From Streptacidiphilus sp. P02-A3a (lineage in GTDB: Bacteria; Actinomycetota; Actinomycetes; Streptomycetales; Streptomycetaceae): 64,000 bases of DNA. Where the stretch lies: positions 1,807,922 to 1,871,921 of the forward strand of contig NZ_CP048289.1 of the NCBI RefSeq assembly GCF_014084105.1, in the 5' to 3' direction. The position numbers were made by a program, and so were the translations under genes. Below, in pieces: positions 1 to 64,000 of the stretch. Numbering within the stretch: position 1 is the stretch's first letter; the number at the start of each line of letters is the position of its first letter. The notes below the pieces were generated by a model. That model did not search any database and was not told the DNA's origin. It saw only the letters and a program-made list of their open reading frames with translations.

Positions 1-439
1 AGAAGGCGTTGTCGTAGTGGACCCCGTGGTGCACGGTGGCCTCCAGCGGCAGGCCCCGGCCGTCCACCGAGCGGCGGCCGTAGGCGTCGAGGTAGAAGGT
101 GAAGGTGTCGCCGAGGCCGTCGTAGGCGCGGTCCACGCTCTGGTCGGCGACCGGCGCGGAGCCCTCCGTGCGGACCACCGGGCCGGGCAGCGGCTGCTGG
201 TGCCGGCCGTCGTGGATGGTGCGCTGGGCGGTCGGCGTGGGGGGCGCGGGTGGCTGCGCGGGGGCGGGCACGGTCGGTGTGCGCCCGGCGCGCTGGCGCC
301 GGTGCAGCGCGTCCAGTTCGAGCGAGAGCCGGGCGGCCGCGCGGACCGCCTCGTCCGCATCGTGGACAAGTCGTTCCAGCAGGTGCGGGGGGACGATGCC
401 GCAGAAAACCGGCACGATTCCGTGGTGCTGTGTGGTCAT
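1..439 (-). CDS. M4 family (thermolysin/protealysin-like) metallopeptidase, N-terminal part, cut by window edge
   Basis: Reading the minus strand from an ATG at 439 gives 146 codons running off the window. The start MTTQHHGIVPVFCGIVPPHL is followed by LLERL, the short PPxLLxRL propeptide type of protealysin-like M4 enzymes. A variable Ala/Pro/Gln linker comes next. Then come the family blocks VVRTEGSAPVADQSVD, AYDGLGDTFTFYL, YGRRSVDGRGLPL and HHGVHYDNAFW, which precede the catalytic HExxH region (outside the window). M4 enzymes are zinc endopeptidases. The short propeptide and absence of a signal peptide suggest a protealysin-like enzyme rather than a classical secreted thermolysin. The gene is divergent from leuA and shares the 440-595 intergenic region with it. 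Catalytic residues cannot be checked here. Confidence 0.88.
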   Translation of the reverse strand, partial: MTTQHHGIVPVFCGIVPPHLLERLVHDADEAVRAAARLSLELDALHRRQRAGRTPTVPAPAQPPAPPTPTAQRTIHDGRHQQPLPGPVVRTEGSAPVADQSVDRAYDGLGDTFTFYLDAYGRRSVDGRGLPLEATVHHGVHYDNAF

Positions 440-595
440 ATCGCCCAAAGTGGCAGAGATCACACCAGTCTGTCAGTACCCGAACGGTCACCTTCACTGG
501 AAGGGGTGGTCCGTGGCCGACACCGTCTCGACAGACGGACAATCCCGGATACGGGTGCCGATCGTGCGCGGGCCTGGGTTAGGGTGAGTCCCATC

Positions 596-624
596 ATGCG
601 TATCGGGCTGCTTCTTCTTAGCTG

Positions 625-643
<19 letters not shown>
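596..643 (+). CDS. leuA leader peptide (15 codons, four consecutive Leu)
   Basis: A 15-codon ORF reads MRIGLLLLSCRGEGL and stops 147 bp before leuA. Leu codons 5-8 are CTG CTT CTT CTT; CTT is rare in such a GC-rich genome, so ribosome progress here should be sensitive to charged tRNA-Leu. The 3' end of the ORF forms the left arm of a perfect hairpin (see 625-672). Attenuation of leuA by a leader peptide is established for Streptomyces; the assignment here rests on position, Leu content and the hairpin. A possible -10 (TAGGGT, 580-585) lies only about 10 bases before the ATG, so the transcript may have almost no leader. Confidence 0.8.
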
Positions 644-2578
<1,935 letters not shown>

Positions 2579-2594
2579 CACCCGCAGTTCGCCG

Positions 2595-2634
2595 CACTGG
2601 TCCCCCGCTGTTCAGCGGGGGACCAGTGTGTTTT
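2595..2634 (+). terminator. Terminator after leuA
   Basis: CACTGGTCCCCCGCTG (2595-2610) and CAGCGGGGGACCAGTG (2613-2628) are perfectly complementary (16 bp, 2-base apex), followed by TGTTTT. This is a textbook intrinsic terminator 17 bp after the leuA stop. Confidence 0.85.
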
Positions 2635-2748
2635 CTGCCACAATTTTCCGATCCCCTGGCAGTAGGCGGTACTGACAGGGCGTCAAGGTCGTGGCAGCAT
2701 CGACGCAACCGGCAGCGGAGTCGGTGTGGCAGGCAGGGGAGTCGCGCC

Positions 2749-3414
2749 ATGACGCAGCTCGTGGGTGTCAGCGCCCGATGGCGCACCGACGTACTGGGCG
2801 AGTTCTTCTGCCCTGGATGCGGCGGTGACCGGAACTACCGGCGGCAGCACGGACGCAGATGGCTGCGGCTGCTCGGGCTGCCCGCGCTGCCGCTCGGCGA
2901 CGCCGGATCCACCCTCCAGTGCACCTCCTGCTCCGGCCGCTACCCGCTGGACGCGCTGGAGCGCCCGACCTCCGGCAACCTGCTGGCGATGCTGCGCACC
3001 GCCCAGTACACGATCGCGCTGACCCTGCTGGCGGCCGGCGGCACCGGTGCCCGGGCCGCCCGCGAGGCCGCCGTCGGGGTGATCCGCGAGGCCGGGTACG
3101 CCGACCTGGACGAGCCGCAGGTGCTGGCCGCGCTAGCGGCCCTGCGCGAGGGCGACGAGGAGCTGTCCGAGCTGTACGGCTGCGGCAGCGGCCTGGCGGT
3201 GGAGCTGCACACCGCGCTGGAGCCGCTGGCCCCGCACCTGGCCGCGCCGGGCCTGGAGCACCTGCTGCTCCAGGGCGCCCGGATCGCCCTCGCCGACGGC
3301 CCCTACCGCCCCACCGAACGCGAGGCGCTGCGGGCCACCGGCAACTGCCTGGGCCTGACCGCCGAGCGGATCGACGCGACGCTGACCGCGGCCACCCGGC
3401 AGCCGCACCCGTAG
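2749..3414 (+). CDS. Zinc-ribbon/TerB-like protein (tellurite-resistance TerB family)
   Basis: 221 residues. The N terminus carries CPGC (about 25-28) and CTSC (about 64-67), a putative zinc ribbon. The rest is an alpha-helical TerB-like domain, with acidic and helical stretches such as REGDEELSEL and IALADGPYRPTEREAL. TerB proteins are linked to tellurite resistance and stress, but single TerB-like genes in actinobacteria have no settled role. The ATG at 2749 is preceded by AGGCAGGGGA, and earlier in-frame starts lie inside leuA. It is a stand-alone gene between the leuA terminator and recO. Confidence 0.75.
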   Translation: MTQLVGVSARWRTDVLGEFFCPGCGGDRNYRRQHGRRWLRLLGLPALPLGDAGSTLQCTSCSGRYPLDALERPTSGNLLAMLRTAQYTIALTLLAAGGTGARAAREAAVGVIREAGYADLDEPQVLAALAALREGDEELSELYGCGSGLAVELHTALEPLAPHLAAPGLEHLLLQGARIALADGPYRPTEREALRATGNCLGLTAERIDATLTAATRQPHP

Positions 3415-3483
3415 GCGCCCCCGGGCCGCCGCCCGCGGCCGGGACCGGCGGGGGTTGTCGGTGCCGTGCGCGACAATGGCGGC

Positions 3484-4230
3484 ATGGCCCTGTTCCGTGA
3501 CGACGGTGTGGTGCTGCGCACCCAGAAGCTGGGTGAGGCGGACCGCATCATCACCCTGCTCACCCGCCAGCACGGCCGGGTGCGCGCGGTCGCGCGCGGC
3601 GTGCGCCGCACCAAGTCCAAGTTCGGCGCCCGGCTGGAGCCCTTCTCCCATGTCGACGTGCAGTTCTTCTCCCGGGGGGAGGAGCTGGTCGGCCGCCACC
3701 TGGCGCTGTGCACCCAGGTCGAGACGATCGCCCCCTACGGTGGCCGGATAGTGGCGGACTACCCCAGCTACACCGCCGGGACGGCGATGCTGGAGACCGC
3801 CGAGCGCTTCACCGAGAACGAGGGCGAGCCCGCCGTGCAGCAGTACCTGCTGCTGGTCGGCGCGCTGCGGACGCTCGCGGCGGCGGAGCACGCGCCGCCG
3901 CTGGTGCTGGACGCCTTCCTGCTGCGCTCGCTCTCCGTCAACGGCTACGCGCCCAGCTTCGACGACTGCGCCAAGTGCGGGCTGCCCGGCCCCAACCGTT
4001 TCTTCTCGGTCCAGACGGGCGGGGTACTCTGCCACGACTGCCGCGTGCCCGGCAGTGTCGTACCCTCCCCTGAGACGATGGAGTTGCTGGGGGCACTGCT
4101 CTCCGGCGACTGGGAGTCGGCGGACGCCTGTGAGCCACGTCACTGCCGTGAGGGCAGCGGCCTGGTCGCGGCGTACGTCCAGTGGCATCTGGAGCGGGGC
4201 CTGCGCTCACTGAGGTACGTCGACCGCTGA
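3484..4230 (+). CDS. recO: DNA repair protein RecO
   Basis: 248 residues, full length. RecO mediates RecA loading onto SSB-coated single-stranded DNA in RecFOR recombination. The N-terminal OB fold begins [20 protein letters not shown], followed by [16 protein letters not shown]. The C-terminal part has a four-Cys zinc site, CAKC and CHDC, separated by about 20 residues, typical of RecO. The in-frame GTG at 3466 would add six residues; the ATG at 3484 matches the usual family start M(A/S)LFRDDG. It lies 76 bp before uppS, as in Streptomyces. Confidence 0.95.
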
Positions 4231-4306
4231 GGCGGTCCGGGCCGGGGCAGGCCAGGCCCGCGTGCCGGTCCGAGGCACGCTGGAACGAGTGGAGAACCGA
4301 AGGCTC

Positions 4307-5155
4307 ATGGCAACTGCACGACGTGGACTGTTCGGGGGCGGCAAGCGCGAGTACCTGCCGCCGCCGCCCCATCCCAGCGGCGCCCGCCCGCCCGCGCTCC
4401 CGGCGGACCTGGTCCCCGAGCACGTGGCGATCGTGATGGACGGCAACGGCCGCTGGGCCAAGGAGCGCGGCCTGCCGCGCACGGAGGGCCACAAGGTCGG
4501 CGAGAGCGTCGTGCTGGACGTCCTCAAGGGCTGCCTGGAACTCGGCGTGAAGAACCTCTCGCTGTTCGCCTTCTCCACCGAGAACTGGAAGCGCTCGCCG
4601 GACGAGGTGCGCTTCCTGATGAACTTCAACCGGGACGTGATCCACCGCCGCCGGGACGAGATGCACGAGATGGGGATCCGGGTCCGCTGGGCCGGGCGGA
4701 TGCCCAAGCTGTGGAAGAGCGTCGTCCAGGAGCTCCAGGTCGCCGAGGAGATGACCCGCGACAACGACGCGATGACGCTCTACATGTGCGTCAACTACGG
4801 CGGCCGGGCCGAGATCGCGGACGCGGCGGCGGCGCTGGCGGCGGACGTCGCGGCGGGGCGGCTCGACCCGAGGAAGGTCAACGAGAAGACCCTCGCCAAG
4901 TACATGTACCACCGCGACATGCCCGACGTGGACCTGCTCATCCGGCCCAGCGGCGAGCAGCGCACCTCCAACTTCCTGGTGTGGCAGTCGGCCTACGCGG
5001 AGCTGGTGTTCCAGGACGTGCTGTGGCCGGATTTCGACCGCCGCGACCTGTGGCGGGCCTGCGAGGAGTACGCCTCCCGGGACCGCCGCTACGGCGGGGC
5101 GCTGCCCAACGCGGTGCCGGACGAGCCGGTGCTGCCGGAGCAGCTGGTCCACTGA
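4307..5155 (+). CDS. uppS: Isoprenyl transferase (undecaprenyl diphosphate synthase family)
   Basis: 282-residue cis-prenyltransferase that extends FPP or similar allylic primers with IPP to make the polyprenyl carrier lipid for cell-wall synthesis. Family blocks visible: [17 protein letters not shown] with the catalytic Asp, [46 protein letters not shown] and the terminal LWPDF. The ATG at 4307 follows GGAG/GAAGG; the upstream in-frame start at 4262 overlaps the recO-uppS spacer and looks non-coding. A 16-bp sequence (GTCCACTGAGCGGCCG) is tandemly duplicated right at the stop codon. Confidence 0.95.
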
Positions 5156-5217
5156 GCGGCCGGTCCACTGAGCGGCCGGTCCGCCGGACGCGGGCGGCCC
5201 CGTGGACCACGGGGCCG

Positions 5218-5640
5218 CTAGGGCGTCGTCTCCTGGGCCGCGCAGTCGGCGCAGGTGCCGAAGATCTCCAGGGTGTGCGCGATGTCGACGAAGCCGTGCT
5301 CGCGGGCGATGCCCTCGGCCCAGCGCTCCACGGCCGGGCCCTCCACCTCGACCGTGCGACCGCAGCGGCGGCACACCAGGTGGTGGTGGTGCCCGCTGCT
5401 GCACCGCCGGTACACCGCCTCGCCCTCGTCGGTGCGCAGCACGTCGATCTCACCGGCGTCGGCGAGCGACTGGAGGGTGCGGTAGACGGTGGTCAGGCCG
5501 ACCGAGTCGCCCCGGTGCTTGAGCAGGTCGTGCAGCTCCTGCGCGCTGCGGAAGTCGTCGACCTCGGCGAGCAGCGAGGCGACAGCGGTGCGCTGCCTGG
5601 TCGACCGCGCGGGGGAGGACTGGTTCGCGGGCAGCGGCAC
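5218..5640 (-). CDS. zur: Fur-family zinc uptake regulator Zur
   Basis: 140 residues. Fur-family winged helix (STRQRTAVASLL, FRSAQELHDLLKHRGDSVGL, TTVYRTLQSLADAGEIDVL) plus metal sites HHHHLVCRRCGRTVEV and CADC near the C terminus. The sequence is of the streptomycete Zur type. Zur with bound zinc represses zinc import genes. Start: GTG at 5640 lies 5 bases after AGGAG (5646-5650); the longer frame to 5775 has no support. A Zur-box-like site lies upstream at 5760. In Streptomyces coelicolor the znuACB genes sit between zur and glyS; here they are absent. Confidence 0.92.
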   Translation of the reverse strand: MPLPANQSSPARSTRQRTAVASLLAEVDDFRSAQELHDLLKHRGDSVGLTTVYRTLQSLADAGEIDVLRTDEGEAVYRRCSSGHHHHLVCRRCGRTVEVEGPAVERWAEGIAREHGFVDIAHTLEIFGTCADCAAQETTP

Positions 5641-5759
5641 CGGATCTCCTCTAGGTCTCGATGGGCTCGGATGGCTGTCTTGGCCGCCATTGTGCCAGCC
5701 CGGGGCGGTCACCGGGGGTGGGTGCGGCCGGAGTGCCGAACCTCCAGTTTCACAGATAA

Positions 5760-5774
5760 TGGAAATCATTGTCA
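5760..5774. promoter_or_regulatory. Candidate Zur box
   Basis: TGGAAATCATTGTCA reads TGACAATGATTTCCA on the other strand, a near match to the actinobacterial Zur operator (about TGAAAATGATTTTCA, recalled from memory) and an imperfect palindrome. It lies in an AT-rich island 119 bp upstream of the zur start and 176 bp upstream of glyS, in the divergent region. Confidence 0.65.
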
Positions 5775-5950
5775 AATATGGCTGGTTCCCGCCGTCCCCA
5801 GCGGCTCCCCGGGGGAATCGAATTGAAGCCTCAGCGGCATGGGCCGGTAACCTGAATTATTCGGTCGCGCCGCCGGCTCCACGTCGGCGCGTGTCCCGCG
5901 TGCAATGAAATCCAATCACTGACCGCATTCGTCGTACTGAAGAGAGCACT

Positions 5951-7339
5951 GTGGCCGCCGACAAGATCGACACCATCGTCAGCCTGAGCAAGCGCCGTGG
6001 CTTCGTTTACCCGTGCAGCGAGATCTACGGCGGCCAGAAGGCCGCCTGGGACTACGGTCCGCTGGGTGTCGAGCTCAAGGAGAACATCAAGCGGCAGTGG
6101 TGGCGCAACATGGTCATCGGCCGTGAGGACGTCGTCGGCCTCGACTCCTCGGTGATCCTGGCCCGCGAGGTGTGGGAGGCCAGCGGCCACGTCGCGACCT
6201 TCAGCGACCCGCTGACCGAGTGCACCTCCTGCCACAAGCGCTACCGCGCCGACCACCTGGAGGAGGCGTACGAGGCCAAGCACGGCCACGTCCCCGCCAA
6301 CGGCCTGGCCGACGTCAACTGCCCCAACTGCGGCAACAAGGGCGGCTTCACCGAGCCCAAGCCGATGTCCGGCATGCTGGAGACCCACCTCGGCGCGTTC
6401 AACGCCGGGGACCCGGCCGGGCGGGCCTACCTGCGCCCGGAGACCGCCCAGGGCATCTTCGTCAACTTCGCCGCCGTGCAGCAGACCTCGCGCAAGAAGC
6501 CGCCGTTCGGCATCGCCCAGACCGGCAAGAGCTTCCGCAACGAGATCACGCCCGGCAACTTCATCTTCCGCACCCGCGAGTTCGAGCAGATGGAGATGGA
6601 GTTCTTCGTCAAGCCCGGCGAGGACGAGCAGTGGTTCGAGTACTGGATGCAGGAGCGCTGGAACTGGTACCGCGACCTCGGCCTGCGCGAGGAGAACATG
6701 CGGTTCTACGAGCACGCCAAGGAGAAGCTGTCGCACTACTCCAAGCGCACCGTGGACATCGAGTACCGCTTCCAGTTCGGCGGCAACGAGTTCGGTGAGC
6801 TGGAGGGCGTGGCCAACCGCACCGACTACGACCTGGCCCAGCACGCCGAGCACTCCGGCCAGGACCTCAAGTACTTCGACCAGGAGTCCGGCGAGCGCTG
6901 GTTCCCGTACGTGATCGAGCCCGCGGCCGGGGTCAACCGCGCCATGCTGGCCTTCATGCTCGACGCCTACCGCGAGGACGAGGCGCCGAACGCCAAGGGC
7001 GTGATGGAGAAGCGCGTGGTGATGCGGCTCGACCCGCGGCTCGCCCCGGTCAAGGTCGCGGTGCTGCCGCTGTCGCGCAACGCCGCGCTCTCGCCGAAGG
7101 CCCGCGGCCTGGCCGCCGACCTGCGCAAGCACTGGAACGTCGAGTTCGACGACGCCGGTGCCATCGGCCGCCGCTACCGCCGCCAGGACGAGATCGGCAC
7201 GCCGTTCTGCATCACCGTCGACTTCGACACCCTGGACGACAACGCGGTGACCGTGCGCGAGCGCGACACCATGGAGCAGCAGCGGATCTCGCTCGACCAG
7301 GTCGAGGGCTTCCTCGCGGGCAAGCTGCTGGGCTGCTGA
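5951..7339 (+). CDS. glyS: Glycine--tRNA ligase (alpha2 type)
   Basis: 462 residues, a class II synthetase charging tRNA-Gly. The N-terminal block ends [13 protein letters not shown]. An insert with two CxxC pairs (CTSC, CPNC) follows. The class II signature motifs are FRNEITP with [19 protein letters not shown] and the C-terminal anticodon domain ([20 protein letters not shown]). The length is normal for the eukaryote-like alpha2 enzyme. GTG start at 5951 preceded by GAAGAGAG. A possible promoter is TTGAAG (5823-5828) with TAACCT (5848-5853), spacer 19. Confidence 0.96.
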
Positions 7340-7360
7340 CCGGCCCCCGCCGCGGAACGT

Positions 7361-7400
7361 GCACCGCCGCCCGACGCGAACGCGCGTCGGGCGGCGGTGC
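7361..7400. terminator. Bidirectional terminator between glyS and the 7441 gene
   Basis: An 18-bp perfect stem: the arm at 7361-7378 (GCACCGCCGCCCGACGCG) pairs with 7383-7400, loop AACG. It sits between convergent genes and can serve both. Confidence 0.8.
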
Positions 7401-7440
7401 CGTGTCCGGGGGGTCCAGGGCGCTCGGCGTGCGCGAGCGG

Positions 7441-7881
7441 TCAGCGCGGCAGCGCGCGCAGCGCCAGCCGGACGCAGAGGCAGGCCAGCGGCAGTTCCAC
7501 CAGTACCGCCATGGCGACGGCGGTGGCGAAGTCCGCGCCGGGCGCCGAGGTGGTGGTGTCGAACCAAGCGTCGCAGAGCAGCAGCACCGCCGTGGCCACG
7601 GCGGTCAGGCAGCGGCGCGGGTCGCCCCGGCGCAGCAGCACGCCGGTGCTGATCAGGCCGACCGCCTCCAGGCAGTCCAGACCGACCCAGGCCAGCGACC
7701 AGTGGTCGGCGGTCGCGGTGCCGGGCAGCGTGGTGGCCAGCACCACCAGCCACGGCAGCAGCGCCAGCCCGAGCCCCACCAGCAGCCGGGGCAGTGCTCC
7801 GGCGGGTCGGCCCACCGCCCGGGCCCGCGGCGGCGCGGTCCGCCGCGGCGCGGTGGTGCGGATCGGGGCGAGCGTGGTCAC
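7441..7881 (-). CDS. Small uncharacterised membrane protein
   Basis: 146 residues. After a basic, Ala/Arg-rich N terminus there are about four hydrophobic segments: LLVGLGLALLPWLVVLAT, LDCLEAVGLISTGVLL, LTAVATAVLLLCDAWFD and TAVAMAVLVELPLACLCV. The aspartate and tryptophan in CDAWFDTTTSAPGADF, at the end of helix 3, are notable. No family recognised with certainty. The GTG start at 7881 overlaps the TGA of the preceding gene (GTGA), so the two are probably translationally coupled. Confidence 0.68.
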   Translation of the reverse strand: MTTLAPIRTTAPRRTAPPRARAVGRPAGALPRLLVGLGLALLPWLVVLATTLPGTATADHWSLAWVGLDCLEAVGLISTGVLLRRGDPRRCLTAVATAVLLLCDAWFDTTTSAPGADFATAVAMAVLVELPLACLCVRLALRALPR

Positions 7882-8288
7882 CGGGACCACCCCGCGCGGA
7901 CCCGCAGCCGCCGGGCGCCGCCGCCCGGGCGGGCCGCGCTGACGTGGTCGTAGCAGCCCTCGGCCAGCGCCACCCAGAAGTCCCCGGCGACGGCGGTCGG
8001 TTGCCCCCGCTGCTCCCGGTGCCGCTGGCCGAACCAGACGTCGGGCGGCAGGCCGTCCGCCGGGAGGTGCCCCCAGGCGAGTACCGACGGGCGTCCGTCG
8101 CGTTCGCCGCGCCGCCCGCCGCGCAGCACGTCCGCCGACAACGGCTTGGCCACCAGCACGTCCAGCAGCAGGCCGTTGTTGTAGACCTCCAGCGCGGTCC
8201 GGCCCCGGGTGCCCCGTCCCAGCCGCAGCGACCACGGCGAGTTGAGCAGCGGCACCCCTCGCAGGTCCAGGTCGATGGTCGACGGCAT
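7878..8288 (-). CDS. Hypothetical protein, first gene of a two-gene unit
   Basis: 136 residues, no family recognised. It starts MPSTIDLDLRGVPLLNSPWS and contains ALEVYNNGLLLDVLVAKPLS and WVALAEGCYDHVSAARP; it is predicted soluble, with no signal peptide. ATG at 8288 is preceded by AGGGGG. It overlaps the membrane-protein gene by 4 bases, suggesting the products work together, perhaps as a cytosolic partner of the membrane protein. It is divergent from the sensor kinase gene. Confidence 0.65.
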   Translation of the reverse strand: MPSTIDLDLRGVPLLNSPWSLRLGRGTRGRTALEVYNNGLLLDVLVAKPLSADVLRGGRRGERDGRPSVLAWGHLPADGLPPDVWFGQRHREQRGQPTAVAGDFWVALAEGCYDHVSAARPGGGARRLRVRAGWSR

Positions 8289-8399
8289 GAGCTACCCCCT
8301 CGGTGCGGCCCGGCTGTCGGGCCCCGGTAAGTAGACTGCCGCGACCGCGCGCCGCAATCAGTAGTGCCCGACCCCGAATCGGGGGTGGTGCCAGGTGCA

Positions 8400-8409
8400 C
8401 CCCTAGGGG
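8400..8409. promoter_or_regulatory. Palindrome in the divergent region before the sensor kinase
   Basis: CCCCTAGGGG is a perfect 10-bp palindrome, flanked by TGCA and GCA so that the dyad nearly extends. It lies 50 bp before the kinase start, with CCCCGAATCGGGG just upstream. This is a plausible operator, perhaps for the response regulator encoded downstream; no direct evidence. Confidence 0.35.
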
Positions 8410-8458
8410 GCATCAGGGTCCATGGTGCTTGCCGATCATGGGACTTAGGCTCTGCCGC

Positions 8459-9769
8459 ATGGCGACAACGTGGTGGGGGGCGGGCCGGGGACGGCTGTGG
8501 TCCGCGGGGCGGATCACACTGCGGGCGCTCCGGGCGCCGGTGTCCCGACGGGCCTGGCGGGACACCGCCTTCCTCGCGGCGGGGATTCCGTTGGCGCTCC
8601 CGGCCGCGCTGGCGGCGATCCTGCTGCCGATGGACGTCCTCGGCTGGAGCGTGCTGCTGGCGGTGGTGCTGCTGCTGTGCTGCGTGCACCAGTTGACCCG
8701 GCTGCAACGCGACCGGTTCCGGGCGCTGCTGGGGCTGGAGATCCCGCCCGCGCCCGAGCGCGAGGGCCGCTGGCTCGGCCTCGGCACCGTCCGCTGGCTG
8801 CGCTCCGAGGCGACTTGGCGGCAGGTGTGCTACCACCTGGTGGCGGCGCCGCTGGTGTCCGTCTGCGCGGGCGGCGTGCTCGTGGGCTGGGCCACCGGGC
8901 TGGTCTGGGGCAGCCTCTTCGGCTGGGCCTGGATGCTGCCCGACACCAGCGCCGTGCGGCTCTGGCAGGACACCTGGGACGTCTGGCTGACCGTCGGCGG
9001 GCTGGCGCTGCTGCTGCTGACGCCCTGGGCGGCGGCGCTGGTGGTCGAGTTGGACAAGCGGGCCGCCGCCGCGCTGCTCGGCCCCAACCGGGCCCGCGAG
9101 CTGCAACGCCGGGTCGAGTCGCTGGCGGAGAGCCGCAGCGAGGTGGTGGACGCGGCCGACGCCGAACGGCGGCGGATCGAGCGGGACCTGCACGACGGCG
9201 CCCAGCAGCGGCTGGTGTCGCTGGCGATGAACCTGGGCCTGGCCAAGCGGATGCTGCGGGACCTGCCGCCACCGGAGCAGGCGCAGCGGGCGATGCGGGT
9301 CATCGACGAGGCGCACCAGGAGGCCCAGGCCGCCATCGCCGAACTCCGGGACCTGGTCCGCGGGCTGCACCCGGTGGTGCTGGAGGACCGGGGTCTGGAC
9401 GCCGCGCTCTCCGGCATCGCCGCCCGCGCCCCGCTGCCGGTGCGGCTGACCGTGGACCTGCCCCGGCGGGCCGCCCCGGCGGTCGAGGCGGTGGCGTACT
9501 TCACCGTCTCCGAGGCACTGGCCAACATCGCCAAGCACGCCCGCGCCTCGCGCGCCGAGGTGGAGGTGCGGGAGACTCACGGGCGGACCGGCGACCGGCT
9601 GCTGCGGGTCTCCGTGACCGACGACGGGATCGGCGGCGCGGACCCGACCCGGGGCACCGGCCTGTCCGGCCTGCGCCAGCGCGCCGCGTCCGTGGACGGC
9701 GTGCTGAGGCTCACCAGCCCCCACGGGGGCCCCACCACCCTGATCGTGGAGTTGCCATGCGAGCTGTGA
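8459..9769 (+). CDS. Two-component sensor histidine kinase (HisKA_3 / NarL-partner type)
   Basis: 436 residues. The N-terminal half has about four membrane segments (AAGIPLALPAALAAILLP, LLAVVLLLCCVH, and two around residues 135-195). The dimerisation domain carries the phosphoacceptor His in ERRRIERDLHDGAQQRL. A HATPase_c domain follows (VSEALANIAKHARA, DDGIGGADPTRGTGLSGLRQRA). The extracytoplasmic loops are short, so it probably senses a membrane or intramembrane signal. The ATG at 8459 is preferred over an ATG at 8438; neither has a strong Shine-Dalgarno. It overlaps the response regulator by 13 bases. Confidence 0.88.
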   Translation: MATTWWGAGRGRLWSAGRITLRALRAPVSRRAWRDTAFLAAGIPLALPAALAAILLPMDVLGWSVLLAVVLLLCCVHQLTRLQRDRFRALLGLEIPPAPEREGRWLGLGTVRWLRSEATWRQVCYHLVAAPLVSVCAGGVLVGWATGLVWGSLFGWAWMLPDTSAVRLWQDTWDVWLTVGGLALLLLTPWAAALVVELDKRAAAALLGPNRARELQRRVESLAESRSEVVDAADAERRRIERDLHDGAQQRLVSLAMNLGLAKRMLRDLPPPEQAQRAMRVIDEAHQEAQAAIAELRDLVRGLHPVVLEDRGLDAALSGIAARAPLPVRLTVDLPRRAAPAVEAVAYFTVSEALANIAKHARASRAEVEVRETHGRTGDRLLRVSVTDDGIGGADPTRGTGLSGLRQRAASVDGVLRLTSPHGGPTTLIVELPCEL

Positions 9770-10401
9770 TCGCCGAGGACTCGGTGCTGCTGCGAGTGGG
9801 ACTGGTCAAGGTCCTGGAGGCGGTCGGCTACGAGGTGGTGGCCGCGGTGGGGGACGCGGAGCAGCTGCTGACGGCCGTGGCCGAGCACCGCCCGGACGTG
9901 GTGGTGACCGACGTCCGGATGCCGCCCGGCTACACCGACGAGGGCGTCCGCGCGGCGCTGCTGATCCGGCGCCAGTGGCCGGAGGTGGCGGTGCTGCTGC
10001 TGTCGCAGTACGTCGAGGAGCGGTACGCGGCCGACCTGCTGGTGGGCAACACCCGGGGCGTGGGCTACCTGCTCAAGGAGCGGGTGGCCAATGTCGACGA
10101 CTTCCTGGACGCGCTGGAGCGGGTCGCCGGGGGCGGCACCGCGCTCGACCCGGAGGTCGTCTCGCAGCTGCTGCTGCGCAGGCAGAGCGGACCACTGGAC
10201 TCGCTCACCCCGCGCGAACGCGAGGTCCTCGGCCGGATGGCGGAGGGCCTGTCCAACACGGCCATCGCCCGGACGCTGGTGGTCAGCGAGAGCGCCGTGG
10301 CCAAGCACATCAACAGCATCTTCACCAAGCTCCAGCTCTCCCCGACCGAGGGCGAGCACCGCCGGGTGATGGCCGTGCTCCAGTTCCTGGACAACGCGTG
10401 A
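9757..10401 (+). CDS. LuxR/NarL-family response regulator
   Basis: 214 residues. Receiver domain with the acidic pair in IAEDSVLLR, phospho-acceptor Asp in DVVVTDVRMPP, and the Lys in YLLKERV. C-terminal LuxR-type HTH: LTPREREVLGRMAEGLSNT and SESAVAKHINSIFTKL. It starts inside the kinase gene and ends in a GTGA overlap with the DUF4097 gene, so the three form one operon. Confidence 0.93.
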   Translation: MRAVIAEDSVLLRVGLVKVLEAVGYEVVAAVGDAEQLLTAVAEHRPDVVVTDVRMPPGYTDEGVRAALLIRRQWPEVAVLLLSQYVEERYAADLLVGNTRGVGYLLKERVANVDDFLDALERVAGGGTALDPEVVSQLLLRRQSGPLDSLTPREREVLGRMAEGLSNTAIARTLVVSESAVAKHINSIFTKLQLSPTEGEHRRVMAVLQFLDNA

Positions 10402-11216
10402 GCGGCGCCGACCACCCTGCGGACGCGGCCGGGGCGCGCCGCTCGCACCGCACGGCCTGGCTGGCGGTCGCCCTGGTCAGCGGCCTGCTGGTGGCCGCGC
10501 TCAGCGGCGCGGACCTGGTCAACCGGCTGATGCGGCAGACCTACACCGGCTCGGCGGTGTACCGGAACGACATCAGCGCGCTGTCCGTCGACAACGACGA
10601 CGGTGACATCACGGTCGGGACCGGCCGGGCCGGGCAGGTGACGGTGGGCCAGCGACTGGACTGGAACACCGTCCGCCCGACCGTCCGGGTCGAGCGCAGC
10701 GGCGGCACGCTGACGGTGGACGTGCGGTGCGACGGCCCGCTCGGCGACCTCGGCTGCCACGCCGACCTGACCATCCTGGTCCCGCCGCAGACCCGGCTGA
10801 CCAGCGTCAGCGAGTCCGGCGCCGTCACCGTGCGGCGCCTCGACGGGCCACTCGACCTCCAGTCGGCCTCGGGCGGCATCCAGTTGGACGGGGTGGGCGG
10901 CCCGGTGCGGGCGGTGACCTCCTCCGGTCCGATCGACGGCGGCGACCTGCGCTCCGGCCAGTTCACCGCCCGGAGCAGCTCCGGACCGGTCTCGGTGGAC
11001 TTCGCCGCCCCGCCCGGCCAGGTCAGCGTCAGCACCGACTCCGGACCGGTCGAGGTCGACCTCCCGCAGGCCACCCGCTACCGCGTCACCGGCAGCTCCG
11101 GCTCCGGCCCCCGCGACGTCACCGCGGCCCTGGCCGACCCCACCGCCCCCGGCCTGATCACCGCGGACACCGGCTCCGGCCCGGTCACCATCGACTACGA
11201 CCAGTCAGGCGGCTAG
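10398..11216 (+). CDS. DUF4097-family beta-repeat membrane-anchored protein
   Basis: 272 residues. One N-terminal transmembrane helix (TAWLAVALVSGLLVAALSGA) is followed by an extracytoplasmic repetitive beta-helix: repeats such as TSVSESGAVTVRRLDGPLD, AVTSSGPIDGGDL, ARSSSGPVSVDF and STDSGPVEVDL, spaced about every 20-25 residues. DUF4097 proteins often accompany two-component systems or anti-sigma-like modules. The GTG start at 10398 overlaps the regulator's TGA. The 3' end overlaps the convergent NADAR gene by 12 bases, so antisense interference is possible. Confidence 0.82.
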   Translation: MSGADHPADAAGARRSHRTAWLAVALVSGLLVAALSGADLVNRLMRQTYTGSAVYRNDISALSVDNDDGDITVGTGRAGQVTVGQRLDWNTVRPTVRVERSGGTLTVDVRCDGPLGDLGCHADLTILVPPQTRLTSVSESGAVTVRRLDGPLDLQSASGGIQLDGVGGPVRAVTSSGPIDGGDLRSGQFTARSSSGPVSVDFAAPPGQVSVSTDSGPVEVDLPQATRYRVTGSSGSGPRDVTAALADPTAPGLITADTGSGPVTIDYDQSGG

Positions 11217-11783
11217 CCGGCTCCTGGCCTCCATCAGCGCGAAGCCGAGCAGGTTCAGGCCGCGCCAGCGGTCCGGATCCCGGGCCCGGTCGTCGGTCGC
11301 GGCCAGGCCTATGCCCCAGACCCGGTCCACCGGGCTGGCCTCCACCAGCACCCGCCCGCCGGTACCCAGCAGGTACTCGCGCAGGGCCGGGTCCTGGCCG
11401 AACTTGGCGGTGTTCCCCTCCGCCACCAACCCGAACCGGGCCGCGCTCCAGCGCTCCTCGTCGAAGCCGCGCACCAGGCGGCCGAGGTTCTTCGCCTCGG
11501 CCGGGGTGCGGGCCGCGAGTATCGCCGGGACCGCCGCCTCGTCGCCGAACAGCCGCGCCTTGCCGGCCATCATCCAGTGCTCGGCCGTGGCGTAGCGCAC
11601 GCCCCGCACGGTGAAGGCCGAAGGCCACCACTGGCTGAGCGCGCCCGCGCCGACGCCGCCGTCCCGCCGCGGCTGGTGGCCCCAGAACATCAGCCACTTG
11701 GGCCGCGCCCCGGACCGGGTCAGCGCGGTCAACTGCTCCCGGCTCCTGGCCCGAGTCGGGTCCCCCTGCCTGGTTGTCGTCAT
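11205..11783 (-). CDS. NADAR-family protein (YbiA-like N-glycosidase)
   Basis: 192 residues. NADAR fold blocks: LMFWGHQPRRDGGVGAGALS, QWWPSAFTVRGVRYATAEHW, MMAGKARLFGDEAAVPAIL, WSAARFGLVAEGNTAKFGQD and VDRVWGIGLAATDDRARDPD. Members cleave N-glycosidic bonds in damaged riboflavin intermediates or in ADP-ribosylated nucleobases; the specific substrate cannot be told here. ATG at 11783 (MTTTRQGDP); the longer frame to 11984 extends into the promoter region of the next gene. No linked riboflavin or ADP-ribosylation genes, so it looks like a stand-alone housekeeping gene. Confidence 0.85.
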   Translation of the reverse strand: MTTTRQGDPTRARSREQLTALTRSGARPKWLMFWGHQPRRDGGVGAGALSQWWPSAFTVRGVRYATAEHWMMAGKARLFGDEAAVPAILAARTPAEAKNLGRLVRGFDEERWSAARFGLVAEGNTAKFGQDPALREYLLGTGGRVLVEASPVDRVWGIGLAATDDRARDPDRWRGLNLLGFALMEARSRLAA

Positions 11784-11976
11784 GCGCCGATCCTCGCACC
11801 CGCCACTGACAGCCCGCCTCCGGATATCACCGCCGCCGGACGCCCGCGGAGCGGGTCGGGGCAGAGTGTCACCACTGCGATGCGTGACGGTATATCGCAG
11901 GCTGCGAGCGTTCTGGCCCTCTGATTTCTCTTCTCCGCCCCTGCTCCCATACGTGCATCCGAGGTACCCTGGCCGC

Positions 11977-12051
11977 ATGCCCATGCTCGTTTCGCGCCGT
12001 CACGTGGACCTCCACCGGGTGACGAACATGTCCTGTCGCCTTCCCGTCTGA
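11977..12051 (+). CDS. Putative leader peptide (RRHVDL type), probably leaderless mRNA
   Basis: A 24-residue ORF reads MPMLVSRRHVDLHRVTNMSC then RLPV. It matches the short actinobacterial leader peptides with an RRHVDLxRV core and a Cys near the end, usually found before sulfur-metabolism or oxygenase genes. TACCCT at 11965-11970 is a good -10 hexamer only 6 bases before the ATG, so the mRNA probably starts at or near the ATG. The oxygenase starts 50 bp after its stop. Cysteine-responsive control is an inference from the Cys codon and known relatives. Confidence 0.65.
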   Translation: MPMLVSRRHVDLHRVTNMSCRLPV

Positions 12052-12101
12052 CCCCCGAACCCTCTCCCCATCGGCGTCACACACCCTCACCAGGACGGGC
12101 C

Positions 12102-13088
12102 ATGTCCGAGCAGCGACTCCCCCTGATCGACCTCTCCCGCATCGACCGCGAGGCCCTGCACCACGCGGTACGCGATGTCGGCTTCTTCCAGCTCACCGGC
12201 CACGGCGTGACCGCCGAGGAGATCGAGGCCCTGCTGGCGGCGGCGCGCGGCTTCTTCGCCCTGCCCGAGGCCGAGCGGCTGTCGATCGACAACCTGAACT
12301 CCCCGCACTTCCGCGGCTACACCCGCACCGGCAACGAGCTGACCCGGGGCACCCGGGACTGGCGGGACCAGCTGGACATCGGCGCGGAGCTGCCGCCGCA
12401 CGTCCCCGGCCCGGGGGAGCCCGCGTACTGGTGGCTGGAGGGCCCCAACCAGTGGCCGCAGGCCCAGCCCGAACTGCGCACGGTGACGCTGGACTGGATC
12501 GCCCGGCTCAGCGGCATCGCCCACCGGCTGCTGCACGAGGTGCTGGGCGCGATCGGCGCGCCGGAGGACTTCTACGACGACGCCTTCGCCGGGCACCCGC
12601 ACACCAACCTCAAGCTGATCCGCTACCCCGGCCGCGCGCCGCAGGGCGACGACCAGGGCGTCGGCGTGCACAAGGACTACGGCTTCCTGACCCTGCTGCT
12701 CACCGACGGCGTCGGCGGCCTCCAGGTCGAGGGGCCGGACGGCGGGTTCCAGGACGTCCCGCACGTCCCCGGGGCGTTCGTGGTCAACCTGGGCGAACTG
12801 CTGGAGGTGGCGACCGACGGCTACCTGAAGGCGACCAACCACCGGGTGGTCAGCCCGCCCGGAGCCCGTGAGCGGTACTCCGCGCCGTTCTTCTACAACC
12901 CGCGGCTGGACGCCCGGATCGCGCCGCTGCCCTTCCCGCACGCGGCCCGGGCCACCGGGGTCACCCAGGACCCGGACAACCCGCTGTTCGCCGAGTACGG
13001 CTGGAACTCGCTCAAGGGCTGGCTGCGGGCCCACCCGGAACTCGCCCGCAAGCACCACCCCGGCCTCGCCGACACCCCGCCGAACTGA
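12102..13088 (+). CDS. Isopenicillin N synthase-family 2-oxoglutarate/Fe(II) oxygenase
   Basis: 328 residues, complete. N-terminal DIOX_N domain (LPLIDLSRID, VGFFQLTGHGV) and C-terminal jelly-roll. The iron triad is visible: HxD in GVGVHKDYGFLTLL (YGFLTLL is typical) and the distal His in TNHRVVSP. The 2-oxoglutarate carboxylate site RxS is in RERYSAPFFYNPR. The enzyme probably oxidises a small molecule; the substrate is unknown. No carrier or NRPS genes are near. It lies directly downstream of the leader peptide, which probably controls it, and ends at a strong terminator. Confidence 0.88.
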   Translation: MSEQRLPLIDLSRIDREALHHAVRDVGFFQLTGHGVTAEEIEALLAAARGFFALPEAERLSIDNLNSPHFRGYTRTGNELTRGTRDWRDQLDIGAELPPHVPGPGEPAYWWLEGPNQWPQAQPELRTVTLDWIARLSGIAHRLLHEVLGAIGAPEDFYDDAFAGHPHTNLKLIRYPGRAPQGDDQGVGVHKDYGFLTLLLTDGVGGLQVEGPDGGFQDVPHVPGAFVVNLGELLEVATDGYLKATNHRVVSPPGARERYSAPFFYNPRLDARIAPLPFPHAARATGVTQDPDNPLFAEYGWNSLKGWLRAHPELARKHHPGLADTPPN

Positions 13089-13096
13089 CGCGAGAA

Positions 13097-13134
13097 GGCG
13101 AGCCCCCCGCAGCCGAGGCTGCGGGGGGCTCGCC
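13097..13134. terminator. Bidirectional terminator
   Basis: GGCGAGCCCCCCGCAGCC (13097-13114) pairs perfectly with 13117-13134 (18 bp, minimal loop). It separates the convergent oxygenase and MFS exporter genes. Confidence 0.82.
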
Positions 13135-13169
13135 GTGTTCGCGCCGACCGTTGACCGCCCGGGGCCGGG

Positions 13170-14660
13170 CTACCCGACGCGGCTGGGGAGCCGGGTGGAC
13201 AGCGCCATCACGCCGAGGGTGAGCAGGAGCTGGAGCGCCAGCACCAGGGCGAGCGCGTCGTGCATCCCGTGGGTCGGGGCGAGGGTGAGGAACAGGGTGC
13301 CCAGGGTGGCCACCCCGAGGGCGAGGCTGGACTGCTGGGTGGTGGCCAGGATGCCGCCGCCCACGCCCGCGCGCTCGGTCGGGATCTCCGACAGCACCAG
13401 CCGGATCAGCGGCGGCATCACCAGGCCCTGCCCGGTGCCGGCGATCGCCATGCCGGGCAGCAGCACCAGCGGGCTGAGGCCGGACCAGTCGCCGTAGACG
13501 GTCAGCACGAGCACCAGCAGGCCCACGGCCTGGATCACCGAGCCGGCCCGGATCACCTTGCTGCCGAAGCGGTTCAGCAGTCGCGGCCCGGCCAGTGAGG
13601 CGATGAAGAAGCCCACCGCCATCGGCACCATGGCCAGTCCGGAGGCGATCGGCCCCTCGTTCAGGCCCTGCTGCAGGGCGACGGCCATCACCAGCATGAA
13701 CCCGCCGAACCCGGCGAAGAAGGGGACGGCCATGGTCAGCCCGGTGCGCAGGCCGTGGATGCGCAGCAGCGAGAACGGGACCAGCGGTACCGCTCCGGCC
13801 CGCTCGGCCCGGCGCTCGACCCGGACGAACGCCGCGACCAGCAGCGGGAACGCGGCGAGCAGGGTCCAGGTCCACCACGGCCAGCCGACCGCGCGGCCCT
13901 CCATCAGCGGCACCAGCAGCGCCAGCAGCGCGGCGGCCAGCAGCGCGGTACCGGGCAGGTCCACCCGGGCCGGGTTGGCCGAGCGGGTCTCCGGCACGGA
14001 GCGCAGCGCCAGCAGCGCGGCGGCGACCGAGACCGGCACGTTGACCAGGAAGATCAGCCGCCATCCGGTGCCGAACAGGTTCGCCGAGAGCAGCACCCCG
14101 CCCAGTACCTGGCCGATGACGACGGAGATCCCGCCGACCGCGCCGTAGATGCCCATGGCCCGCGCCTTGCGCTCGCCCTGGGTCGCGGACTGGATGGTGG
14201 CCAGCGCCTGCGGCAGCATCAGCGCCGCCGCCGCGCCCTGCGCGACCCGGGCGCCGACCAGCGCCAACGCGGTCGGGGCCAGGCCGCAGGCCAGCGAGGT
14301 GAGGCCGAAGGCGATGGATCCGGCGATGAACAGCCGACGGCGGCCGAAGAGGTCGCCGAGCCGTCCGCCGAGCACCAGCAGCACGGCGTACGCGATGCCG
14401 TAGCCGGCGACGAAGAGTTCCAGCGTCGCCGGACCGGCGGTGAGGTCGCGGTCGATGGTCGGCAGCGCGACGTTGACGATGAAGAAGTCCAGCATCGGCA
14501 GGAAGGCGCCGAGCAGGACGGTGATCAGGCCCAGGGTGCTGAGCCTGGGCGGGTTCGAGGAGGAGTCCGGGCCGCCGTGCCCGTTTGAGTCCGAGGGGGT
14601 GGTCCCGGAGAGCTTGCGGACGCGCGGCAGGACACTGGCTGCTGAGGATGGGCGAGTCAT
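13170..14660 (-). CDS. MFS drug exporter, EmrB/QacA (DHA2, 14-TM) type
   Basis: 496 residues with about 14 hydrophobic segments. DHA2 markers: LDFFIVNVALPTIDRDL in TM1, GGRLGDLFGRRRLFIAG (motif A) and GVGGGILATTQQSSLALG in the second half. It likely exports toxic or signalling small molecules using the proton gradient. The ATG at 14660 is chosen; a GTG at 14666 is in frame two codons earlier. It is divergent from the LysR regulator at 14914, which probably controls it. A perfect palindrome CTGGTACCAG lies 34 bp upstream of the start. Confidence 0.9.
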   Translation of the reverse strand: MTRPSSAASVLPRVRKLSGTTPSDSNGHGGPDSSSNPPRLSTLGLITVLLGAFLPMLDFFIVNVALPTIDRDLTAGPATLELFVAGYGIAYAVLLVLGGRLGDLFGRRRLFIAGSIAFGLTSLACGLAPTALALVGARVAQGAAAALMLPQALATIQSATQGERKARAMGIYGAVGGISVVIGQVLGGVLLSANLFGTGWRLIFLVNVPVSVAAALLALRSVPETRSANPARVDLPGTALLAAALLALLVPLMEGRAVGWPWWTWTLLAAFPLLVAAFVRVERRAERAGAVPLVPFSLLRIHGLRTGLTMAVPFFAGFGGFMLVMAVALQQGLNEGPIASGLAMVPMAVGFFIASLAGPRLLNRFGSKVIRAGSVIQAVGLLVLVLTVYGDWSGLSPLVLLPGMAIAGTGQGLVMPPLIRLVLSEIPTERAGVGGGILATTQQSSLALGVATLGTLFLTLAPTHGMHDALALVLALQLLLTLGVMALSTRLPSRVG

Positions 14661-14693
14661 GGTCACGGGTGCTACGATCCGCCACCACTTAGC

Positions 14694-14703
14694 CTGGTAC
14701 CAG
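14694..14703. promoter_or_regulatory. Palindrome CTGGTACCAG before the exporter gene
   Basis: Perfect 10-bp palindrome in the MFS/LysR divergent region. The same decamer recurs at 24245-24254 in front of the XRE regulator gene. An operator role is inferred from position only. Confidence 0.35.
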
Positions 14704-14913
14704 TGTCTGCTTATCCTGGTGTTGGAAGTACCCGGATACCCCGATCCGACCCGGCGCCGACAGGTATCACGCTAGCCGCGCAGGGGGTCTGGGGGGAAGG
14801 TGGGGGAATTATCCTCGCATTATCCAGGTTGTGTGTTTGGACCAGGGTTCAACGGAGCAGGTACCGGCGTGCCGAATCGGGTCGCGGGGCAGTGCACGCC
14901 TAGGTGGGGGACG

Positions 14914-15795
14914 ATGGAGATTCGCTGGTTGGAGACGTTCGCCGTGGCCGCTCGGGAGGGCAGCATGAGCGCCGCCGCCGAGCGGCTCGGGTATGCGCGC
15001 TCCACCGTGACCGGCCATGTGCAGAACCTGGAGAAGTCGCTGGGGGCCCAGCTGTTCGACCGCCGTTCCCTCGGCCACCCGCTCACTATGTCCGGCGTCG
15101 CCCTGCTGGAGCACGCCGAGAAGATCCTCGACAGTATGGAGCGGGCCCGCGCCGCCGTGGTCGAGGTGGAGGAGGGGCGCGGTGTGCCGCTCCAGCTCGG
15201 CGCCACCGAGTCGGTCTGCGCGTACCGGTTGCCGGTCTTCCTGCGGATGATGAGCCGCTTCATCCCCGGCCTGAAGATCGAGGTGGAGGCGGCCGCTGGG
15301 GTGCGCCTGTCCGAACTGGTGCTGTCCGGCCGCCCGAGCGTGGTCCTGGTCAACGGCACCCGGGACCGCAGCGGCGGGACCGGTCCGGCCGAGTCCGGGA
15401 CGGTGCTGCGGCGGGAGCTGTGGGACGAGGACGTGCTGATGGTCGGCACCGCGGACGCGGCGGCCAACCCGAAGCGGATCCTGCTGACCGGCCGTGACTG
15501 CGTGTACCGGCAGCTCACCGACGCCGACTTCCTGGGGCGGCTGCCGGACGTCGAGCCGATGCAGGTGGGCAATCTGGAGGGGGTGAAGGCGGCGGTGGTC
15601 GCGGGGCTGGGGATAGGGCTGCTGCCGCTGGTGGCGGTCAAGCCGTGGCTGGCCAGCGGGCACCTGGTGGCGCTGCCGCTGCGGACCGAACGCAAGGTGG
15701 TCACCGAGGTGGTGTGGAACCAGCAGACCTGCCCGGCCGGTGTGGCCGAGCACCTGCGGCGGCTGCGCTCGATCTCGGTCCGGATCGACAGCTGA
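14914..15795 (+). CDS. LysR-family transcriptional regulator
   Basis: 293 residues. N-terminal winged HTH: MEIRWLETFAVAAREGSMSA, AAERLGYARSTVTGHVQNLE, LGAQLFDRR. The effector domain follows (LPVFLRMMSRFIPGLKIEVE; late block VEPMQVGNLEGVKAAVVAGL, GIGLLPLVAV). ATG at 14914 follows AGGTGGGGG. Divergent from an EmrB/QacA exporter, the classical local-target arrangement. The final codons CGG ATC GAC AGC TGA are the first copy of a 21-bp tandem repeat that continues past the stop. Confidence 0.9.
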   Translation: MEIRWLETFAVAAREGSMSAAAERLGYARSTVTGHVQNLEKSLGAQLFDRRSLGHPLTMSGVALLEHAEKILDSMERARAAVVEVEEGRGVPLQLGATESVCAYRLPVFLRMMSRFIPGLKIEVEAAAGVRLSELVLSGRPSVVLVNGTRDRSGGTGPAESGTVLRRELWDEDVLMVGTADAAANPKRILLTGRDCVYRQLTDADFLGRLPDVEPMQVGNLEGVKAAVVAGLGIGLLPLVAVKPWLASGHLVALPLRTERKVVTEVVWNQQTCPAGVAEHLRRLRSISVRIDS

Positions 15796-15864
15796 CCCGT
15801 TCGGATCGACAACCGACCCGTCCGGATCGACAGCCGACCCGTCCGGATCGACAACCGACCGGTC
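15781..15864. repeat. 21-bp tandem repeat, four copies
   Basis: Units start at 15781, 15802, 15823 and 15844, each beginning CGGATCGACA, with a partial fifth. Copies differ at only one to three positions. The first unit includes the LysR stop codon. Because 21 is a multiple of 3, the array stays open in one frame on each strand. It fills the gap between the convergent LysR and CGNR genes. Confidence 0.9.
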
Positions 15865-15886
15865 CGGACCGCGACCGAGCGCGCCG

Positions 15887-16471
15887 TCACGGCAGATCCG
15901 CCTTCCGGGCCCGGTGCGCCGCGACGTGGTGCCGGTTGCCGCAGGCCTGGGCCGAGCACCAGCGGCGGCGGCGCCCCCGGGAGGCGTCCAGGTAGACGAG
16001 GTCGCAGGACTGCCCCTCGCATTCGCGCAGCAGCTCCCGCTGGGGTGAGCTGAGCAGCTGGATGGCGTCCTCGGCGACCGCGGCCAGCAGTTCCTCCAGC
16101 CGCGGCGGGGCGGACAGCCGACGGTACCGGGTGCCGTCCGCGGCCTGGACCAGCCGGGACGTCGGCGGACCGGCCTGGGCGACGTGGTTGAGCCGGTCGA
16201 TGTCGCGGGTGGCGGCCGGCTCCCCGGCGAGTTCGCTGTGGACGACCCGCTTCAGGCAGCCGCGCAGCCCGAGGAACTCGGTCAGCGCGCCCGAGCCGAG
16301 CTCCAGCGGCTCGTCGCCGGGGACGACACCGGCCCGGCGCAGCCAGACGACCAGCCGCTCCGGGCTGTCCAGCCGTTCCACCGGGTCCGTCGAGAGGCTG
16401 CCGCCGATGGTGGCCAGCAGGTCCAGGCAGACCCGACCGGCGTCGAACCGCAGATCGGTGCTTATGGGCAT
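15887..16471 (-). CDS. CGNR zinc-finger (ABATE domain) regulator
   Basis: 194 residues. N-terminal ABATE-type domain (PISTDLRFDAGRVCLDLLAT) and C-terminal CGNR zinc finger: CDLVYLDASRGRRRRWCSAQ followed by ACGNRHHVAAHR. These are putative stress- or metabolite-responsive transcription factors. ATG at 16471 follows GGAAGGGG. A strong hairpin (16531-16585) separates it from the MFS gene upstream, so it is probably transcribed alone. It could regulate the cupin-MFS unit; this is inferred from proximity. Confidence 0.88.
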   Translation of the reverse strand: MPISTDLRFDAGRVCLDLLATIGGSLSTDPVERLDSPERLVVWLRRAGVVPGDEPLELGSGALTEFLGLRGCLKRVVHSELAGEPAATRDIDRLNHVAQAGPPTSRLVQAADGTRYRRLSAPPRLEELLAAVAEDAIQLLSSPQRELLRECEGQSCDLVYLDASRGRRRRWCSAQACGNRHHVAAHRARKADLP

Positions 16472-16530
16472 GGGATTCCCCTTCCAGGAGGCGGGACACC
16501 GCTGACAACCCGATGGTCGCACTCCGTCGG

Positions 16531-16585
16531 CGTCCGGTGGCGGGCCTGTCGGAGATGTCCTCTCCCACGGGCCCGCCACCGGACG
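16531..16585 (-). terminator. Terminator after the cupin-MFS unit
   Basis: CGTCCGGTGGCGGGCC (16531-16546) is perfectly complementary to 16570-16585, a 16-bp stem with a 23-base loop, 34 bp after the MFS stop codon. Confidence 0.75.
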
Positions 16586-16618
16586 GGGTCGGGCTGTTCG
16601 GCCGGCTGCCGAAGCGGG

Positions 16619-17986
16619 TCAGGAGACCTTCGGCTCACGCGGCATGAGCAGGGCGGAGGCCACCGCCGGGACCGCGCCGATCAGCAGCATCACCATCGGC
16701 CAGGAGGAGGCGGAGAGCACCAGCGGGATCAGCAGCGGGGTGACGAAGGCGCCGCCGAAGACCAGGGTGTTCTCCAGGCCGAGCGCGGTGCCGGAACGCT
16801 CGGCGCCCGCCATGGTGGCGATCTCGGCGTAGTGCACGCCGTGCCAGCCGCAGGCCAGGATGCCGGAGACGGTGAGCAGGGTGGCGATCACCCAGGCCGG
16901 AGCCGACTCGAACAGTGCGATCCCGCCGAACCCGGCCGCGATCGCCCAGCTGTAGACGGTGACCAGGGTCCGGCGGTAGCGCCCGCCGTGCCGGTCGGTC
17001 CAACGTCCGCCCCACACCCGGGAGACGGCGCTCAGCACCTGGACGATCACCAGCAGCACGGCGATGGTGGCCAGCGGGATGTGCTTGACGGTGTGCAGGA
17101 AGACCGAGCCGAAGGTCAGCACGGTGAACTGGGGCAGGTCGAGCAGGAAGGCGGTGATGCCGATGCGCCAGATGTCCCACCGCTTGAGCGGGTTGGGCAG
17201 GGTGAACTCCGGCTGCCCGGCGCCGTCCTTGCCCTTCCCCTTGCCCTTGGTCTTCGCCAGCGGGGGCTCGTCCAGCCAGAGGACCACCGCGATGGTCGCC
17301 AGCAGGGTGAAGCCGGTGAGGAATCCGAAGACCCAGCGGAAGCCGCCGGACATGGCGAGCGCCGGGATCACCGCGGCGCCGATCGCGCCGCCCGCCGGAA
17401 CCGCGGCGACCCGCAGACTGATCGCGAATCCCCGCTTGTGCAACGGGAACCAGCCCATCACCGCGCGGCCGGAGGCCCCGTTGACGCAGCCGCCCAGCGC
17501 GCCGACCAGGAACAGCACGGCGGCCAGCACCTGGTAGGTGGGCAGGGTGCCGTGGCTGGGGGTGAGGAACACGGTGATCGCAGCCAGCGTGATCATCATC
17601 CCGGTCATCCCGGTGATGAGCACCTTCCGCTCGCCTATCCGGTCGGACAGGATGCCCCAGAACACGTCGGTGATGAAGACGCCGCAGGTCACGGCGGCCA
17701 GGATGATGCCGAGTTGGGAGGCGGTGAGGTGGTAGGCGCTCTGCAGTTCCGAACCGGCGGTGGGGATGCCCTGGAACACGGAGCTGAAGGCCGCCTGGGA
17801 GCCGATCCCGATACCGAGGATGCCCCACATGTACTTCGGGGAGTGCGTCTTGCCGGACTGCCCGACGAGCGGACCGGTGGTGGCGGCAGCGGTGGTGGCG
17901 GCGGCCGTGGCGGCGGGCGGCGTGACCTCCGGTGCGGCCGCCGGAGCGGGCACCGGGCGGGGCGGGTCGGTGACTTGTTCGTACAT
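16619..17986 (-). CDS. MFS transporter (12-TM), linked to the glutamate-mutase cluster
   Basis: 455 residues. A 45-residue Pro/Ala/Thr-rich cytosolic N terminus precedes 12 predicted helices. TM1-2 include GIGIGSQAAFSSVFQGIP; motif A is GILSDRIGERKVLITG. The central loop is basic (KTKGKGKGKDG). It resembles metabolite:H+ symporter-type MFS proteins more than multidrug exporters; direction of transport is unknown. Start ATG 17986 with GGAG upstream. It lies 56 bp downstream of the cupin gene, in the same unit, and ends before a hairpin. Confidence 0.86.
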   Translation of the reverse strand: MYEQVTDPPRPVPAPAAAPEVTPPAATAAATTAAATTGPLVGQSGKTHSPKYMWGILGIGIGSQAAFSSVFQGIPTAGSELQSAYHLTASQLGIILAAVTCGVFITDVFWGILSDRIGERKVLITGMTGMMITLAAITVFLTPSHGTLPTYQVLAAVLFLVGALGGCVNGASGRAVMGWFPLHKRGFAISLRVAAVPAGGAIGAAVIPALAMSGGFRWVFGFLTGFTLLATIAVVLWLDEPPLAKTKGKGKGKDGAGQPEFTLPNPLKRWDIWRIGITAFLLDLPQFTVLTFGSVFLHTVKHIPLATIAVLLVIVQVLSAVSRVWGGRWTDRHGGRYRRTLVTVYSWAIAAGFGGIALFESAPAWVIATLLTVSGILACGWHGVHYAEIATMAGAERSGTALGLENTLVFGGAFVTPLLIPLVLSASSWPMVMLLIGAVPAVASALLMPREPKVS

Positions 17987-18042
17987 GGTCTTCTCCAAGG
18001 AGGTGGGGCCGGTGCGCGGGGCGCAGACGGGGCGGGGTGCGG

Positions 18043-18498
18043 TCAGCCGCCGTTCGGCGCCGCCGTCAGGGCGAGCCCGGCGTCGGGGGATTCGCCGGGG
18101 CGCAGCGCGAGGGTGCGCTTCTCGCGGATCACGAGCATCTTGCAGCCCTCCGGGCTGCTCACCTGGTGCACGCTGTTCGGACGCTCGACGATGAGCGTGC
18201 CCGGGCGGTAGTGGTCGCCGTTGTCGTTGACGAGCTCTCCCTCCAGCACCACCATCACCTCGAAGCCGAGGTGGCGGTGCAGGTCGCCGTGGGCTCCCGG
18301 GCGGAAGTAGGCGAGGTACGCCTCCGCGCCGTCGGCGCCGGTCTCCTGGGCGGTGTAGAGCCAGTGCACGTCCACGGCCTCGCGGCCGGGCTGGGTGTAG
18401 GGGTGCCAGGTGATCCGGTCGCCGGTGAGGCCGTCGCCGAAGACGTCGGTGATGATCTCGATCGCGCGCTGCTGGGGGATGTAGGCGAGCTGGGACAT
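18043..18498 (-). CDS. Cupin-domain protein
   Basis: 151 residues with a single cupin barrel: PGAHGDLHRHLGFEVMVVLE gives metal ligands (HxH and E), and the second motif is RPGTLIVERPNSVHQVSS. Cupins of this size act as dioxygenases, isomerases or ligand sensors (ChrR-like). In this cluster it may act on a pathway intermediate. The ATG at 18498 is preceded by CAGGAGAACC, a strong ribosome site. It heads the cupin-MFS unit, behind two inverted repeats at 18514-18538 and 18552-18578. Confidence 0.85.
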   Translation of the reverse strand: MSQLAYIPQQRAIEIITDVFGDGLTGDRITWHPYTQPGREAVDVHWLYTAQETGADGAEAYLAYFRPGAHGDLHRHLGFEVMVVLEGELVNDNGDHYRPGTLIVERPNSVHQVSSPEGCKMLVIREKRTLALRPGESPDAGLALTAAPNGG

Positions 18499-18513
18499 GG
18501 TTCTCCTGTCTGA

Positions 18514-18538
18514 CTGTCACGGGTCGGAGCCGTGACAG
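18514..18538 (-). promoter_or_regulatory. Inverted repeat CTGTCACGG-N7-CCGTGACAG in the cupin leader
   Basis: Perfect 9-bp arms separated by 7 bases, 16 bp before the cupin start. It can be an operator or a leader RNA hairpin close to the ribosome site. Confidence 0.5.
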
Positions 18539-18551
18539 CGAAGTGAGCGGA

Positions 18552-18578
18552 GATGTAATGCGTTAGAACCATTACATC
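18552..18578 (-). promoter_or_regulatory. AT-rich operator-like dyad GATGTAATG-N9-CATTACATC
   Basis: Perfect 9-bp arms (18552-18560 and 18570-18578) around CGTTAGAAC, 54-80 bp upstream of the cupin start. An AT-rich dyad of this length is rare in this sequence and looks like a binding site for a dimeric regulator over the promoter of the cupin-MFS unit. Confidence 0.6.
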
Positions 18579-18590
18579 GATGGTGGGTCA

Positions 18591-18626
18591 TCGCCCGTCG
18601 GCGGCGCAAGCTCCGACGACGGGCGA
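18591..18626 (-). terminator. Terminator after the mutase-ligase operon
   Basis: TCGCCCGTCG (18591-18600) pairs with CGACGGGCGA (18617-18626), 10 bp with a 16-base loop, 60 bp after the ligase stop on the minus strand. It separates the operon from the cupin promoter. Confidence 0.6.
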
Positions 18627-18686
18627 CAACCGGGTTCGGGATTCGTGAACTGGCCTTGCGGGAGCGGACTTCAGCGGGATCAGGTG

Positions 18687-20303
18687 TCAGCCGGTGAGCG
18701 AGGCGCGGCGGACCTTGCCGGAGACCGTGCGCGGCAGCCGCTCGGTGAACTCCAGGGTGTGCACCCGGAGCGCCGAGCTGACCCGGGCGTCCACGTACCG
18801 CAGCAGGTCGGCGGCGGTCACCGTGGCGCCGTGGACGACCTCGACCACGGCGTGGGCGGCCTTGCCCAGGGTCGGGTGCGCGGTGGGCACCACCGCGGCG
18901 TCCCGCACCTCGGCGTGGGAGCGCAGCACCGCCTCCAGCTCGTACGGGGAGACCCGGTGCCCGCCCGACTTGAAGACGTCGTCCGAGCGGCCCAGCACCC
19001 GGATGTAGCCGTCCGCGCGGATCTCGCCGATGTCGCCGGTGCGGTAACGGCCGCCGCTGATCGCCCGGTTGGTGCGCTCCGGGTCGCCGTCGTAGCCGGC
19101 CATCATGCCGAGCGCCGGGCTGTTCAGGTCCACGCAGATGACCGAGTCCTCCACGACCATGTCCCAGCCGGGCAGCGGGAGGCCGAGCCACCCCGGCTCG
19201 CTCCGCATCCCCGGCGTGGTGCCGATCAGCGCCGTGGTCTCGGTCTGTCCGTAGCCCTCGCGGAGGGTGACCCCCCAGGCGGCGCCGACCGCCTCGGCGA
19301 CCCGCGCCGGGAGCGGCTCCCCGACGCTGGCGGCCTCGCGCAGCCGGGGTGCGGCGCTGCCCAGGTGCTCGACCAGCTGCGTCCAGTAGGACGGCGGCGC
19401 GCAGAGGCTGGTCACCCGCTGCTCGGCCAGTAGCCGCGGCAGCAGCGCCGGGGCGGCGCAGTCCTCCTCCGCCACGACCAGGGTGGCCTCCGCCGAGAAG
19501 GGCACGAAGAAGCTGGACCAGGAGTGCTTCGCCCAGCCGGGCGCGGAGACGTTCAGGTGCCGGTCGCCGGGCATCAGCCCGTTGAAGTACATCGAGGACA
19601 GGTGGCCGATCGGGTACGACACGTGGGTGTGCAGCACGAGCTTGGGTGCCGAGGTGGTGCCCGAGGTGAAGTAGGCGAAGGCCGGATCGGCGGCCCCGGT
19701 GGGGGAGTCGGGCAGGAACGGGCCCGGCGCCTGGTACGACGCCCGGTGGTCGAGCCAGCCGGGGACCGCCGGGCCGACCGCGATCCGGTTGGTCAGCGGG
19801 AGGTCGTCGAACAGGGCGGTGAGGCCGCTGCGGGTGACCAGGTGCCGCACCCGGCCCCGGGTGATCCGGTCGGCGGCCTCGGCCCGGGTCAGCGAGGTGT
19901 AGGTGGGGATGACGACGGCGCCGAGCTTGAGACAGGCCAGGATCGTCTCCCAGAGCTCGGACTGCTGGTCGAGCACCACCATCACCCGGTCGCCGCGGCT
20001 GACCCCCAGGCCGGTCAGCCAGTTGGCCAACTGGTCGGAGCGGGCCGACAGTTCGAGGTAGGAGATGGAGCGGACCGAGCCGTTGGCGCGGACCATCTCC
20101 AGCGCCGGCCGGTGGTTGTCCTCGGCGATCACGTCGAACCACTCCAGCGCCCAGTTGAACGTCTCCGGCCGGGGCCAGCTGAACGCCTTCCGGGCCGCGT
20201 CCAGGTCGGTGCGCAGTTCGAGCAGCAGGTCCCGGCCCGCGGCGAAGGCCAGGTGGGCCTCGGTGTGGCGGAACTTGCCCCAGTCGTCGGGTCGTTCGGT
20301 CAT
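18687..20303 (-). CDS. AMP-forming acyl-CoA synthetase/ligase
   Basis: 538 residues, ANL superfamily. Core motifs: phosphate loop AYFTSGTTSAPKLVLHTH, EGYGQTETTALIG (A5), YRTGDIGEI (A7), RSDDVFKSGGHRVSPYELEA (A8) and the catalytic Lys in TVSGKVRRASL (A10). It activates a carboxylic acid as acyl-AMP and usually transfers it to CoA. The overall layout is closest to medium-chain or benzoate-type CoA ligases. No carrier protein is encoded nearby. Its ATG overlaps the stop of the mutase-flavoenzyme gene (ATGA), so it belongs to the same pathway. The substrate is unknown; a methylaspartate-derived acid is an inference. Confidence 0.9.
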   Translation of the reverse strand: MTERPDDWGKFRHTEAHLAFAAGRDLLLELRTDLDAARKAFSWPRPETFNWALEWFDVIAEDNHRPALEMVRANGSVRSISYLELSARSDQLANWLTGLGVSRGDRVMVVLDQQSELWETILACLKLGAVVIPTYTSLTRAEAADRITRGRVRHLVTRSGLTALFDDLPLTNRIAVGPAVPGWLDHRASYQAPGPFLPDSPTGAADPAFAYFTSGTTSAPKLVLHTHVSYPIGHLSSMYFNGLMPGDRHLNVSAPGWAKHSWSSFFVPFSAEATLVVAEEDCAAPALLPRLLAEQRVTSLCAPPSYWTQLVEHLGSAAPRLREAASVGEPLPARVAEAVGAAWGVTLREGYGQTETTALIGTTPGMRSEPGWLGLPLPGWDMVVEDSVICVDLNSPALGMMAGYDGDPERTNRAISGGRYRTGDIGEIRADGYIRVLGRSDDVFKSGGHRVSPYELEAVLRSHAEVRDAAVVPTAHPTLGKAAHAVVEVVHGATVTAADLLRYVDARVSSALRVHTLEFTERLPRTVSGKVRRASLTG

Positions 20304-23300
20304 CGGTGGCCTCCGTCGAGTGCGGGTTGCGGCAGCTGGTCCGCGGTCTGGGTGAGGGCGTCCGCCGCGACGGCGTCCGCGTCCGAGGTGAACGCCGTCC
20401 ACGGGCCCGGGCGGGTGGAGCCCAGCTGCATGAACCAGCGCTGGCCCTCGGTGGGGATGCCCAGGACGTACAGCCCGGCCACGGGAGCGCCGGACAGGTC
20501 GGTCGGTCGGAACGGCGCGGCGGTGACCGCCACGCCGCCGGTGTCGAGGGGCTCGTCGCCCGCGGCGTTGGTCCAGCTGGTCAGCAGCCCGGCGCGGACC
20601 AGCTGGCCGGTCAGCGGTGCCGGGTCGCGGACCAGGTCGACGCCGGGGATCCGCGCGTCGATCAGGGTCGGGCACACCTGCGGGCCACCCTCGACCTGCG
20701 GCGAGGACGCGGTGTACGCCCCGGCGTCGGCGTCGCCGGCGAAGCGGACCGAGGGGCCGACGATCTCCAGCACCCCGGCGTTCATCAGCGCCAGCGTCTG
20801 CGCCAGCCGCTCCACCGGCGGCCCGGCGGCGAGGAAGGAGCCGAGCGGGGCGAACCAGCCGAGGAAGTCGCGCTGGTGGGAGCGGGCGGTCAGGCCGCCG
20901 TAGTCCACCGCGAGCCGCAGGGTGCCGCGGACGTCGCGGATCACGTCCAGGGCGGCCTTCAGTGGACCGTGGTAGTTGCCCAGCCGGGCCTGCGCGATGT
21001 CCGCCTCCAGCAGTTCGGCCAGCGCCGCGGCGAAGTCCTTGGGACCGGCGAAGCGCAGCCCGGCGAACGGACGGCTCAGCCGGTCGACGTCCAGCGGCGC
21101 GAGCCCGTCCACGCCCAGCCGCTCGGCCTCCTGCCGGGCGACCCGCTCGGCCGCCGCGACACCCGCGGCGACGACCGCCGCGGCGACCCGGTCGAGGTAG
21201 CCGCCCTCGGCCTCGGCGCCCGACCGGGCCCGGACCGCGGTGGCGTGGTAGACCAGTTGCAGTTCGGCGGCCAGCCACGGCCACACCTCGGCGCGGAAGT
21301 CCAGCGGCCCGTGCCGACGCAGCTCGGTGATCCGCTCGGGGGTGAACAGCCGTGCCTGGTAGCGCCAGTCGGGCTGCTTCTGGTTGAGCCCGCGCGCCGG
21401 CATCGGCACCCCGGACCGGGACCCCGCCACCAGCTTCGGCTCCCGCCCGGACGGTAAGTAGCGCAGGCCGCCGCGTCCGTCCTCCTGGAACCGGCCGCCG
21501 CGACCGGCGGTGAGCGCGGCGACGACGTCGTAGAAGGAGAGCCCCATGCCCAGCACCGCGACCCGGCTCCCCGGCGCGATGCTCGCCAGCGGCATGTCGG
21601 CGGCGCTGTCGCCGCGGATGTAGCGGGCGCCGAGGTGCGCGGCGGCGAAGGCCGACAGTTGGCCCTGCTCGCCGGAGAGTTCGGTGACCGCGTGTCCGGT
21701 CGCCAGCACCACCCGGTCCGCGTGCAGCACCTGGCCGTCCGCGAGCGGCAGCCGCCAGTCCTGCTCGTCCCTTTCCACGGCGACGACCTCGCCGGAGACC
21801 CGGCGCAGGGTCGCGGTGGCCGGGAGCGAGGACTCCACCGCGTCCAGGTAGAAGCTCAGGTAGCGCCCGTAGACCCCGCGCGGCGCGTAGGACCCGGGAC
21901 CGGGGAAGTCGGGGTCGGTGGCCGCCCACCACTCGCCCAGCGAGGGTCCGGCCCCGGCCCGGGTGGGGCCCGCGTCCGGCGGCCCCGAGAACATGGTCAC
22001 CTCCCCGCAGGCCGTGTTCATCAGGAACGACTGGTCCTGGTTGGTGCGCCAGATGCGTCCCGCGCCCACCTGGACCTTGTCGATCACGCTGATCTCCACC
22101 CGCCGCTCGGGCCTGGCCTTGGCCAGCCGGGCCGCGATCCGTTCGGCCACGGCGAGGCCGCGCGGGCCCGAGCCGACGATGGCGATCCGGTGCGGGGTGG
22201 ACCCGCCGGTGATCGAGGTGAGCCGGTCGTGCGACTCGGCGGTGTAGCGCAGCATGCCCAGCAGCCGGGCGGAGGTGACCGCCGTGGTGCCGGTGCCGGT
22301 GCTGGTGCCGGTGCCGGTGTGCGACGCGGTCAGCGGCATCGCCCCGGTCTTCGCCCAGACCAGCCTGCCGTCGTCGCCGATCGCGCCCTGGGCGGCGCCG
22401 GCGTTGTCGCGGTGCAGGCAGAACGGCACGTCCAGGACCCCGTCGGCGAACGCCTTGCGCAGCGCCAGGCCGAGGTCCGGTGAACCCGCCAGCACCGCTT
22501 TGATCAGCGTGGACGCCTCGGTGTAGACGGTCTCGTAGTCGACCTGGCGGGCCCAGGGCAGGGTGCAGTCGTCGGTCAGGGCGTGCATGCCCGCGGTGGC
22601 CGCCCGCTCCAGAGCGGCGACGTTCTCGGCGATGGTGGGGATCCGCTGGGCCTCCACGGCGGTCTTGACGATCAGCCGGGAGGCCCCGCCGCGCACCGCG
22701 ATCTGCGCCGAGGTCTCCAGCAGCAGCTTCGCGCCCTGCTCGGTCCCCGGGTAGACGCCCATGTAGCTGTAGAGCACCAGGTGCCGGGCCACCCCGGCGG
22801 GCAGGTACTCCTCGGCCAGGTGGTGCAGCGCGGCCAGCGCCTCGATGTCCTGCACCGCGTGCGTCTGCTGGGCGTACGAGAGCGACACCGAGGTCAGGCC
22901 GCAGCGGGCGAAGAACATCGCCTCCAGCACGCTGATCGCGACCAGCAGCGAGGGCGGACACATCTGCCCGAGCATGCAGCCGCCGAACGTCTCCAGGTGC
23001 GCCCGCAGCCCGCGGGCGGCGGCGGTCTCGGCGAACTGCCGCGCGGCGTCCGCCCAGGCGGGCACGGACTCGCTCAACGGCAGCCGGGAGTAGGGCAGGC
23101 AGTACGAGACCGGACCGCCCTCGGACGCCGACAGGCCGGCGGCGACCATTGCCTCGAAGATATGCGCGGGACGGGCCGATCCGTGGCGTACCTGGACCGG
23201 TATTCGGTGGTCGGTGGCCGCGATTACCCGGGCGGTCGTTTCCAGGTCGTGGTTCGCGATCGGAAAACCGTTCAGCGGCTTTCCGGCGGCCAGCGCCGCG

Positions 23301-23503
23301 GCGGCGCCCGCCAGGTCCTCCACTCGGGTGTACGAATCAATGGTGATGGTACCGGCGGTCCGGGCGCGGACCGCCGCGACGGCGCGCAGACCCGCCGCCA
23401 TTTCCTCGGGGTCGGACATTCCCATGCGCGGCTGCACGACCAGTCCGCCGCCGGCGGCCGCCCTTTCCACGTAGGTCTGGAAATCGACCTGCCTTTCCGT
23501 CAC
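20300..23503 (-). CDS. Fusion: glutamate (methylaspartate) mutase large subunit + FAD/NAD(P)-binding oxidoreductase
   Basis: 1067 residues, two full-length enzyme domains. Residues about 1-425 are a B12-dependent mutase E chain: QPRMGM, TITIDSYTR, PLNGFP, VQVRHGSARP, SASEGGPVSYCLPYS, SLSYAQ and MPLTA are E-chain blocks. A Thr/Gly linker, coded by GTGCCG-type repeats, lies around residues 395-410. From about residue 440 comes a flavoprotein: HRIAIVGSGPRGLAVAERIA (FAD loop), GAGRIWRTNQ, LMNTACGEVTMF, YGRYLSFYL, VVLATGH and a second Rossmann loop VAVLGMGLSFYDVV. This half resembles the PF13454-type flavoproteins that, as I recall, include aspartate N-oxygenases of the CreE/FzmM type. The mutase half would make 3-methylaspartate from L-glutamate. 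GTG start overlaps the S-subunit stop (GTGA). Domain calls are strong; the flavin reaction is inferred. Confidence 0.87.
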   Translation of the reverse strand: MTERQVDFQTYVERAAAGGGLVVQPRMGMSDPEEMAAGLRAVAAVRARTAGTITIDSYTRVEDLAGAAAALAAGKPLNGFPIANHDLETTARVIAATDHRIPVQVRHGSARPAHIFEAMVAAGLSASEGGPVSYCLPYSRLPLSESVPAWADAARQFAETAAARGLRAHLETFGGCMLGQMCPPSLLVAISVLEAMFFARCGLTSVSLSYAQQTHAVQDIEALAALHHLAEEYLPAGVARHLVLYSYMGVYPGTEQGAKLLLETSAQIAVRGGASRLIVKTAVEAQRIPTIAENVAALERAATAGMHALTDDCTLPWARQVDYETVYTEASTLIKAVLAGSPDLGLALRKAFADGVLDVPFCLHRDNAGAAQGAIGDDGRLVWAKTGAMPLTASHTGTGTSTGTGTTAVTSARLLGMLRYTAESHDRLTSITGGSTPHRIAIVGSGPRGLAVAERIAARLAKARPERRVEISVIDKVQVGAGRIWRTNQDQSFLMNTACGEVTMFSGPPDAGPTRAGAGPSLGEWWAATDPDFPGPGSYAPRGVYGRYLSFYLDAVESSLPATATLRRVSGEVVAVERDEQDWRLPLADGQVLHADRVVLATGHAVTELSGEQGQLSAFAAAHLGARYIRGDSAADMPLASIAPGSRVAVLGMGLSFYDVVAALTAGRGGRFQEDGRGGLRYLPSGREPKLVAGSRSGVPMPARGLNQKQPDWRYQARLFTPERITELRRHGPLDFRAEVWPWLAAELQLVYHATAVRARSGAEAEGGYLDRVAAAVVAAGVAAAERVARQEAERLGVDGLAPLDVDRLSRPFAGLRFAGPKDFAAALAELLEADIAQARLGNYHGPLKAALDVIRDVRGTLRLAVDYGGLTARSHQRDFLGWFAPLGSFLAAGPPVERLAQTLALMNAGVLEIVGPSVRFAGDADAGAYTASSPQVEGGPQVCPTLIDARIPGVDLVRDPAPLTGQLVRAGLLTSWTNAAGDEPLDTGGVAVTAAPFRPTDLSGAPVAGLYVLGIPTEGQRWFMQLGSTRPGPWTAFTSDADAVAADALTQTADQLPQPALDGGHR
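22286..22320. repeat. GTGCCG hexanucleotide repeat encoding a Thr/Gly linker
   Basis: About six near-perfect GTGCCG units (one GTGCTG) read on the minus strand as Gly-Thr repeats (TGTGTSTGTGTT). They sit near the junction between the mutase and flavoprotein halves of the fusion gene. Confidence 0.75.
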
Positions 23504-23985
23504 GCCGCAACCCCTTCACTGGAGGTGATGTCGATGGAGGAGAACCGGGCCAGCACCCGGCCGAATTCGGCCGGATCCGTGCCCTCGTTGAAGACCGCGT
23601 TGAAGCCGGCGGCGAGCAGTTCCTCGGCCAGGTCCGTGTTCGCCGTCCCCTGGATGTCCAGCTTTCCGCCGATCAAAGCGGGTACCGACGCCACCACCGG
23701 GTCCCCGTCGGCGCGCAGGGCGCGGATCAGCCGGGCGCCGTCGATGTGCCCGTGCCCGTTGACCGAGGAGATGACCACGGAACTCGGTGCGTACCCGCGG
23801 ACCGATTCGATGAGCACCTGGTCCGGTACACAGGGACCCAGGTTCACCACCTCGTAGCCCATTTCTTCGAGCAGCAGCTGGAGAAACACCAGATTCCACG
23901 TGTGGGAATCCGAGGATACGGTGGAGAGGATAACGATCTGTTTGCACAGTGTTCCGGACATCTGACCCCTGTTCTGTTCCGGCAC
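23500..23985 (-). CDS. Glutamate (methylaspartate) mutase small subunit, cobalamin-binding
   Basis: 161 residues, a flavodoxin-like B12-binding fold. The DxH cobalt-ligating motif is present in STVSSDSHTWNLVFLQLLLE, but the usual DxHxxG glycine is Asn. Other B12 blocks are VISSVNGHGHIDG (SxL-like) and the GG loop in PALIGGKLDIQG. It pairs with the E chain encoded downstream to form the active mutase. A few residues (MPEQNRGQMSGTLCK) precede the core; an alternative start at the second Met is possible. First gene of the operon, translationally coupled to the fusion gene by a GTGA overlap, and divergent from the XRE regulator. Confidence 0.88.
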   Translation of the reverse strand: MPEQNRGQMSGTLCKQIVILSTVSSDSHTWNLVFLQLLLEEMGYEVVNLGPCVPDQVLIESVRGYAPSSVVISSVNGHGHIDGARLIRALRADGDPVVASVPALIGGKLDIQGTANTDLAEELLAAGFNAVFNEGTDPAEFGRVLARFSSIDITSSEGVAA

Positions 23986-24297
23986 CGGGTGGGGTGAACA
24001 GGTTCAGGTTGGTCCGTGGACGGGCGCCGGGACAGGATGGTTCGCGAATCGTGAACTCAAGTTCGAGAAGTCCGGCGAAAGAGTGTCCGGGAAAGGGGTG
24101 CAGTCGCGGCGTCGTCAGCGAGTGCACCAGTAGGTGCAATCCCCAGCATGGCCTACATAAGTGGTCTGCGTCACTATTTCGGCGGACCGGATGGAACTCG
24201 CGGCGCCGGAAACGGCCGCAGGGGGGTACCAGCGGCTGCTGATCCTGGTACCAGCGGTAACTGGCACGGGGATGCGGGTTCAGGCATCCTGACAGGT
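23986..24297. promoter_or_regulatory. Divergent control region between the mutase operon and the XRE regulator
   Basis: 312 bp rich in dyads and repeats. CCTGTTC (23968-23974) pairs with GAACAGG (23996-24002). GAACT-CA-AGTTC is at 24053-24064. TGCACC-AGTA-GGTGCA is at 24123-24138. GGTACCAGCGG occurs as a direct repeat at 24225 and 24247 (22 bp apart, about two helical turns), the second overlapping palindrome CTGGTACCAG. No cobalamin riboswitch core was recognised. Likely binding sites for the adjacent XRE regulator and other factors; which is which is unknown. Confidence 0.55.
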
Positions 24298-25221
24298 ATG
24301 AGCACCGCAGCCACCCCGCTCGCACTGGTCCACTCGGCGGTCGACCCGGACGAGGTCCGCCGCCGCGAACTCGCCGCCTTCCTGCGCAGTCGCCGGGAGC
24401 GGATCTCGCCCGAGCAGGTCGGGCTGCCCGCCGTCGGCCGCCGCCGCACCCCGGGGCTGCGCCGCGAGGAGGTGGCGCAGCTCGCCGCGGTCGGGGTCAC
24501 CTGGTACACCTGGCTGGAGCAGTCGCGCGACATCCAGGTCTCCGCGCAGGTGCTGGACGCCATCGCGCGCGCCCTGCTGCTCGGGCCCAACGAGCGCAGC
24601 CACCTGTTCTCGCTCGCCGAGACCCAGGACCCGGCGCCGATCAGCATGTGCCCCACGATCACCCCGGCGCTGGAGGCGATCCTGGCCCAGCTGGAGCCGC
24701 TGCCCGCGGTCGCCGCCAACAGCCGCTGCGACGTGCTCGCCTACAACCGGACCTACCGGCACCTGATCTCCGACCTGGACGCGGTCCCGAGCGAGGACCG
24801 CAACTTCCTCTGGCTGGCCTTCACCGAACCCCGCTGGAAGAAGGTGCTGCTCGACTACGAGGCGGCCACCTCCTCCATGGTCGCCAAGTTCCGCGGCGCG
24901 ATGGCCGACCATGTCGCCGAGCCCGGCTGGAAGGCCCTGGTCAAGCGGCTGCGGCTGGCCTCGCCGGAGTTCGAGGAGAAGTGGCAGCGGCACGAGGTGG
25001 GACTGACCTCGCACGGCGAGAAGCGCTTCCTGAACCCGCACGTGGGGCTGCTGCACTTCGAGTTCACCAACCTGTGGCTGGGCCCCAAGATCAGCACCCG
25101 GCTGGTCACCTACACCCCCGCCGACGACGAGACCCGCGAGCGGATCGAACGGCTGCACGCCATCGCGGTCGAGATCGAGCGGCGCGAGCAGGCCGGGCCG
25201 CCGCACCCGGTCCGCGCCTGA
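24298..25221 (+). CDS. XRE-family regulator with MmyB-like ligand-binding domain
   Basis: 307 residues. N-terminal HTH_31/XRE: RRRELAAFLRSRRERISPEQ, RRTPGLRREEVAQLAAVGVT, WYTWLEQSRDIQVSAQVLDA. The MmyB-like C-terminal domain follows (AVAANSRCDVLAYNRTYRHL, RWKKVLLDYEAATSSMVAKF, and FLNPHVGLLHFEF), proposed to bind fatty acids or similar ligands. This family commonly sits divergent from a single oxidoreductase operon it controls, which matches its position opposite the mutase-flavoenzyme operon. ATG 24298; the longer frame to 24148 runs through the operator region. Confidence 0.9.
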   Translation: MSTAATPLALVHSAVDPDEVRRRELAAFLRSRRERISPEQVGLPAVGRRRTPGLRREEVAQLAAVGVTWYTWLEQSRDIQVSAQVLDAIARALLLGPNERSHLFSLAETQDPAPISMCPTITPALEAILAQLEPLPAVAANSRCDVLAYNRTYRHLISDLDAVPSEDRNFLWLAFTEPRWKKVLLDYEAATSSMVAKFRGAMADHVAEPGWKALVKRLRLASPEFEEKWQRHEVGLTSHGEKRFLNPHVGLLHFEFTNLWLGPKISTRLVTYTPADDETRERIERLHAIAVEIERREQAGPPHPVRA

Positions 25222-25298
25222 GCCCGGACCGGCCCGGGCTCACCGGGTGGGACAATGAGGGGTCCGCCACCACCGCACCGGGAACGGGAACCAGCACC

Positions 25299-26465
25299 AT
25301 GACCACCACCGCCGCAGCCCCCGCCACCCTCGCCGCCCCGCTGCGCCTCGGGGAGCGGATCGAGGTGTGGCCGCCGGTCGTGCTGGCGCCGATGGCGGGG
25401 ATCACCAACGCCCCCTTCCGCAGCCTGTGCCGCGAGCAGAGCGGCGGCAAGGGCCTGTTCGTCTCCGAGATGATCACCACCCGGGCCCTGGTCGAGCGGG
25501 ACCGCAAGACCATGCGGCTGATCCGCTTCGACGCCTCCGAGCAGCCCCGGTCGATCCAGCTCTACGGGGTGGACCCGGACATCGTCGGCCGCGCCGCCCG
25601 CATGATCGCGGAGGAGGGCCTGGCCGACCACATCGACCTGAACTTCGGCTGCCCGGTGCCCAAGGTGACCCGCCGCGGCGGCGGCTCGGCGCTGCCGTAC
25701 AAGCGGAACCTGCTCCGGCGGATCCTGCGCGAGGCGGTGGCCGGGGCGGGCGGGCTGCCGGTCACCATGAAGATGCGCAAGGGCATCGACGACGACCACA
25801 TGACCTACCTGGACGCCGGCCGGATCGGCGCGGAGGAGGGCGTCGCCGCCATCGCCCTGCACGGCCGCACCGCGATCCAGCACTACAGCGGCACCGCCGA
25901 CTGGTCCGCCATCGCCCGGCTGCGCGAGGCCGTGCCGGCGCACGTCCCGGTGCTGGGCAACGGCGACATCTGGTCGGCGGACGACGCGGTCCGGATGGTC
26001 CGCGAGACCGGCTGTGACGGAGTGGTGGTCGGCCGGGGCTGCCTGGGCCGCCCGTGGCTGTTCCAGGAGCTGGTCTCGGTCTTCGAGGGCGACGCCGAGT
26101 ACGCGCGCCCCTCCTTCCCCTATGTCGCCCGGGTGATGCTGCGCCACGCGCAGCTGCTCGGTGAGTGGATCGGCGACGAGAAGCACGGCGTGGTCGACTT
26201 CCGCAAGCACGTGGCCTGGTACACCAAGGGCTTCTCGGTCGGCTCCGAGCTGCGCCGGGCCCTCGGCCTGGCCTCCGGGCTGGACGAGCTGGCCGAGCTG
26301 CTGGCGGCGGTGGACCAGGAGCAGTCCTGGCCGCTGAGCGCCGACGGCCCGCGCGGGCGGACCTCGGGCGCGAACCGGGTGGTGCTGCCCGAGGGCTGGC
26401 TGGACGACCCGTACGACTGCGCCGTCCCCGACGCCGACGCCGAGCTCGACACCTCCGGCGGCTGA
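25299..26465 (+). CDS. dusB: tRNA-dihydrouridine synthase DusB-like
   Basis: 388 residues. FMN-dependent reduction of uridine to dihydrouridine in tRNA D-loops. Signature blocks: VLAPMAGITNAPFRSLC, IQLYGVDPDIVG, IDLNFGCPVPKVTRRGGGSA with the catalytic Cys, ALHGRTAIQHYSGTADW and GCDGVVVGRGCLGRPW. The C-terminal helical tRNA-binding domain is present. ATG at 25299; upstream in-frame Mets belong to the overlapping reading of the XRE gene. Weak ribosome site (GGGAACGGGAACC). Ends 12 bp before a strong terminator. Confidence 0.94.
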   Translation: MTTTAAAPATLAAPLRLGERIEVWPPVVLAPMAGITNAPFRSLCREQSGGKGLFVSEMITTRALVERDRKTMRLIRFDASEQPRSIQLYGVDPDIVGRAARMIAEEGLADHIDLNFGCPVPKVTRRGGGSALPYKRNLLRRILREAVAGAGGLPVTMKMRKGIDDDHMTYLDAGRIGAEEGVAAIALHGRTAIQHYSGTADWSAIARLREAVPAHVPVLGNGDIWSADDAVRMVRETGCDGVVVGRGCLGRPWLFQELVSVFEGDAEYARPSFPYVARVMLRHAQLLGEWIGDEKHGVVDFRKHVAWYTKGFSVGSELRRALGLASGLDELAELLAAVDQEQSWPLSADGPRGRTSGANRVVLPEGWLDDPYDCAVPDADAELDTSGG

Positions 26466-26476
26466 GACCTCCGCCG

Positions 26477-26510
26477 CCCCGGGCCGGGCGGATCGGAGCC
26501 CGGCCCGGGG
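26477..26510 (+). terminator. Terminator after dusB
   Basis: CCCCGGGCCGGGC (26477-26489) pairs perfectly with GCCCGGCCCGGGG (26498-26510), loop GGATCGGA. Confidence 0.8.
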
Positions 26511-26813
26511 AAGCGCGGGGGACGCGCGGGCGGACGGAAGATGGACGCCGTGGGTCCTCCCGGCTGAGGATCCGTACGCCGGACGGCCGAGTCTGCCCGA
26601 ATCCGGACCTCCGAAAGCACGTGACTCTGACCACACCGGCGGCTACTTTGCGTCAGTCGGACGTAAAACGCCCGGTGGCCCGGAGGGTGGATCAGCTTCC
26701 AAACGTGCACGCGTCATCCGGCGGCGGATCCGTGCAGGTCATCAAGGCAAGGCAACCCGTTCGCCATGGAACGGATGCGGATTGTCATGATCCTATGATC
26801 TTGTGGTTTCCAT

Positions 26814-26832
26814 GCGTTCACTTAGTGAACGC
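26814..26832. promoter_or_regulatory. 19-bp palindrome upstream of ppdK
   Basis: GCGTTCACTTAGTGAACGC is a perfect odd palindrome (9-bp half sites around one base), flanked by CCAT and TGG. It lies 177-195 bp upstream of the ppdK start in a 540-bp intergenic region that is unusually AT-rich for this DNA. The direct repeat ATGATC-CT-ATGATC lies about 20 bp further upstream. This is a good candidate for a dimeric repressor site controlling ppdK. Confidence 0.55.
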
Positions 26833-27008
26833 TGGCTAGCGTCAACCCGACGATTTTACTTTCACAGGCGAACGCCGATCCGCAGCTTTCGATCTATCGG
26901 GTTACCCACGGGTACAGCGCATCGACAGCCGATTGGGTGAGCTGAAGCGCCTTCGATCTGGGTATGTTCTCCGGCGTCAGGGCAACCGTGCGGCAGGAGA
27001 CCGAAACC

Positions 27009-29717
27009 GTGTCGGCAGAGCAGAAATTCGTCTACGACTTCACCGAGGGCAACAGGGACCTGAAGGATCTGCTCGGCGGCAAGGGCGCGAACCTCGCTGA
27101 GATGACCAACCTCGGGCTTCCCGTCCCGCCCGGATTCACCATCACCACCGAGGCCTGCAAGGTCTACCTGGAGACCGGCACCGAGCCCGCTCCGCTCCGC
27201 GACGAGGTGAGTGCGCACCTCGACGCGCTGGAGCGGCAGATGGGCAAGAAGCTGGGCGACAGGACCGACCCGCTGCTGGTCTCGGTCCGCTCCGGGGCCA
27301 AGTTCTCCATGCCCGGGATGATGGACACGGTCCTCAACATCGGACTCTCGGACGCCTCGGTGGCCGGCCTCGCCACGCAGAGCGGCAACGACCGCTTCGC
27401 CTGGGACTCCTACCGCCGACTGATCCAGATGTTCGGCAAGACCGTGCTGGGTGTCGAGGGCGACCTGTTCGAGGAGGCGCTGGAGGCGGCCAAGGCCGCC
27501 AAGGGCACCGACGACGACCTGGACCTGGACGCCGCCGACCTGAAGAAGGTCGTGAAGACCTTCAAGGGCATCGTCAAGGCGCACACCGGCCGGGACTTCC
27601 CGCAGGACCCGCGCGAGCAGATGGACCTCGCCGTCCACGCCGTCTTCGACAGCTGGAACAGCGACCGGGCCAAGCTCTACCGCCGCCAGGAGCGCATCCC
27701 CGGCGACCTGGCCACCGCCGTCAACGTCTGCTCCATGGTGTTCGGCAACCTCGGCGCCGACTCCGGCACCGGCGTCGCCTTCACCCGCGACCCGGCCAGC
27801 GGCCACGTCGGCGTCTACGGCGACTACCTGCAGAACGCGCAGGGTGAGGACGTCGTCGCCGGGATCCGCAACACCGTGCAGCTGGCCGACCTCGAAGGGC
27901 TCGACAAGGTCAGCTACGAGCAGCTGATGTCGATCATGAAGACGTTGGAGGGCCACTACAAGGACCTCTGCGACATCGAGTTCACCATCGAGCGCGGCAA
28001 GCTCTGGATGCTGCAGACCCGGGTCGGCAAGCGCACCGCCGCCGCCGCCTTCCGGATCGCCGTACAGCTGGTGGACGAGGGCGTGATCGACCTGGACGAG
28101 GCGCTGCACCGGGTCACCGGCGGCCAGCTGGCGCAGCTGATGTTCCCCCGCTTCGACGAGTCCGCCAAGGCCGAGCGAGTGGCCCGCGGCATCGCCGCCT
28201 CGCCGGGCGCGGCCGTCGGCAAGGCCGTGTTCGACTCCTACACCGCGGTCAAGTGGTCCCGCTCCGGCGAGCAGGTGATCCTGGTCCGCCGCGAGACCAA
28301 CCCGGACGACCTGGACGGCATGATCGCCGCCGAGGGCATCCTCACCTCGCGCGGCGGCAAGACCTCGCACGCGGCCGTGGTCGCCCGGGGCATGGGCAAG
28401 ACCTGTGTCTGCGGCGCCGAGGACCTGGACGTCGACACCAAGAAGCGCCGGTTCACCACCGCCGACGGCCGGGTGGTCGAGGAGGGCGAGCTGATCTCCA
28501 TCGACGGCTCCACCGGCAAGGTCTACCTGGGCGAGGTGCCGGTCGTGCCCTCCCCGGTGGTCGAGTACTTCGAAGGCACCCTGCACGCCGGGGCCGATGA
28601 GGAGGGCGGCCTGGTCCAGGCGGTGCACCGGCTGATGGCCCACGCCGACGTCCGCCGCCGGATGGTGGTCCGCGCCAACGCCGACAACGCCGACGACGCC
28701 AACCGCGCCCGCCGCTACGGCGCCCAGGGCATCGGGCTGTGCCGCACCGAGCACATGTTCCTCGGTGAGGAGCGCCGCAAGGAGGTCGAGCGGCTGATCC
28801 TGGCGGACAACGACAAGGACCGCGACGCCGCCCTGTCGGTGCTGCTGCCGTTGCAGAAGAGCGACTTCGTCGAGCTCTTCCAGGCGATGGACGGGCTGCC
28901 GGTGACCGTGCGGCTGCTGGACCCGCCGCTGCACGAGTTCCTGCCGGACATCACCGAGCTCTCGGTCCGGGTCGCCCTGGCCGAGGCCCGCAAGGACCCG
29001 AACGAGAACGACCTGCGGCTGCTCCAGGCCGTGCACAAGCTGCACGAGCAGAACCCGATGCTGGGTCTGCGCGGGGTACGCCTCGGCCTGGTCATCCCCG
29101 GCCTGTTCGCGATGCAGGTCCGGGCCATCGCCGAGGCCGCCGCCGAGCGCCGCCGTGGCGGCGCGGACCCGCGCCCGGAGGTGATGATCCCGCTCGTGGG
29201 CACCGTCCAGGAGCTGGAGATAGTGCGCGACGAGTGCGAGCAGGTACTCGCCGAGGTCGCCGCGTCGACCGGGGTCAGCCTCAACATCAAGCTGGGCACG
29301 ATGATCGAGCTGCCCCGCGCCGCCGTCACCGCCGGGCAGATCGCCGAGGCCGCCGAGTTCTTCTCCTTCGGAACCAACGACCTCACCCAGACCGTCTGGG
29401 GCTTCTCCCGCGACGACGTCGAGGCCAGCTTCTTCACCGCCTACCTGGAGAAGGGGATCTTCGGAGTCTCCCCCTTCGAGACCATCGACCGCGACGGCGT
29501 CGGCGCGCTGATCAAGCACGCGGTACGGGAGGGCCGGGCCACCCGCCCCGACCTCAAGCTCGGCGTCTGCGGCGAGCACGGCGGCGACCCCGACTCGGTC
29601 CACTTCTTCCACGAGGTCGGGCTGGACTACGTGTCCTGCTCGCCCTTCCGAATCCCGGTGGCACGCCTGGAAGCAGGCCGTGCCGCCATCGAGACGGCGG
29701 GCAGCGACTCGCGCTGA
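27009..29717 (+). CDS. ppdK: Pyruvate, phosphate dikinase
   Basis: 902 residues. Interconverts pyruvate + ATP + Pi and PEP + AMP + PPi. Domains in order: nucleotide-binding domain (FVYDFTEGNRDLKDLLGGKG, RSGAKFSMPGMMDTVLNIG), swivelling phosphohistidine domain with GGKTSHAAVVARGMGKTCVC (catalytic His), and the PEP/pyruvate barrel ending in LGVCGEHGGDPDSVHFF (catalytic Cys). The GTG at 27009 lies 8 bases after AGGAGA (26995-27000) and matches the family start better than the ATG at 26964. Monocistronic, with a terminator about 160 bp downstream. It gives PEP/pyruvate flexibility in central carbon metabolism. Confidence 0.95.
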   Translation: MSAEQKFVYDFTEGNRDLKDLLGGKGANLAEMTNLGLPVPPGFTITTEACKVYLETGTEPAPLRDEVSAHLDALERQMGKKLGDRTDPLLVSVRSGAKFSMPGMMDTVLNIGLSDASVAGLATQSGNDRFAWDSYRRLIQMFGKTVLGVEGDLFEEALEAAKAAKGTDDDLDLDAADLKKVVKTFKGIVKAHTGRDFPQDPREQMDLAVHAVFDSWNSDRAKLYRRQERIPGDLATAVNVCSMVFGNLGADSGTGVAFTRDPASGHVGVYGDYLQNAQGEDVVAGIRNTVQLADLEGLDKVSYEQLMSIMKTLEGHYKDLCDIEFTIERGKLWMLQTRVGKRTAAAAFRIAVQLVDEGVIDLDEALHRVTGGQLAQLMFPRFDESAKAERVARGIAASPGAAVGKAVFDSYTAVKWSRSGEQVILVRRETNPDDLDGMIAAEGILTSRGGKTSHAAVVARGMGKTCVCGAEDLDVDTKKRRFTTADGRVVEEGELISIDGSTGKVYLGEVPVVPSPVVEYFEGTLHAGADEEGGLVQAVHRLMAHADVRRRMVVRANADNADDANRARRYGAQGIGLCRTEHMFLGEERRKEVERLILADNDKDRDAALSVLLPLQKSDFVELFQAMDGLPVTVRLLDPPLHEFLPDITELSVRVALAEARKDPNENDLRLLQAVHKLHEQNPMLGLRGVRLGLVIPGLFAMQVRAIAEAAAERRRGGADPRPEVMIPLVGTVQELEIVRDECEQVLAEVAASTGVSLNIKLGTMIELPRAAVTAGQIAEAAEFFSFGTNDLTQTVWGFSRDDVEASFFTAYLEKGIFGVSPFETIDRDGVGALIKHAVREGRATRPDLKLGVCGEHGGDPDSVHFFHEVGLDYVSCSPFRIPVARLEAGRAAIETAGSDSR

Positions 29718-29879
29718 CACACCCTCACCGGGGCCCCTCCCTCAGGGCGAACCTCACCCGGTGTCAGCGCGGGACCCCCTCCGCGCCTCGTCCCCGACCA
29801 GGACCGGGAGGCGCGGCGGGGGAGCTGCCCGCACCAGGTCGCGGCGGCGCTCGGCGCAGAGTAGCCGCCGTGTACCAAA

Positions 29880-29930
29880 CCGGGGCGGTGGAACGGACAA
29901 CGGCGTCCGGTCCACCGCCCCGGCCCCTTT
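29880..29930 (+). terminator. Terminator after ppdK
   Basis: CCGGGGCGGTGGA (29880-29892) pairs with TCCACCGCCCCGG (29911-29923), with a nested CGGAC/GTCCG hairpin inside. CCCCTTTTC follows, a real T-run. Confidence 0.75.
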
Positions 29931-29972
29931 TCTCCACGGCTTTCTCCACAGCGCTTCAGGCCGGCGGGTTCA

Positions 29973-30659
29973 TCAGGCGGAGATCAGCGGTCGCAGCTCG
30001 GCCAGCAGCGGCTGCGGCGCGCACACCCGCTGCTCCAGCCGGTCCCGGAGCACCGGCCACTCCTCCTCCAGGATCGAGTAGAAGGCCGTGCCCCGGACCA
30101 GCCCGTCCAGCCCCCGGGTGTGCGCCCGGTGGACGCCGTCCAGCACCGCGCCCAGCCGTTCGATCGCGGCCCGCGAGCGCGTGTTGCGGGCGTCCGCGCG
30201 CATCGAGACCCGGCGCACGCCCCAGGTGTCGAAGGCATGGGCCAGCATCAGCCATTTCGCCTCGGTGTTGATCCCGGTGCCCTGCGCCGACGGCGACAAC
30301 CAGGTCGCGCCGATCTCGACGGCGTCCGGGATCGCCGACATCGGATCCCCGACCGGGCCGCGCGGGGCCGGTGGCCAGATCACCGGGCCCTGCCAGTAGT
30401 CGAGATCGCAGAACCGGGTGGAGCCGACGACCAGGCCGTCGGCGGCTCTGACCGTGGCGAAGGGTAGTGCGCGCCCCGCCCGTTGCGCGGCCAGGGCGTC
30501 CGCGACGTACGTGGCGGTGGCCTCGATGCCGTGGGGGACGGGCGTGAACGCGTAGCTGCTGCGGTCCTCGGCGGACGCGGCTGCCAGCGCCTCGATGTGG
30601 CGCTCCGCGAGTGGCTCCAGCCGCACGGTGCGGCCGTGGAGGAAGACGGATTCGGGCAT
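29973..30659 (-). CDS. GNAT-family N-acetyltransferase (RimJ/RimL-like)
   Basis: 228 residues. The start VRLEPLAERHIEALAAAS and the blocks IGATWLSPSAQGTGINTEAK (acetyl-CoA loop QGTGIN), WLMLAHAFDTWGVRRVSMRA and NTRSRAAIERLGAVLDGVHR are typical of the RimJ/RimL-like subgroup that acetylates protein N termini or small amines. Substrate unknown. ATG at 30659; no linked partner gene. Confidence 0.88.
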   Translation of the reverse strand: MPESVFLHGRTVRLEPLAERHIEALAAASAEDRSSYAFTPVPHGIEATATYVADALAAQRAGRALPFATVRAADGLVVGSTRFCDLDYWQGPVIWPPAPRGPVGDPMSAIPDAVEIGATWLSPSAQGTGINTEAKWLMLAHAFDTWGVRRVSMRADARNTRSRAAIERLGAVLDGVHRAHTRGLDGLVRGTAFYSILEEEWPVLRDRLEQRVCAPQPLLAELRPLISA

Positions 30660-31073
30660 GTGCCTGATCCTTCAGCGGTCGGGACAGGAGGGTGCGCCCA
30701 GCGGTTCCGGGTACGGCGACGGAGCGCGTCAGCCGAGACGGCGCGGGGAGCGAGGGGACAGTGTGTGTCCGGAAGATGGCCGAGGAAGGAACGAGAGCGC
30801 GAAGGACAGCGGGCGGCCAGGTGAAGGCAAGGTGCGAAGCGTGGGGACGTGCGAGAGTAGAACTGTGCCATGGTCTGCTGACGGCAGCGATGCGGGCAGC
30901 GAGAGGACCATACCCGCAGTGCGGGGCTAAGTCATCCCGCGCCGCGCCCGGGAGTGTCCCCAGCCCTTGTCGGGCTCCCGAGTTCGGGAATGAACCGCTG
31001 GTCGGGGATGCTTGTGCCAAGGAGTGGAGTCCGCCCGCACAGGGGGTGCGGACCACGGGAGATTGGGTTGACC
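30660..31073. other. Intergenic region without a recognisable gene
   Basis: 414 bp between divergent GNAT and PAC2 genes. It must hold both promoters. I saw no convincing ORF, RNA gene, strong hairpin or long repeat in it. Confidence 0.5.
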
Positions 31074-32033
31074 GTGCTGGATCCGAAGGCGCTTTACGCA
31101 TACGAGCCGCAGGCCCTGGCCGCCGTGGAGGCAGCCTTCGGCCCGGTCGGCAGTACCGGCGGGGGCAGCGCGGCGGGGCCGGTGCTGCTGCACTTCTTCG
31201 AGGGCTTCATGGACGCCGGCGAAGCCGGGGCCCAGGTGGTCGAGCACCTGCTGGAGGACCCGCAGCGGGTGCTGCTGGCCCGCTTCGACGCCGACCGGCT
31301 GGTGGACTACCGGGCCCGCCGCCCGACCATGGTCTTCGACCGCGACCGGTGGACCGGCTACGACGCCCCGGCGATCGACCTGTACCTGCTGCACGACGCC
31401 GTCGGCGCGCCGTTCCTGCTGGTCAGCGGGCCGGAGCCGGACGTCGAGTGGGAGCGCTTCGCGGCGGCCCTGGGCCAGGTGGTGGAGCAGTTCGGGGTCC
31501 GGCTGACGGTCAACTTCCACGGGATCCCGATGGGCGTCCCGCACACCCGGCCGGTGGGGCTGACCCCGCACGGCAGCCGGGAGGACCTGATCGGCGCGTA
31601 CCCGCGCTGGTTCGAGAAGGTGCAGGTCCCGGCGAGCGTCGCGGCGATGGTGGAGTTCCGGCTGGCCGAGGCCGGGCACGACGTCCTCGGCTTCGCCGCG
31701 CACGTCCCGCACTACCTGGCGCGGACCCCGTACCCGCAGGCCGCGATCGCGGTGCTGGAGGCGGTGCAGGCGGCCACCGGACTGGTGCTGCCCGGGGCCG
31801 AGATGCGGGCCCGGCAGGAGGAGGTACGGGCCGACGTCGACCAGCAGATCGCCGACGGTGACGGGGAGCTGCGCAGCGCGGTGGCCGGTCTGGAGCAGCA
31901 GTACGACGCGGTGGCGGGCGCCGCCGACCGGGAGAACCTGCTGGCCGAGCCCACCGACCTGCCCTCGGCCGACGAGCTCGGCCGGGCCTTCGAGGAGTTC
32001 CTGGCGGAGCAGGGCGACGGCCCGAACGACTGA
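31074..32033 (+). CDS. PAC2-family protein (proteasome assembly chaperone-like)
   Basis: 319 residues. Family blocks: [97 protein letters not shown] and [15 protein letters not shown]. Actinobacterial PAC2 proteins resemble archaeal/eukaryotic proteasome assembly chaperones, but a role here is unproven. GTG at 31074 matches the family start; a TTG at 31068 sits closer to GGGAG (31057-31061) and is an alternative. The C-terminal ~60 residues are acidic and helical. Confidence 0.86.
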
Positions 32034-32067
32034 GCCCCGCGCCGCCGGGTCGGCGCGGCTCGGCCGT

Positions 32068-33165
32068 TCAGCGGCCGATCTTGGTGGTGGTCTTCGGCTT
32101 GCCGGTGACCACCCGGGCGTCGTCCAGGTGGTTGCTGAGCCAGGGGAAGACCGTCGGGAACATCCGCTGCCAGGTGCCCCAGTTGTGTCCGCCGTCGGGC
32201 AGGATCAGCGGGGGCGCCATGGTGGTCGGGTACCGCACGGCGTGCTGTAGCGCGGTGACGTTGGAGACCGGACTGAACCGGTCCTGGGCGCTGGTCGCCA
32301 CGAACAGCGACACCGGCGGCTTCTCCTTGGCCAGCCACAGCGGGCTGTTGACCTCGCGCAGCTCCGGGTCGGTCAGCACGGTCGGGTCACCGGCGAACGG
32401 GTCCGGGTCCATCGCCACCGCCGAGGCGAAGGTGTTGGGGTACTGCATCGACAGCTTCACCGAGCACAGCCCGCCGGTGGAGAACCCGATGATGCCCCAG
32501 GCCTTGGCCTCGGTCAGGGTCCGGAACTGGTTGTCGATCAGCTCGGGGACGTCCCTGGCCAGCCAGGTGGCGTTCTTGCGGGAGGGGGTGTCGCTGCAGT
32601 CGGTGTCGACGTCGCCCGGGTCGATCACCGGGATCACCACGATCGCGGGCTTGACCGAGCCGGCGGCCATCAGCTGCTCGATCGAGTTCGGCAGGTTGCC
32701 GCCCTCCACCCAGGAGCTGGGCGAGCCGGGGACCCCGTGCAGCAGCATCATCACCGGGAACCGGTAGTTCTTGTACTGCGGCTCGTCGTACTGCGGCGGG
32801 GTCCACACCAGTACCTCGCCGGAGAGCTTGGAGTACTTGCCCCGGAAGTAGGTGTCCAGCAGGCCGTCGCTGGCCTTGGTGAACACCGCGCGGTTGGCCG
32901 GGGGACCGGGCATGGCGGCGGTCACGCTGCCGTTGTCCTCGCCCAGCAGGTCGTTCCAGGAGGAGTAGAGGCCGTAGCTGTTGTTGATCCAGACGGCGAC
33001 CACCGCGATGGCGGTGACCTGGCAGAGCGCGATCAGCACCACCCGGGAGAACCAACGCAGTGGGCCCGGCCCGGGAATGCGGCTCCACAGCACCAGTGTC
33101 GCGATGACGGCCAGCACCGTCGCCGCGATCATCAGGTAGTAGAAGGCGCTCCCGGTCAGGCTCAC
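32068..33165 (-). CDS. Membrane-anchored esterase (antigen 85 / esterase D-like alpha/beta hydrolase)
   Basis: 365 residues. Two N-terminal membrane helices (YYLMIAATVLAVIATLVLW and VVLIALCQVTAIAVVAVWI) precede an extracytoplasmic alpha/beta hydrolase domain. Nucleophile elbow GFSTGG, oxyanion region VMMLLHGVPGSPSSWVEGG, candidate acid Asp in SAQDRFSPVSN and catalytic His in DGGHNWGTWQRMFP. It resembles the mycobacterial antigen 85 fold; streptomycetes lack mycolic acids, so it is more likely a general esterase or transferase. Confidence 0.85.
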   Translation of the reverse strand: MSLTGSAFYYLMIAATVLAVIATLVLWSRIPGPGPLRWFSRVVLIALCQVTAIAVVAVWINNSYGLYSSWNDLLGEDNGSVTAAMPGPPANRAVFTKASDGLLDTYFRGKYSKLSGEVLVWTPPQYDEPQYKNYRFPVMMLLHGVPGSPSSWVEGGNLPNSIEQLMAAGSVKPAIVVIPVIDPGDVDTDCSDTPSRKNATWLARDVPELIDNQFRTLTEAKAWGIIGFSTGGLCSVKLSMQYPNTFASAVAMDPDPFAGDPTVLTDPELREVNSPLWLAKEKPPVSLFVATSAQDRFSPVSNVTALQHAVRYPTTMAPPLILPDGGHNWGTWQRMFPTVFPWLSNHLDDARVVTGKPKTTTKIGR

Positions 33166-33634
33166 GAGTCGGTCTCCATGCTTCTTCCGTGCCGGGGATC
33201 GGCCTTATGCACCAGTAATCACCCTAACCGAGCGAGTGGGGGGATCTGTCCTGGGTGATCCTGGGTGTGAAGGTGTTCTTGCCCGGCGGCCACGCGGCGC
33301 GCACCCCCGAGGGCGGCGCTGACGTGCGGCGCGGCCGGAGCGCGGCACGCCCGGGGCGCTCGGTATGAGCCAGGGGCGTGAAGGTGTGACAAACGTGACC
33401 TGAATACGGGCTGAGGCGTTGGGAATGCTCTGGTCAGCGGGCAAGTTTCGGCATAATTCTGGAAATGGTCACCCGGCCGCGAGCCCGGAGCGGGTCGGAA
33501 CCGCCCCGGGCGAGCCGCGCCGCGCGGATCCGGAACGGTGTACGGAGCACCTCCTCGCGCATATCATCCGTCGATGTAAATGGTTCGCAAGAGCCCTGGT
33601 CGGGCGCCGGAGCCGGGAGAGGCGGAGGGACCAC
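33166..33634. other. Intergenic promoter region, no gene seen
   Basis: 469 bp between divergent esterase and protease genes. Contains AT-richer patches (around 33450-33470 and 33558-33580) that may hold the protease promoter, and the decamer GTGAAGGTGT twice about 110 bp apart. No ORF or RNA gene supported. Confidence 0.45.
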
Positions 33635-34555
33635 GTGAGCCAGACCCAGTTCCGGATCCTCGCCCGGACCCTCGGCGTGCTCGCCTTCGGCGTCTGCTTC
33701 GCGCTGGTACTCGACTACACCACCGGCAGCCGGTCGGACCAGCTCAGCACCACCCCGCTGTCGGCCACCCACCGTTCGCTGCCGGTGCCCGTGCTCGCCC
33801 CGGTGGGCGCCCCGGCCCAGGTACCGGCCGTGGTCGGCGGAGCCGGTGCCACCCCCGGTACCAGCAGTTCCGCCTTCGTCGGGATGCCCATGATCGGCGC
33901 GGTCTTCCCCACCGGCGAGGGCGTCCACCCGGGCGACCACTACTGCACCGCCAGCGTGGTGGACAGCCCCGGCGGCGACCTGATCGCCACCGCCGCGCAC
34001 TGCGTCGACGACCCCGGCAACGGCAGCACCGCACCGGCGCCCTTCCTCTTCGTCCCCGGCTACCACGACGGCCTGGCCCCCTACGGGGAGTGGACGCCGG
34101 TGAAGGTGCTGATCGACCCGCACTGGAGCAGCAACTCCAACCCCGACTACGACATCGCCTTCGCGGTGGTCCAGGAGGTCGGTCACCCCAAGGCGCGGTT
34201 GGCCGACATGGTCGGCTCCGAGGGCATCAGCTTCGACACCAGGCTCCCGGCCGTGGTCAGCGGCTTCGGCTACCCCGCCTCCAGCGAGCAGCCGATCGCC
34301 TGCCTGAACACGCTGAAGCCGTTCCAGCCCACCCAGTCGGAGTTCGACTGCGCCGGTTTCGCCAACGGCAGCAGCGGCGGACCACTGCTGCTCGGCGTCG
34401 CCCCGGGCACCGGGCGCGGCAGCCTGGTCGGCGTCATAGGGGGCTACGAGGAGGGCGGGCTGACCCCGGAGGTCTCCTACGCCGCCGCCTTCGGCGGCTC
34501 GGTCCAGGCGCTCTACCGCCAGGCCGCGGCCGTCCCGATCCCCAACTCCAGCTGA
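33635..34555 (+). CDS. Trypsin-like (S1-family) extracytoplasmic serine protease
   Basis: 306 residues. N-terminal membrane anchor or uncleaved signal (LARTLGVLAFGVCFALVLDY), then a Pro/Val/Ala-rich linker, then a chymotrypsin fold. The catalytic triad is visible: His in LIATAAHCVDD, Asp in NPDYDIAFAVVQ, Ser in GFANGSSGGPLLLG. Cys pairs around the His and before the Ser suggest disulfides. GTG at 33635 follows GGAGGGA (33624-33630). The 5'-extended frame is not supported. It stands alone; substrates unknown. Confidence 0.9.
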   Translation: MSQTQFRILARTLGVLAFGVCFALVLDYTTGSRSDQLSTTPLSATHRSLPVPVLAPVGAPAQVPAVVGGAGATPGTSSSAFVGMPMIGAVFPTGEGVHPGDHYCTASVVDSPGGDLIATAAHCVDDPGNGSTAPAPFLFVPGYHDGLAPYGEWTPVKVLIDPHWSSNSNPDYDIAFAVVQEVGHPKARLADMVGSEGISFDTRLPAVVSGFGYPASSEQPIACLNTLKPFQPTQSEFDCAGFANGSSGGPLLLGVAPGTGRGSLVGVIGGYEEGGLTPEVSYAAAFGGSVQALYRQAAAVPIPNSS

Positions 34556-34608
34556 CCGGACGCGTGTCCGGCACTCCCTGTCGTACCGTCCGCATACGCT
34601 GAGGGGAT

Positions 34609-35871
34609 ATGGACGACACCTCGCAGGCCAGTACCCCGTACAGCGCCGCCGCGCAGGACCGCTGGGTGGTCGAGCCGGACAAGCGCCCCGGCCGGACCGC
34701 CTTCCAGCGGGACCGCGCCCGGGTGCTGCACTCCGCCGCGCTGCGCCGCCTGGCCGCCACCACCCAGGTGGTGGCCCCGCTGGCGGCGGACTTCCCCCGG
34801 ACCAGGCTCACCCATTCGCTGGAGTGCGCCCAGGTCGGACGGGAGCTGGGCGCGGCCCTCGGCTGCGACCCGGACCTGGTGGAGACCGCCTGCCTGTCCC
34901 ACGACATCGGCCACCCGCCGTTCGGCCACACCGGGGAGGAGGCGCTGGACCTCGCCGCCGCGGCCTGCGGCGGCTTCGAGGGCAACGCCCAGAGCCTGCG
35001 CATCCTCACCCGGCTCGAACCCAAGCGCTTCACCGCCGGCGGCGACGGCGCGCCGGGCCGCAGCGTCGGCCTCAACCTCACCCGGGCCGCGCTGGACGCC
35101 GCCACCAAGTACCCGTGGACCAGGGGCAGCCACCCGGAGCTCCCGCACAAGTACGGCGTCTACCAGGACGACCTGGCGGTCTTCCGGTGGCTGCGGCAGG
35201 GCGCGCCGGAGCACCGGCGCTGCTTCGAGGCGCAGGTGATGGACTGGTCCGACGACGTCGCCTACTCGGTCCACGACGTCGAGGACGGCCTGCAGGCCGG
35301 GCACCTGGACCCGGCGGTGCTGCGCTCCCCGCCGGAGCGCGCCGAGCTGTGCCGGGTCGCCGCCGGCTACGCGCCCACCGCCGAGCCCGGCGAGTTCGCC
35401 GAGGCGCTTGACCGGCTGCTGGCCGAGGAGTGGTGGCCGCGCAGCTACGACGGTTCGGCCCGGGGCCGGGCCGGGATCAAGGACGCCACCAGCCAGCTGA
35501 TCGGCCGCTTCTGCACCGCCGCCGAGCAGGCCACCCGCGCCGCCCACGGCCCCGGGCGGCTCACCCGGTACCGGGCCGACCTGATCGTCCCGCACCCGGT
35601 GCGGGTGGAGTGCGCGGTGCTCAAGGCCGTCGCCAACCTCTACGTGATGCAGCGCGCCGACCAGGAGCAGCTGCGCGGCTGGCAGCGCGCCGTCATCCGG
35701 GAGCTGGCCGAGGTGCTGGTGGCGAACGCGCCCACGGGCCTGGACCCGGTATTCCGGGCGCTGTGGGAGGAGGCCCCGGACGACGCCGGGCGGCTGCGCG
35801 CGGTGGTGGACCAGATCGCCACCCTCACCGACGCCTCCGCCGCGGCCCGGCACCGGGCGCTGACCGCGTGA
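34609..35871 (+). CDS. dgt: Deoxyguanosinetriphosphate triphosphohydrolase-like HD protein
   Basis: 420 residues. dNTP + water to deoxynucleoside + PPPi. HD-domain metal ligands: His in [20 protein letters not shown] in [19 protein letters not shown], and the later Asp in [32 protein letters not shown] is also a family block. The actinobacterial type-2 dGTPase is commonly found close to dnaG, as here (about 1.5 kb apart). ATG at 34609. Confidence 0.93.
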
Positions 35872-36035
35872 GCCGGACGCCACGACCCCGATGGTCTTCA
35901 CGAACCCGTTCCCTTGCGGGAGGCTGACACCTCGGGGTCCGGGGCAGGAGCACCTACCGCGGCGGAGCAGGTACCGCGGCGGAGTCGGGACGGTCGCAGA
36001 GCAGCGGCAGTCGCAGAGCGGGCAGGAGAACGCAC

Positions 36036-37295
36036 GTGGTGAAGGCACACGAGACCCATGTCATCGTCGGAGCCGGACTGGCCGGGGCCAAGGCCGCGGA
36101 GACCCTGCGGGCCGAGGGGTTCACCGGGCGGGTGATCCTGGTCGGCGAGGAACGCGAACAGCCGTACGAGCGGCCCAACCTGTCCAAGGGCTTCCTGGCC
36201 GGGAGCACCCCCAGGGCCGAGCTCTTCGTGCACGATTCCGCCTGGTACGCCGCGCACGAGGTGGAGCTGCGGCTCGGCTCCCCGGTCACCCGGCTCGACC
36301 GGGGCGAGCGCGAGGTGGAACTCGCCGACGGCACGGTGCTGCGCTACGACCGGCTGCTGCTGGCCACCGGCTCCGCGCCGCGCCCGCTGGACGTCCCCGG
36401 GATCGACCTCGGCGGCGTGCACTACCTGCGCAAGCTCGCCGACTCCGAGCGGCTGCGGGCCACGTTGCAGACCCTCGGCCGGGAGAACGGGCGGCTGCTG
36501 CTGGTCGGCGCGGGCTGGATCGGCCTGGAGGTCGCCGCCGCCGCCCGCGCCTACGGCGCCGAGGTGACCGTGGTGGAGCCGCAGCCCACCCCGCTGTACG
36601 GGGCGCTCGGCCCGGAGCTCGGCGAGTTCTTCGCCCGGCTGCACATGGAACACGGCGTCCGCTTCCACTTCGGCGCCACGGTCACCGGCATCGAGGGCGA
36701 GGACGGCATGGTCCTGGCCGCGCAGACCGACGACGGTGAGGAGCACCCGGCGCACGCGATCCTGGTCGGCGTCGGCGCGCTGCCGCAGACCGGTCTGGCC
36801 GCCGCCGCCGGGATCGACATCGCCGCGCCGGAGGAGGGCGGCGGCATCGCCGTGGACTCCTCGCTGCGCAGCTCCGACCCGGTGGTCTTCGCGGCCGGCG
36901 ACGTCGCCTCCGCCGAGCACCCGCTGTTCGGCCGCCGACTGCGGGTCGAGCACTGGGCCAACGCGCTCAACGGCGGCCCGGCCGCCGCCCGCGCCATGCT
37001 CGGCCAGGAGGTCGTCTACGACCGGGTGCCGTACTTCTTCTCCGACCAGTACGACCTCGGCATGGAGTACTCCGGCCACGCCGCCCCCGGCTCCTACGAC
37101 CACGTGGTGGTGCGCGGGGACGCGGCCAAGCGCGAGTTCATCGCCTTCTGGCAGGGGCCCGACAACCGGGTGCTGGCGGGGATGAACGTCAACGTCTGGG
37201 ACGTCGCGGACGGCATCCAGCGGCTGGTCCGCTCCGCCCGCCCGGTCGACCCGGACCGGCTGGCCGACCCGACGATCCCGCTGGCCGACCTGTAG
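36036..37295 (+). CDS. FAD-dependent ferredoxin/rubredoxin reductase-like oxidoreductase
   Basis: 419 residues. FAD site HVIVGAGLAGAKAAETLR, the hinge LLLATGSAPRPLDVPG, NAD(P)H site LLLVGAGWIGLEVAAAARAY, and the FAD-binding VVFAAGDVAS. The C-terminal reductase domain is present (EYSGHAAPGSYDHVVV, NVNVWDVADGIQRLV). It transfers electrons from NAD(P)H to a ferredoxin or similar partner, often for cytochrome P450s; no P450 or ferredoxin gene is in the window. GTG at 36036 preceded by AGGAGA; the next codon is also GTG. Confidence 0.9.
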   Translation: MVKAHETHVIVGAGLAGAKAAETLRAEGFTGRVILVGEEREQPYERPNLSKGFLAGSTPRAELFVHDSAWYAAHEVELRLGSPVTRLDRGEREVELADGTVLRYDRLLLATGSAPRPLDVPGIDLGGVHYLRKLADSERLRATLQTLGRENGRLLLVGAGWIGLEVAAAARAYGAEVTVVEPQPTPLYGALGPELGEFFARLHMEHGVRFHFGATVTGIEGEDGMVLAAQTDDGEEHPAHAILVGVGALPQTGLAAAAGIDIAAPEEGGGIAVDSSLRSSDPVVFAAGDVASAEHPLFGRRLRVEHWANALNGGPAAARAMLGQEVVYDRVPYFFSDQYDLGMEYSGHAAPGSYDHVVVRGDAAKREFIAFWQGPDNRVLAGMNVNVWDVADGIQRLVRSARPVDPDRLADPTIPLADL

Positions 37296-37350
37296 CGCCC
37301 ACCCACGGTACGGTGGGGCCGGTCGCCGCCCCGGGCATACACTGCACGAC

Positions 37351-39282
37351 GTGGCTGGGCGGATCAGGGACGACGACATCGAGGCGGTGCGCAACGCCGC
37401 CCGGATCGACGCCGTCGTGGGGGAGTACGTCCAGCTCACCAATGGTGGCGGCGGGCAGCTGAAGGGCCTGTGCCCGTTCCACGACGAGAAGTCGGCGTCC
37501 TTCTACGTCAGCCCCAGCAAGGGCGTCTTCAGCTGCTTCGGCTGCCAGGAGAGCGGTGACACCCTCGGCTTCGTGATGAAGATCGAGCACCTGACCTTCG
37601 TCGAGGCCGTGGAACGGCTGGCCGCGCAGCTCGGGATCACCCTGCACTACGAGGGCGGCAGCTACCTGCCCGGCCGCCAGCAGGGCGAGCGGATCCGGTT
37701 GCTGGAGATCAACAAGATCGCCGCCGGCTGGTTCACCGAGCAGCTCACCAGCCCCGAGGCCGAGATCGGCCGCCGCTTCCTCAAGGAGCGCGGCTTCGAG
37801 GCCGAGGCCGCCGCGCACTTCGGCCTCGGCTACGCCCCCGGCGGCTTCGAGAACCTGACCCGCTTCCTGCGCGGCCGCGGCTACACCGACCGCGAGCTGC
37901 TGCTCTCCGGCATCTGCTCGGAGGGCCAGCGCGGGCCGATGGACCGCTTCCGGGCCCGGCTGATCTGGCCGATCAAGGACACCACCGGCGAGATCATCGG
38001 CTTCGGCGCGCGCAAGCTGCGCGAGGACGACAAGGGCCCCAAGTACCTGAACACCCCGGAGACCCCGCTCTACAAGAAGTCCCACGTGCTCTACGGGATC
38101 GACCTGGCCCGCAAGGAGATCGCCAAGACCGGCCGGGCGGTGGTGGTCGAGGGCTACACCGACGTCATGGCCTGCCACCTGGCCGGGATCACCACCGCCG
38201 TGGCCACCTGCGGCACCGCCTTCGCCGAGGACCACATCAAGATCCTGCGGCGGCTGCTGATGGACACCTCGCAGTACCGGGGCGAGGTGGTGTTCACCTT
38301 CGACGGCGACGCCGCCGGGCAGAAGGCCGCGCTGCGTGCCTTCGCCGACGACCAGAAGTTCGCCGCGCGGACCTTCATCGCGGTCAGCCCCGGCGGGATG
38401 GACCCCTGCGAGCTGCGGCTGGCCCAGGGCGACGAGGCGGTGCGCGGCCTGATCGAGCAGCGGGTCCCGCTGTTCGCCTTCGCGATCAGGGCCGCTGTCG
38501 CCCAGCACGACCTGGAGACAGCCGAGGGCCGCTCGGCCGCGCTGGAGCAGGCCGCGCCGATCGTCGCCGCGATCAAGGACACCTCGATCCAGCACGACTA
38601 CGCGGTCCAGCTCGCCGGGATGCTCGGCATCCTGGACGAGCCCTTCGTCGTCCGCCGGGTCTCCCAGCTGGCCCGCTGGCAGCGGGAGCGGGAACAGCAG
38701 CGGGAGCGCGCGGCGCAGCAGCGCCCGGGCGGCGACCGCGGACGCCCCGGCGCCGCGCCGCAGGCCCCGGCCGCGCCCCGGCGCCCGGCGTTCCGGCTGG
38801 ACCCGCGCAACCCGGCGCAGTTCGTGGAACGCGAACTGCTGAAACTCGCGCTGCAGAGCCCGGCGCTGGTCGCGCCGACCCTGGACGCCTACGGCGTGGA
38901 CGAGTTCCCCACCCCGCCGTACGCGCTGGTGCGGACCGCCATCGCGGCGGCCGGGGGAGTGGCCGCCGGGGCCGCCGAGCCGGACGCCTGGTCGCCCCGG
39001 GTACGCGAGGCCGCGCCCGACGACGCGGTGCGCGGCCTGATCACCGAGCTCACCGTGGAACCGGTGCGCACCCGGCGCGCCGCCGACGCGGTCTACGCCG
39101 GGGACTTCCTGGTCAAGCTGCGGCTGCAAGCGGTGGACCGGCGGATCGCCGACTGCCGCGCCCATATGCAGCGGCTCGGCTCGAACGCCCCGGAGGAGCG
39201 GCTGTCCGCCGTCCGGGACGAGCTGTGGCAGCTCCAGCAGTACCGCCAGGCGCTGCGCGACCGGGGCGTGGCCGCGCTCTAG
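37351..39282 (+). CDS. dnaG: DNA primase
   Basis: 643 residues. Makes RNA primers at the replication fork. The N-terminal zinc domain has CPFH and CFGC around residues 40-66. The TOPRIM core includes VVVEGYTDVMACHLAG, FTFDGDAAGQKAALR and the RNA polymerase-like YAPGGFENLTRFL region. A Gln/Arg-rich linker (about 445-475) connects to the C-terminal DnaB-interacting domain. Length is normal. GTG start at 37351. 83 bp upstream of the sigma factor gene, the dnaG-sigma neighbourhood conserved in many bacteria. Confidence 0.96.
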   Translation: MAGRIRDDDIEAVRNAARIDAVVGEYVQLTNGGGGQLKGLCPFHDEKSASFYVSPSKGVFSCFGCQESGDTLGFVMKIEHLTFVEAVERLAAQLGITLHYEGGSYLPGRQQGERIRLLEINKIAAGWFTEQLTSPEAEIGRRFLKERGFEAEAAAHFGLGYAPGGFENLTRFLRGRGYTDRELLLSGICSEGQRGPMDRFRARLIWPIKDTTGEIIGFGARKLREDDKGPKYLNTPETPLYKKSHVLYGIDLARKEIAKTGRAVVVEGYTDVMACHLAGITTAVATCGTAFAEDHIKILRRLLMDTSQYRGEVVFTFDGDAAGQKAALRAFADDQKFAARTFIAVSPGGMDPCELRLAQGDEAVRGLIEQRVPLFAFAIRAAVAQHDLETAEGRSAALEQAAPIVAAIKDTSIQHDYAVQLAGMLGILDEPFVVRRVSQLARWQREREQQRERAAQQRPGGDRGRPGAAPQAPAAPRRPAFRLDPRNPAQFVERELLKLALQSPALVAPTLDAYGVDEFPTPPYALVRTAIAAAGGVAAGAAEPDAWSPRVREAAPDDAVRGLITELTVEPVRTRRAADAVYAGDFLVKLRLQAVDRRIADCRAHMQRLGSNAPEERLSAVRDELWQLQQYRQALRDRGVAAL

Positions 39283-39365
39283 GGCCGGGTGCGCCGTGAT
39301 TCGCCTCCGGGCGGAGAAAGTGGGCGCACGCGTCTGCGCTGACGGTCAGCCGGGGAGCACACTGG

Positions 39366-40571
39366 GTGATGGTGCCCCACTCCCCAGAGCGGGGGGCCGT
39401 CGAGTCCGACGGGCCCCCGCCTCCCGCGTTCCGGAGCGGCGGCGGAGCGGTCCCCGCCCCCGTTCCGCCAGCGCGTGCCCAGGACCCGGACACCCCCACC
39501 CGCGGCACCGCGGGCCAGGCGCGGGGCGCACCGCCGGAAGGGACGGAGATGGACCTGCCCGACCCCGAAGCCGCCGATCCCGAGCCGGAAGCCGCCGACC
39601 CCGAGCCGGATCCCGAGCCCGAGCCCGCCGCCGAGGTCGCGGTGGACGAGGTCGCCGGGCCCTCCGCCGACCTGTTCCGCCAGTACCTGCGCGAGATCGG
39701 CCGGATCCCGCTGCTCACCGCCGTCGAGGAGGTGGAGCTGGCCCGCCAGGTCGAGGCCGGGCTGTTCGCCGAGGAGCGCCTCAACTCCAGTCCCGGGCCC
39801 GCCGACGAGCGGCTCGCCGACGAGCTGGACCAGCTGGTCGTCCTCGGCCGGATCGCCAAGCGGCGGCTGATCGAGGCGAACCTGCGGCTGGTGGTCTCGG
39901 TCGCCAAGCGCTACGTCGGACGCGGGCTGACCATGCTCGACCTGGTGCAGGAGGGCAACCTCGGGCTGATCCGGGCGGTGGAGAAGTTCGACTACGCCCG
40001 GGGCTACAAGTTCTCCACCTACGCCACCTGGTGGATCCGGCAGGCGATGAGCCGGGCGCTGGCCGACCAGGCCCGGACGATCCGGGTGCCGGTGCACGTG
40101 GTGGAGCTGATCAACCGGGTGGCGCGGGTGCGGCGCGGACTGCTCCAGGAACGCGGCTGCGAGCCCACCCCGGCCGAGGTCGCGCTCGCGCTGGAGCTGC
40201 CGACCGAGCGGGTCACCGAGGTGCTGCGGCTGGCCCAGGAGCCGGTCTCGCTGCACGCGCCGGTCGGCGAGGAGGACGACGTGGCCCTCGGTGACCTGAT
40301 CGAGGACAGCGACGCCGCCTCGCCGGTGGAGTCCGCGGCGTTCATCCTGCTGCGCGAGCACCTGGAGGCGGTGCTGTCCACCCTCGGCGAGCGCGAGCGC
40401 CGGGTGGTCCAGCTGCGCTACGGCCTGGCCGACGGCCGCCCGCGCACCCTGGAGGAGATCGGTCGGATGTTCGGGGTCACCCGCGAGCGGATCCGCCAGA
40501 TCGAGTCCAAGACCCTGAACAAGCTCCGCGAACACGCCTTCGCCGACCAGCTCCGGGGCTACCTCGACTGA
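39366..40571 (+). CDS. hrdA: Principal-type sigma factor (HrdA/RpoD-like)
   Basis: 401 residues. After a Pro/Glu-rich N terminus come region 1.2 ([20 protein letters not shown]), regions 2.1-2.4 ([54 protein letters not shown]), 3 ([20 protein letters not shown]) and 4.2 ([20 protein letters not shown]). It recognises -10/-35 promoters of the housekeeping class. The dnaG neighbourhood suggests HrdA, one of several RpoD paralogues in Streptomyces. GTG at 39366 is 8 bases from GGGGAG (39352-39357); ATG at 39369 or 39549 (GGAAGGGA before it) are alternatives. Confidence 0.88.
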
Positions 40572-40612
40572 CCCGGCGGCCCCGGCGGCCCCGGCGGCCC
40601 CGGTGGGCCCGG

Positions 40613-42040
40613 CTACAGACCGCCCGCCTGCGGGTGCATCTGCTCGCGCAGCGCCGCGTACTGCTGCCGGATGGCCTCGCCGACGGCGACGTCCTCGCCC
40701 GGGTCGACGGTCACCGCGTCCCGCAGTTCCCACTGCGGCGGCTCGGCGGTGCCCGCCAGCGCCCAGGCGGCCTGCCGGGCGGCGCCGAGGGCGGCGTAGT
40801 CGCCGGGCTCGGGCACCACCACCGGGACACCGAAGATCATCGGCGCGATGCTCCGCACCGCCGGGAGCCTGCTGCCGGAGCCGGTCAGGAAGATCCGGCG
40901 GACCGCCACCTGGCGCTCCCGCAGCACGTCCAGCGCGTCCGCGAGACCGCAGAGCATCCCCTCGACGGCGGCCCGGGCCAGGTGCTCCGGGCGCATCGAG
41001 TCCACCCGCAGCCCCGCCAGTGTGCCCGCCGCCTGCGGCAGGTGGGGGGTGCGCTCGCCGTCCAGGTAGGGCAGCAGCACCAGCCCGTACGAGCCGGGGG
41101 TGGACCGCAGCGCCAGCTCGCTCAGCCCCTCCGCGTCGGTGCCCAGCAGCTCGGCGGTGGCCCGCAGCACCCGGGCCGCGTTCAGCGTGCCGACCTGCGG
41201 CAGGTGCCGCCCGGTCGCGTCGGCCAGCGGGACCACGGTGCCCGCCGGGTCGAGCAGCGCCTCGTCGTGGACCGCGTACACGGTGCCGCTGGTGCCCAGC
41301 GAGACCACGGCGTCGCCCGGGCCGAGCCCGAGGCCCAGCGCGGTGGCCATGGTGCTGCCGGTGCCCGCCGAGATCAGCAGCCCCTCCGGGCTGTGCCCGG
41401 CGGCCTCGGCCGGCCCGAGCACGTCGGGTACCGCGGGCTCGTGCCCGAGCGCGAGGCTGAGCAGGTCGGCGCGGTACTGCCCGGTCTGCGGCGACCAGTA
41501 GCCGGTACCGGAGGCGTCGCCCCGGTCGGTGGTCCGCCGCGCCGACTGGCCGAGCAGCTGCCAGACCAGCCAGTCGTGCGGCAGCAGCACCTCGGCCACC
41601 CGTTTGGCGTGCTGCGGCTCGTGTTCCGCGAGCCAGCGCAGCTTCGCCACGGTCGAGCCCGCGTGCGGCACCCCGCCGACCGCCTCCACCCAGGCGGCCG
41701 GGCCGCCCAGCTCGGCCACCAGCTGCGCGGCGGCACCGGCGGAGCGCGGGTCGCCGCGCAGCAGCGCCGGGCGCACCAGCACCCCGCCCGCGTCCAGGCC
41801 GATCAGCCCCTGCTGCTGGGCGGAGACGCCGATGGCGCGGACGCCCTCCAGCATCCCGCCCTCGGCGGCCGTGCCGAGCGAGCGCAACCAGGACTGCGGA
41901 TCGATCTCGGCCGGGGCGCTGCCCGCGGCCAGGCCCGGGTGCGGCGCGCGGCTCTCCCGCAGCACTTCGCCGGTGTCGCTGTCGCAGACGACGATCCTGG
42001 TGTTCTGGGTGGAGCAGTCAAGTCCAGCAGCTATCGCCAT
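40613..42040 (-). CDS. FGGY-family carbohydrate kinase (xylulokinase-like)
   Basis: 475 residues. N-terminal ATPase fold AAGLDCSTQNTRIVVCDSDT, the GVSAQQQGLIGLD block, GDASGTGYWSPQTGQYR (xylulokinase-like), GTSGTVYAV, and FGGY signature LTGSGSRLPAVRSIAPMIFG with ALGAARQAAWAL. It phosphorylates a sugar such as D-xylulose; no xylose isomerase or sugar transporter lies nearby, so the substrate is uncertain. ATG at 42040; no strong ribosome site. Convergent with hrdA across a short GC-rich spacer with CCCCGGCGG tandem units. Confidence 0.87.
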   Translation of the reverse strand: MAIAAGLDCSTQNTRIVVCDSDTGEVLRESRAPHPGLAAGSAPAEIDPQSWLRSLGTAAEGGMLEGVRAIGVSAQQQGLIGLDAGGVLVRPALLRGDPRSAGAAAQLVAELGGPAAWVEAVGGVPHAGSTVAKLRWLAEHEPQHAKRVAEVLLPHDWLVWQLLGQSARRTTDRGDASGTGYWSPQTGQYRADLLSLALGHEPAVPDVLGPAEAAGHSPEGLLISAGTGSTMATALGLGLGPGDAVVSLGTSGTVYAVHDEALLDPAGTVVPLADATGRHLPQVGTLNAARVLRATAELLGTDAEGLSELALRSTPGSYGLVLLPYLDGERTPHLPQAAGTLAGLRVDSMRPEHLARAAVEGMLCGLADALDVLRERQVAVRRIFLTGSGSRLPAVRSIAPMIFGVPVVVPEPGDYAALGAARQAAWALAGTAEPPQWELRDAVTVDPGEDVAVGEAIRQQYAALREQMHPQAGGL

Positions 42041-42090
42041 ATCGAGATCATGCCTGATGGGGCGGTTTTTCCACAGCCACTTGCCGAGGC

Positions 42091-42390
42091 CTACCGGCCG
42101 GCCGTGCCCCAACCGTCGGCGGAGGCGTCGCCGGAGCGGTCCCGCAGGTACGGGACGCGGTCGGTGACCGACCCCGGCAGCTTGTCGCCGACCTTCCCGG
42201 CCACCGCGTCCGCCGCCCGCCCGGCCGCGGTACCGGCGGCCTGCTTGGCGTTGCGGGTGGCGGTCTGCACCGCCGGGGTCTGCGACAGGTCGCGGACCGT
42301 CTTGCGCAGCTGCTCGTAGCGCTCGCGCCCGGCGCGGGTGCCGAGCACGTAGCCGACTGCCAGCCCCGCGAGGAAAGTGAACTTGCGCAT
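42091..42390 (-). CDS. Small YtxH-like membrane protein
   Basis: 99 residues. Starts MRKFTFLAGLAVGYVLGTRA with one membrane-inserting helix containing small-residue positions, followed by GRERYEQLRKTVRDLSQTPA and a helical Ala-rich tail. Such short conserved actinobacterial proteins are membrane-bound and of unknown function. ATG at 42390 follows GGAGGCGG. Confidence 0.8.
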   Translation of the reverse strand: MRKFTFLAGLAVGYVLGTRAGRERYEQLRKTVRDLSQTPAVQTATRNAKQAAGTAAGRAADAVAGKVGDKLPGSVTDRVPYLRDRSGDASADGWGTAGR

Positions 42391-42697
42391 ACCGCCTCCA
42401 CCTCTGTCCACGGCTGTCCGCACGGCCGTGCGTGCCGCTTGCCGTCCCGGAGCCTATGGCCGGGCCCCCGGGCGCGCGAACCTGGCGCGCCGGGGGCCGG
42501 GGCCGGTCCGAGGGCCATCCGGTGACGCCTACCCGGCGGGTCCGGCGGCGAACCGCCTGCCGGGAGCGCCGGAGCGGCGCCGGCGCGGCGAGGGTTGGCC
42601 AAACGATTGGCGGAGCACCCCCCTACGTGCGCTAATGTATGTCCCGCAGCCGACACCGGCCCTTGCTCGACGGAGCCGGGTCGGCCAGGCCGCACCT

Positions 42698-42770
42698 TCC
42701 CCCATAGCTCAATTGGCAGAGCAGCCGACTGTTAATCGGCAGGTTATTGGTTCGAGTCCAATTGGGGGAG
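42698..42770 (+). tRNA. tRNA-Asn (anticodon GUU), copy 1
   Basis: 73 nt. Acceptor TCCCCCA pairs with TGGGGGA. D arm GCTC..GAGC, anticodon stem CCGAC/GTCGG-like with loop CTGTTAA (GTT at 42731-42733), T arm with TTCGAGT. Discriminator G; CCA not encoded. A possible promoter is TAATGT (42633-42638) with TTGGCG upstream at a long 20-bp spacer. Confidence 0.95.
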
Positions 42771-42797
42771 CTCCGAGGGAGACCTCGGTACGCACGG

Positions 42798-42870
42798 TCC
42801 TCCATAGCTCAATTGGCAGAGCAGCCGACTGTTAATCGGCAGGTTATTGGTTCGAGTCCAATTGGAGGAG
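42798..42870 (+). tRNA. tRNA-Asn (anticodon GUU), copy 2
   Basis: Identical to copy 1, exactly 100 bp downstream, except the acceptor stem: TCCTCCA pairs with TGGAGGA. Both bases of one pair (position 4 with 69) are changed, so pairing is kept. GTT anticodon at 42831-42833. Followed by a 16-bp terminator hairpin. Confidence 0.95.
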
Positions 42871-42877
42871 CTTTCCT

Positions 42878-42917
42878 CGTCGCGGGCCCCGGCAACAGCC
42901 GGGGCCCGCGACGTTTC
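42878..42917 (+). terminator. Terminator after the tRNA-Asn pair
   Basis: CGTCGCGGGCCCCGGC (42878-42893) pairs perfectly with 42898-42913, loop AACA, followed by TTTCC. Confidence 0.85.
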
Positions 42918-42945
42918 CGGGACCGGAACGACTGCGGGGGCGGGG

Positions 42946-43419
42946 ATGGAACTGTTCGGGACGGCGGCCGGAGCCGTGCTGCTGGTGGCCCTGCTGGCGT
43001 TCGGGGCGGCCGCGCTGCGCCGCCGCTCCCGCCCGTCCGGTCGGCCTCGTCCGCCGGGCCGCCCGGCTCCGCGTCCCTCGTCCGCCCGCCCGGCCGCGCC
43101 GGGGCGGCTGCCCGAGCCGCGCGAGATCTGGTGGGCCCGGGTGCCGTTCGAGGACGCCGTCGGCGGCAAGGACCGCCCCTGCCTGGTGCTGCGCCGGGGC
43201 GCTCGCACGGCCACGGTGCTGAAGATCACCAGCAAGCACCACGCCGAGCTGCCCGGGGTGGTGGAGCTCCCCCCGGGCGCCGTCGACGACCGTGAGCACC
43301 GGGTCAGCTGGCTGGAGACCGGGGAGTCCCGGGAGGTCCCCCTCGCCGACTTCCGCCGACGGGTGGGGACGGTCGACGCACGGCTGTGGGCCCGGGTCGG
43401 CAAGGCCCGCGCCCGGTAG
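42946..43419 (+). CDS. MazF/PemK-like (type II toxin-fold) protein with N-terminal membrane segment
   Basis: 157 residues. N-terminal hydrophobic helix (TAAGAVLLVALLAFGAAAL), a basic Arg/Pro linker, then a PemK/MazF fold: EIWWARVPFEDAVGGKDRPC, LVLRRGARTATVLKITSKHH and VPLADFRRRVGTVDARLWAR. MazF-fold proteins are often mRNA interferases, but no antitoxin gene is adjacent, so a toxin role is doubtful. ATG at 42946 (GGGGCGGGG before it). Directly downstream of the tRNA terminator. Confidence 0.82.
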   Translation: MELFGTAAGAVLLVALLAFGAAALRRRSRPSGRPRPPGRPAPRPSSARPAAPGRLPEPREIWWARVPFEDAVGGKDRPCLVLRRGARTATVLKITSKHHAELPGVVELPPGAVDDREHRVSWLETGESREVPLADFRRRVGTVDARLWARVGKARAR

Positions 43420-43443
43420 CGCGCCCGGACCGCTGACTGCCGG

Positions 43444-43707
43444 TCAGTTGGACTGGGCCTGGTAGCCCTCGACGTCCTCCAGGCTGTCGATCTCCTCGTT
43501 CAGCAGCCGCAGCTCGACCGCTCCGAGGAAGGGCACCAGCGCGCCGCAGTCCCGGCAGGCCCGGGCGTAGTACGCCTCGTAACTGGGCCGCGCCTTGAAG
43601 ATCCCCGGGCGTGCGAATCTGATCAGTGGTGACGCCTGCCCGTCGTTGGTGCTCATGAGTTCACCGACCGGGCTGAGCCGCCCTGTTCCGCATATGCCGC
43701 AGTTCAT
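43444..43707 (-). CDS. Small zinc-ribbon-like protein
   Basis: 87 residues. Two Cys pairs, CGIC near the N terminus (MNCGICGTGRLSP) and CRDC in ARACRDCGALVPF, make a likely zinc-binding module. The acidic C terminus (NEEIDSLEDVEGYQAQSN) has no family I can name. Convergent with the MazF-like gene, 24 bp apart. Confidence 0.72.
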   Translation of the reverse strand: MNCGICGTGRLSPVGELMSTNDGQASPLIRFARPGIFKARPSYEAYYARACRDCGALVPFLGAVELRLLNEEIDSLEDVEGYQAQSN

Positions 43708-43776
43708 GCGCGGACGCTATCGGATCGTCCCGCTCCGCCGAAACCCCGCATCGGCGGCGCCCGCGGAGCGGGCATG

Positions 43777-43814
43777 GCGAAGGCCCGCCGACGGGGGATG
43801 CGGCGGGCCTTCGC
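43777..43814. terminator. Hairpin downstream in the tRNA-Ile region
   Basis: GCGAAGGCCCGCCG (43777-43790) pairs perfectly with CGGCGGGCCTTCGC (43801-43814). Which transcript it ends is not clear; the sequence between it and the tRNA terminator holds no convincing gene. Confidence 0.55.
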
Positions 43815-43934
43815 GGTGCAGGCTATGTCCTGATTAGTCCGGCTGTCCAGAGGGTGACTGCCCCCGATGCCGCTTTGGAGGTCCCTACAAGGAGCTCGGC
43901 CGCGCCGCCCGCGCCCGGGCGAGCCCATTCGAGT

Positions 43935-43976
43935 GAACAACGGCCTGTCGATGCGGGGATCGACAGGCCGTTGTTC
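43935..43976 (-). terminator. Terminator after the CAU tRNA
   Basis: GAACAACGGCCTGTCGAT (43935-43952) pairs perfectly with 43959-43976 (18 bp, loop GCGGGG). It lies 38 bp past the 3' end of the minus-strand tRNA. Confidence 0.8.
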
Positions 43977-44014
43977 TAGCGTGTGCCCTGGTCAGGCACT
44001 GCTTCTTTCGGATG

Positions 44015-44088
<74 letters not shown>

Positions 44089-44207
44089 GTGCTTCGCGTG
44101 ACGACGGTCGTCCTGACTGACCGTCGTACATCAGCACGAGTGGCCCACGGATGGGCCACTCGCCGCAGCATAGCTGGTGGGGCATGCCCTTCGCGCGGCG
44201 GGTGCCA

Positions 44208-45563
44208 TCATCTGGATCTCCGGCGTGGTTCCGGAACCGCCGCCGGTACCGCCGTCGGCACGGGGCCGGAGCGGCGGCGGCGGGTGCAGCGGATCAGGGC
44301 GACGCCGAGCAGCAGCAGGCCGAACGCCGGGTAGGCCGAGCTCGGCAGTTGCTGCCAGAAGTTCAGACGCAGGCTCATCCCCGGCTGCCTGTGCGGCATC
44401 AGCCACATGCTGTACCCGCAGAAGGTCAGCAGCCCCAGGCCGAGCAGCAGCCGCCAGCGCGGCGGGCGGCCCGGGCGGGTGGACTCGGCCGCGGCCTCGG
44501 CCGCGAGCAGCACCAGGATCGGCACGCACCAGACCCAGTGGTGGGTCCAGCTGATCGGCGAGACCAGCAGCGCGGTGAGCGCCGCGCAGACCGCTCCCCA
44601 GGCCTCGGCCCGGGGCAGCCGGTGGGCCTGGCGCGCGGTCCGGGCGGCGACGCCGAGGCCGACCACGGCGACCAGCCCGGCCGCCAGCGCCCAGGAGAGC
44701 TTCGGGTCCTGCTCGTGCAGCAGCCGGGCCAGCGCCCCGCGCAGCGACTGGTTGTCGACGATCCATCCGGCGCCGACCCGGTTGGAGTCGTACAGGTAGT
44801 GGCTCCAGAAGCCCCAGGAGGCCTGGGGCAGGGCGGCCCAGCCGAACAGCACGGTGCCCGCGAACCCGGCGAGCGACACCAGCGCGGCCCGGGGGCGGCC
44901 GGTGAGCAGCAGGTAGACGCCGAAGACGCCGGGGGTCAGCTTGAGGCCGGTGGCGATGCCGATCAGCAGCCCCTTGCCGCGCGCGTGGTCGGGGCGGTTC
45001 AGGTCGGCCAGTACCAGGCAGGCGATGAACAGGTTGATCTGCCCGTAGCGGAGCGTGGTGTAGACCGGCTCCAGCCAGACGCCGAGCAGGACGCACAGCG
45101 CCACCGCGAACGGCCTGGTGCGCTGCCTCGGCCAGCCGACCAGGCGGAAGGAGAGCCACGCCAGAGCGCCCAGCAGCACCAGGTTGGTGCCGGTGACCAG
45201 CACCCGCAGCACCGGTACCGGCACCAGGGTGGTGCTGGTGAACAGCATCGCGGCGAAGGGCGGGTAGGTCGCGTACAGGTTCCAGCGCGGGACGATCATC
45301 GTGTAGAGGTTCTGGCCGTGCCGGACGGTTTCGCCCTCGTCCCGGTAGACGACCATGTCGATCATCTGGAAGTGTTCCGACTGCCGGACGGCTTCGTAGA
45401 CCAGCAGTGAGGCCACGCCCAGGCCCAACAGCAGCAGCGCCCGCCCCGGGCGCGCCCCGAGCAGGTTCCGGACCGGGTGCGACCGGTCCGGCGGTGCGGT
45501 GTGCTCCGGCGGTCCGGGCTGCCGGGTCGCCAGTCCACCGCGCTGACCGCTGCCTGCCGCCAC
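44208..45563 (-). CDS. GT87-family membrane glycosyltransferase (DUF2029)
   Basis: 451 residues with about ten membrane helices. GT-C-like features: MIDMVVYRDEGETVRHGQNL with acidic residues in the first loop, YTMIVPRWNLYATYPPFAAM, the RYGQINLFIACLVLADL block, GIATGLKLTPGVFGVYLLL and SPISWTHHWVWCVPILVLLA. GT87 enzymes use polyprenyl-phosphate sugars (mannose or arabinose donors) for cell-envelope glycans. The acceptor is unknown. GTG start at 45563. Divergent genes are absent; MarR lies upstream on the same strand. Confidence 0.87.
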   Translation of the reverse strand: MAAGSGQRGGLATRQPGPPEHTAPPDRSHPVRNLLGARPGRALLLLGLGVASLLVYEAVRQSEHFQMIDMVVYRDEGETVRHGQNLYTMIVPRWNLYATYPPFAAMLFTSTTLVPVPVLRVLVTGTNLVLLGALAWLSFRLVGWPRQRTRPFAVALCVLLGVWLEPVYTTLRYGQINLFIACLVLADLNRPDHARGKGLLIGIATGLKLTPGVFGVYLLLTGRPRAALVSLAGFAGTVLFGWAALPQASWGFWSHYLYDSNRVGAGWIVDNQSLRGALARLLHEQDPKLSWALAAGLVAVVGLGVAARTARQAHRLPRAEAWGAVCAALTALLVSPISWTHHWVWCVPILVLLAAEAAAESTRPGRPPRWRLLLGLGLLTFCGYSMWLMPHRQPGMSLRLNFWQQLPSSAYPAFGLLLLGVALIRCTRRRRSGPVPTAVPAAVPEPRRRSR

Positions 45564-45759
45564 TTGCCCCCGCTTGCGCCCTTGCGGCGTCCGCCCCGTG
45601 CGCCCGCCGTTCCAGCCTTCGAGCCTAGCGGGCGGCGTTCGCTTCGTGCGCCCCCCTATGGGGGGTGGTGCTCGGCGGCCGGATCGTCACGAAGGACCAT
45701 GCCCGGACGCCGCCGGCCTGGTAGCGGACGGCCGGGCGGACCGGTTGCCGCCGCTGGGC

Positions 45760-46221
45760 CTACCGCTGCTGGGCGCCGTCGACGATGCGGCGCAGCAGGT
45801 CCCGCAGCTGGTCGCGCTCGTCCGGGGCGAGCGAGGCCAGCGGCTCCCTGGCGAAGCGCAGCGACTCGCGCAGCTCGGCCGAGGCGGCGCCACCGGCCTC
45901 GGTGGCCGCGACCAGCTTGATCCGCCGGTCGCCCGGGTCGGCCTGGCGTTCGACCAGCCCGCGCAGCTCCAGCCGGTCCACGATGCCGGTGATGTTGGAC
46001 GGCTCGCAGCTCAGCGTCTGCGCGATCTGCCGCATCGGCAGCGGACCGAGCCGGAGCAGGCCGAGTACCTTCGCCTGCGCGCCGGTGAGCGAGCGCGCCG
46101 AGGCGGCGTCCTCGTACTCCTTGTGGAACAGGCCGACCATCCGGGCCATCAGGTCGACCACTTCGAGGGTGACCGGGTCGTGCCCGTCCGGGGGATTCGG
46201 CTGTTCCTGCGCTTGCGACAT
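45760..46221 (-). CDS. MarR-family transcriptional regulator
   Basis: 153 residues. Winged HTH: LTGAQAKVLGLLRLGPLPMR, QIAQTLSCEPSNITGIVDRL, GLVERQADPGDRRIKLVAAT. Divergent from an NADP-dependent oxidoreductase (46315), its likely target. The 93-bp gap is AT-rich and has a TTGA-N5-TCAA dyad (46276-46288). One Cys in the recognition region (LSCEPS) could be redox-sensitive, but this is speculative. Confidence 0.91.
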   Translation of the reverse strand: MSQAQEQPNPPDGHDPVTLEVVDLMARMVGLFHKEYEDAASARSLTGAQAKVLGLLRLGPLPMRQIAQTLSCEPSNITGIVDRLELRGLVERQADPGDRRIKLVAATEAGGAASAELRESLRFAREPLASLAPDERDQLRDLLRRIVDGAQQR

Positions 46222-46275
46222 GCCTCCAGGGTACCTGAATATTTGACATGGTGAACCTTTGCGGCGCAGAGTTGC

Positions 46276-46288
46276 TTGATGTAGTCAA
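46276..46288. promoter_or_regulatory. Candidate MarR operator
   Basis: TTGA-TGTAG-TCAA inverted repeat within an AT-rich patch (GCTTGATGTAGTCAATAG), 27 bp before the oxidoreductase start and 55 bp before the marR start. Confidence 0.5.
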
Positions 46289-46314
46289 TAGACGATGAGC
46301 TTAAGGAAAACGAG

Positions 46315-47361
46315 ATGGCTGAGCAGACGCAGGCACAGCAGGCCCGGACCCAGGCGCCGACCACCGGCCGCGAGTGGCATCTGGTGGCCCGTCCCGACGG
46401 CTGGCCGGTGCCCGAGGACTTCGCCCTGGTCGAGGTCCCGGTGCGGGCTCCGGGCCCGGGGCAGATCCTGGTCCGCAACGAGTACCTCTCGGTGGACCCG
46501 TACATGCGCGGCCGGATGAACGACGTCAAGTCCTACGCGCCGCCGTTCCGGCTCGGCGCGGTGATGGACGGCGGCGCGGTCGGCCGGGTGGTCGCCTCGG
46601 AGGCGGAGGGCTTCGCGGTCGGCGACGCGGTGCTGCACGGCCTCGGCTGGCGCGAGTACGCCACCGTGGACGCGGCCGGGGCGGTCCGGGTCGATCCGGC
46701 GCTGCCGCTGCAGGCCTACCTCGGGGTGCTCGGCATGCCCGGTCTGACCGCGTACGCCGGACTGCTGGAGGTCGGCGGCTTCCAGCCGGGCGAGGCGGTC
46801 TTCGTCTCCGGGGCGGCCGGGGCCGTCGGCAGCGTGGTCGGCCAGATCGCCAAGCTGCGCGGGGCCTCGCTGGTGGTCGGCAGCGCCGGATCGGACGAGA
46901 AGGTCCGGCGGCTCACCGAGGAGTTCGGCTTCGACGCGGCCTTCAACTACCGGGAGGGCCCGGTCGCGGAGCAGCTGGCCAAGGTCGCGCCGGAGGGCAT
47001 CGACGTCTACTTCGACAACGTCGGCGGGGAGCACCTGGAGGCGGCCATCGGCGCGCTCCGGCTGCGCGGCCGGGCGGTGCTCTGCGGTGCCATCGCGCAG
47101 TACAACGACACCACGCCGCCGGCCGGGCCGCGCAACCTGGCGCTGGCCATCGGCAAGCGGCTGCGGCTCGAAGGCCTGCTGGTGGGCGACCACTACGCGC
47201 TGCGACCGCAGTTCGCCGCCGAGGTCGGCGGCTGGCTGGCCGAGGGCAAGCTGGTCTTCGAGGACACCGTGGTCGAGGGCTTCGACCAGGCGGTGGCGGC
47301 GTTCCTGGGGATGCTGCGCGGCGCCAACACCGGCAAGATGCTGGTCCACGTCGCGGCCTGA
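46315..47361 (+). CDS. NADP-dependent oxidoreductase (MDR/zinc-independent, 2-alkenal reductase-like)
   Basis: 348 residues. MDR family of prostaglandin/alkenal reductases: YLSVDPYMRGRMNDVKSYAP, GLGWREYATVDAAGAV, LGMPGLTAYAGLLEVGGFQP, the nucleotide loop SGAAGAVGSVVGQIAKLRGA, and YFDNVGGEHLEAAIGALRLR. It reduces alpha,beta-unsaturated carbonyls or quinones with NADPH, consistent with detoxification. AAGGAAAACG precedes the ATG. Probably repressed by the divergent MarR. Confidence 0.93.
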   Translation: MAEQTQAQQARTQAPTTGREWHLVARPDGWPVPEDFALVEVPVRAPGPGQILVRNEYLSVDPYMRGRMNDVKSYAPPFRLGAVMDGGAVGRVVASEAEGFAVGDAVLHGLGWREYATVDAAGAVRVDPALPLQAYLGVLGMPGLTAYAGLLEVGGFQPGEAVFVSGAAGAVGSVVGQIAKLRGASLVVGSAGSDEKVRRLTEEFGFDAAFNYREGPVAEQLAKVAPEGIDVYFDNVGGEHLEAAIGALRLRGRAVLCGAIAQYNDTTPPAGPRNLALAIGKRLRLEGLLVGDHYALRPQFAAEVGGWLAEGKLVFEDTVVEGFDQAVAAFLGMLRGANTGKMLVHVAA

Positions 47362-47407
47362 GCGGCCCTCAGGGACGGTCATCGGCCCCCGGATAATCGG
47401 CTGATAT

Positions 47408-47449
47408 GCACGCACATCCCGCCCGTACGGGCGGGATGTGCGTGCTTTC
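47408..47449 (+). terminator. Perfect palindrome terminator
   Basis: A 38-bp uninterrupted palindrome (arms 47408-47426 and 47427-47445, GCACGCACATCCCGCCCGT and complement), followed by TTTC. In RNA the apex opens to form a hairpin. Confidence 0.85.
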
Positions 47450-47645
47450 GGGTGGTTCCGCTGGACAGCCCCCCATGGCGGCCCCCGTCGCGGTACCGTT
47501 TCCCCAGCCACATGCTTGATGCGACGTTACTTGTTGTGATTACTGAGTGAATTAGTGTTTACACGAAGTCACTGCGGGCATTGATGACCACACGTGGCAC
47601 GAGGCCGCTGGGGAAGGCGCCCCTCGCACCACACTGGAGGTCCCG

Positions 47646-48140
47646 GTGACGACTCGTGGAGTCCTGTACCTGCACTCCGCGCCGCGCGCGCTCTGCCCGC
47701 ATGTCGAATGGGCGGTCGGCGGCGTGCTCGACACGCGTGTCAGCCTCGACTGGATTCGCCAGCCCGCCGCGCCCGGCAGCTGGCGGGCCGAGCTCTCCTG
47801 GCAGGGGGAGCCGGCCACCGCCTCCAGGCTTGCCTCGGCCCTGCGCGGCTGGCAGCTGCTGCGCTTCGAGGTCACCGCGGAGCCGGTCACGGGCTGTGAG
47901 GGCGAGCGCTACAGCAGCACGCCCGAGCTCGGCATCTTCCACGCGGTCACCGGCCTGCACGGCGACATCCTGATCCCCGAGGACCGGCTGCGCTCGGCGC
48001 TGCTGCGGGCCCGGATGGGTGAGGGGCCGCTGGAGGCGGAGATCTCCCGGCTGCTCGGCAAGCCGTGGGACGACGAGTTGGAGCCCTTCCGGCACGCGGG
48101 TGAGGGCACCCCGGTCCGCTGGCTGCACCAGGTGGTCTGA
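47646..48140 (+). CDS. DUF3145 family protein
   Basis: 164 residues, a small conserved actinobacterial protein: TRGVLYLHSAPRALCPHVEW, RQPAAPGSWRAELSWQGEPA, LRFEVTAEPVTGCEGERYSS, TPELGIFHAVTGLHGDILIP and EISRLLGKPWDDELEPFRHA. Function unknown. In Streptomyces it neighbours the fatty-acid synthesis operon, as here, suggesting a link to lipid metabolism that remains untested. GTG at 47646 with ACTGGAGGT upstream. An AT-rich promoter-like patch lies at 47510-47580. Confidence 0.92.
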   Translation: MTTRGVLYLHSAPRALCPHVEWAVGGVLDTRVSLDWIRQPAAPGSWRAELSWQGEPATASRLASALRGWQLLRFEVTAEPVTGCEGERYSSTPELGIFHAVTGLHGDILIPEDRLRSALLRARMGEGPLEAEISRLLGKPWDDELEPFRHAGEGTPVRWLHQVV

Positions 48141-48203
48141 GCGCGCCGCCCGGCAACCCCCGCCGGTGCCCCGCGGTACCCGGACGCCCGGTCGGAGGGA
48201 GCA

Positions 48204-48237
48204 CCGGAGGACCCGCCACGACCTGCGGGTCCTCCGG
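48204..48237 (+). terminator. Terminator after DUF3145
   Basis: CCGGAGGACCCGC (48204-48216) pairs perfectly with GCGGGTCCTCCGG (48225-48237), loop CACGACCT. Confidence 0.75.
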
Positions 48238-48500
48238 GGTGCCGGGCGGGCGGCCGGGGCGCGAGTGACAGCCGCCGACGGACCCGCGTCGCAGATCAGG
48301 CCGTAGATGAGGGGGACGTCACGGCCCTATGAACGAATTGTTGCATCCACTCGCAGTGGTGACAGATGGACCGTCAGTTTCCCCCTGCCTCTTGCGCGCC
48401 AATTGACCCCCCGTGTACACATCACTGGTGCGCTCCGAACGAGCGTTCACATGGGTCATCAAGCGCCCTGTCCTGACGGACCTTCACTCCTGGAGTCGTC

Positions 48501-50540
48501 ATTTCCGAAAACCAGTCCACCCACGGGCGTCGGGCGCGCATAGCCACCGTCGCGTTCGCCACCCTCGGTCTGGCTGCGGGTTCGCTGGCCCTCGCGGCCC
48601 CCTCGCAAGCCGGTACGGTCGCGCCGCAGGCCAAGGTGCTGGCAGCCAGCCACCCGGCTTGGGCTACCGCCGCCGCCGACAAGGGCGCCCTCCCGGCCAC
48701 TGCCCAGAGCTCCGCGACCGTCTACCTGACCAGCCCCAACGCGGCGGCGCTGGCGAAGCGCGCGGCCGAGGTGTCGGACCCGAACAGCCCGTACTACGGC
48801 CAGTTCTACTCGGACACGCTGGCCAAGAAGCTCTACCTGCCCTCCCAGCAGCAGGTCACCGACGTGGTGACCTGGCTGACCAAGGCCGGTCTGAAGGTCA
48901 CCAGCAGCACCCAGCACCAGGTCGACGTCACCGGTAACGCGGCGCAGATGAAGGCGGCCTTCGGCACCCAGCTGAACCAGTACAAGGTCAAGAACCAGCT
49001 GCTGCACGCCCCGGCGGGCAACCTGGTGATCCCGGCGAGCGTGGCCTCCACGGTGCTCGGCGTGACCGGCCTGACCTCCTCCACCTCGACCGTCAAGCCG
49101 GACTACGTCCCGGTCAGCGACGTGACCAAGGCCACGACCAAGGCGGACAAGACCGGTCTGGCGACCACGCCGACCTGCTCCACCTCCTGGGACCAGAAGA
49201 AGGCTGTCGGCGCGCCCTACGGCTACACCGCCAGCACGTACTACGACGAGTGCTCCTTCCAGCCCTCGCAGCTGCGCCAGGCCTACGGGATCACCCAGTC
49301 CGGCCTGACCGGCAAGGGCGCGACCATCGCCATCGTGGACGCCTACGGCTCCTCGACCATGCTGGCCGACGCCAACAAGTACGCGGTGAACCACGGTGAC
49401 AAGCCCTTCGCCAAGGGCCAGTACACCGAGGACGTCACCCCCTCGCAGTGGAACAGCCTCACCGCCTGCCAGGGCGCGGCCGGCTGGGCCCCGGAGGAGG
49501 CGCTGGACGTCGAGATGTCGCACGGCCTCGCGCCGGGCGCCAACGTCGTCTACGTCGGTGCGAACTCCTGCAACGACAACGACCTCTCGGCCGCGCTGGC
49601 CAACATCGTGGACAACCACCTCGCGGACATCGTGTCCAACTCGTGGTCCGGCCTGATGTACTCCAACCAGGCCGGGGACGGTGAGTCGGCCACCTCGATC
49701 GCGGCCTACGAGCAGATCTTCGAGCAGGGCGCGGTCGAGGGCGTCGGCTTCGACTTCTCCGCCGGTGACTGCGGCGACAACTCCCCGGGCGCCGCGGCGA
49801 CCGGGGTGAACTGCGACCCCTCCACCACCAAGGCCCAGGCCGGCTACCCGTCCTCGGACCCGCTGGTCACCGACGTCGGCGGCACCGCGCTCGCCGTGTC
49901 GGACAAGAAGGGCGACTACAAGTTCGAGACGGACATGGGCACCCTCATGTCCAACCTGAACGCCAAGGGCAACGGCTGGAACCCGCTCCCCGGTTCCTTC
50001 TTCTTCGGTGGCGGCGGCGGCACCAGCGACTACTTCGCCCAGCCGTACTACCAGAAGGGCATCGTCCCGAGCGCGCTGTCGCACACCCTGATGACCGGTG
50101 CGACCAGCACCACCGCGCAGCGGGTCACCCCGGACGTCGCGATGAACGGTGACCTGTTCACCTCGGTCTGGGTCGGCTTCTCCGACGGCAACCCGTACAG
50201 CGAGGGCGGCTACGGCGGCACCAGCGTCTCCTCCCCGGAGTTCACCGCGCTGCAGGCCGACGCCATCCAGGCGCGCGGCGACCGTGCCTTCGGTTTCGCC
50301 AACCCGGAGATCTACGACCGGGCCGGGACCAAGGACTTCCACGACGTGGTCAACAAGACCGCGGTGAACGGCCTGCCGCCGCTGAGCGCCGTGTTCGACA
50401 ACGGCCTGGTGAACGGCAGCCTGAACGCCTCGCTGGTCGCCTTCGGCCGTGACTACGGTCTGGTGGCCACCCCGGGCTTCGACAACGCCACCGGCGTCGG
50501 CTCGCCCGACGAGGCCTACCTGAACTCCTTCAAGAAGTAG
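48501..50540 (+). CDS. Secreted S53 (sedolisin/kumamolisin-like) serine peptidase, apparent AUU start
   Basis: 679 residues if started at ATT 48501. Signal peptide: basic HGRRARIATV, hydrophobic AFATLGLAAGSLALA, cleavage APSQA. A pro-domain (SSATVYLTSPNAAAL, YLPSQQQVTDVVTWLTKAGL) is followed by the sedolisin catalytic domain: Glu and Asp in WAPEEALDVEMSHGLAPGAN, oxyanion Asp in VEGVGFDFSAGDCGDN, Ser in YGGTSVSSPEFTALQ, and a C-terminal Ca2+-site Asp region DRAGTKDFHDVV. These peptidases are self-activated and usually acid-active. No ATG, GTG or TTG lies in frame between the upstream stop (48474) and GTG 48636, which would remove the signal peptide; GGAG (48492-48495) is 5 bases before the ATT. 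Confidence 0.85.
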   Translation: MSENQSTHGRRARIATVAFATLGLAAGSLALAAPSQAGTVAPQAKVLAASHPAWATAAADKGALPATAQSSATVYLTSPNAAALAKRAAEVSDPNSPYYGQFYSDTLAKKLYLPSQQQVTDVVTWLTKAGLKVTSSTQHQVDVTGNAAQMKAAFGTQLNQYKVKNQLLHAPAGNLVIPASVASTVLGVTGLTSSTSTVKPDYVPVSDVTKATTKADKTGLATTPTCSTSWDQKKAVGAPYGYTASTYYDECSFQPSQLRQAYGITQSGLTGKGATIAIVDAYGSSTMLADANKYAVNHGDKPFAKGQYTEDVTPSQWNSLTACQGAAGWAPEEALDVEMSHGLAPGANVVYVGANSCNDNDLSAALANIVDNHLADIVSNSWSGLMYSNQAGDGESATSIAAYEQIFEQGAVEGVGFDFSAGDCGDNSPGAAATGVNCDPSTTKAQAGYPSSDPLVTDVGGTALAVSDKKGDYKFETDMGTLMSNLNAKGNGWNPLPGSFFFGGGGGTSDYFAQPYYQKGIVPSALSHTLMTGATSTTAQRVTPDVAMNGDLFTSVWVGFSDGNPYSEGGYGGTSVSSPEFTALQADAIQARGDRAFGFANPEIYDRAGTKDFHDVVNKTAVNGLPPLSAVFDNGLVNGSLNASLVAFGRDYGLVATPGFDNATGVGSPDEAYLNSFKK

Positions 50541-50562
50541 TCAGGAAAGCAGCACCGGTAGA

Positions 50563-50604
50563 CGCCGGGGCCCGGCGGGGAGAGATCCCCGCCGGGCCCC
50601 GGCG
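50563..50604. terminator. Bidirectional terminator between sedolisin and fabF
   Basis: A 19-bp perfect stem: 50563-50581 (CGCCGGGGCCCGGCGGGGA) with 50586-50604, loop GAGA, followed by CTTTCA. Confidence 0.85.
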
Positions 50605-50619
50605 CTTTCACATGCTGTC

Positions 50620-51885
50620 TCAGTCGCGGCGGAAGGCCAGCACCACGTTGTGGCCGCCGAAGCCGAACGAGTTGTTCAGCGCCGCGATCGGGCCCTGCGG
50701 CAGCTTCCGGGCCTCGCCGGTGACCACGTCGGCCTCGACCTCCGGGTCCAGGTCGTCGACGTTGACGGTGGGCGGGGCCAGCCGGTGGTGCAGCGCCAGC
50801 ACGGTGGCGACGGTCTCGATGCCGCCCGCCCCGCCCAGCAGGTGACCGGTCATCGACTTGGTCGCGGAGATCGCGATGTGGTCCACGTGGTCGCCGAGCT
50901 CCTTGCGCAGCGCCTTGATCTCGGCGACGTCGCCCTGCGGGGTGGAGGTGGCGTGCGCGTTGAGGTGCACCACCTCGTTCTTGTCCAGGCCGGTCGACTC
51001 GAACAGGTGCGCGAGGGCGCGGGCGATACCGGCCCCGGTCGGCTCCGGCTGGGCGATGTGGTGGGCGTCCGAGGACAGGCCCTGGCCGACGGCCTCGCAG
51101 TAGACCCGGGCACCGCGGGCGGCGGCGTGCTCGGCCGACTCCAGCACCACGACGCCGGCGCCCTCGCCGAGGACGAAGCCGTCCCGGGCCTTGTCGTAGG
51201 GGCGCGAGGCCTGCTGCGGGTGCTCGTTGTTCTTGGACATCGCCATCATGTTGGCGAAGGCCACCACCGGCAGCGGGTGGATCGCGGCCTCGGTGCCGCC
51301 GGCCACCACCACGTCGGCGCGGCCGGTGCGGATCATCTCGATCGCGTAGCCGATGGCCTCGGCGCCGGAGGCGCAGGCGCTGACCGGGGTGTGCACACCG
51401 GCCCGCGCGCCGATCTCCAGGCCGACGTTGGCCGCCGGGCTGTTCGGCATCAGCATCGGCACGGTGTGCGGCGAGACGCTGCGCACGCCCTTCTGCTTGA
51501 GCACGTCGTACTGGTCGAGCAGGGTGGTCACGCCGCCGATGCCGGAGGCCACGACCGCGCCCAGGCGGTCCGGGTCGACCGTCGAACCGGTCTCGGTCGC
51601 CGGGACCTCGAAGCCCGCGTCGGCCCACGCCTCGCGCGCCGCGATCAGCGCGAACTGCGCCGAGCGGTCCAGCCGACGGGTCTGGTGCCTGGGGATGATC
51701 TCGCCCGGCTCCACGGCCGTGCGGGCGGCGATGCGGACCGGCAGGTCGGCCGCCCACTCCTCGGTGAGCAGCCGGACGCCGGAGCGACCGCTGGTCAGGC
51801 CCTCCCAGGTGGTGGCGGCGTCGCCGCCGAGCGGCGTGAAAGCGCCGATCCCTGTGACGACCACGGTGCGGTTGTCGTTGGTCAC
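50620..51885 (-). CDS. fabF: 3-oxoacyl-[acyl-carrier-protein] synthase II
   Basis: 421 residues. Elongating condensing enzyme of type II fatty-acid synthesis. The Cys-His-His set is visible: Cys in VHTPVSACASGAEAIGYAIE, His in LNAHATSTPQGDVAEIKALR, His in SATKSMTGHLLGGAGGIETV. Typical C-terminal NNSFGFGGHNVVLAFRRD. Start GTG 51885 is 5 bases after GGGAGAGA; GTG 51900 also in frame. Last gene of the fabD-fabH-acpP-fabF operon, separated from acpP by 141 bp with a 12-bp hairpin. Confidence 0.95.
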   Translation of the reverse strand: MTNDNRTVVVTGIGAFTPLGGDAATTWEGLTSGRSGVRLLTEEWAADLPVRIAARTAVEPGEIIPRHQTRRLDRSAQFALIAAREAWADAGFEVPATETGSTVDPDRLGAVVASGIGGVTTLLDQYDVLKQKGVRSVSPHTVPMLMPNSPAANVGLEIGARAGVHTPVSACASGAEAIGYAIEMIRTGRADVVVAGGTEAAIHPLPVVAFANMMAMSKNNEHPQQASRPYDKARDGFVLGEGAGVVVLESAEHAAARGARVYCEAVGQGLSSDAHHIAQPEPTGAGIARALAHLFESTGLDKNEVVHLNAHATSTPQGDVAEIKALRKELGDHVDHIAISATKSMTGHLLGGAGGIETVATVLALHHRLAPPTVNVDDLDPEVEADVVTGEARKLPQGPIAALNNSFGFGGHNVVLAFRRD

Positions 51886-51968
51886 TGCTGTCTCTCCCAC
51901 GTCTGCGTCTGCCTGGAAGGCGGAACTTGCTTGAAGGTCTGGAATGTTCGGACTGGAACCGAAGGGGG

Positions 51969-51998
51969 TCGGGGCACCCCGTGGACGGGGTGCCCCGA
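51969..51998 (-). promoter_or_regulatory. Hairpin between acpP and fabF
   Basis: TCGGGGCACCCC (51969-51980) pairs perfectly with GGGGTGCCCCGA (51987-51998), loop GTGGAC. No T-run on the minus strand. It may act as a partial terminator or an RNA-stability element that lets ACP mRNA exceed fabF mRNA. Confidence 0.55.
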
Positions 51999-52026
51999 AG
52001 CGAGCGTCAGGCCTGGGCCCCGGGGC

Positions 52027-52272
52027 TCAGGAGTGGGCGACGATGTAGTTCACCGCGTCGCCGACCGTCTTCAGGCCCTTGACGTCGTCGTCCGGGATCT
52101 TGACGTCGAAGCGCTCTTCAGCCGCCACGACGACCTCGACCATGGACAGCGAGTCGACGTCCAGGTCGTCGGTGAACGACTTGTCCAGCTCGACGTCCTC
52201 GGCCGGGATCCCGGCGATCTCGTTGACGATCTCCGCGAGACCGCTCAGGACCTCGTCCTGGGTTGCCGCCAT
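52027..52272 (-). CDS. acpP: Acyl carrier protein
   Basis: 81 residues, acidic. Carries fatty acyl chains on 4'-phosphopantetheine attached to Ser in FTDDLDVDSLSMVEVVVAAE. Starts MAATQDEVLSGLAEIVNEIA and ends DDDVKGLKTVGDAVNYIVAH; both are typical. ATG at 52272 with AAGGAGTG upstream, a strong site fitting a highly expressed protein. In operon between fabH and fabF. Confidence 0.96.
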   Translation of the reverse strand: MAATQDEVLSGLAEIVNEIAGIPAEDVELDKSFTDDLDVDSLSMVEVVVAAEERFDVKIPDDDVKGLKTVGDAVNYIVAHS

Positions 52273-52364
52273 GTCGGCACTCCTTCTGTGTTGTGCACTG
52301 TCCGTGTCCGCCGGAATGCGGACCACGGTCGTTTCGGGGTTCCTGCTGGTGGTGCGGGTTCTGC

Positions 52365-53429
52365 TTAGGGGAGAGTAACGACTGTCGCCGCGTACACGAG
52401 ACCCGCCCCGAAGCCGATGATGAGCGCCAGGTCCCCGCTCTTGGCCTCACCGGTCTGCAGCATCCGCTCCATCGCCAGCGGGATCGAGGCGGCCGAGGTG
52501 TTTCCGGTCTCGGCGATGTCCCGGGCGACCGGGATGTCCTCGGGCAGCTTCAACGCCTTGATCATGGCGTCGATGATGCGCATGTTGGCCTGGTGCGGTA
52601 TGAACGCGCCCAGCTGGTCGGCGGTGATCCCGGCGGCGTCCAGGGCCTTCTGGGCGGCCTTGGCCATGTCCCAGACCGCCCAGCGGAAGACCGCCTGGCC
52701 CTCCATCCGCAGCGCCGGCCACTTGACCTCGGCGCCGACGCCGTTGATCGCGTCCGGCTTGGCGAAGGCGGTGTCCCAGGCCTGCGTCTGGCTGATCACG
52801 TCCTTCTGCGAGCCGTCCGAACCCCACACCAGCTTGCCGATGCCCGGGGTCGCGGACGGGCCGACCACGGCCGCGCCCGCGCCGTCGCCGAAAATGAAGG
52901 CGGTGGAGCGGTCGGTCACGTCGGTCAGGTCGGACAGCCGCTCGACACCGATCACCACCACGTACTCGGCGCTGCCGCTGCGCACCAGGCCGTCGGCCAG
53001 GCCCAGGCCGTAGCCGAAGCCGGCGCAGGCGGCCGAGATGTCGAACGCCGGGGCGGTGCCGCAGCCCAGCCGCTGGGCGATCTCGGTGGCGATGGCCGGG
53101 GTCTGCTTCAGGTGCGAGACCGTGGCCACGATCACCGCGCCCACCTGCTCGGGGGCGACCCCGGCCTGGGCGATGGCCTTGCTGGCGGCCTGCACGGACA
53201 TCTCCGCGACGGTCTCCTCCGGCCCGGCCCAGCGGCGCTCGGTGATGCCGCTGCGGGTGCGGATCCACTCGTCGGAGGAGTCGATCCACTCCAGCACCTC
53301 GGAGTTGGGGATCACCCGGACCGGACGGTAGCCGCCCACGCCCATGATCCGGGCGTACGCCGCGCCGGTGCTCGGTCTGATCTGGGGCGCGCCGGTGAAC
53401 TGCGGTGCGTCGGAATGCTCTGCGGTCAT
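52365..53429 (-). CDS. fabH: 3-oxoacyl-[acyl-carrier-protein] synthase III
   Basis: 354 residues. Condenses acyl-CoA with malonyl-ACP to start fatty-acid chains; in actinobacteria it favours branched-chain starters. Active-site Cys in APAFDISAACAGFGYGLGLA, His in LGAFIPHQANMRIIDAMIKA, Asn in DIAETGNTSAASIPLAMERM. N-terminal SSDEWIRTRSGITERRWA is conserved. It carries an ~20-residue N-terminal extension before RIMGVGGYRPVRVIP. ATG overlaps the fabD stop (ATGA), so translation is coupled. Confidence 0.95.
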   Translation of the reverse strand: MTAEHSDAPQFTGAPQIRPSTGAAYARIMGVGGYRPVRVIPNSEVLEWIDSSDEWIRTRSGITERRWAGPEETVAEMSVQAASKAIAQAGVAPEQVGAVIVATVSHLKQTPAIATEIAQRLGCGTAPAFDISAACAGFGYGLGLADGLVRSGSAEYVVVIGVERLSDLTDVTDRSTAFIFGDGAGAAVVGPSATPGIGKLVWGSDGSQKDVISQTQAWDTAFAKPDAINGVGAEVKWPALRMEGQAVFRWAVWDMAKAAQKALDAAGITADQLGAFIPHQANMRIIDAMIKALKLPEDIPVARDIAETGNTSAASIPLAMERMLQTGEAKSGDLALIIGFGAGLVYAATVVTLP

Positions 53430-54370
53430 GCGACTACCCCCTCGGGTGTGGCGTGTTCGGCGATCAGGGCTCGGGCCTTGTCCAGGTCAGCCGGAGTCTT
53501 GAGGGCGAGGGTAGCCACTCCCTTCAGATTGCGCTTCAGCAGTCCGGTCAGTGTCCCCGCGGGGGGCATCTCGATGACGCAGGTCGCGCCCAGGTCGGCC
53601 AGCGTCTCCACGCACAGGTCCCAGCGGACCGGGTTGGCGACCTGGGACACCAGCCGGGCCAGCACCTCGGACCCGGAGTCCAGCGTCTTGCCGTCGGCGT
53701 TGGACACGTAGACCATGGCCGGGTCCGCCACCGGGATGCCCGCCGCTATCCGGCGCAGCCGGTCCACGCCCGGCACCATGTACTGGGTGTGGAACGCCCC
53801 GGCCACCTTGAGCGGGATGATCCGGGCCTTGCTGATGCCCTCGGCGCGCAGCGCCGCGAGCTGTTCCAGCGTCCCGGCGGCGACCAGCTGACCGCCGCCG
53901 TTGTTGTTCGCGGCGATGAGCCCGTGCGCCGCCAGCTTCTCGGCGACCTCGTCCGGGTCGCCGCCGAGGAGGGCGCACATGCCGGTCTCGGTCCGCGCCG
54001 CCGCCTCCGCCATCGCCAGGCCGCGCTGCCGGATGAAGGCAATCGCCGACTCGGCGGACAGCACCCCGGCGATCGCGGCGGTGGTGGTCTCGCCGACGCT
54101 GTGCCCGGCCACGGTGCTGATCCGGCGCAGGTCGGCCGGCTCCGGGAACAGGGTCTGCGCGGCGGCCAGCCCGGCGGCCACCAGCAGCGGCTGCGCCACG
54201 GCGGTGTCCTTGATCGCCTCCTCGTCACCCTCGGTGCCGTAGTGCACCAGGTCGAGCCCGGCCACAGCCGACCACCAGTGCAGCTTTTCAGCCACACCGT
54301 CGACTTCAAGCCACGGGGCGAGGAAACCGGGAGTCTGGGCACCCTGTCCGGGAGCAACGATAACGAGCAC
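53426..54370 (-). CDS. fabD: Malonyl-CoA:ACP transacylase
   Basis: 314 residues. Loads malonyl units onto ACP. GxSxG-like active site in STVAGHSVGETTTAAIAGVL (GHSVGE), N-terminal VLVIVAPGQGAQTPGFLAPW, and the catalytic His in VAGAFHTQYMVPGVDRLRRI. GTG 54370 follows GAGAAGG; the longer frame to 54433 lacks a site. First gene of the operon, 103 bp downstream of the fasR stop. Confidence 0.95.
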   Translation of the reverse strand: MLVIVAPGQGAQTPGFLAPWLEVDGVAEKLHWWSAVAGLDLVHYGTEGDEEAIKDTAVAQPLLVAAGLAAAQTLFPEPADLRRISTVAGHSVGETTTAAIAGVLSAESAIAFIRQRGLAMAEAAARTETGMCALLGGDPDEVAEKLAAHGLIAANNNGGGQLVAAGTLEQLAALRAEGISKARIIPLKVAGAFHTQYMVPGVDRLRRIAAGIPVADPAMVYVSNADGKTLDSGSEVLARLVSQVANPVRWDLCVETLADLGATCVIEMPPAGTLTGLLKRNLKGVATLALKTPADLDKARALIAEHATPEGVVA

Positions 54371-54473
54371 GGAACCAACCTTCTCTCGCCGGGTGTACCG
54401 GGCGCGGGTGGGGACGGCGACGAAGAACCGCACCGTCCGTTGTGGACTCCCTACAGCAGCACGTTTGCGCAGT

Positions 54474-55892
54474 TCACCCCGCTCGCAGCCGACCCAGGGC
54501 CAACGCGATCCGCAAGGTGAAGGCCGAGCGGACGTCCGAAGGCGCGTATCCGGTGACGTCAGTCACACGTCGTAGCCGGTAACGGACGGTATTGGGGTGA
54601 ACGAACAACATCCGCGCCGCGCCCTCCAACGAGGACGCCTGCTCCAGATAGACGGACAGGGTATCCAGCAGCGCCGAGCCCGCCTCGTCCAGTGGCGTGT
54701 AGATCTCCTCGACCAGCTGTCGCCGGGCCGCCTGGTCGCCCGCCAGCGCGCGCTCCGGCAGCAGGTCGTCCGCGAGGACCGGGCGCGGGGCGTCCGGCCA
54801 GGCCGCGCAGGCCTTCAGTCCGGCGGCGGCGGCCTGCGCCGACCGGGTCGCCGAGAGCAGGTCGGCCACGGTCGGGCCGATCACCACCGGGCCCGCCGCG
54901 AACTGGCCGATCAGCGACCGGGCGGCCGGAACCGGGTCGAACACCCGGTCCGGCTTCTTCCCGCCGTCGCCGACGACCACCACCAGCCGCGCGCCCAGCA
55001 CCCCGGTCAGCACGTGCAGCTTGGCGTGCCGGGCGGCCCGGCGGATCGCCTCCACCACCAGCTCGCTGTCGCCGGACGGCGCGCTGCCCATCACCACCAT
55101 CACCCGGTCGGGCGAGCCCCAGCCCAGCGCCGCGGCCCGGGACAGCACGCCCTCGTCGGCGTCCCCGGACAGCAGCGAGTTCACCACCAGGGCCTCCAGC
55201 CGGGCGTCCCAGGCCCCGCGCGCCTCGGCGGCCTGCGCGTACACCTGTGCGGTGGCGAAGGCGATCTCCCGGGCGTAGACCAGCACCGCCTCCCGCAGGC
55301 CGTCCTCGCCGCCGGGCGCGGCGACCTCGTCGATGGCCTCCTCGACCACCTCGATGGTGGTCCGGATCATCTCCACGGTCTGCCGCAGGGTGACCGCCCG
55401 GGTCAGCTCGCGCGGCGCGGTGCCGAAGACGTCGGTGCTGATCGCCTGCGGGGCCTCCGGGTGGCGGAACCACTCGGTGAACGCGGCGATACCGGCCTGC
55501 GCGACCAGGCCGATCCAGGAGCGGTGCTCCGGCGGCATGTTCCGGTACCAGGACAGGTTCTCGTCCATCCGCGCGATGGCCGCGGTGGACAGCTTCCCGG
55601 CCGCGCGTTCCAGCCGCTTGAGCGTGGCCGCGTGGCGTTCGGCCCGCTCGGCGGCGGTGCGCCGCTCTATGGCCGTGCCGCGCGGCGAACCCCGGTGCGG
55701 CGACTCGGCCGCCTCGACGGCCGCGGTGCGCGGGACGGACCTCGCGGCGGACTTCGACGCGGACCGCCCGGCGGGTCTCGCGGCGGACTTCGCGGCCGGC
55801 TTCGCGGCGTCCTCCGCCGGCTCGGCGGTCTCGGCGGCGGCGGGGTTCGGTTCGGACGTCAGGTCGGGCTTCTTCGGGGAGGCAGCTGGCAC
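54474..55892 (-). CDS. fasR: PucR-family regulator FasR of fatty-acid synthesis, with Ala/Lys/Arg-rich N-terminal tail
   Basis: 472 residues. Family core: RLERAAGKLSTAAIARMDEN, SWIGLVAQAGIAAFTEWFRH, PEAPQAISTDVFGTAPRELT, VYAREIAFATAQVYAQAAEA. The C-terminal PucR HTH is SSLEGAARMLFVHPNTVRYR then LRRVTDVTGYAPSDVRSAFT. In Streptomyces coelicolor FasR activates the fabDHPF operon; the same gene order here supports that role. The first ~75 residues are low-complexity, rich in Ala, Lys, Arg and Ser (KPAAKSAARPAGRSASKSAA), resembling a basic histone-like tail. GTG at 55892. Confidence 0.93.
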   Translation of the reverse strand: MPAASPKKPDLTSEPNPAAAETAEPAEDAAKPAAKSAARPAGRSASKSAARSVPRTAAVEAAESPHRGSPRGTAIERRTAAERAERHAATLKRLERAAGKLSTAAIARMDENLSWYRNMPPEHRSWIGLVAQAGIAAFTEWFRHPEAPQAISTDVFGTAPRELTRAVTLRQTVEMIRTTIEVVEEAIDEVAAPGGEDGLREAVLVYAREIAFATAQVYAQAAEARGAWDARLEALVVNSLLSGDADEGVLSRAAALGWGSPDRVMVVMGSAPSGDSELVVEAIRRAARHAKLHVLTGVLGARLVVVVGDGGKKPDRVFDPVPAARSLIGQFAAGPVVIGPTVADLLSATRSAQAAAAGLKACAAWPDAPRPVLADDLLPERALAGDQAARRQLVEEIYTPLDEAGSALLDTLSVYLEQASSLEGAARMLFVHPNTVRYRLRRVTDVTGYAPSDVRSAFTLRIALALGRLRAG

Positions 55893-55991
55893 AGTCCCAA
55901 GCCTGCCCTACCGGGAGCCGTGCGCGTGCCGGGCAGCGCGTCGCCGCCGCGTGGCAACGGTCACAGCACCCCCGCGCGGTAGCGTCTGCGC

Positions 55992-56732
55992 ATGGACGAG
56001 CAGCCCGAACCCGCCCTGACGGTCCACCGCGCCGACGAGCGCTACCGCTCGCAGCCCGGGCCCGGCATCGAGACCCGGCACGCGTTCTCCTTCTCCGGCC
56101 ACTACGACCCGGGCAACACCCACTTCGGCGCGCTGCTCGCCTGCAACGAGGAGAGCCTGGCGGTCGGTGCCGGGTTCGGCCCGCACCTGCACCGCGACAC
56201 CGAGATCATCACCTGGGTGGTCGACGGCGCGCTCGCGCACCGGGACGACCGGGGCCACGCCAGCGTGGTGCGGCCCGGGCGGATCCAGTACCTGAGCGCG
56301 GGCAGCGGGGTACGGCACACCGAGGGCAACGTCGGCGGCGCTCAGGAGCCGGTGCGCTTCCTGCAGTTCTGGCTCCAGCCGGACGAGTTCGGCACCGAGC
56401 CGCGCTACGGCAGCCGGACCGTGCCGGACGGCTCGGCCGTGCTCGCCGACGCCGGGCAGCTGCGCCGCGCCGACGCGGCGCTGCACCTGCTGCGGGCCGA
56501 GCCGCACCGGCCGCTGCCGCCGCTCCCGGCCGCGCCCTACCGGTACCTGCACGTGCTGCGCGGCGGCCTCGGCTTCCGTACCCGCTCCGGGCCGCGCGGG
56601 GTCGGCCAGGAGCTGGCGCCCGGGGACAGCCTGCGGATCAGCGGCGACGCGGAGCCCTACCAGCCGGTGGCCGGTCCGGCCGGGGTGGAGGCACTGCTGT
56701 GGGAGATGCACTCCGGGCCGCGCTACGGCTGA
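55992..56732 (+). CDS. Pirin-family protein
   Basis: 246 residues, double cupin. Metal-binding N-terminal cupin: His-x-His in GAGFGPHLHRDTEIITWVVD, Glu nearby, and His in GSGVRHTEGNVGGAQEPVRF. Pirins have quercetinase or redox-sensing roles; the specific role is unknown. ATG at 55992. Divergent from fasR, 99 bp between starts. Confidence 0.9.
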   Translation: MDEQPEPALTVHRADERYRSQPGPGIETRHAFSFSGHYDPGNTHFGALLACNEESLAVGAGFGPHLHRDTEIITWVVDGALAHRDDRGHASVVRPGRIQYLSAGSGVRHTEGNVGGAQEPVRFLQFWLQPDEFGTEPRYGSRTVPDGSAVLADAGQLRRADAALHLLRAEPHRPLPPLPAAPYRYLHVLRGGLGFRTRSGPRGVGQELAPGDSLRISGDAEPYQPVAGPAGVEALLWEMHSGPRYG

Positions 56733-56747
56733 GCGCCCGGCGGCCGG

Positions 56748-57581
56748 TCAGTGCCGGTGGTCCAGCTCGGTGAGCACCGCGTCGCTGAACCGCGGCCACA
56801 GTTCGGCCGCCCAGGGCCCGAAGTCGCGGTCGGTCAGCGCGACGCAGGCCGCGCCCGCCACCGGGTCCACCCACAGGAAGGTGCCGGACTGGCCGAAGTG
56901 CCCGAAGGACTCGGGGGAGTTGGCCGTGCCCATCCAGTGCGGGGACTTGTGGTCGCGCAGGTCGAAGCCGAGGCCCCAGTCGTTGGGACGCTGGTGGCCG
57001 AAGCCGGGCAGCACCCCGTTCAGTCCGGGGAAGGCGGTCCTGGTCGCCTCGGCCAGGGTGGACGGGTCCAGCACCTTCGGGGCCAGCAGCTCGGCCGCGA
57101 AGCGGGACAGGTCGGCGGCGGTGGAGACGCCGCCCGCGCCGGGCCCGGCGGCCGCCGCCGGGTCGATCCAGGTGTCCGTCATCCCCAGCGGGCTGAGCAC
57201 CGCCTCGGCCAGGTACTCCTCGAAGGCGATGCCGGTGGCCTCCCGCAGGGTCCGCGCCAGCACCTCGAACCCGGCGTTGGAGTACAGCCGCCGCTCCCCG
57301 GGCGGGGCCATCGCCTTGGGCGCGTCGAAGGCCAGGCCGGAGCTGTGCGCCAGCAGGTGGCGCACGGTCGAACCGGCCGGACCGGCCGGGTCGTCCAGCT
57401 CCAGCGCCCCCTCCTGCACCGCGACCAGCACCGCGTACGCGGTCAGCGGCTTGGTCACGGAGGCCAGCCGGAAGGGGTGCCGCTGCGGTCCGCGGGTGCC
57501 CGCGAGCGTGCCGTCGCGCCGTACCACCGCGACCGCTGCCGTCGGCACCGGCCAGTTCTCGATCATCCGCAGGCTGTCCAT
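56748..57581 (-). CDS. Serine hydrolase of the beta-lactamase (class C-like) family
   Basis: 277 residues. Ser-x-x-Lys in PFRLASVTKPLTAYAVLVAV, Tyr-x-Asn in GERRLYSNAGFEVLARTLRE, and the third motif region HFGQSGTFLWVDPVAGAACV. No signal peptide, so a cytosolic esterase or peptidase is likelier than a true beta-lactamase. ATG at 57581 is used; a GTG at 57587 is also in frame. No strong ribosome site; the divergent promoter belongs to the MerR operon. Confidence 0.87.
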   Translation of the reverse strand: MDSLRMIENWPVPTAAVAVVRRDGTLAGTRGPQRHPFRLASVTKPLTAYAVLVAVQEGALELDDPAGPAGSTVRHLLAHSSGLAFDAPKAMAPPGERRLYSNAGFEVLARTLREATGIAFEEYLAEAVLSPLGMTDTWIDPAAAAGPGAGGVSTAADLSRFAAELLAPKVLDPSTLAEATRTAFPGLNGVLPGFGHQRPNDWGLGFDLRDHKSPHWMGTANSPESFGHFGQSGTFLWVDPVAGAACVALTDRDFGPWAAELWPRFSDAVLTELDHRH

Positions 57582-57627
57582 GGGCACAACCTATCGAACC
57601 TGCCTGGCCGGACCCGGCGAGCGGCGC

Positions 57628-57658
57628 TTGCTTGGAGTGCACTCCAGGTCGGTAGGTT
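57628..57658 (+). promoter_or_regulatory. MerR-type promoter with 19-bp spacer and central dyad
   Basis: TTGCTT (57628-57633) and TAGGTT (57653-57658) are separated by 19 bp, longer than normal. The palindrome TGGAGTGCACTCCA (57633-57646) lies between them. This is the classical layout of a promoter activated by a MerR protein that untwists the spacer. It serves the merR-aldo/keto reductase operon starting at 57690. Confidence 0.8.
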
Positions 57659-57689
57659 CGAGTGCAGACGCAATCGAAGGGAGGGCCGG

Positions 57690-58099
57690 ATGTCACTCGC
57701 GATAGCACCGCCGCCGGAGCCCGGCGCACCCGACGACACCCCCCGCTACACCATCGGCGAGGTCGTCGCCCGCACCGGACTGAGCGCGGACACGCTGCGC
57801 TGGTACGAGCGGATCGGCCTGCTGGAGCGCCCGGCACGGTCGCGCTCCGGCCAGCGCCGGTTCAGTGACCGCGACCTGACCTGGATGGAGTTCCTGGGCA
57901 AGCTGCGGCTCACCGCGATGCCGGTCGCCGACATGGTCCGGTACGCGGAGCTGCGGCGCGAGGGCGAGAGCACCGCCGCCGCCCGGCAGGCCCTGCTGGA
58001 GGAGCACCGCGAGGCGGTCCGGCAGCGGATCGCCGACCTCCAGGCCACCCTTCTGATCATCGACCACAAGATCGACGCGTACGCGGAGAGGCAGCAGCA

Positions 58100-58103
<4 letters not shown>
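57690..58103 (+). CDS. MerR-family transcriptional regulator
   Basis: 137 residues. N-terminal MerR HTH: TIGEVVARTGLSADTLRWYE, RIGLLERPARSRSGQRRFSD, TWMEFLGKLRLTAMPVADMV; a C-terminal coiled coil (RQALLEEHREAVRQRIADLQ) follows for dimerisation. No Cys cluster, so not a metal sensor of the MerR/CueR type. Overlaps the aldo/keto reductase start (ATGA) and is probably autoregulated by the promoter at 57628. AAGGGAGG precedes the ATG at 57690. Confidence 0.93.
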
Positions 58104-59116
<1,013 letters not shown>

Positions 59117-59136
59117 CCCGGGACCGTCCCCCCGAT

Positions 59137-59184
59137 CCGCTGTCCGCCCGCCGTTGCGAAATCGCGACAGTGGGCGGACAGCGG
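59137..59184 (+). terminator. Terminator after the MerR-AKR operon
   Basis: CCGCTGTCCGCCC (59137-59149) pairs perfectly with GGGCGGACAGCGG (59172-59184); the 22-base loop has its own small hairpin. Confidence 0.75.
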
Positions 59185-59246
59185 CCTGACGTGCGGCTGC
59201 GAAGGTGGAGGTGATCACTTTCGAACCACCGGACTCGGGGCCAGAC

Positions 59247-59912
59247 ATGTCCTTCCGTCACCGCTTCACCGCCACCGCCTTCGCCACCCTGTGCGGATCC
59301 CTGCTGCTCCCGGCGGCGACCGCCGAGGCCGCCCCGCCGCGTCCGGGCATCGCCGTCAGCGGGCGGGTCTCCGCCGGGCACGTCGCCATCGGCGGCAGCG
59401 TCGAGCTCACCGGCCGGGTGACCTCGGACGGCAGCGGCCGCCCGCTGCCGGTGACCGTGCTCGCGCACACGGCGGGCGGCCCGGCCGGGTACCAGAAGGT
59501 CGCCGAGGTGCTGGCGGACCCGGACGCGGACTACCGGATCACGGTCAAGCCCCGCGCCAACACCTCCTACATCGCCGAGGTGCGCGGATTCCTGGCCCGG
59601 GCCGCCTCGGAGCCGGTCGAGGTCACCGTGGACCGGACGATCACCCTGGACGCCCCGCCGCAGGCGCCGGACGACCGCAGCGCGCTCTTCTCCGGCACGG
59701 TCACCGGCGGCGGGCGGCAGCCGGTGGAGCTGCAACGGCTGGACGGCGACCAGTGGCACCCGGTGGCCTCGGCCAGCACCGACGACACCGGGCACTTCGC
59801 GATCCCGGTCCGGCTCGACCACCGCGCGGCCAGCCGCTGGCGGGCGACCACCCCGGCCACCACCGCGCTCGGCCCCGGCACCTCCTCGGCGCTGCTGGTC
59901 CGCCCCAGCTGA
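59247..59912 (+). CDS. Secreted beta-sandwich protein, function unknown
   Basis: 221 residues. Clear signal peptide: MSFRHRFTATAFATLCGSLL, LPAATAEA, then APPRPG. The mature part looks like two immunoglobulin-like beta-sandwich modules (SGRVSAGHVAIGGSVELTGR; SGTVTGGGRQPVELQRLDGD). No catalytic motif. ATG at 59247 gives the signal start; the 59205 start would add 14 residues. Predicted to be exported; a surface or matrix role is possible. Confidence 0.72.
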   Translation: MSFRHRFTATAFATLCGSLLLPAATAEAAPPRPGIAVSGRVSAGHVAIGGSVELTGRVTSDGSGRPLPVTVLAHTAGGPAGYQKVAEVLADPDADYRITVKPRANTSYIAEVRGFLARAASEPVEVTVDRTITLDAPPQAPDDRSALFSGTVTGGGRQPVELQRLDGDQWHPVASASTDDTGHFAIPVRLDHRAASRWRATTPATTALGPGTSSALLVRPS

Positions 59913-60077
59913 CCCCGCGTGGCCCGGCCCGGTGCGGGCCGGTGCGGGCCGGTTCGGGCATGGCGAAGCCCCCGCCGACGGGGGAGACGGCGAGGGCTCC
60001 GGGATCCAGCGTACGGCAGCGGGGCGGCGTTCGGTGGCGGCTCGCGGAGGGATCCCGAGCCCGCTCGCCGCGGCCGG

Positions 60078-61292
60078 CTACTGCAGGCCGGTCAGGCAGC
60101 CGTCGCCACTGGCGGTGTCCCCGGCGCAGACCACGTCGCCGTAGCGGCCGAGGGCCACGTCGGCGAAGTTGCGCAGGCTGGCGGTGCCCGGGGTGAAGTA
60201 GCCGGTGTGGCCGTAGGAACCGGTCGAGGCGATCACCCGGGAGCCGAAGTCCGAGCTGGTCGGGTCGGCGCCGTGGCCCAGGCCCTCGACGTCCACGAAC
60301 GGCACGTTGCTGATCCAGTCCCCGGGGTTGCGGGCGGTGGCCCACAGCCGGACGTCCCGGCCCAGCGCGGCGGCGTCCGGGATGTCCATCCCCGGGCTGC
60401 CGAGGACCACCATGTCGGTGACCCCCTCGGTGGAGTGGATCTCCGGACCGGCGATCCCGCAGACCACCGAGCCGTACGAGTGGCACACCACGGTCGGCGC
60501 GGTCACCGGCTCGGTGGTCACCGCCAGGCCCGCCATCAGGCTCTCCAGACGCGGGGCGGCGGCCTCGGCCAGACGGGCGGTGGCGGCGTCCGCGCCGAGG
60601 CCCACCGGCGTCACGTAGCCGGCCCACGCTATGACCGCGGTGCTGGTGCCGGGGGAGACCGAGGCCTCCTCGGTGCGCAGCGACTGGGCCATCCCGGCCG
60701 GTTCCCGGGTCGGCTGGGAGCTGCTGTAGAAGTGCTCCAGGTCCACGTCGGAGCCGGGCACCAGCACCGACACCCGCTGCGCGGTGGACAGGTCGCCGTA
60801 GACCTCGGCCACCAGGCCGCGCCCGCGCGGGTCGAACGCCAGTACCTGGTGGCCGGGGCTGAGCAGGTGCTGTAGCGTCCCGATCCGGGTCTGGGCGGTC
60901 GCCCGGTCGGCGGAGCTGGTGGACGGGTCGGCGGCGCGCGCCGACTGCCGGGCCAGCTCCTGCCGCATCGCCTGCTGGTTGGCCTGGTAGCGCAGCGCCA
61001 CCGGCGCGCCGTCGAAGTTGCCGACGACCAGCGGGTACTCGCGGACCAGCTGCTGCTGCTCGGCGGCCGAGAGCGAGGCGAAGAACCGCGCGACGACGGC
61101 GGCCGAGGCGGTGGCCGGGTCCGGCATGGCGCGACCCAGCGAGTGGTCGTGCAGCCAGGCGCCGGTACCGGCGGGCGGAGTGGTGATCGCGATCTGTTCG
61201 TCGGAGACGGCGGCCCCCGCTGCTGCGGCCCCGGTACCAGCCAGGACGGTGATGGAGACCATGGCCGCTATCAGCGAGCGCCTGAACCTCAT
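60078..61292 (-). CDS. Secreted alpha/beta hydrolase (DUF1023-like)
   Basis: 404 residues. Signal peptide MRFRRSLIAAMVSITVLAGT, GAAAAGAA. DUF1023-like alpha/beta hydrolase: VSVLVPGSDVDLEHFYSSSQ, the nucleophile elbow in TVVCHSYGSVVCGIAGPEIH, and a late His in STGSYGHTGYFTPGTASLRN. The preceding ~100 residues are a helical cap. ATG at 61292 has only a weak upstream purine-rich stretch. Substrate unknown. Confidence 0.86.
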   Translation of the reverse strand: MRFRRSLIAAMVSITVLAGTGAAAAGAAVSDEQIAITTPPAGTGAWLHDHSLGRAMPDPATASAAVVARFFASLSAAEQQQLVREYPLVVGNFDGAPVALRYQANQQAMRQELARQSARAADPSTSSADRATAQTRIGTLQHLLSPGHQVLAFDPRGRGLVAEVYGDLSTAQRVSVLVPGSDVDLEHFYSSSQPTREPAGMAQSLRTEEASVSPGTSTAVIAWAGYVTPVGLGADAATARLAEAAAPRLESLMAGLAVTTEPVTAPTVVCHSYGSVVCGIAGPEIHSTEGVTDMVVLGSPGMDIPDAAALGRDVRLWATARNPGDWISNVPFVDVEGLGHGADPTSSDFGSRVIASTGSYGHTGYFTPGTASLRNFADVALGRYGDVVCAGDTASGDGCLTGLQ

Positions 61293-61550
61293 ACGCGTGT
61301 CTCTCCTCGGGAGTCCGGCGACCGTCGAACGGGCCGGGCCCGGAGGTCATGCGCTGGGGTGTGTTCTGCGCAAGCGTATGCGCATTTCCGCGATCCAAAC
61401 GTCTTTCTTCCGTGACTCTTTCTGCGACAACAGTCACATATCGCCTCGGAAGGGACGGTTTTCACGGTTCATTCACCTGGCGCGGCGGCCGGGAACGGCG
61501 TGGGCCGGGGCAGCCGCAGCTGCCCCGGCCCGGGTGCCGGTCCGGGCCGC

Positions 61551-61733
61551 TCAGACCTCGGCGCCCTCGGCCTGCTTGCCGTGGACCTGGTCCCAGGCCT
61601 CGGACACGTACCGCTCGCGCTCGATCAGGGTGAGCTCGGGGAAGTAGTCCTTCAGCCGCTCGACCACGGTCTGCTCGGGCTCGTGGCACTCGTGCAGCAG
61701 GAACGCGGCCTTGTGGATGATCTGGTTGTCCAT
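61551..61733 (-). CDS. Small conserved actinobacterial protein near aceE
   Basis: 60 residues: MDNQIIHKAAFLLHECHEPE, QTVVERLKDYFPELTLIERE and RYVSEAWDQVHGKQAEGAEV. Mostly helical, acidic; no family assigned. ATG at 61733. It is separated from aceE by about 180 bp and a terminator. Confidence 0.7.
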   Translation of the reverse strand: MDNQIIHKAAFLLHECHEPEQTVVERLKDYFPELTLIERERYVSEAWDQVHGKQAEGAEV

Positions 61734-61859
61734 GTGCGGTGAATCCTCCCGACACCCCCGTCTGCCCAGTGCCGACGGAATCGGGCCACAGCATATGTGT
61801 GCAGCGGAGACAGCCGGTGTGAGGGGTCGAGCCGCGTGCCGCCCGCCGGGAAACGCGCC

Positions 61860-61897
61860 GGGCCCCGGCCGGTGACGGAGGTCACCGACCGGGGCCC
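61860..61897 (-). terminator. Terminator after aceE
   Basis: GGGCCCCGGCCGGTGAC (61860-61876) pairs with GTCACCGACCGGGGCCC (61881-61897), 17 bp with one mismatch, loop GGAG, 18 bp past the aceE stop. Confidence 0.75.
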
Positions 61898-61914
61898 GGT
61901 CCGGTTCGTGCAGG

Positions 61915-64000
61915 TCAGGCGTCGCCGCCGGCCGCGCCCGGGTGGGCCGCGGCGACGTCCAGCAGCTGGTAGCGGTCGATGGCCGCCTTCAGCGCCGTCC
62001 GGTCGACCTTGCCCTCCTTGGCGAGCTCGGTGAGCACGCCCAGGACCACCGACTGCGCGTCGATGTGGAAGAAGCGACGGGCCGCGCCACGGGTGTCGGC
62101 GAAGCCGAAGCCGTCCGCGCCCAGCGACTGCCACTGGCCCGGGACCCAGCGCGAGATCTGGTCCGGCACCGCGCGCATCCAGTCCGACACGGCCACGAAC
62201 GGGCCCTGCGCACCGGCCAGCTTGGTGGTGACGTACGGGACCCGCTGCTCCTCGTCCGGGTGCAGCAGGTTGAACTCCTCCACCGCGATGGCGTCGCGGC
62301 GCAGCTCGGTCCAGGAGGTCGCGGACCAGACGTCGGCCGCCACGTTCCACTCCTCGGCCAGGATCCGCTGGGCCTCCAGCGCCCACGGCACCGCCACGCC
62401 GGAGGCGAGGATCTGCGCCGGGACCTGGCCGCCGGTCGCCGGGGCGTACCGGTGCAGGCCCTTGAGGATCCCGTCGACGTCCACGTCGGCCGGCTCGGCG
62501 GGCATCCGCATCGGCTCGTTGTAGACCGTCATGTAGTAGAAGACGTCCTCGCCGTGCGGGTGCTCGACACTGCTGCCGTACATCCGCCGGATGCCGTCCT
62601 GCACGATGTGCGCGATCTCGAAGCCGTACGCGGGGTCGTACGCGACGACCGCCGGGTTGGTCGAGGCCAGCAGGTGGCTGTGGCCGTCGGCGTGCTGCAG
62701 GCCCTCGCCGGTGAGCGTGGTCCGGCCGGCGGTGGCGCCCAGCACGAAGCCGCGCGACAGCTGGTCGGCCATCTGCCAGAACTGGTCGCCGGTGCGCTGG
62801 AACCCGAACATCGAGTAGAAGACGTAGATCGGGATCAGCGGCTCGCCGTGGGTCGCGTAGGACGACCCGGCGGCGATCAGCGAGGCGGTGCAGCCGGCCT
62901 CGGAGATGCCGTCGTGCAGCATCTGCCCGGTCGGCGACTCCTTGTAGGCGAGCAGCAGCTCGCGGTCCACCGACTCGTACTGCTGGCCCTGCGGGTTGTA
63001 GATCTTCGCCGAGGGGAACAGCGAGTCCATGCCGAACGTGCGGTACTCGTCGGGGGCGATCGGCACGAAGCGGTTGCCGATCCCCTTGTCCCGCATCAGG
63101 TCCTTGAGCAGCCGGACGAACGCCATGGTGGTGGCGATCTCCTGCTGGCCGGAACCCTTCTTGAGGGTCTTGTAGGCGTCGTCGCCCGGGAGCTCCAGCA
63201 TGCGCGGCCGGACCTTGCGGGTCGGCACGTAACCGCCGAGCTCGCTGCGGCGGTCGTGCATGTACTGGATCTCCTCGGAGTCCCGGCCCGGGTGGTAGTA
63301 GGGCGGGTAGCCGGCGTCCAGCTGCTTGTCGGTGATCGGCAGGTGCAGCCGGTCGCGGAAGCGCTTGAGGTCCTCGGTGGTGAGCTTCTTCATCTGGTGG
63401 GTCGCGTTGCGGCCCTCGAAGTTCGGACCGAGGGTCCAGCCCTTGACGGTCTGGGCCAGGATCACCGTCGGCTGGCCGACGTGCTCGCGGGCCGCCTTGA
63501 AGGCCGCGTAGACCTTGGCGTGGTCGTGGCCGCCGCGACCCAGGTGCTGGATCTGCTGGTCGGTCATGTTCTCGACCATGGCGCGCAACCGTACGTCGCC
63601 GCCGAAGAAGTTCTCCCGGATGTACGCGCCGGACTCGGTGGCGTACGTCTGGAACTGGCCGTCGGGGGTGGTGTTCAGCTTGTTCACCAGCACGCCGTCG
63701 CGGTCCTGCGCCAGCAGCGGGTCCCAGCTGCGGTCCCAGACCAGCTTGATGACGTTCCAGCCGGCGCCCCGGAACTGGGACTCCAGCTCCTGGATGATCT
63801 TGCCGTTGCCGCGCACCGGGCCGTCGAGCCGCTGCAGGTTGCAGTTGACCACGAAGGTCAGGTTGTCCAGGTTCTCGCGCGCGGCGAGGGACAGCTGGCC
63901 CAGCGACTCCGGCTCGTCCATCTCGCCGTCGCCGAGGAAGGCGTAGACGTGCGAGTCGGAGGTGTCCTTGATGCCGCGGTCGGTCAGGTAGCGGTTCATC
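61915..64000 (-). CDS. aceE: Pyruvate dehydrogenase E1 component, homodimeric type (5' end outside window)
   Basis: At least 694 residues; the N terminus lies beyond position 64000. The TPP motif is [20 protein letters not shown] with the following [20 protein letters not shown]. The transketolase-like centre contains [20 protein letters not shown] and [20 protein letters not shown]. The C-terminal domain is also present ([20 protein letters not shown]). It decarboxylates pyruvate and passes the acetyl group to the lipoyl domain of E2. An in-frame ATG at the edge is not the real start because the family is about 900 residues long. Confidence 0.96.

Follow-up and report, generated by a model that had tools for sequence, protein, structure and literature searches.

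The gene cluster described here lies within a window of 64,000 nucleotides (the whole stretch of DNA that was analysed) from the soil bacterium Streptacidiphilus sp. P02-A3a; positions are counted from the first nucleotide of that window. The following genes and features were recognized at the locus.

14914..15795 (start approximate), plus strand: LysR-type regulator, probably in the unit; named from its sequence rather than by a family search
15887..16579, minus strand: ABATE/CGNR regulator, probably in the unit (PF07336/PF11706)
16619..17944 (or to 17986), minus strand: MFS transporter, probable exporter (PF07690, MFS_1, 159 bits)
18043..18498, minus strand: cupin metalloprotein, probably an enzyme that works together with the ligase (PF12973/PF07883, Cupin_7/Cupin_2)
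18687..20303, minus strand: AMP-forming ligase (PF00501/PF13193), whose ATG start overlaps the stop codon of the fusion gene
20300..22219, minus strand: flavin N-oxygenase half of the fusion protein, residues 429-1067 (PF13454, 127 bits; 8cp2_A, 326 bits)
22220..23503, minus strand: MutE half of the fusion protein, residues 1-428 (PF06368, 295 bits; 6h9e_B, 1.7e-39)
23500..23985, minus strand: MutS-like cobalamin-binding subunit of glutamate mutase (PF02310, 33.7 bits)
24148-25221: XRE-MmyB gene, probably outside the unit

The initial annotation had proposed an operon of MutS, a MutE-flavoprotein fusion and an AMP-forming ligase joined by 4-base overlaps, and both overlaps were located in the sequence: GTGA at 23503-23500 between MutS and the fusion gene, and ATGA at 20303-20300 between the fusion gene and the ligase. 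The fusion is a single gene (20300-23503, minus strand, 1067 amino acids). The cupin and MFS genes that had been placed after the operon lie on the same strand and were identified as such by Pfam. Between positions 10000 and 30000, no match to an RNA family, for example to the B12 riboswitches, reached the gathering threshold. The fusion is no assembly accident, because it recurs in eight named Streptomyces contigs at 59-73% identity over the best segment (among these, the L060 copy is truncated by the end of the contig ahead of MutE, and the reading frame of L061 is broken) and as one uninterrupted frame each in G003, G104, G056, G053 and G291.

Gene content was compared across 21 related loci of 7-23 kb each. 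The mutase, oxygenase and ligase occur together in the window and in 19 further loci; the ligase was present in all 21 loci, the cupin in 19 and an MFS counterpart in 9. At two loci (L051 and L120), MutS, MutE, oxygenase and ligase genes are adjacent but unfused, and at L065, elsewhere in the same genome, a glutamate mutase is paired with an Asp-clade N-oxygenase. The L048 locus, which has its own MutS and MutE, carries no ligase homologue in its 20-kb stretch; therefore, the mutase and ligase are not always found together.

Both chains of a glutamate mutase are present in the window, as they are in the enzyme of Clostridium cochlearium and in those of 3-methylaspartate-using macrolactam clusters. 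The PF06368 scan that had been suggested for the fusion protein matched residues 7-393, and the MutE half also matched the glutamate mutase E chain 6h9e_B; among its catalytic residues, R66, R100, R149, E171, Y177, Y181, K326 and E330 were conserved and K322R was the sole change. MutS matched a glutamate mutase S chain in the PDB (3.9e-07); in that alignment, the D and H of DxHxxG, the cobalamin motif of the S chain, were kept and the G was replaced by N. Unlike the known glutamate mutases, the E chain in the window bears a C-terminal flavoenzyme, and both chains score below the NCBIfam equivalog cut-offs (TIGR01503 and NF002612 were tested for the mutase), with 182 bits against 390.1 for MutE and 56 bits against 110 for MutS.

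The flavoprotein half, of about 630 residues, had been likened to the aspartate N-oxygenases CreE and FzmM, and this resemblance was confirmed by a match to the L-aspartate N-hydroxylase of Streptomyces sp. V2 (8cp2) in which 614 residues were aligned; the proposed PF13454 scan also matched, at residues 441-604. A dehydrogenase or other family had been named as the outcome that would speak against this assignment, and the only solved sequence relative found was the L-aspartate N-hydroxylase 8cp2/8cp5. The FAD, NADPH and substrate residues are in register with 8cp2, the similarity runs over the full length of these domains, and R13, W51, N62, R266, R276, R409, R412, R416 and R577 are kept. The whole of this half thus belongs to one family with the V2 enzyme, FzmM and CreE, and is like them in its cofactor residues and substrate arginines; however, it is only 37-38% identical to the V2 enzyme, falls into a separate clade and carries two replacements, N413 to G and V571 to F. 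The structure model of the oxygenase half was of middling confidence (mean pLDDT, 68.7). The substrate residues of the V2 enzyme are given as R13, R276, R416, R577 and N413, with N413 touching aspartate and its change to Glu abolishing hydroxylation (PMC10404684). Because N413 is Gly despite the kept arginines, we class the flavoprotein half as a relative whose substrate chamber is altered and not as an aspartate N-hydroxylase. Its fusion to MutE and the lack of a detectable lyase partner at the locus also set it apart from those enzymes.

Position 413 divides most of the relatives. The Asn is kept in all 31 Asp-type proteins and is replaced in all 19 fusion-type proteins (Gly in 12, Ala in 4, Gln in 2 and Ser in 1). 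The rule that Asn413 means aspartate is weakened by the mutase-linked but unfused oxygenases of L051 and L120, which keep the Asn, and position 413 alone is therefore no marker of the substrate. The members of a sister oxygenase clade are accompanied by LeuCD-type genes and by one for an aminotransferase, in clusters that may resemble one for a nitropeptin-like amino acid. No MutE homologue was found in 4 of the 11 genomes searched (G083, G086, G062 and G189), and the oxygenase subfamily is therefore not tied to 3-methylaspartate alone.

A nitrosuccinate-lyase homologue stands near 26 of the 31 Asp-type loci, and the other 5 had none within the stretch examined. The initial annotation had reported no such lyase in the window, which was the case, and none was found in any of the 21 related loci. 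This genome has two lyase-like genes outside the window, which score 592 and 549 bits against a family cut-off of 650; nevertheless, supply of the lyase from elsewhere in the genome was rejected as a general rule, since 9 of the 18 genomes that carry the mutase-oxygenase cluster lack any nitrosuccinate-lyase match above 52 bits. The missing decarboxylase that had also been remarked upon may be moot, because nitrosuccinate sheds CO2 spontaneously (PMC10404684).

The ligase has an AMP-binding domain (PF00501) and the C-terminal domain PF13193, with the adenylation domains and motif III Asp expected of an acyl-CoA synthetase, and the MetRS domain PF09334 was not seen in a Pfam search. Its nearest solved relatives are the medium-chain acyl-CoA synthetase MacsMa (3etc) and a 4-hydroxybutyrate-CoA ligase (8biq). 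The window ligase shares the substrate-pocket Trp259 of MacsMa, a residue that all 13 cluster ligases retain and that is critical for substrate binding in that 2-methylbutyrate-preferring enzyme (PMC10455477). It differs from MacsMa at the CoA pocket: Y460, R490, Y525 and Y527 are kept in none of the 13 cluster ligases, although the C-terminal alignment is approximate and 8biq itself has V at 527. The H, H, E, H metal site of the cupin is invariant among 18 aligned cupins. A function could not be assigned to the cupin from its fold, as the matches of the model were generic (408 PDB chains at E values up to 0.001, the DMSP lyase DddK among them), and the passages on nitropropionate breakdown in PMC9552603 offered no parallel for the ligase or the cupin.

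On balance, the cluster appears to be a compact biosynthetic unit that would run the whole proposed route from glutamate through an N-oxygenated acid to the ligase and cupin. Judged by family and catalytic residues, MutS and the MutE half very probably isomerize L-glutamate to 3-methylaspartate with coenzyme B12. The fused flavin N-oxygenase would, with good probability, oxidize the amino group of 3-methylaspartate using NADPH and O2; this handover, already suggested in the initial annotation, is the interpretation best supported by the sequences, and it is strengthened by the independent pairing of mutase and oxygenase at L065. Oxidation most likely takes place three times, to give 3-methyl-2-nitrosuccinate and, after loss of CO2, 2-methyl-3-nitropropionate, an outcome to which we give an even chance; alternatively, it may stop at the hydroxylamine or oxime. 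The last steps, which are doubtful, would have the ligase adenylate a carboxylate of the branched N-oxidized acid for transfer to an acceptor, probably not CoA, the cupin then act on that intermediate (e.g., by nitrite elimination, rearrangement or cyclization) and the MFS protein export the product.

This pathway is favored by the domain assignments, the 8cp2 match, the conserved MutE active site and the replacement of N413 in the fusion-type proteins, together with the gene adjacency at L051 and L120, the recurrence of the ligase and cupin and the invariant ligase Trp. Evidence against it comes from the Asn413 of L051 and L120, the lack of a ligase at L048, the sister clade, the mutase scores below cut-off and the G-to-N change in MutS. 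Tentatively, we postulate that a radical B12 mutase and an N-oxygenase have been joined as one machine that makes a chiral beta-methyl N-oxygenated C4/C5 unit, which, after adenylation and transfer to an acceptor other than CoA, would be converted by the cupin, possibly to an N-N-bonded or heterocyclic product. On the same tentative reading, the wider subfamily would consist of N-oxygenases for beta-alkyl-aspartates, with the substrate coming either from glutamate mutase or from isopropylmalate-type enzymes together with an aminotransferase.

Three other explanations have to be weighed. Analogy with the MetRS-cupin hydrazine synthetases, in which an N-hydroxylase, an adenylating enzyme and a metal cupin stand side by side (PMC11705231), raises the possibility that 3-methylaspartate is only N-hydroxylated, that the ligase activates an amino acid by adenylation and that the cupin rearranges an O-acyl hydroxylamine to form the N-N bond. 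The window cluster has the same trio; its ligase and cupin genes adjoin and, by length, form a single protein in five relatives (confirmed by Pfam in one), and the absence of the MacsMa CoA-pocket residues is in keeping with this proposal. At G291, moreover, a second N-oxygenase, a MetRS-like gene and a Cupin_2 gene extend the fusion operon without a change of strand, and the search for a homologue of the window cupin at that locus found none; however, this is 1 of 21 loci and the neighbors may be a separate second pathway. The window ligase comes from another superfamily, as an acyl-CoA-synthetase relative and not a MetRS-like enzyme, the window cupin is of the Cupin_7 type, and characterized members of the oxygenase family give nitro or oxime products (PMC10404684). 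We consider this hydrazine route unlikely.

A poorer candidate is nitrite supply, in which, again by analogy, the cupin would remove HNO2 from an activated 2-methyl-3-nitropropionyl group to leave a methacrylyl group, replacing the lyase of CreE/CreD-style systems. The distribution of the lyase is consistent with this, in that a ligase, in most cases along with a cupin, stands in the window-type clusters where most Asp-type loci have the lyase. The reaction of DddK is an elimination comparable to the loss of HNO2, but that enzyme is one of many non-discriminating fold matches, and no nitrite-using partner is apparent among the window cluster genes. It is improbable that the oxygenase half simply acts on aspartate and that the fusion couples two enzymes whose methylaspartate and nitro parts stay separate building blocks: the retained aspartate-site arginines and the Asn413 of L051 and L120 would fit, whereas the replacement, in every fusion-type protein, of a residue whose change to Glu abolished hydroxylation in the V2 enzyme (PMC10404684) argues against it.

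Aspartate N-hydroxylases are known for initiating the nitrite-releasing pathways that lead to N-N bonds. By titles and the beginnings of abstracts, the open PubMed Central literature held no characterized cluster with the same gene set and, among the matches listed, no N-oxygenase work that combined 3-methylaspartate with nitro biosynthesis; nitrosuccinate was linked there with neither glutamate mutase nor methylaspartate, and the sole match for nitropeptin dealt, to judge by its title, with isolating actinomycetes, subscription-journal reports being outside this scope. A relative of the aspartate N-hydroxylases with a changed chamber, beside an adenylating enzyme, nearly always with a cupin and without a lyase, suggests a branch, as yet unexplored, where the carbon skeleton may retain the nitrogen. 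The testable prediction is that 3-methylaspartate will be preferred over aspartate, position 413 possibly acting as the switch in specificity; the arrangement also provides a handle for finding nitro or hydrazine natural products by genome mining.

With regard to regulation, the XRE gene facing the operon in the initial annotation is present. It was rejected as a cluster member, as it has no counterpart in any of the 21 related loci and hence probably lies outside the unit. The CGNR-type regulator has 55-60% identical counterparts at L039, L058, L059 and L113, and the LysR-type gene has 42-65% identical counterparts at L039, L054, L056, L057, L058, L059, L061 and L113; both genes are probably part of the cluster.

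All five genes proposed in the initial annotation were recovered where it had placed them, in a window at 1807922-1871921 of a 9.33-Mb single-contig genome, with the following Pfam assignments:

16619-23985, minus strand: the whole cluster
MutS: B12-binding domain
Fusion: single 1067-residue frame with Met_asp_mut_E (residues 7-393) and NAD_binding_9 (residues 441-604)
Ligase: AMP-binding enzyme
Cupin
MFS transporter

Direct reading of the sequence confirmed the 4-base overlaps, GTGA where MutS meets the fusion and ATGA where the fusion meets the ligase. The proposed chemistry, in which 3-methylaspartate made by the mutase would pass directly to oxidation before activation by the ligase, was upheld as far as sequence can show. 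Every enzyme family of the cluster is already known; a search of the open literature found no description of such a fusion, of the altered subfamily of oxygenases, or of the lyase-less ligase-cupin ending.

The MutE half shares 117 of 370 aligned residues with the Clostridium E chain; of the residues that we take to be key in that chain, R66, R100, R149, E171, Y177, Y181, K326, and E330 are retained and K322 is replaced by Arg. Mutase scores were below the NCBIfam equivalog cut-offs. Comparison of the fusion with 177,635 distinct PDB sequences gave only three matches up to an E value of 1: two were E chains of glutamate mutase, and the third was 8cp2/8cp5, an FAD-binding protein; with the flavoprotein half as the sole query, 8cp2 scored 326 bits over residues 8 to 621. 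According to the published account, 8cp2/8cp5 from Streptomyces sp. V2 is an L-aspartate N-hydroxylase that converts aspartate to nitrosuccinate by three oxidations, nitrosuccinate decarboxylates spontaneously to 3-nitropropionate, and R13, W51, N62, R266, R276, R409, R412, R416, and R577 lie at the flavin, sulfate, or substrate (PMC10404684). Each of these residues aligns with an identical residue in the window oxygenase; however, Gly replaces N413 and Phe replaces V571.

In a single alignment, N413 was present in 31 of 31 different relatives (termed Asp-type; 56 to 62% identity to V2), which were the top matches to a single query, L068, and not a random sample; position 571 was V in 26 of them and A in 5. 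A nitrosuccinate lyase homologue, sought with a query assigned as nitrosuccinate lyase by NCBIfam NF052556 (728 bits; cut-off, 650), lay near 26 of the 31 (mostly 1.5-kb flanks, a few of 20 kb) and was not found in the stretches examined for L063, L064, L067, L076, and L078. Of 19 fusion-type proteins, including one cut before its MutE part (L060) and the frame-broken L014/L043, L061, L113, and L115, 12 have G at position 413, 4 have A, 2 have Q, 1 has S, and none has N. Excepting L060, these incomplete genes are in pieces in their assemblies, through either sequencing error or decay. The L054 oxygenase additionally carries W51G and N62T, which may be a sequence error. Several relatives count against a simple residue-413 rule: N413 is retained in L051 and L120, whose unfused mutase adjoins the oxygenase, D occupies the position in L065, and A, S, W, G, or T occurs in oxygenases beside LeuC/LeuD-like genes (LeuCD-type).

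In a tree of 53 oxygenases, 11 of them fused, the Asp-type enzymes formed one side (support, 100/99), and the other (93/89) comprised L051 at its base, fusions designated A-type, a LeuCD-linked clade, and fusions designated G-type, including that of the window. Because the last two groups are sisters (98/91), the fusion would have arisen either once, with later loss in the LeuCD clade, or twice. The strongest reason for naming 3-methylaspartate as the substrate comes from L065 (6178001-6198000) in the same genome, where a second mutase operon (5613-13986) encodes MutS, MutE, 2-oxoacid:acceptor oxidoreductase alpha and beta subunits, an N-oxygenase, and an AMP ligase; here glutamate mutase is paired with this family of oxygenases a second time, apparently independently. 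In the tree, the L065 oxygenase fell among the Asp-type enzymes on a long branch, which makes its placement less sure. Desaturase-like and polyketide synthase-like genes lie upstream of this operon.

Three candidates were scored per genome, so the counts of fusions are lower bounds. Single-frame fusions were found in at least five of 199 relatives, including the genome itself, with a two-piece version in G152, and in at least six of 249 genomes from the family, a sample that overlaps the first, with a two-piece version in G222. Those in G231 (L117) and G253 (L127) were recognized only from sequence stretches, and that in G265 (L115) is frame-broken. Eight of nine named loci carry the fusion (Streptomyces mexicanus, S. 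murinus, S. longwoodensis, S. morookaense, and four further strains; L060 is partial and L061 frame-broken); in the ninth, L062, the match is confined to the MutE half.

We compared 21 loci of 7 to 23 kb, chosen by the fusion or by an oxygenase from its side of the tree adjoining a ligase; L048, the other LeuCD-type loci, and L065 lay outside this set. The ligase was present in all 21, partly as a result of this selection, and MutS and MutE were present in 19, the exceptions being L060, cut by a contig end, and L119, where no mutase was found within a 20-kb stretch; elsewhere in G253, the genome of L119, lies a complete fusion cluster of the A-type (L127). In L119, polyketide synthase and TetR genes are immediately next to the ligase and the oxygenase, which has G at 413. 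A cupin was found in 19 loci (not in L112 or L119), a homologous MFS transporter in 9, and a polyketide synthase in 5 (Pfam domains KS-AT-DH-ACP in L039 and L056); neither a nitrosuccinate lyase nor a counterpart of the XRE gene was found in any of the 21. By length, ligase and cupin form one protein in L054 (checked by Pfam), L055, L056, L057, and L060; L058 has two cupins. L048 carries LeuCD genes together with those for MutS, MutE, the oxygenase, and a cupin, and no ligase homologue was found there. Nine of 18 genomes with mutase-oxygenase clusters had no lyase match above 52 bits (G104, G056, G053, G152, G024, G222, G265, G231, and G253); the other nine, including the window's own, had matches of 456 to 812 bits outside the stretches examined, on a different contig from the cluster in the genomes of L056 and L059.

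The nearest solved relatives of the ligase are the 4-hydroxybutyrate-CoA ligase 8biq and MacsMa (3etc). The MacsMa study reports a preference for 2-methylbutyrate, a critical role of Trp259 in binding the substrate, and a CoA pocket that includes Y460, R490, Y525, and Y527 (PMC10455477). The Trp259 equivalent occurs in 13 of 13 cluster ligases and each of the four pocket residues in none, in a region where the alignment is approximate; 8biq, itself a CoA ligase, likewise lacks Y527. Since 2-methyl-3-nitropropionate is shaped like 2-methylbutyrate, we infer that the ligase would adenylate a branched acid for an acceptor other than CoA. All 18 aligned cupin sequences, three of them from LeuCD-type loci, share the metal ligands H, H, E, and H, and the cupin model (pLDDT, 79.6) matches many small metal cupins without discrimination, including TM1459, the DMSP lyase DddK, and acetylacetone dioxygenases. 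Sequence alone cannot name the product.

The LeuCD-type loci (L044, L045, L046, L047, L048, L114, L116, and L118), whose oxygenases are sister to the G-type fusions, vary in gene content (LeuC, LeuD, a LeuA-like synthase, aminotransferase, isochorismatase-fold protein, TauD, and cupin) and possibly represent a route to other beta-alkyl-aspartates. In G291 (L112/L128), the fusion operon is followed on the same strand by genes for a second N-oxygenase, a GNAT protein, a further PF13454 flavoprotein, a MetRS-like protein, and a Cupin_2 protein, an extension that resembles hydrazine synthetase clusters. The A-type loci L040, L041, L042, L115, L117, and L127 share a flank encoding a rhodanese, an HPP membrane protein, a haloperoxidase-like PAP2 protein, and a carboxymuconolactone decarboxylase-like protein, as named by Pfam on L040 only and judged by N-terminal similarity for L115, L117, and L127. 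Finally, L066 in the window's own genome (6734001-6754000) contains, at 7088-12785, a row of genes for a KamA-like radical SAM protein (NCBIfam TIGR00238, 125 bits, below the cut-off of 199), a metallo-beta-lactamase-fold protein, an N-oxygenase with E at 413, a cupin, and an MFS-like protein, possibly another mutase/N-oxygenase pairing.
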